15,114 nucleotides of DNA from Actinomycetes bacterium. Lineage in GTDB: Bacteria > Actinomycetota > Acidimicrobiia > Acidimicrobiales > RAAP-2. Position 1 is the stretch's first letter; each line of letters starts with the position of its first letter. A program made the translations under genes and the position numbers. This document shows, in pieces, positions 1-15,114 of this stretch. The stretch spans positions 1 to 15,114 of the forward strand of contig JAJYWG010000532.1 of assembly GCA_021791615.1 (NCBI GenBank), read 5' to 3'. The notes under the pieces are model-generated. The model was not told the DNA's origin, searched no databases, and saw only the letters and a program-made list of their open reading frames with translations.

Positions 1-165
1 AGCCGGGGCCCGCGCTGTGATGAGTGCGGCCGTCCCGGCGCGACGACGACCGCCCGAGATGCCTCGGGCCTCCTCGGGCGCGTGTGTGCCTCCTGCGCGC
101 GCCTCGCCGAGGACGAGCGCCGCTACGGCGAGCGGGCGGCGGCACTGCGACTATTGTCGGGGTAG
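1..165 (+). CDS. C-terminal end of a small zinc-ribbon-like protein (5' partial)
   Basis: Frame 1 is open from the first base of the window and stops with TAG at 163-165, giving the last 54 residues of a protein whose start lies outside. It shows two CxxC pairs: CDECG near residue 6 and CASC near residue 29, about 20 residues apart, followed by a charged helical tail (ARLAEDERRYGERAAALR). Two spaced CxxC pairs are typical of zinc ribbons, and third codon positions are strongly G/C. That is all that supports it; the family is not recognised. It lies 26 bases upstream of the truncated glycosyltransferase fragment. A second Cys-pair ORF sits ahead of the intact glycosyltransferase near 8169-8330, so the pairing may be ancestral, although the two Cys proteins do not align convincingly. 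Confidence 0.45.
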   Translation, partial: SRGPRCDECGRPGATTTARDASGLLGRVCASCARLAEDERRYGERAAALRLLSG

Positions 166-191
166 GCGGTCGGGGCGCCGGTACGAACGGC

Positions 192-335
192 GTGGCGGAG
201 TGTGACAACGGAGCCAGCGTGACGAGGCTCGCCCCCGGCCTGGCGATCAGCGTCGTCGTGCCGACGCACAACGAGGAGGAACTCCTTGTCGGCACCGTCG
301 GTGCGATCCTCCCGGGGCTATCGGCCCGGGCGTGA
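192..335 (+). pseudogene. Truncated family 2 glycosyltransferase, N-terminal fragment
   Basis: The GTG at 192 opens a 47-codon frame beginning MAE and ending at TGA 333-335. It matches the first 45 residues of the intact glycosyltransferase at 8599: both begin MAE, both carry S-V-V-x-P followed by NEEELLVGTV, and both reach GLSARA. The intact protein then continues LVFEVLIVENGS, while this copy stops at once. It keeps the nucleotide-binding first strand of a GT-A fold but lacks the DxD and acceptor regions, so it cannot be an active enzyme. The shared MAE start argues that GTG 192, not an upstream codon, was the original start. The last coding bases include two CCCGGG blocks (311-316 and 325-330). 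The lower-GC sugar locus begins just downstream, so the truncation point probably marks a recombination or insertion junction. Confidence 0.7.
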
Positions 336-432
336 CGCATGAGTGGTCAGCGGCCATGTTGCAAGTCCAAGCTTGACTCAAGGCAGGTCGCCTTCACCTC
401 CCGCACACTCCCCTTGGGGACCGGCCGAAACC

Positions 433-1251
433 TTACATCTTGAGGCTGCCTTCCGTTAGCCCCCTCGTAAAATACCGCTGCGTAAGGACGTAAATGGTGA
501 CGATAGGGGCAGACACGAAGAGCGCCCCCGCGGCGAGTCCCGGCACGTCGCTCACATGGCCTCCCTGGAACGCGTTCAAGTCCAGCGTCGCCGTCGTAAT
601 GTTGGATCCCGCAAGCATGATGAGCGGAAGCATGAACGAATTCCACGTCCAGAGGGTCAGCAGCAATACCAACACGAGCACCGCCGAGCGGACCAATGGC
701 AGGCCAATACGAGCCAGGATAGAGAAGCTGTTCGCCCCGTCCACCCTTGCTGATTCGACAAGTTCCCGAGGCAGAGAGAGAAACACTGATCGCATCCAAA
801 ACGTGCCAAAGGAGATTGACAAGGCGGAGCTAGGCAAGATGAACGCCCATACTGTACTCGAGAGCGTGAGGAAACGAAACTCGTAGTACATCGGGATCAG
901 CACGGACGCGTAGGGCAGGAGCATACCGAACATGAAAAGGTAAAAGAGCGGCGTCCGAGCTCTGAACCGCATGGTCGCAAACGCGTAGCCCGCGGGCACA
1001 GCGCACACTGTCGCTATGGCTACCGTCGACGCAGTGAGTACCGCTGACCACGACAGCGCCCCAGCGAAGTCACCCTGGTCCCACGATTGTGCGATATTCG
1101 CAAATCCTGGGTGCGTTGGTAGTCCGATCCCGCCGATGGCCGCACCCGGGGGGTTCAGAGACACCAGAATCACTCCGACGATTGGGGCGACAGCAACCAA
1201 CGACGCGATAGTCAGGAGAGCGTATGACACTGTTCTTGATGCCCGGTACAT
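433..1251 (-). CDS. Carbohydrate ABC transporter permease (MalG/UgpE type)
   Basis: Inner-membrane permease of a family 1 carbohydrate ABC importer, 272 aa, a normal length for the MalG half. An N-terminal membrane segment (about 9-31) is followed by a periplasmic loop and five further hydrophobic stretches. The cytoplasmic EAA loop that docks the ATPase is clear at about 163-187 (ELVESARVDGANSFSILARI, then GLPL). ATG 1251 follows the TAG of the other permease gene by 5 bases, with AGG just ahead, so the two are co-transcribed and probably translationally coupled. It is the last gene of the minus-strand operon. No ATPase gene follows, which fits the actinobacterial habit of sharing one MsiK-type ATPase. 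No T-tract terminator is visible in 336-432; there is only a short TCCCC/GGGGA self-complementary stretch. Substrate cannot be read from a permease. Confidence 0.93.
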   Translation of the reverse strand: MYRASRTVSYALLTIASLVAVAPIVGVILVSLNPPGAAIGGIGLPTHPGFANIAQSWDQGDFAGALSWSAVLTASTVAIATVCAVPAGYAFATMRFRARTPLFYLFMFGMLLPYASVLIPMYYEFRFLTLSSTVWAFILPSSALSISFGTFWMRSVFLSLPRELVESARVDGANSFSILARIGLPLVRSAVLVLVLLLTLWTWNSFMLPLIMLAGSNITTATLDLNAFQGGHVSDVPGLAAGALFVSAPIVTIYVLTQRYFTRGLTEGSLKM

Positions 1252-1256
1252 TTGAC

Positions 1257-2174
1257 CTAACGCCTGCTCCGTCTATCCAACGCCAAAATCCCGATTGCGA
1301 CAAGGAATACGATGACGCCAAGCACCACCCCCATAGCTGCCGCGGCGCCGATCTGAAAATCCGTAAACGCCAGCGTAAAGGCAGAGTATGCGGGCACGAT
1401 CGTCGACGTGCCGGGACCGCCCAGCGTTATGATGTAGACAATGTCGAATGTTGTGAGCGCACTGGTAACGGTGATGACCGCTACGACGAGCAGTTCATTG
1501 CGCAAGCCAGGCAGCGTCACAGCAAAGAACTCCCTGACGGGTCCGGCACCATCAACTCGGGCCGCATCGTACAGGCTTTGTGGGATCTTCTCAACACCTG
1601 CCATGAAGATCACCATCGCGAAGCCGTAACCTATCCAGGTCCCGATGATACCGATTGCTGGCAGAGCCCAGGTGAAGGAGCCAAGCCATGCCTGTGCCAG
1701 GGAACTCGCGCCAACGTCCCGCAAGATACTATTGACTGGACCATTTTCACCAAGTACCCATTCCCACACTACGGCTACCGCGACAAGCGGGATCACTTGT
1801 GGAAGGAAAAGGACTGTCCTGTAAACAGTCAAGCCGCGTATTGCGACCCGAGTCATGAGGGCAACGAGAAGAAGGGCGAGTGCAATAGGAAGAACAGCAA
1901 AGAATAAGATGAGGATTGCGGAATGGTAGAACGCTGACAGCAATTGCGGGTTCTTGACGATCTCTATGTAATTGGAAAGGCCCGCAAACGTGAGCGGTCC
2001 TGCCCCGCTCCAATTGAAGAACGATACGTAGATCGCATAGCCTAGAGGAACGAGGAGAAATGCCGAGAGGATGGAGAGCGCTGGCGCTATATAGGCGTAG
2101 CCGACAGCGCGTGGCTCCAGGCTTGCGCCGCGCGACAGACGAGTCCGCTGCGCCGTGGTAGCCAGTACGCCCAT
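1257..2174 (-). CDS. Carbohydrate ABC transporter permease (MalF/UgpA type)
   Basis: Inner-membrane permease, 305 aa, partner of the downstream MalG-type subunit. The first membrane segment (about 25-50, YAYIAPALSILSAFLLVPLG) and the following FNW motif are characteristic of UgpA/LacF-like subunits. The EAA loop lies at about 201-224 (LYDAARVDGAGPVREFFAVT, then LPGL). The frame is open 32 codons further upstream, but ATG 2174 is preferred. It is preceded by GGGAGG at 2181-2186 with six bases between, and the upstream extension is arginine-rich and unlike a permease. The stop is 5 bases from the next start. Local base composition is much lower in GC than the DNA right of position 8090, which suggests acquisition. 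The gene is separated from the binding-protein gene by a strong stem-loop at 2301-2345. Confidence 0.93.
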   Translation of the reverse strand: MGVLATTAQRTRLSRGASLEPRAVGYAYIAPALSILSAFLLVPLGYAIYVSFFNWSGAGPLTFAGLSNYIEIVKNPQLLSAFYHSAILILFFAVLPIALALLLVALMTRVAIRGLTVYRTVLFLPQVIPLVAVAVVWEWVLGENGPVNSILRDVGASSLAQAWLGSFTWALPAIGIIGTWIGYGFAMVIFMAGVEKIPQSLYDAARVDGAGPVREFFAVTLPGLRNELLVVAVITVTSALTTFDIVYIITLGGPGTSTIVPAYSAFTLAFTDFQIGAAAAMGVVLGVIVFLVAIGILALDRRSRR

Positions 2175-2180
2175 AGGTTC

Positions 2181-2186
2181 CCTCCC
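2181..2186 (-). promoter_or_regulatory. Shine-Dalgarno site deciding the MalF-type permease start
   Basis: On the minus strand GGGAGG stands six bases before ATG 2174. It selects this start over the longer open frame that begins 32 codons upstream. Confidence 0.75.
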
Positions 2187-2300
2187 GCGTCCAACGCGCC
2201 AAGGACGCGTGAACCTGGCCTCATGGCCAGACTGCTCTCGTCGGGGTACCTCGGTTCCGCGGGCAGTCACGACCTGCCCCTCCTAGTGACACGCGCGGAG

Positions 2301-2345
2301 CCCTCTGTGGCCGTGCGTAGCGACGCCCGGCACGGCCACAGAGGG
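2301..2345 (-). promoter_or_regulatory. Strong intra-operon stem-loop after the binding-protein gene
   Basis: Bases 2301-2316 and 2330-2345 are perfect inverted repeats of 16 bp separated by a 13-base loop. The structure lies between the stop of the solute-binding-protein gene and the permease start. No run of T follows on the minus strand, so it is not a standard intrinsic terminator. In maltose-type operons a stem-loop here commonly protects the 3' end of the binding-protein message or dampens read-through, so that binding protein is made in excess of the membrane subunits. That role is inferred from position and structure. Confidence 0.75.
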
Positions 2346-2462
2346 CCTATGCGGCTATGGTTCCAACGTCGGCTCGCCGAGCAGCCTTGCGCTGACAGCT
2401 GTCAATTGCAACCGAGGGCACGGATGCATGGCAGCTGGCACTCTGCCCAAAACAGACAGTCT

Positions 2463-3824
2463 CTAGCTCTTTGCCAGGCTCTTTCGGAAGGTCGAGTAGT
2501 CCTGCTCCAATTGCACAGCGAACTGCGTCGGCGTGATCCTGTGGGCAGTCAGCTCCGGCATCAAGCCGAGGAGCTGGTCGAAATAGTCAGGTGTCGCCCA
2601 GTCGGGGTACGGCATCGGCGCACTTCCCTTTGCAGCCGCCAACCAGCCAGCCGCGACGACTCGCGTGAGCCCCTTAGCCACAGTCAGCTCGTCGGGGACG
2701 GTCGTGGCCGGGAGCTGGTTAGCAGCCAGGTACATGCGCGCGACCTTTTGACTTATCAAGAAGTTGAGGAACTCCGCGGCAAGGGCGTGGTGAGGCGCGT
2801 GGGTCGGGATGACGAGGAGCTGACCACCAGTTGCGATCCCTTCTGGCCCGTGGGCAGAGGTTGCCGACGGCAGCGGGATCATGCCGACGTGGTCTTCCAC
2901 TGAGGTCAGGCTGGCTGTTATCCAGCTGCCAGCCTCGAGGAACAGGGCCTTGCCGGCAGCGAACTGGGCGACGGCGGCAGTGAGGGGCAGGCCGCTATAG
3001 CCAGGCGAGAAGTACCCGTCGTCTGCCCACTGCACAAGGGTCTTCGCCGAGTTGATCACTACCGGGGAGTCCCACGACTCATTGCCGACTCCATCGACGA
3101 GGTTGCGCACGTACTGCAGGGACGGTGCCTGGGCCAGCATCTCGAGCCACCAGAGGTGGAGTAAGAGGTCGTCACCCGAGCCCGCTCCGGTGGCGATCGG
3201 GATGATACCCGCGGTCTTCGCCAGCGCGAGGTCGTGAGTGAACTCCGCGAAGGTCGTGGGGACCGGCTGGCCTATCTTCTTCAGGAGGTCCGTGTTGTAA
3301 TAGATCCCGACCCAGTCACCGGTCACACATACGCCGTAGAGATGGCCCGATCCAATCGTCGTCAGGCTCTGGCGGCCGTCTATCGCGAGCAGCGTCGGGC
3401 TTTGCAGCGTGTCCCAGTGGTACTTCGCCGCGTAACTGTCGAGATTCGTGACAAGGTTGTCCTTCACGAGTTGTCCCAGCGACGCGTAACCTTGGTTCAC
3501 GGCAAAGACGGAAGGCGGGTTTGGTGCCGACAACGACAGGACGCTGGTTGCCTCAAGCTGGGCGAACGTCTGCGACCTGATCACTATCTTCACTCCGGGG
3601 TGCGCGCTCTCGAACGCCTTTGCCACGGCCTCCAGCGTCGGGATACGCCCGGGAGTGCCGATCCACCCGTCTTCTACGACGAGTGTCACCGGGGTGCTGG
3701 CCCCCCGGCTACGGGCGGTCGACGGCTGGCCTGCAGCAGCGACCGACGACATGCCGACGGTAAGGAGCAGCGCTGCTCCCGCCCCCCCCATTGCCCTTTG
3801 CAGTACGTGAGGTGGTCGTCTCAT
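2463..3824 (-). CDS. Sugar ABC transporter solute-binding protein (family 1)
   Basis: Extracytoplasmic sugar receptor, 453 aa, normal for family 1 binding proteins. The N terminus has Arg residues, a hydrophobic core (about 13-25) and SSVAAAGQ, a Sec signal peptide cleaved by signal peptidase I. No lipobox cysteine is present, which is unusual for an actinobacterial binding protein, where most are lipoproteins. Family signatures are LEAVAKAFESAHPGVKI near the start of the mature domain, the GIYYNTDLLKKIGQPVPTTF block, and a Trp-rich central region (LLLHLWWLEML). The frame is open 100 codons further upstream, but ATG 3824 has an excellent AAGGAGG at 3831-3837, six bases away, directly ahead of the signal peptide. 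It is followed by a stem-loop and then the two permease genes. The neighbouring SIS isomerase and BadF-type kinase suggest an amino-sugar ligand, which is not provable here. Confidence 0.93.
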   Translation of the reverse strand: MRRPPHVLQRAMGGAGAALLLTVGMSSVAAAGQPSTARSRGASTPVTLVVEDGWIGTPGRIPTLEAVAKAFESAHPGVKIVIRSQTFAQLEATSVLSLSAPNPPSVFAVNQGYASLGQLVKDNLVTNLDSYAAKYHWDTLQSPTLLAIDGRQSLTTIGSGHLYGVCVTGDWVGIYYNTDLLKKIGQPVPTTFAEFTHDLALAKTAGIIPIATGAGSGDDLLLHLWWLEMLAQAPSLQYVRNLVDGVGNESWDSPVVINSAKTLVQWADDGYFSPGYSGLPLTAAVAQFAAGKALFLEAGSWITASLTSVEDHVGMIPLPSATSAHGPEGIATGGQLLVIPTHAPHHALAAEFLNFLISQKVARMYLAANQLPATTVPDELTVAKGLTRVVAAGWLAAAKGSAPMPYPDWATPDYFDQLLGLMPELTAHRITPTQFAVQLEQDYSTFRKSLAKS

Positions 3825-4346
3825 ACTTATCCTCCTTGTTCTCGTTGCGGTATAGGAGCTCAGTGGCGCTGCTCGCGTGCGGCCCGCCAAACGCGACGTC
3901 GTGCCGGACGCGGCGGCGTGGGGCACGGGCAGGCTCGCCGACTCCCGTGCCAAAGAGTGGGTGCGACGAGGGCGATGCGCCGGAGGCGCGCTAGGGACAG
4001 AGGCCCCGGTCGGCCGATCCAGGCCAACGCCGGGACGCGGCTCCAGCGAAGGGATGTCTCGCGCGAGCACTGGCCGAGCATTCCAGCGCCGGGTTACGCG
4101 GAGGCGACGAGCGCGCGTCGGCACTCCACGAGGCGCCTGAACAGTTCGTGAACGGTTCGCGCCGGGTCCGATGCCGTGGAACCTCGGCGTTGGCGTGTGC
4201 GGTCACCTGCCCAACGGATCTCCCGATCGGTTACAAGTCGAATGTACCGGACGCTCCGGCGGACCCATGCCGTCTCTCGCCAGGAGCTTGGTTGCGGTGT
4301 TCGCCTTGGTGCTGTGCGCATCGCTCTCCTTCGTTGCGTACGGCGA
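3825..4346. other. 522-base gap between the SIS gene and the binding-protein gene
   Basis: It contains the binding-protein ribosome site (AAGGAGG, 3831-3837) and no convincing gene. Minus-strand TATACC near 3850 could be a weak -10 element but lacks a good -35, so a separate promoter for the transporter genes is possible but not shown. On the plus strand ATG 4267 opens a 42-codon frame resembling a signal peptide (ARSLVAVFALVLCASLSFVA). It runs convergently into the SIS gene and has only a weak ribosome site, so it is not called. The gap is long for a single operon and leaves room for an internal promoter. Confidence 0.5.
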
Positions 4347-5402
4347 TCAGACGCCGTGTGGGGGCCGGCTCAGGGGTGATCGCGCGGTCGCGTAGTAGGA
4401 GCCGGTCCAAGAGGGGTGGTCGGGGTCCAGCCCTGCTGCCACCGCCAACGCTGCACTTAGTCCACATGCGGCGGGGAACGTGACGAGGCTGGCGAGGCGC
4501 TCGTCGCATGCGGTCGCCGACGGGGCCCGCACGACAGTGGCCCCAGTACCCGCGCAGACTGCCTCAGCCTCGGATAGCTGTTCGTCTTGGGGGAGAACAG
4601 GTAGCGAGAAGACGAGGTCACCTTCCTTGAGAGGGTACATGGACGACGTGGCGCCCTCTCTGGTTTCGGCTCCTTCTGCAGGCACCGCTGCTACCTCCTT
4701 CATCAGCAGCGCCGCTTCGAGAGCTGCGGTCCAGCCCTGGCCAGAACCGAACGTGATGGCAGCGCGGGGTCGGGCCAACCCCTCGCCCACAAGCTCATCG
4801 AGCCACCGCTCTGCCTGAGAGATGGCGGCCGCCACAAGGTCCGGGGCACCCTCTATGGCCGTCCCGAGCCCCGCATCGGCACTGATCCGGGCCCACAGCG
4901 CGAGCGCGGTGAGAATCGCGCCGCAGAATACCTGTGTGTGCGTGACGGCGCGTTGAGCACGGACTGTGTACAGCGCGCACGCTGCGGCCCGCCGCCCGAG
5001 GGTCGAGTCCGCTTTGGCGGTGAGGGCGACGTAAGGGACTCGGTCGAGCTGGCTTGCTGCCTCTACTACATCTCGAAATTCTCCCGAAGAAGAGACGGCC
5101 AGCAACACGTCGTCTTCTCGCCATTGGAACTGACCCGCGGCGAGCATCCCTGCTGGGACGGCCAAGATCTCCGGCGCTCGGGTAGGTCCACGTAGGGATG
5201 CGAGCCACAGCGCGTGAGCGACGTAGTAAGCGGCGCCATTCCCGCTCGCCACCACTCTCCCTGCTCGCCCACTGGCGAGAAGTTCTGCCGCTTCATCGAA
5301 GCCTATCGAAGAAGCCAAGGAACCCGACAGACTCTCTGGGATCTCGGACACGTCACGCCACAGTCCCGTCATCGCCCAGAGCCGCCTTGCCTCGACGCTC
5401 AT
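4347..5402 (-). CDS. Double-SIS sugar isomerase/deaminase (GlmS isomerase-domain/AgaS-like)
   Basis: Probable phosphosugar isomerase or amino-sugar-phosphate deaminase, 351 aa, cytoplasmic. It has two SIS domains like the C-terminal half of GlmS, without a glutaminase domain. The first SIS domain shows VASGNGAAYYVA at 51-62 and the sugar-phosphate loop AVSSSGEFRD at 102-111. The second shows TFGSGQGWTAALEAALLMKE at 217-236, corresponding to the GlmS segment with E481, K485 and E488. By that alignment both glutamates are kept (229 and 236) but the lysine is Leu233, which favours isomerase, deaminase or deglycase chemistry over amide transfer. ATG 5402 is taken as start with GAAGGA 12 bases upstream. 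ATG at codon 11 is an alternative. It lies between the regulator and the transporter and probably acts on the product of the divergent kinase. Confidence 0.82.
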   Translation of the reverse strand: MSVEARRLWAMTGLWRDVSEIPESLSGSLASSIGFDEAAELLASGRAGRVVASGNGAAYYVAHALWLASLRGPTRAPEILAVPAGMLAAGQFQWREDDVLLAVSSSGEFRDVVEAASQLDRVPYVALTAKADSTLGRRAAACALYTVRAQRAVTHTQVFCGAILTALALWARISADAGLGTAIEGAPDLVAAAISQAERWLDELVGEGLARPRAAITFGSGQGWTAALEAALLMKEVAAVPAEGAETREGATSSMYPLKEGDLVFSLPVLPQDEQLSEAEAVCAGTGATVVRAPSATACDERLASLVTFPAACGLSAALAVAAGLDPDHPSWTGSYYATARSPLSRPPHGV

Positions 5403-5621
5403 GGATGGGCTCGTTCCTTCTCAACAGGCGCCGAGCGCCACGACGACTCTGGCCCAACCCTCTTACTGGCAACTCTCTCGGGATCGAGCGACGCAATCCC
5501 GTTAGAACCGCCAACCCACCACCGGCCACCGTCAGTGCGGATCGCACGAGGACGCGGCGCGTACACTGCGGTTCGGGCGTCATGCCTGAACACCGCAGGC
5601 ACCTGCCACGAAGCGCGGTGC

Positions 5622-6479
5622 TCATTCGGCACGAAGACCCTCCTGTCCGTGCTTGTGAACGCCCCCAGCGTGTCCGGCGGCTCGATCTGCCCGTCTCGCC
5701 CTGATCGGTGCTGGGTGAGCAGTGGGGCGCACTAGAGTCGCCTGGAACCGGTAACGATCGTGCGGATACGCGGACCAGTGCAGCTCAAAAGGCTCGCCAT
5801 GCTGGTTAAAGGTGACCTGCGTGGTGTGCAGCAACGGAGTTCCGGTGGGGATCTCGAGAAGCTGAGCCTCCCTGGCGGTCGCTGAACGAGCCTCGACCGT
5901 GTAGTCGGCACGAGCTGCGATGACGCCGCAGAGTCGTTCGATGACCCGGTAGATCGACTCATGAGCGAGGTCAAGCGAACGCAAGTCCTCCGGCAAGCCG
6001 CCCAACCGAGCCAGCGCGAATCGGCTGGACTGTAGAACCGTCGGCACGCCGTCCATGAGCCGTAACCGGTCGAGCAGAAGTAGCACCGATCCGGGGGCAA
6101 CTCGGAGAGCATCGGCTTCGTCCAATGTGGCCGGGCGAGAGTCCAGGCTGAGCACGCGTGCGCTTGGTACCAACCCTCGTCGCTCGGCCAGCTCGCTGAA
6201 GCTCAACAGGGCGTTTGGCGGCTCACTAAGGGGTCCACGTGCTCGTACGTACCACCCGCGTCCCCATGACGGCGAGACCAGCCCGGCTTCGGCAAGGGCA
6301 GCAAGTGCCCGGCGCAGGGTCACTCTGCTGACACCGAACGCGTCGCACAGCGCACGCTCAGTAGCCAACCGACCGGTCAGCTGGCCGGCCGCGATCTGGC
6401 TAGCCAACTCGGCGGCGATCTGTGCATAACGCGGCTCTGTCTCGAGAACGCCGCTATGTATCTCACTCGTAGGCCTCAT
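5622..6479 (-). CDS. GntR-family regulator, HutC/DasR subfamily (UTRA domain)
   Basis: DNA-binding repressor expected to sense a phosphorylated sugar, 285 aa. The N-terminal winged helix-turn-helix (about 14-80) has the family pattern PRYAQIAAELASQI, then LATERALCDAFGVSRVTLRR and AALAEAGLVSPSWGRGWYV. The C-terminal UTRA ligand domain (about 95-240) carries the SAR-VLSL segment, YTVEARSATAREAQLLEIPT and LLHTTQVTFNQHGEPFELHW. The last 35 residues are a basic, low-complexity tail beyond the domain. ATG 6479 follows GAGAGG by four bases; the longer frame has no ribosome site. The gene is first of the minus-strand set and divergent from the kinase, so it probably controls both arms and itself from the 6480-6988 interval. 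HutC relatives such as DasR and NagR regulate amino-sugar uptake, which fits the neighbours. Confidence 0.92.
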   Translation of the reverse strand: MRPTSEIHSGVLETEPRYAQIAAELASQIAAGQLTGRLATERALCDAFGVSRVTLRRALAALAEAGLVSPSWGRGWYVRARGPLSEPPNALLSFSELAERRGLVPSARVLSLDSRPATLDEADALRVAPGSVLLLLDRLRLMDGVPTVLQSSRFALARLGGLPEDLRSLDLAHESIYRVIERLCGVIAARADYTVEARSATAREAQLLEIPTGTPLLHTTQVTFNQHGEPFELHWSAYPHDRYRFQATLVRPTAHPAPIRARRADRAAGHAGGVHKHGQEGLRAE

Positions 6480-6988
6480 TATACCTCTCCATACCTCCTC
6501 GGCGTCAAGTCCTTCAGACGCGGCACATGCCCTCCCACCCACCTCCGGGGAGCTCGGTGATGCGGATCGACAGAGAAGCCGACCCTGGGCTCACGGGATT
6601 CCCTGGCAGGTGCCAGTCAGGGAAGGGTCGTGCGTGGTTCTTCGCGAAGTGTCGAAGCAGCATCTCCGCAGCGCCCGACGGGGCGACGGCCTACGAGGCC
6701 GGCGGCGCGCTGTCGATGCCCAGGACCTCCTCCGAGAGCTCCATCGACGCCGCACAATGGGGGGCCTAGAGATATCATGAGATCTATGAGAGGACATACG
6801 AGGTTAAGTCCCGCTCATTCTCCCCGCGAGGAGATCCTCCTGCTCGGTTGTCCCGAGTTTGCGCCACGACGCTCGCATGGCAGGTCGGCGATCAGCGCTC
6901 CGACGGCCACCCTGCTCACGGTACCCTCGCCAGGAGTCCGGGTCGTCTCGACCGATCGACTTTCGCCTCCCCCGCCCGGGCGGTGCCG
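6480..6988. promoter_or_regulatory. Divergent control region between regulator and kinase
   Basis: No convincing gene occupies this 509-base interval. Features seen: two spaced copies of GAGGTAT (minus strand, about 6482-6495) just ahead of the regulator start; TATAAT on the minus strand at 6478-6483, overlapping the ATG; the palindrome CTGGCA-GG-TGCCAG at 6603-6616; a GGCCT/AGGCC hairpin near 6691-6703; and an AT-richer stretch, AGATATCATGAGATCTATG, at about 6769-6787. The last resembles a direct repeat (AGATATCATG/AGATCTATG). Any of these could hold the operator or a promoter. None is a clear match to the DasR-type ACTGGTCTAGACCACT consensus, so assignment is tentative. Confidence 0.45.
6603..6616. 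repeat. Short palindrome in the divergent control region
   Basis: CTGGCA and TGCCAG flank a central GG, a perfect 6-bp inverted repeat. Position midway between two divergent genes makes it a candidate operator, but a palindrome of this size can occur by chance in GC-rich DNA. Confidence 0.35.
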
Positions 6989-8005
6989 ATGAGGCCGATG
7001 CCCGTCCTCGCCCTGGACGGTGGCAACACGAAATCGGTCGCTGTTGTCGCGACTTCGGAAGGCGACATCCTGGGCTCAGCGGCCGTAGACGGCTGTGGGG
7101 ATATCTACGGCGCCGTGTCAGAGGACGCTGCGCTGACGGTGCTCTCTGAGGTTGCTCACCAGGCGATGCAGTCTGCGGGTGTTCGAGCTGGGCACATAGC
7201 CCTGATGACCGCGAGCTTGGCGGGCGCCGACTGGCCAGAGGACTTCGCGTTGTACAGGCGCGAGCTACGCCGGCGAGTCGGCCTATCCAAGGAGGTTCAC
7301 GTCATGAACGATGGTCTCGGGCCCTTGCGGCTGGGCAACAGCTCTGGCACCGGTGTTGCCGTCGTGGCAGGGACCGGTGCCGCCGTGGGGGCTCGAGGCC
7401 CGGACGGTCAGACCTGGCACGCCAGCTTCTGGCTTCGCCTTTCGGCTCCGGGCTCGCTTGGGCGGCTAGGCCTTGAGGCCGTCTATCAGGCAGCTTTGGG
7501 ACTCGGACCACCAACTGCCTTGACGAGTCGACTGCTCAGTCAGTACCGGGAGCCCGACGTGGAAAAGTTGCTCCACGCTTGCACCCGACGCGACAACGCC
7601 TTGTCTGGAGACGCCCTGAAAGGCGCCGCACGTGTCGTCCTGGACGCGGATGGAGCGGGAGACGAGGTTGCCGGTTCGATCGTTGACAGCTACGCAGCCG
7701 AACTGGCTGGCTATGCGGCCGTCGCAGCCAGCAAGGTCGACATGACGGGAAGCTTCCCGGTTGTGCTATTGGGCGGCCTGCTTGACCACCAGACTTCCCG
7801 TTTGCCGAGCGTGCTCGCCAAACATGTCCGTGAACGAGAGCATCGGGCCGAACCTGTCTTCCCGAAGGTGGTCCCGGTGGCTGGCGTGGTCCTTGAGGCG
7901 ATAGCGCTCCGTTCCGGAACGCTCACAGAGCAGGTCCGAAGCCGCGTTCTTGCCTCACCAGAGATGCGAACCTTAGGGCGACGTCAAGAGGCCGACGGAC
8001 CCTAG
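6989..8005 (+). CDS. BadF/BadG/BcrA/BcrD-type sugar kinase (N-acetylglucosamine kinase-like)
   Basis: Probable ATP-dependent kinase of an incoming sugar, 338 aa, of the ASKHA fold. The phosphate-1 motif is LALDGGNTKS (7-16). The catalytic aspartate is in VMNDG (Asp108). The phosphate-2 motif is VVAGTGAAVG (125-134), and the adenosine loop VVLLGGLLD lies at 258-266. These are the landmarks of N-acetylglucosamine kinases. Oddly, the segment that in relatives reads LGDEGSG after the phosphate-2 loop is here WLRLSAPGSLGRLG (148-161), with the acidic residues gone, so substrate specificity or activity may differ. ATG 6989 is used; ATG 6998 is equally possible, with GAGG close by. The frame extends to 6848 but that stretch is Arg/Pro-rich and not family-like. 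Divergent from the regulator, it probably shares its control. Confidence 0.85.
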   Translation: MRPMPVLALDGGNTKSVAVVATSEGDILGSAAVDGCGDIYGAVSEDAALTVLSEVAHQAMQSAGVRAGHIALMTASLAGADWPEDFALYRRELRRRVGLSKEVHVMNDGLGPLRLGNSSGTGVAVVAGTGAAVGARGPDGQTWHASFWLRLSAPGSLGRLGLEAVYQAALGLGPPTALTSRLLSQYREPDVEKLLHACTRRDNALSGDALKGAARVVLDADGAGDEVAGSIVDSYAAELAGYAAVAASKVDMTGSFPVVLLGGLLDHQTSRLPSVLAKHVREREHRAEPVFPKVVPVAGVVLEAIALRSGTLTEQVRSRVLASPEMRTLGRRQEADGP

Positions 8006-8383
8006 TCACCTGGCCTCTGACTTGCGCCACTGCAAACCTCGACGAGCCCTGCGGTGGCGCGTCGTTAGGCGTGTTGTCCCGAATGAGGTCGGCGAAGGTG
8101 ACGAGTTCCTCGAGTGGGCCCGTCGCATGCGGCCGCGACACGACACGATCGTCGAGGCGGTGGCTGAGTGTCGGTGCTGCGCTATGTGCGTCGAGCTCGC
8201 CGAGTCAGGACACCTCTGCCCGAGGTGCCTGAAACGCGAGCGACACGTCGAACGAGGACGCCTTCTCACGAAGCCGTTTGTACACCCGGAGCCGCCGCTT
8301 CAACGCATCGAGTGCTGCGCACACTGCGGTCGGACTGTTCGACCGGGTCGTCGGACTGCGGCGCCTCGCGTTCCCCAAGGCGG
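8006..8383 (+). pseudogene. Possible decayed Cys-motif (zinc-ribbon-like) ORF upstream of the glycosyltransferase
   Basis: Base composition shifts from the sugar locus to very GC-rich DNA within this interval. Frame 3 contains a plausible stretch DEFLEWARRM followed by CRCCAMC (from about 8169), CPRC (about 8217-8228) and a further CCAHC (about 8313-8327), a pattern of paired cysteines as in zinc ribbons. The frame does not end before the glycosyltransferase gene and runs on inside it as an antisense-like shadow, so no intact small gene can be drawn. I treat it as a remnant or chance pattern. The family is not recognised. On the minus strand 8006-8140 also reads protein-like for about 40 codons (PLEELVTFADLIRD) without clear boundaries. 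Confidence 0.25.
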
Positions 8384-8623
8384 ATGGAGATCGAGCCCTC
8401 CCGGCGTCGGCGGCCACCTACACGATCGGAGCTCGTCGACCTCGAGCTCGCGCCGCTCGACCTCACTCGACGCAAAAGACGGCCGGCTGATGGACGATCC
8501 CCGGTGGGTGAGGTCCGCGAGGCGGCGGTCGATCGCCGGGCCGCCTCGTCGGCGCGAACTGGCAGGAAGCGCTTGGTCGGGACGCCAATACTCCAGTCGT
8601 GGCGGAGCAGCGCGGGCGCGTGA
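8384..8623 (+). CDS. Small arginine-rich hypothetical protein
   Basis: ATG 8384 has AAGGCGG directly ahead, closer than ideal, and opens a 79-codon frame ending TGA 8621-8623 inside the start of the glycosyltransferase gene, an overlap of 25 bases. The product is basic and arginine-rich with an acidic patch (SELVDLELAPLDLTRRKRR). No family is recognised. Support comes only from the ribosome-site-like bases, G/C-rich third positions and the overlap, which resembles the overlapping arrangement of the small genes downstream. It may be noise. Confidence 0.3.
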   Translation: MEIEPSRRRRPPTRSELVDLELAPLDLTRRKRRPADGRSPVGEVREAAVDRRAASSARTGRKRLVGTPILQSWRSSAGA

Positions 8624-9438
8624 GACGCCTTCGGCCGCGCCTGGTCCTGAGTGTCGTGCTGCCGGCGTACAACGAGGAGGAGCTTCTTGTCGGCACGGTC
8701 GAGGCGATCGTCGCAGGGCTGTCGGCGCGCGCGCTTGTTTTCGAGGTCCTGATCGTCGAGAACGGCTCGGTCGATGCGACGCCTGTTCTCGCCCGCGAGC
8801 TCGCAACGGCCCACCCCGAGGTGTCGGTGCTCGAGCTTCGCCACGCCGACTACGGCCTCGCCCTCGCCGCGGGCATCGGGTCGGCGAAGGGGGAGCACAT
8901 CTGCTGTTTCGATGTCGACCACTACGACCTTCGCTTCCTCGATGCGGCCCTGGCGCTCGTCCATCGCAGGGGAGTCGGCGTGGTGCTCGGCTCGAAGCGG
9001 GCCGCCGGCTCGCTCGACCGGCGGCCCCTCGCCCGACGGGTGCTCAGCTGGGGCTCCAGCGGTCTGTGCCGTCGGGTGCTCGCCATGCGCGCGAGCGACG
9101 CGCATGGGATGAAGCTGCTCGTGCGGTCCGAGGTCGGGCCGCTTGTCCGCAGGTGCCGCTCGCGCGGGAGCGTGTTCGATGTCGAGCTCGTCGTGCGTGC
9201 CGAACGAGCCGGCATCGGCGTCGCCGAGCTGCCGGTCTGCGTCACAGCGCGGCGGCCGGCGCGCCTCGCGGCCTGGCGGCGGGTGCCGGAGGCGTTGTCC
9301 GGCGTGCTGTGGCTCGGCCGGGCCCTCCGACACGAGGCGCGACTGGCTGGGTGTGCGGGGAGCGGGCACGCGGTGGCGGGAGTCGAGGTCGCGGCGCGAG
9401 GGCGCCAGCAGCTCGCCGGGAAACCCGACGGTGCGTGA
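8599..9438 (+). CDS. Family 2 glycosyltransferase (polyprenyl-phosphate sugar transferase-like)
   Basis: GT-A fold glycosyltransferase, 279 aa, predicted to move a sugar from a nucleotide donor, by family resemblance onto a polyprenyl phosphate or polymer. Motifs in order: VVLPAYNEE (19-27), the donor strand LIVENGSVDAT (51-61), YGLALAAGIGSAKGE (85-99), the metal-binding DVD (105-107), GSKR (131-134), DAHGMK (167-172, like the D-x-x-x-G-F-K of dolichyl-phosphate glycosyltransferases) and VFDVELVVRAERAG (192-205). No C-terminal membrane segment is present. The GTG start is supported by the paralogous fragment at 192, which begins with the same MAE; GTG 8620 is an alternative. The last 25 residues (AVAGVEVAARGRQQ and on) coincide with DNA repeated upstream of the 74-aa gene at 12373, so the natural C terminus may have been replaced by recombination. 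Confidence 0.85.
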   Translation: MAEQRGRVRRLRPRLVLSVVLPAYNEEELLVGTVEAIVAGLSARALVFEVLIVENGSVDATPVLARELATAHPEVSVLELRHADYGLALAAGIGSAKGEHICCFDVDHYDLRFLDAALALVHRRGVGVVLGSKRAAGSLDRRPLARRVLSWGSSGLCRRVLAMRASDAHGMKLLVRSEVGPLVRRCRSRGSVFDVELVVRAERAGIGVAELPVCVTARRPARLAAWRRVPEALSGVLWLGRALRHEARLAGCAGSGHAVAGVEVAARGRQQLAGKPDGA

Positions 9439-9692
9439 GACTGGGCGGTGCGCGCTCGGCCAGGTCATTGTCATGGCGCAGAAGAGCCCGTCGAGGCTGA
9501 CACGGCAGGGGCAGGCGGCACGGCAGGAGCTGCTCACGACCAAGGCGCTTATCGCGCTGCTCGAGCAGGTCGATCCCGAGGGCAACCGGAAGGTGCTGCT
9601 CCAGCCTGCCTGGGGCCCGGGCTCGTTCGCGGTCGACGCCCGGGTCGAGCCCCTCTGGGACGACGGGGACTGCGTTGTCGTCCACGGGCGCG
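9371..9692 (+). repeat. Long direct repeat, copy A
   Basis: This stretch is repeated at 12301-12592. From the start of the 74-aa gene onward the two copies are nearly identical, with no gaps. The upstream part is also homologous (GTCGCGGCGCGAGGGCG in both), but copy B lacks about 25 bases between that block and the gene. Copy A spans the 3' end of the glycosyltransferase gene; copy B has no glycosyltransferase ahead of it, so the repeat boundary cuts through that gene's tail. Confidence 0.85.
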
Positions 9693-9697
9693 CATGA
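9473..9697 (+). CDS. 74-aa conserved small protein, copy A
   Basis: A 74-residue protein starting MAQKSPSRL. Its existence is supported by a second copy at 12373 of identical length: the two differ at about ten residues, mostly in the first 30 and at the very end, while ELLTT-x-ALIALLEQVDPEG through AWGPGSFAVDARVEP is unchanged. The pattern is a basic N terminus, one predicted helix (ALIALLEQV), then a short beta-rich region ending DDGDCVVV. No family is recognised; no membrane segment or signal peptide is seen. Upstream GGCCAGG is a poor ribosome site. Its TGA overlaps the next gene's ATG (ATGA), indicating coupled translation. The glycosyltransferase gene ends 34 bases upstream, so they may share a transcript. 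Confidence 0.75.
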   Translation: MAQKSPSRLTRQGQAARQELLTTKALIALLEQVDPEGNRKVLLQPAWGPGSFAVDARVEPLWDDGDCVVVHGRA

Positions 9698-10050
9698 CCG
9701 CGGCGTGCGCGGCCTCGGGCCGGCTGTTCGATGCCAACGCCGCACGCGCACACCGCTCGCGAAGACGTTGCTCGCGAGCAGGGCGCGCGGTGCTCGTCGA
9801 GCCCTGTGGCGCTGCAGTGCGGGCCGCCTGGACGATCCTCAGCACGGCGGCGAGGCGCGCGCGAGAGCGCGGACGGCTGTTGGACTCCAGCGCTCGCGGC
9901 AGCGGCCGGTCGCGGCGCGACTGTGGCGAGTGGTGCTACCCCGAGTGGTGCTATCCCGGCGTGAGCTGCGTGGGATGCAGCCGAGGCACGCCGCGGGCCC
10001 GTGCGGAGGATGCACCCGTCGACGAAAGCGGGTGCTGCCATGACGACTAG
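9694..10050 (+). CDS. Small Cys-rich hypothetical protein with EWCYP tandem repeat
   Basis: The ATG overlaps the stop of the 74-aa gene as ATGA, and the gene overlaps the next start by 11 bases. Product 118 aa: an Arg/Ala-rich first two-thirds (helical, basic) and a cysteine cluster at 77-95 containing DCGEWCYPEWCYP, GVSC and VGC, with CC near the end. Two 15-base units at 9928-9942 and 9943-9957 encode EWCYP twice and differ at one silent base, a recent in-frame duplication. The cysteine spacing could bind a metal. No family is recognised. In the duplicated cassette at 12373 the equivalent slot holds an unrelated 112-aa gene, so this position seems exchangeable. Confidence 0.5.
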   Translation: MTAACAASGRLFDANAARAHRSRRRCSRAGRAVLVEPCGAAVRAAWTILSTAARRARERGRLLDSSARGSGRSRRDCGEWCYPEWCYPGVSCVGCSRGTPRARAEDAPVDESGCCHDD

Positions 10051-10312
10051 GTCGGCGGCGGCGTTCCCCGGGGAGGACGGTGACAGCTGGTGGATCGCCG
10101 GTCACGTGAGTGACGCGGAGGCCATCGCGGCTGCGCGGCACTGCGACGGCGAGGGTCTGTGCGGCGCCGAGCTGAAGGACATCGGAGACGACGAGCTGTG
10201 CGTGACACGGGGCTGGTGGCGCGACGCCCACGACCCGGCGGACGACGAGCGCTGGGAACGGTGCGCCGAGGGTGACGAGGGCGCGGAGCCCTGGACGTTG
10301 GTCGAGCTGTGA
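10040..10312 (+). CDS. 90-aa acidic, Trp-rich hypothetical protein
   Basis: ATG 10040 lies inside the end of the previous gene, and the TGA overlaps the next GTG (GTGA). The product is acidic with notable tryptophans (DSWWIAGHVSDAEAIAAARH; VTRGWWRDAHDPADDERWER) and several cysteines. The segment from about residue 47 on (DIGDDELCVTRGWW, WRDA, ADDERW) is matched by a remnant at 12922-13032, which supports it as a real protein. ATG 10001 upstream is an alternative start but has its GGAGG touching the codon. The composition and size are like accessory genes of phages or conjugative elements; no family is recognised. Confidence 0.6.
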   Translation: MTTRSAAAFPGEDGDSWWIAGHVSDAEAIAAARHCDGEGLCGAELKDIGDDELCVTRGWWRDAHDPADDERWERCAEGDEGAEPWTLVEL

Positions 10313-10497
10313 CCGCGCAGAGTGGGCCGTGCGCCGGCCGGCGGGGTCGGGTCGTGACGAACGAGACGACCTCGGCGGCGGACGAGCCCGACCAGGAGAT
10401 GGTGGACTACCGCCTCGGCTGTGAGGACGACGACGGGCGGCCTGTCTTTCCTGGCTGTGCGGACCCCGACGGGCGCTGTGGTTGCGGGCAGGGATGA
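10309..10497 (+). CDS. 62-aa acidic hypothetical protein with C-terminal cysteines
   Basis: The GTG overlaps the previous stop (GTGA) and the TGA overlaps a further ATG (ATGA at 10494-10497). GTG 10354, giving MTNETTSAADEPDQEMVDYR, is an alternative start preceded by GGGG. The product is acidic with cysteines at its end (GCADPDGRCGCGQG). No family is recognised. It is the fourth member of the overlapping chain that begins at 9473. Confidence 0.5.
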   Translation: MTAQSGPCAGRRGRVVTNETTSAADEPDQEMVDYRLGCEDDDGRPVFPGCADPDGRCGCGQG

Positions 10498-10703
10498 ACG
10501 GCGGGGCCCGAGCAACGCAGGTCCGCGACCGCCCCCTCCCAAAGCCCTGGCCGCGACGGCCGCCGCACGCCGAGCGCTTAATGCGCGTCCTGGTGCGGCA
10601 GGTCCGGGGGTCGCGAATTACATGTCTGTCCTTATCACGGGAACGCAAGGTCGCCTGGGTCGTTGCGCCGCTAACCCGTGTGGGAATCCAGGCTAGTTGT
10701 TGA
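10494..10703 (+). CDS. Possible small basic protein, 3' end probably replaced
   Basis: ATG 10494 overlaps the previous stop as ATGA, continuing the coupled chain. The first 40 or so codons (RPLPKPWPRRPPHAERLMRV) have G/C-rich third positions like their neighbours. After about 10612 the composition drops and the frame reads through DNA belonging to the RDD-gene patch, ending convergently 11 bases inside that gene. The gene was probably cut by the insertion of that patch. No function can be given. Confidence 0.3.
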   Translation: MNGGARATQVRDRPLPKPWPRRPPHAERLMRVLVRQVRGSRITCLSLSRERKVAWVVAPLTRVGIQASC

Positions 10704-11199
10704 TGAGGCCGCCAGGGTCATAGACGACCACCGTCCCCGCCACCTTGTCGTGGAGTGCCTGGTGCTCGCGTCCGGACACAAACATGATGAAGGAGACAAG
10801 CTCGGTGATCCAGCCGAGGATGTTCTCGGCAATGCCGCCAATGATCTCGCGCAGCGCCATCCGCCAGAAATGGGCGCACTCACCTCTGTCGGGATACCAC
10901 GCCTTCATCTTCAGCACCTTGAGTGCCGGGGTCGTCCCTTGGCTCCAGCAGACGAGGCCCCAGATCACATACCCGATGAACAGCGTGACGATGCAGAGGA
11001 CGATCGACAGAAACCACGCACCGATCCGGCGCCCGACCGGAGCAAGCACAACCCCCTCCGGAAGACCGAGCTCCCGGTCAATCTCGACAAGTCCTGGCGC
11101 CCGCATCTGCATCTCGGACACGCCTCTCTGGTGCGCGGGACCTTGATCTCTGCTCTCATGGCCCTCGCTATATACGACAGTTCCATCGGTATCCACCAC
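10693..11199 (-). CDS. RDD-family membrane protein
   Basis: Integral membrane protein of 168 aa with an RDD domain. After a polar N terminus of about 50 residues come VGRRIGAWFLSIVLCIVTLF (first membrane span), IGYVIWGLVCWSQGTTPALK (second span and the conserved G-T-T-P loop), a third hydrophobic segment (ENILGWITELVSFIMFV) and the diagnostic end REHQALHDKVAGTVVV. The first-span aspartate usual in the family is not evident. The GTG start 11199 is supported by AGGAGG four bases upstream. RDD proteins are poorly characterised; some are linked to transport or ion exchange. The gene is lower in GC than its neighbours, stands alone, and interrupts the small-gene arrays on both sides, consistent with separate acquisition. 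Confidence 0.85.
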   Translation of the reverse strand: MVDTDGTVVYSEGHESRDQGPAHQRGVSEMQMRAPGLVEIDRELGLPEGVVLAPVGRRIGAWFLSIVLCIVTLFIGYVIWGLVCWSQGTTPALKVLKMKAWYPDRGECAHFWRMALREIIGGIAENILGWITELVSFIMFVSGREHQALHDKVAGTVVVYDPGGLINN

Positions 11200-11289
11200 G
11201 GTGCCTCCTGTCCGTCAGTGTCCCTTCCGCCTAACGGCGTAGGTGGGCGAGTACTTGATATCGACCGATCGATTCATGCCGATCGCCAA

Positions 11290-11318
11290 GTTTGAAGCTG
11301 ATGCAATACGACTGTCAA
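11290..11318 (-). promoter_or_regulatory. Candidate promoter for the RDD gene
   Basis: Minus strand: TTGACA (11313-11318) is a perfect -35 hexamer. At 17 bases spacing the -10 would be TCAAAC, only a half match to TATAAT. It lies about 90 bases ahead of the GTG start in an AT-richer interval that also contains overlapping GATC-centred palindromes around 11258-11275. Confidence 0.3.
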
Positions 11319-11333
11319 TAACTCAAGGGCGGG

Positions 11334-11564
11334 TTGGCGTCAGAGAACAGACGATCCGCCAGAGAGCTGCGGCGCCACAGTCGGAGGCTCCTTCGGGGCT
11401 GTCATGGCCGGCCCAGATCGGAGGCGGCAGCAGTCCCGGCACACCAGGACGAGGGCGCCACGCACACGAACTACCTCGGCGAGCTCTACGACGGGCGCGC
11501 CGAGGAGGTGCTGGCCGCGGTGAGGGCGCGGGAGGTGCTAGGCGCGGGCAGCGACGGCACGTGA
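11334..11564 (+). CDS. Small hypothetical protein or 3' gene fragment
   Basis: A 76-codon frame from TTG 11334 to TGA 11562-11564. The last 35 codons (THTNYLGELYDGRAEEVLAA, then VRAREVLG) look coding: helical, acidic/alanine-rich, G/C-rich third positions. The first half is arginine-rich and unlike a protein domain. No ribosome site supports TTG. It is probably the surviving 3' end of a gene cut at the border of the RDD patch. A GTG overlapping its stop (GTGA at 11561) opens a further 39-codon frame, not called. Confidence 0.35.
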   Translation: MASENRRSARELRRHSRRLLRGCHGRPRSEAAAVPAHQDEGATHTNYLGELYDGRAEEVLAAVRAREVLGAGSDGT

Positions 11565-11873
11565 CGGCGCGATGGGCCTGCGTCGTCGGCCCCTACGAGG
11601 CCTGCACGCCCTCAACCGGTGCTTCGCCGAGGACGTCCACGGCGCGCGCAGCCTCTTTCGCGCTCCTCCATCGCTGCTGAGCTCGACAGCGGCTTGCGTG
11701 CGTGCCGGCTGTTCCGATCTCGAGTGCGAAGGGCCATTCGCGTCGGCCCCGCGCCGGCGCACATCGCGGAGGGCGACGTCGCTCCGGCCGCCTCCGAGGA
11801 GGGGCTGGGGGCTGGCCGGCACGCAGCGGCGCGGACGCCGGCCCCCAGCCGCGGGCCAGCTACGGGTGCGGCC
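11565..11873. other. GC-rich stretch without a supportable gene
   Basis: Several frames are open on both strands, as expected at this GC content, but none has a ribosome site, recognisable motif or paralogue in the window. The frames are arginine/proline/alanine-rich. It may hold decayed small genes. Confidence 0.4.
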
Positions 11874-12266
11874 TCACGGGGCGTCCCACCAGGACACCCC
11901 GACGTCGGCCCAGGGCCTGCTCCACAGCATCTGTCGGACCGTCCCTGGTCTGAGCTCTGACGGGCAAGCGTTGTTGTCCTCGTCGTCATCATCGCCCGGC
12001 CAGAAGTCGGACTCGGGCCCAACAGACGGCGGCATGTGCATCCTTGGGTCTGGCTCGGGGTGCTCGTCGGCCCAGGTGACCGGCTCGTCGATGTCGTCGA
12101 GCTCGCCCGCGTACCCCGTTGCGCGGCTGAGCTCGGCGCGCAGTCGTCGGTCGTCGTTGCGCCATTTCGCATCGAACTCTGCGTCGTCCAACGGCTCGAC
12201 CCGTACCTGAACTCCTTTCTCGTACCATGACCCCGCTGCCCGCTGCTGCTGCTTTTCTCGGTCCAT
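11874..12266 (-). CDS. 130-aa acidic hypothetical protein
   Basis: Minus-strand gene convergent with nothing recognisable, its ATG about 30 bases from the left edge of repeat copy B. The product starts MDREKQQQRAAGSWYEKGVQ and has a mixed-charge helical first half (LDDAEFDAKWRNDDRRLRAE). An acidic, Pro/Trp-containing second half (PESDFWPGDDDDEDNN) ends WADVGVSWWDAP. Its sober composition contrasts with the Arg/Pro-rich noise frames around it, which is the main reason to call it. No clear Shine-Dalgarno stands ahead of ATG 12266. An acidic, tryptophan-bearing tail could mediate protein or DNA-mimic contacts, but no family is recognised. Confidence 0.55.
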   Translation of the reverse strand: MDREKQQQRAAGSWYEKGVQVRVEPLDDAEFDAKWRNDDRRLRAELSRATGYAGELDDIDEPVTWADEHPEPDPRMHMPPSVGPESDFWPGDDDDEDNNACPSELRPGTVRQMLWSRPWADVGVSWWDAP

Positions 12267-12300
12267 ACTTCGTAAGAGGGCGGCGGCGAAGCGAACGCGC

Positions 12301-12592
12301 GCTGGCAGGGGTCACGGTCGCGGCGCGAGGGCGACGGAGACTGAGCGGTGCGCGGTTGGCCGGGACTTTGTCATGGCACAGAAGAGCTGGTCGAGGCTGG
12401 CACAGCAGGGGAAGGCGGCAGGGCAGGAGCTGCTCACGACCGAGGCGCTCATCGCGCTGCTCGAGCAGGTCGATCCCGAGGGCAACCGGAAGGTGCTGCT
12501 CCAGCCTGCCTGGGGCCCGGGCTCGTTCGCGGTCGACGCCCGGGTCGAGCCCACCTGGGACGACGGGGACTGCGTTGTCGTCCGAGGGCGGT
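12301..12592 (+). repeat. Long direct repeat, copy B
   Basis: Repeat of 9371-9692. The 160 bases 12430-12590 differ from 9530-9690 at only a handful of positions. Upstream, the part corresponding to the glycosyltransferase tail is kept (VAARGR in the same frame) although the rest of that gene is absent, and about 25 bases are deleted. The gene at 12373 lies within it. Confidence 0.85.
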
Positions 12593-12597
12593 CCTGA
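12373..12597 (+). CDS. 74-aa conserved small protein, copy B
   Basis: Same length and same domain layout as the protein at 9473, starting MAQKSWSRLAQQGK. The central and C-terminal parts are almost invariant, while changes cluster in the basic N terminus and in the last residues (VVRGRS instead of VVHGRA). Both copies keep an open frame, so both are probably functional or duplicated recently. Its TGA overlaps the downstream ATG (TGATG), again a coupled arrangement, but with a different partner gene. Function unknown. Confidence 0.75.
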   Translation: MAQKSWSRLAQQGKAAGQELLTTEALIALLEQVDPEGNRKVLLQPAWGPGSFAVDARVEPTWDDGDCVVVRGRS

Positions 12598-12935
12598 TGG
12601 ACCGGGCAGGAGGGTACGAGACTGCGAGGCGCCTCGTCGCGGTCGAGGCGGCGATGACGCCGGGTCGGTGGGAGCCCCGGCGTGGGCACGAGGGCTTCGA
12701 CATCTCGCCGGTCACCGACGACGCCGGGATGCGGGCTGCGGACGCCGCGGGCCTGGCGCTGTTGCGCAACGCGCTCCCCGCGATGATCCGGCTCGTCGAA
12801 GCGGCCGAGACGGTCGCGGGGTACGAGGAAAAGGCGGTCGGCGCGGGGCCGCACGCGCTGATCAGCCGCGCGCTCGATGACCTCCGGGCAGCGCTCGATG
12901 GCTTAGCCGGGCGAGGTCGAGGGGATCGGCGGTGA
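12597..12935 (+). CDS. 112-aa hypothetical protein, phage Ea22-like helical pattern
   Basis: The ATG shares its first base with the preceding stop (TGATG). The protein has an N-terminal helix, a short loop (MTPGRWEPRRGHEGFD) and a long helical part: AAGLALLRNALPAMIRLVEA, then AGYEEKAVGAGPHALISRAL and DDLRAALDGL. The phrase of a domain start followed by A-x-x-L-R-N-A-L-P-x-M/L-I-x-x-x-E-A resembles small accessory proteins common in phages and prophages (Ead/Ea22-like), which is a resemblance of pattern only. It occupies the slot held by the Cys-rich 118-aa gene in the other cassette. Its 3' end overlaps the remnant of the WRDA protein. Confidence 0.6.
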   Translation: MDRAGGYETARRLVAVEAAMTPGRWEPRRGHEGFDISPVTDDAGMRAADAAGLALLRNALPAMIRLVEAAETVAGYEEKAVGAGPHALISRALDDLRAALDGLAGRGRGDRR

Positions 12936-13032
12936 GAAGCTGCGTGTGACCCGCGGGTCGTGGCGCGATGCCCAGGACCTGGCGGACGACGAGCGCTGGG
13001 CGCGGTGCGCCGTGGCCGACAAGCGGCCTGAG
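12922..13032 (+). pseudogene. Remnant of a second copy of the 90-aa Trp-rich protein
   Basis: Frame 1 here reads GIGGEKLRVTRGSWRDAQDL, then ADDERWARCAVAD, matching DIGDDELCVTRGWWRDAHDP, then ADDERWERCAEGD of the protein at 10040 position by position. The first 45 or so residues of that protein are missing, and no start codon with a ribosome site precedes it. After about 13032 the match ends. It shows that the cassette 9473-10312 was duplicated as a unit and that this copy has decayed. Confidence 0.65.
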
Positions 13033-13041
13033 CACCAGGGC

Positions 13042-13248
13042 TCAGACGGCGTAGCTCTGCACAGGGCCGGAGATGACCGGAAGGCCCTCGGGCCACCAAC
13101 TCGGTCGCTTGATGCCCGCCTCTCGGACAAGGACGCCTTCGACGATTCCGCGAGCCCATTCCTCGAGGACGGCTCGTTTGGCCTTCGCGTCCACCGTGTA
13201 GGGGTGGGGCAGGGCGCGATGCTCGAGGGAGGCGCCGAGGTGGCACAT
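13042..13248 (-). CDS. 68-aa hypothetical protein
   Basis: ATG 13248 lies 3 bases after the stop of the upstream minus-strand gene, so the two form an operon. The product is short, with one amphipathic helix (AKAKRAVLEEWARGIVEGVL) and a Pro/Trp segment (IKRPSWWPEGLPVISGPV). No family is recognised. Tight spacing suggests a partner of the Ntn-like protein. Confidence 0.55.
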   Translation of the reverse strand: MCHLGASLEHRALPHPYTVDAKAKRAVLEEWARGIVEGVLVREAGIKRPSWWPEGLPVISGPVQSYAV

Positions 13249-13251
13249 CCG

Positions 13252-13821
13252 CTAGGCGCTCGAACAACGCTCGGCCTCTGAGTCGAAACTCCCGTAGAGC
13301 GCGCAGTAGGCGAACTCGCCATCTGCGACAAGCCGTCTCGCATCCCACCGCACCTGCGTCCCCTCGCCAACCAAGGCGCACTCGAGCATCTCGGGACCCC
13401 TGCCCGGCACCGAAGCGCCAACGAGCAGTTGCATGAACTGCTCGGCGGGGGCGTCTGGCCCTAGGAGTGCCCGCCAGTCGATGTATGCCTTACGGAGCGG
13501 GTCGGAGTTCTCGGACACGAACAGGCGCAGCACATCTTCAACCTCAGCGCCCAGGCTGAGCGCCTCGCTGAGCGCCGCCGCGAAATCGCACCCGTCGTGG
13601 TGGGCAACCCCGGTGATCGCCCCAAGCCGGTTGTCGACGCGGATGACCTTCTGGTGTCGTCCCTGCATGCGCACCCCGCCATGCTGATCGACCTCGACGA
13701 GGATCGAGTCGGCTGCGATCGCGGCCGCGCGCCGTCCCGCCAGCACCACCGCAAGGCTCACGGGCGGACCGCCTCGCGCGGTGATCGGCGAGGCGGCGTC
13801 GAGCCGTGCGGCGAACTCCAT
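13252..13821 (-). CDS. Possible Ntn-hydrolase (proteasome/HslV-like) protein
   Basis: Called from ATG 13821, 189 aa. Residues 22-77 read SLAVVLAGRRAAAIAADS, then a loop, QKVIRVDNRLGAITGVAHHDG. This follows the start of 20S proteasome beta and HslV subunits (T1-x-x-V, AADR/S with Asp17, a lysine near 33, G-x-x-x-G-x-x-x-D). Ser22 sits exactly 16 residues before Asp38, as T1 does before D17; Lys58 is four residues further on than K33. The remainder (ALSEALSLGAEVEDVLRLFV) is helical, then diverges. GTG 13761 is an alternative start: with GAGG ten bases upstream it would place this serine at position 2, exposed once Met is removed. No signal peptide is seen. The frame is open to 13971, but that part is not protein-like. 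Family membership is a hypothesis. Confidence 0.6.
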   Translation of the reverse strand: MEFAARLDAASPITARGGPPVSLAVVLAGRRAAAIAADSILVEVDQHGGVRMQGRHQKVIRVDNRLGAITGVAHHDGCDFAAALSEALSLGAEVEDVLRLFVSENSDPLRKAYIDWRALLGPDAPAEQFMQLLVGASVPGRGPEMLECALVGEGTQVRWDARRLVADGEFAYCALYGSFDSEAERCSSA

Positions 13822-13957
13822 GTCGGTGGTATCGGCTACCGGGCGGACGGCACGGCATCCATCGCCCACTTGGCCGGTTGATCTCGGCCCAGTCCCCGCT
13901 GCGGGGCTCTTCGTGGGCCGGACAGTGGGCGGAGCGGCGCTCAGGCGGTGGTGGGAC

Positions 13958-14623
13958 GTGAGGAGCATCATCTTGTCCGGCGTCGTCGGCAGCCGTGCCT
14001 ACGGCCTGTCGACGCCGGAGAGCGACGTCGACCGGCTCGGGTTCTTCGTGACCCCGACCGACCTGCTGCTCGGCCTGCACCGACCGGCCGAGACGCAGGT
14101 GCGGACCACGCCGGACGTGACCTTGCACGAGGTCGGCAAGGCGGTGCGCCTGCTGCTCGGTGCGAACCCGACCGTGACCGAGCTGCTGTGGCTGGACGAG
14201 CACGAGGTCTCGACCTGCTACGGCGAGGACCTGGTCAGGCTTCGCACGTCGTTCCTCTCAGCGCGAACGGTGCGCAACGCCTACCTCGGCTACGCGACCC
14301 AACAGCTCCGCCGGCTCGCGGGCGTCGAGGACGCCGCGGCGGGGGCAGCACGCATCGAGAAGCACGCCCGGCACCTGCGGCGGCTCCTCGAGCAGGGGAT
14401 GCAGCTGTGGCGGCGCGGCGAGCTCAGCGTCAGGGTCGAGGACCCGCAGGCGTACTTCGACTTCGGCAAGGCCGTCGTGGCACACCGAAAGGTCGCGGCT
14501 GCGCTGCTCGCCCGGTACGAGGAGGCGTTCGACTCGACAGCGACGGTGCTTCCCGACAAGCCTGACGAGCGTGCGATCAACAGCTGGCTCGTGCGGCTGC
14601 GGATCGCGTTCTTGCCGGGCTGA
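13958..14623 (+). CDS. Predicted nucleotidyltransferase (YcgL/RlaP type, pol-beta superfamily)
   Basis: A 221-aa protein with the nucleotidyltransferase core at its N terminus: ILSGVVGSRAYGLSTPESDV, then DRLGFFV. The G-S-x-x-x-G helix (11-16) and the S-D-x-D metal pair (Asp23, Asp25) are intact. The following VTLHEVGKAVRLLLGANPTV, then TELLWLDE is typical of this family (K, NP, E-x-L). The C-terminal half is helical. Members are found near RNA ligases in some genomes; the substrate is generally unknown. GTG 13958 is preferred because AGGCGG lies nine bases ahead and the core begins at once; the frame extends to 13781 but that portion overlaps the divergent gene's start and is not conserved-looking. 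The dGTPase-like gene begins 55 bases downstream on the same strand. Confidence 0.82.
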   Translation: MRSIILSGVVGSRAYGLSTPESDVDRLGFFVTPTDLLLGLHRPAETQVRTTPDVTLHEVGKAVRLLLGANPTVTELLWLDEHEVSTCYGEDLVRLRTSFLSARTVRNAYLGYATQQLRRLAGVEDAAAGAARIEKHARHLRRLLEQGMQLWRRGELSVRVEDPQAYFDFGKAVVAHRKVAAALLARYEEAFDSTATVLPDKPDERAINSWLVRLRIAFLPG

Positions 14624-14678
14624 GGGTCCACTCGGCGGCTTTGGCAGCGGCATGACCATGCGCGCAGGAGGTGGACAG

Positions 14679-15114
14679 ATGCACACCAACGGCCCCGGCG
14701 GCCTGCCCGCCGTCGTCCCCCACGTCGGCGAGCCGCCGCGGGTCGCACCCCGGCCGGTGTTCGATCGGGTGGCACGAGAGGAGGCCGAGGATGCCTTTCT
14801 CGTCCCGGGCGCGACCCGCGCCCAGGGCGCGGGCAGCCGGGCCGTCGAGGAGGCGCCGGATCCGTGGCGGACCTGTTTCGAGCGGGACTACGACCGGATC
14901 ACCCACTCGAGCGTCTTCCGACGGCTCGCGGGCAAGACCCAGGTGTTCGTCCACCCGCCGGACATGGCACGGACCCGCCTCACCCACGCGCTCGAGGTCG
15001 AGCAGATCGCCGTCGCGATCGCCCGCGCGGCCCGGCTCAACGTCACCCTCGTCGCGGCGGCCGCGCGCGCACACGACTGCGGGCACGGGCCCTTCGGCCA
15101 CAAGAGCGAGGCGG
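14679..15114 (+). CDS. dgt: dGTPase-family HD-domain phosphohydrolase (3' partial)
   Basis: The first 145 residues of a deoxyguanosinetriphosphate triphosphohydrolase-like enzyme, which hydrolyses dNTPs to nucleoside and triphosphate; the gene runs off the window. After a Pro/Ala-rich leader of about 60 residues come the family blocks ERDYDRITHSSVFRRLAGKT (68-87), DMARTRLTHALEVEQIAVAI (95-114) and ARAHDCGHGPFGHKSEA (129-145). The metal-binding His103, His132-Asp133 and the downstream His136/His141 are present. Leucine or methionine usually follows HD in the family; here it is Cys134. ATG 14679 has GGAGG seven bases ahead; ATG 14652 in the same frame lacks one. It lies just downstream of the nucleotidyltransferase gene, so the two may be co-expressed in nucleotide metabolism or phage defence. 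Confidence 0.9.
   Translation, partial: MHTNGPGGLPAVVPHVGEPPRVAPRPVFDRVAREEAEDAFLVPGATRAQGAGSRAVEEAPDPWRTCFERDYDRITHSSVFRRLAGKTQVFVHPPDMARTRLTHALEVEQIAVAIARAARLNVTLVAAAARAHDCGHGPFGHKSEA

What the first reader, a model, noticed from the sequence alone, without database searches (positions are those of the whole stretch)
12301..13032. Duplicated cassette with a swapped middle gene
The order 74-aa gene, variable gene, 90-aa Trp-rich gene occurs twice: at 9473-10312 and at 12373-13032. The flanking members are homologous (the 74-aa pair nearly identical, the other a remnant), but the middle slot holds a Cys-rich 118-aa gene in one and a helical phage-like 112-aa gene in the other. Conserved flanks with an exchangeable core recall recombination-driven cassette swapping, as in toxin/immunity or anti-defence loci.
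Basis: partly seen in the sequence, partly recalled or inferred. Interest (0 to 1): 0.7.

Follow-up and report, generated by a model that had tools for sequence, protein, structure and literature searches.

The report
Old duplicated gene block, partly decayed
Two related blocks of small genes lie close together, but the supposed swapped middle gene of one block does not look like a gene, so this is best read as an old, decaying duplication in which one short gene was later re-copied, not as a cassette-swapping system.

Summary
The repeat is real. A 272-nt block ending at the stop codon of the 74-aa gene is 90% identical between 9426-9697 and 12326-12597, and 122 nt of the Trp-rich gene are 76% identical. 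Homology starts further upstream than reported, in the 3' end of a family-2 glycosyltransferase gene, and the head of another copy of that gene lies at 168-332.

The swapped middle gene does not hold. The 112-aa ORF of copy B looks coding and has 4 homologues. The Cys-rich 118-aa ORF of copy A shows no coding signal: 0 of 96 true-frame pieces score as low, and 137 of 480 wrong-frame pieces score as high.

The 74-aa pair (dS 0.08) is far less diverged than the flanking homologues (dS 0.66 and 0.73) and holds a 102-nt identical core: the mosaic expected if gene conversion or recopying refreshed one gene inside an old duplication. No toxin, immunity or defence family was detected in the small ORFs. 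What fills the slot in relatives could not be catalogued: no genome is held, and no related locus was found. Low interest.

The parts
168..332 (+). Fragment C: 5' head of a glycosyltransferase gene, about 38 aligned codons, dS 0.73 and dN 0.20 from copy A
   Evidence: 73% DNA match to 8575-8733, E 6e-22; translated match 125 against shuffles 42 +/- 6, 0 of 60 as high; dS/dN
8599..9438 (+). Copy A: family-2 glycosyltransferase gene, 279 aa
   Evidence: PF00535, 60.3 bits against cut-off 23.3, profile positions 1-120 of 168
9426..9697 (+). 272-nt repeat unit of copy A, ending at the 74-aa stop codon
   Evidence: 90% identical to 12326-12597
9473..9697 (+). Copy A: 74-aa gene
   Evidence: Codon score 0.205; 5 homologues
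9551..9652 (+). 102-nt core of the 74-aa gene, identical in both copies
   Evidence: 0 of 20000 shuffles over 438 aligned columns give so long a run
9698..10039 (.). Copy A: middle, most likely non-coding; holds the 118-aa ORF 9694-10050
   Evidence: ORF score -0.066, 0 of 96 true pieces as low; six frames
10040..10312 (+). Copy A: 90-aa Trp-rich gene
   Evidence: Codon score 0.189; 6 homologues
10354..10497 (+). Copy A: 47-aa ORF ending CGCGQG; start codon chosen by me
   Evidence: Borderline codon score 0.072, reached by 25 of 480 wrong-frame pieces; like the end of P0011 by eye
12283..12333 (+). Copy B: remnant of the 3' end of the glycosyltransferase gene
   Evidence: 80% match to 9355-9404, E 1.3e-5; translated match in 11200-12372, 77 against 51 +/- 7, 0 of 60 as high
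12373..12597 (+). Copy B: 74-aa gene
   Evidence: Codon score 0.222; 88% identical to copy A
12597..12935 (+). Copy B: 112-aa gene; its last residues are read from the 90-aa remnant in another frame
   Evidence: Codon score 0.231; 4 homologues; tail compared
12912..13033 (+). Copy B: remnant of the 90-aa gene; its frame stays open to 13281
   Evidence: 76% match to 10168-10289, E 1e-20; translation; ORF 12946-13281

Best explanation
This is an old duplication (or two related acquisitions) of one small-gene module, glycosyltransferase - 74 aa - 112 aa - 90 aa - 47 aa, and not a swappable cassette. Copy A keeps the glycosyltransferase, 74, 90 and 47 genes and has apparently non-coding DNA in the middle. 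Copy B keeps 74 and 112, with only a tail of the glycosyltransferase gene and a piece of the 90-aa gene. The 74-aa gene was later made alike in the two copies, by gene conversion through homologous recombination or by recopying, and the likeness ends where homology ends. Shown: extents, identities, coding status and divergence pattern. Inferred: the ancestral order, the conversion mechanism, and that copy B is the more decayed. Functional guess, inference only: the intact glycosyltransferase transfers a sugar to a lipid or surface acceptor, and the small proteins are accessory proteins of a variable, mobile-element-like island.
For: Homology on both sides of the middle and into the glycosyltransferase gene. 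ORF118 not coding-like, while 112, both 74 and 90 are. Uneven divergence: 74-aa dS 0.083, 90-aa remnant dS 0.66, glycosyltransferase head dS 0.73; Fisher p 4e-4 and 6e-5 on rounded counts. A 102-nt identical run, 0 of 20000 shuffles. P0013 and P0014 end at ALDG, while the window and P0012 carry a tail that in the window is read from the 90-aa remnant, as expected if a deletion fused the two genes. P0015 (112-aa homologue) and P0011 (90-aa homologue running into a likeness of the 47-aa ORF) each list one contig of 26725 bases, which suggests that 112 and 90-47 share a contig in a relative.
Against: The remnant's frame in copy B stays open to 13281, and ORF 12946-13281 scores 0.110, reached by only 3 of 480 wrong-frame pieces, so the piece may still be translated and 'decayed' is not proven. 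In the 74-aa gene dN (0.073) is close to dS (0.083). The shuffle test ignores constraint on the protein; inside the gene alone only 4.5 synonymous differences exist, so DNA-level constraint on the core is not excluded. The reverse strand of the copy A middle has a weak likeness to the 112-aa protein (score 53; 0 of 100 DNA shuffles and 28 of 1000 protein shuffles reach it, and it is the best of 83 places tried), so a decayed, inverted relative there is possible.
Confidence: 0.6

Rival explanations
1. True cassette swapping: recombination in the conserved 74-aa and 90-aa flanks exchanges different functional genes in the middle slot.
For: Non-homologous middles between homologous flanks, similarity ending at the 74-aa stop codon, and a mosaic 74-aa gene.
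Against: The copy A middle has no coding signal. The right flank in copy B is a fragment, 57% identical over about 41 residues. No toxin, immunity or defence match.
Confidence: 0.12
2. Two modules were acquired independently from related sources and have diverged in gene content; the 74-aa core is alike because its DNA or its use is constrained, with no conversion.
For: Flank divergence is large (dS 0.66-0.73). The 74-aa family is well conserved: 80-99% in 5 homologues.
Against: Constraint on the protein does not explain low synonymous divergence of the 74-aa gene against the flanks (4.5 of 57 sites against 12.5 of 28.5 and 16 of 34).
Confidence: 0.2
3. Fragment C (168-332) and copy B (12283-13033) are the two ends of one second module, split by insertion of the roughly 12 kb between them, which carries the amino-sugar genes and copy A.
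For: Head C and the copy B 90-aa remnant lie at like distance from copy A (dS 0.73 and 0.66, dN 0.20 and 0.21), both on the plus strand in the expected order.
Against: About 620 nt of the glycosyltransferase gene are missing from both ends; two separate truncated modules explain the same facts. No terminal repeats of the insert were looked for specifically. Compatible with the best explanation, so this is a refinement and not an exclusive rival.
Confidence: 0.2

Closest known systems
Gene conversion between duplicate bacterial genes (tuf genes of Salmonella; PMC5485169, abstract and section list seen)
   Same: Two copies, with a tract made alike and bounded by the end of homology
   Different: There conversion was selected and measured; here it is inferred from one sequence, and the surroundings are diverged and partly decayed
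Rhs C-terminal displacement (PMC2935791, abstract and section list seen)
   Same: A conserved part beside a variable part, with homologous recombination proposed as the cause
   Different: Rhs has conserved cores and variable C-termini in one gene family; here all parts are small unnamed ORFs and one variable part is not coding-like
Glycosyltransferase family 2, nearest in PHROGs to GtrB-like proteins
   Same: GT2 domain above the Pfam cut-off; PHROG 841, E 5.5e-14
   Different: Pfam covers profile positions 1-120 of 168; the solved relatives listed match within residues 12-166 at most (15 sequences); the membrane tail that I recall for GtrB was not tested for

Membership tests
Glycosyltransferase family 2 (PF00535) | GT2 domain above the curated score | tested here: met
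   60.3 bits against cut-off 23.3
Toxin/immunity or anti-phage defence cassette | Recognisable toxin, immunity or defence domain in the cassette ORFs | tested here: not met
   No PADLOC match up to E 0.1 for the 74-aa (copy B), 90-, 112-, 118- and 47-aa ORFs; no Pfam match above cut-off for the 74-, 90-, 112- and 118-aa ORFs
Toxin/immunity or anti-phage defence cassette | Different functional genes in the same slot in different copies or strains | tested here: inconclusive
   In the window one of two slots holds a coding-like gene; no relatives' loci were found
Ead/Ea22-like phage proteins (likeness of the 112-aa protein recalled, from no call) | Match to a Pfam or PHROG family | tested here: not met
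   0 of 5 members of A2 match Pfam up to E 10; best PHROG E 0.18, 2 of 5 members
Gene conversion tract between paralogues | Identity in the tract above that of adjacent homologous sequence | tested here: met
   102 of 102 against 76-88% in five other segments; 0 of 20000 shuffles
Gene conversion tract between paralogues | Copies in one genome more alike than orthologues in other genomes | not testable with these tools

The most novel reading that the evidence does not exclude
The 74-aa gene is a multi-copy, concertedly evolving anchor in an undescribed lineage, at which homologous recombination repeatedly deletes, adds or rearranges the small genes downstream: a natural shuffling point for an otherwise unnamed small-protein module.
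Probability: 0.1. Interest if true: 0.5.

Novelty: new member of a known kind. Interest (0 to 1): 0.22.

Why it matters
The small proteins have only 4 to 6 relatives each in a search of about 5.8 billion sequences and no named function, but the pattern (duplication, decay, local homogenisation) is ordinary. The practical lesson is that in this 67% GC DNA an open frame is weak evidence of a gene: 125 of 915 wrong-frame stretches of 119 codons have no stop, so a 'swapped gene' needs a coding test first. If the 74-aa gene really is a recombination anchor, it would be a simple natural case of concerted evolution steering gene content.

Tried and rejected
Structures of the 74-aa and 90-aa proteins were predicted but are not usable (mean pLDDT 53.2 and 40.9), so no fold search was run. 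Profile searches of solved structures for the three small families gave nothing convincing (the 74-aa matches are mostly designed beta-trefoils over about 15 residues, best E 0.012). The Tse3_N match of the 74-aa proteins (E 0.09 and 0.16, below cut-off) was rejected. Weak PHROG matches (74 aa copy A, E 0.11; 90 aa, E 0.11 and 0.54) were not taken as membership. PADLOC matches of the RDD protein (E 0.0039) and the glycosyltransferase (E 0.0017) were rejected as short partial matches. DNA likeness between the copy A middle and the 112-aa gene is not above chance (195 of 300 shuffles reach it); the 28-nt repeat 9972-9999 / 12726-12753 is taken as chance. The 67% match of 11417-11505 to the 90-aa gene (E 2.6e-4) was not followed up and is probably chance. 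DNA of 8400-13500 matched nothing in phages or plasmids in distant mode. Six viral-contig scans (74-aa, 112-aa and glycosyltransferase proteins; alignments A4, A1, A2) found no relative. Two genome-contig scans, with the 74-aa protein and the 90-aa alignment, found none; the 112-aa protein and the glycosyltransferase were not scanned there, and the scans need short conserved words. The 74-aa protein was not searched in phages by tblastn. Of the cassette ORFs the 118-aa and 47-aa were not searched in the large protein collection, whose three searches went to 74, 90 and 112 aa.

Full report
What is there. A self-comparison of the window finds, around the cassettes, 9426-9697 with 12326-12597 (272 nt, 90%), 10168-10289 with 12912-13033 (122 nt, 76%) and 9355-9404 with 12283-12333 (51 columns, 80%). 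The last lies in the 3' end of a glycosyltransferase gene (8599-9438), so the repeat starts upstream of the 74-aa gene. Another pair joins the 5' end of that gene (8575-8733) to 168-332 (73%). A further match, 11417-11505 with 10181-10271 (67%, E 2.6e-4), is weak and was not followed. The window thus holds one fuller module (copy A) and two fragments of a related one: a glycosyltransferase head at 168-332 (C) and glycosyltransferase tail - 74 - 112 - piece of 90 at 12283-13033 (B). After the 74-aa stop codon the copies show no likeness above chance (195 of 300 shuffles reach the best DNA score of the middles) until about residue 43 of the 90-aa gene.

Are the genes real? Codon usage was trained on 10 window genes, leaving one out for calibration. 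113-codon pieces in the true frame average 0.176 (n=96, minimum 0.057), wrong frames -0.146 (n=480). The 74-aa ORFs (0.205 and 0.222), the 90-aa ORF (0.189) and the 112-aa ORF (0.231) score as genes; 0 of 480 wrong-frame pieces reach any of these. The 118-aa ORF scores -0.066: 0 of 96 true pieces are as low, 137 of 480 wrong-frame pieces as high. The 47-aa ORF is borderline (0.072; 25 of 480). ORF 12946-13281, in frame with the 90-aa remnant, scores 0.110 (3 of 480), so that frame may still be used. A model on 7 genes found no coding-like frame among the six of 9698-10039 (best -0.026). Open stretches of 119 codons occur at 125 of 915 wrong-frame positions. The 118-aa protein has no Pfam or PHROG match up to E 1 and no PADLOC match up to 0.1; it was not searched in the large protein collection.

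Relatives. The 74-aa protein has 5 relatives (5 of 5 candidates, 80-99% identity), the 90-aa protein 6 (of 9 candidates) and the 112-aa protein 4 (of 550 candidates), mostly on short contigs and without organism names. P0012 shares with the window the C-terminal tail which in the window is read from the 90-aa remnant, so that fusion is not confined to this sequence; P0013 and P0014 end before it. P0015 and P0011 each list one contig of 26725 bases; P0011 starts like the 90-aa protein and ends, by eye, like the 47-aa ORF. This suggests, without proof, that 112 and 90-47 share a contig in a relative. No related locus could be fetched: no genome is held; genome-contig scans (74 aa; 90-aa alignment) and viral-contig scans gave none. 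In phages, the 112-aa, 90-aa, P0015 and P0009 proteins and the DNA were searched; in plasmids the 74-aa, 90-aa, P0015 and P0009 proteins and the DNA. Only matches with E 0.07 to 0.9 appeared. The glycosyltransferase matches 16 plasmid records, all below 60% identity.

How the copies diverged. Between A and B the 74-aa gene has dS 0.083 and dN 0.073; the 90-aa remnant dS 0.66 and dN 0.21; head C against copy A dS 0.73 and dN 0.20. Synonymous differences are unevenly spread (Fisher p 4e-4 and 6e-5 on rounded counts). Over 438 aligned columns identity is 82% (glycosyltransferase tail), 77% (leader), 88% (first 26 codons of 74), 100% (102-nt core), 84% (end of 74) and 76% (90 remnant); 0 of 20000 shuffles gives so long an identical run, and over the 272-nt block alone the shuffle frequency is 4e-5. 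The shuffles ignore protein constraint; the synonymous comparison answers that in part. The dN/dS of about 0.3 in the 90-aa remnant and in head C suggests long purifying selection, so the duplication is old and the likeness of the 74-aa pair younger (inference).

Explanation. The simplest account is an old duplicated module, decayed in copy B, in which gene conversion or recopying refreshed the 74-aa gene. Conversion between duplicate genes is a known bacterial process (tuf genes, PMC5485169, abstract seen). Whether head C and copy B are the two ends of one interrupted module is open; their like distance from copy A fits it. Function is inferred only: the glycosyltransferase has a GT2 domain and a GtrB-like PHROG match; the small proteins have no accepted family match and no usable structure.

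Swapping needs two genes in the slot, and copy A shows none; the right flank in copy B is a fragment; no toxin, immunity or defence family was detected in the small ORFs. Rhs tip displacement (PMC2935791, abstract seen) was considered as a model; its anatomy was not found in the window by the searches made. Paper searches were three and support no claim that this module is or is not in print.

Noticed in passing
433-8005: Amino-sugar uptake and breakdown genes: two sugar ABC permeases, a substrate-binding protein nearest NgcE, a SIS-domain protein, a GntR-type regulator and a NagK-like kinase (all below NCBIfam cut-offs), with lower GC3 (0.63-0.77) than the 74-, 90- and 112-aa and glycosyltransferase genes (0.85-0.89).
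   Followed up: partly
2300-2346: A 47-nt stretch that matches its own reverse complement at 85%, between the ABC permease and binding-protein ORFs; perhaps an operator or terminator.
   Followed up: no
13781-14623: RlaP-type nucleotidyltransferase (PF10127, E 1.5e-20; PHROG 388, E 8.4e-30); its ORF overlaps a 239-aa ORF on the other strand (13252-13971) that has no Pfam match.
   Followed up: no
9698-10039: The reverse strand of the copy A middle has a weak protein-level likeness to the 112-aa protein, with stops (score 53; 0 of 100 DNA shuffles, 28 of 1000 protein shuffles): perhaps an inverted, decayed relative.
   Followed up: partly
11200-12280: A stretch of 11200-11870 in which no whole frame scores as coding, though ORF 11334-11564 alone scores 0.152; 11200-12280 also gives a weak match to the 112-aa protein (55; 3 of 60 shuffles reach it). 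Beside it, a 130-aa ORF (11874-12266, minus strand) has no Pfam or PHROG match.
   Followed up: no
10693-11199: RDD-family membrane protein gene on the minus strand (PF06271, E 1.4e-11) between the two copies.
   Followed up: no
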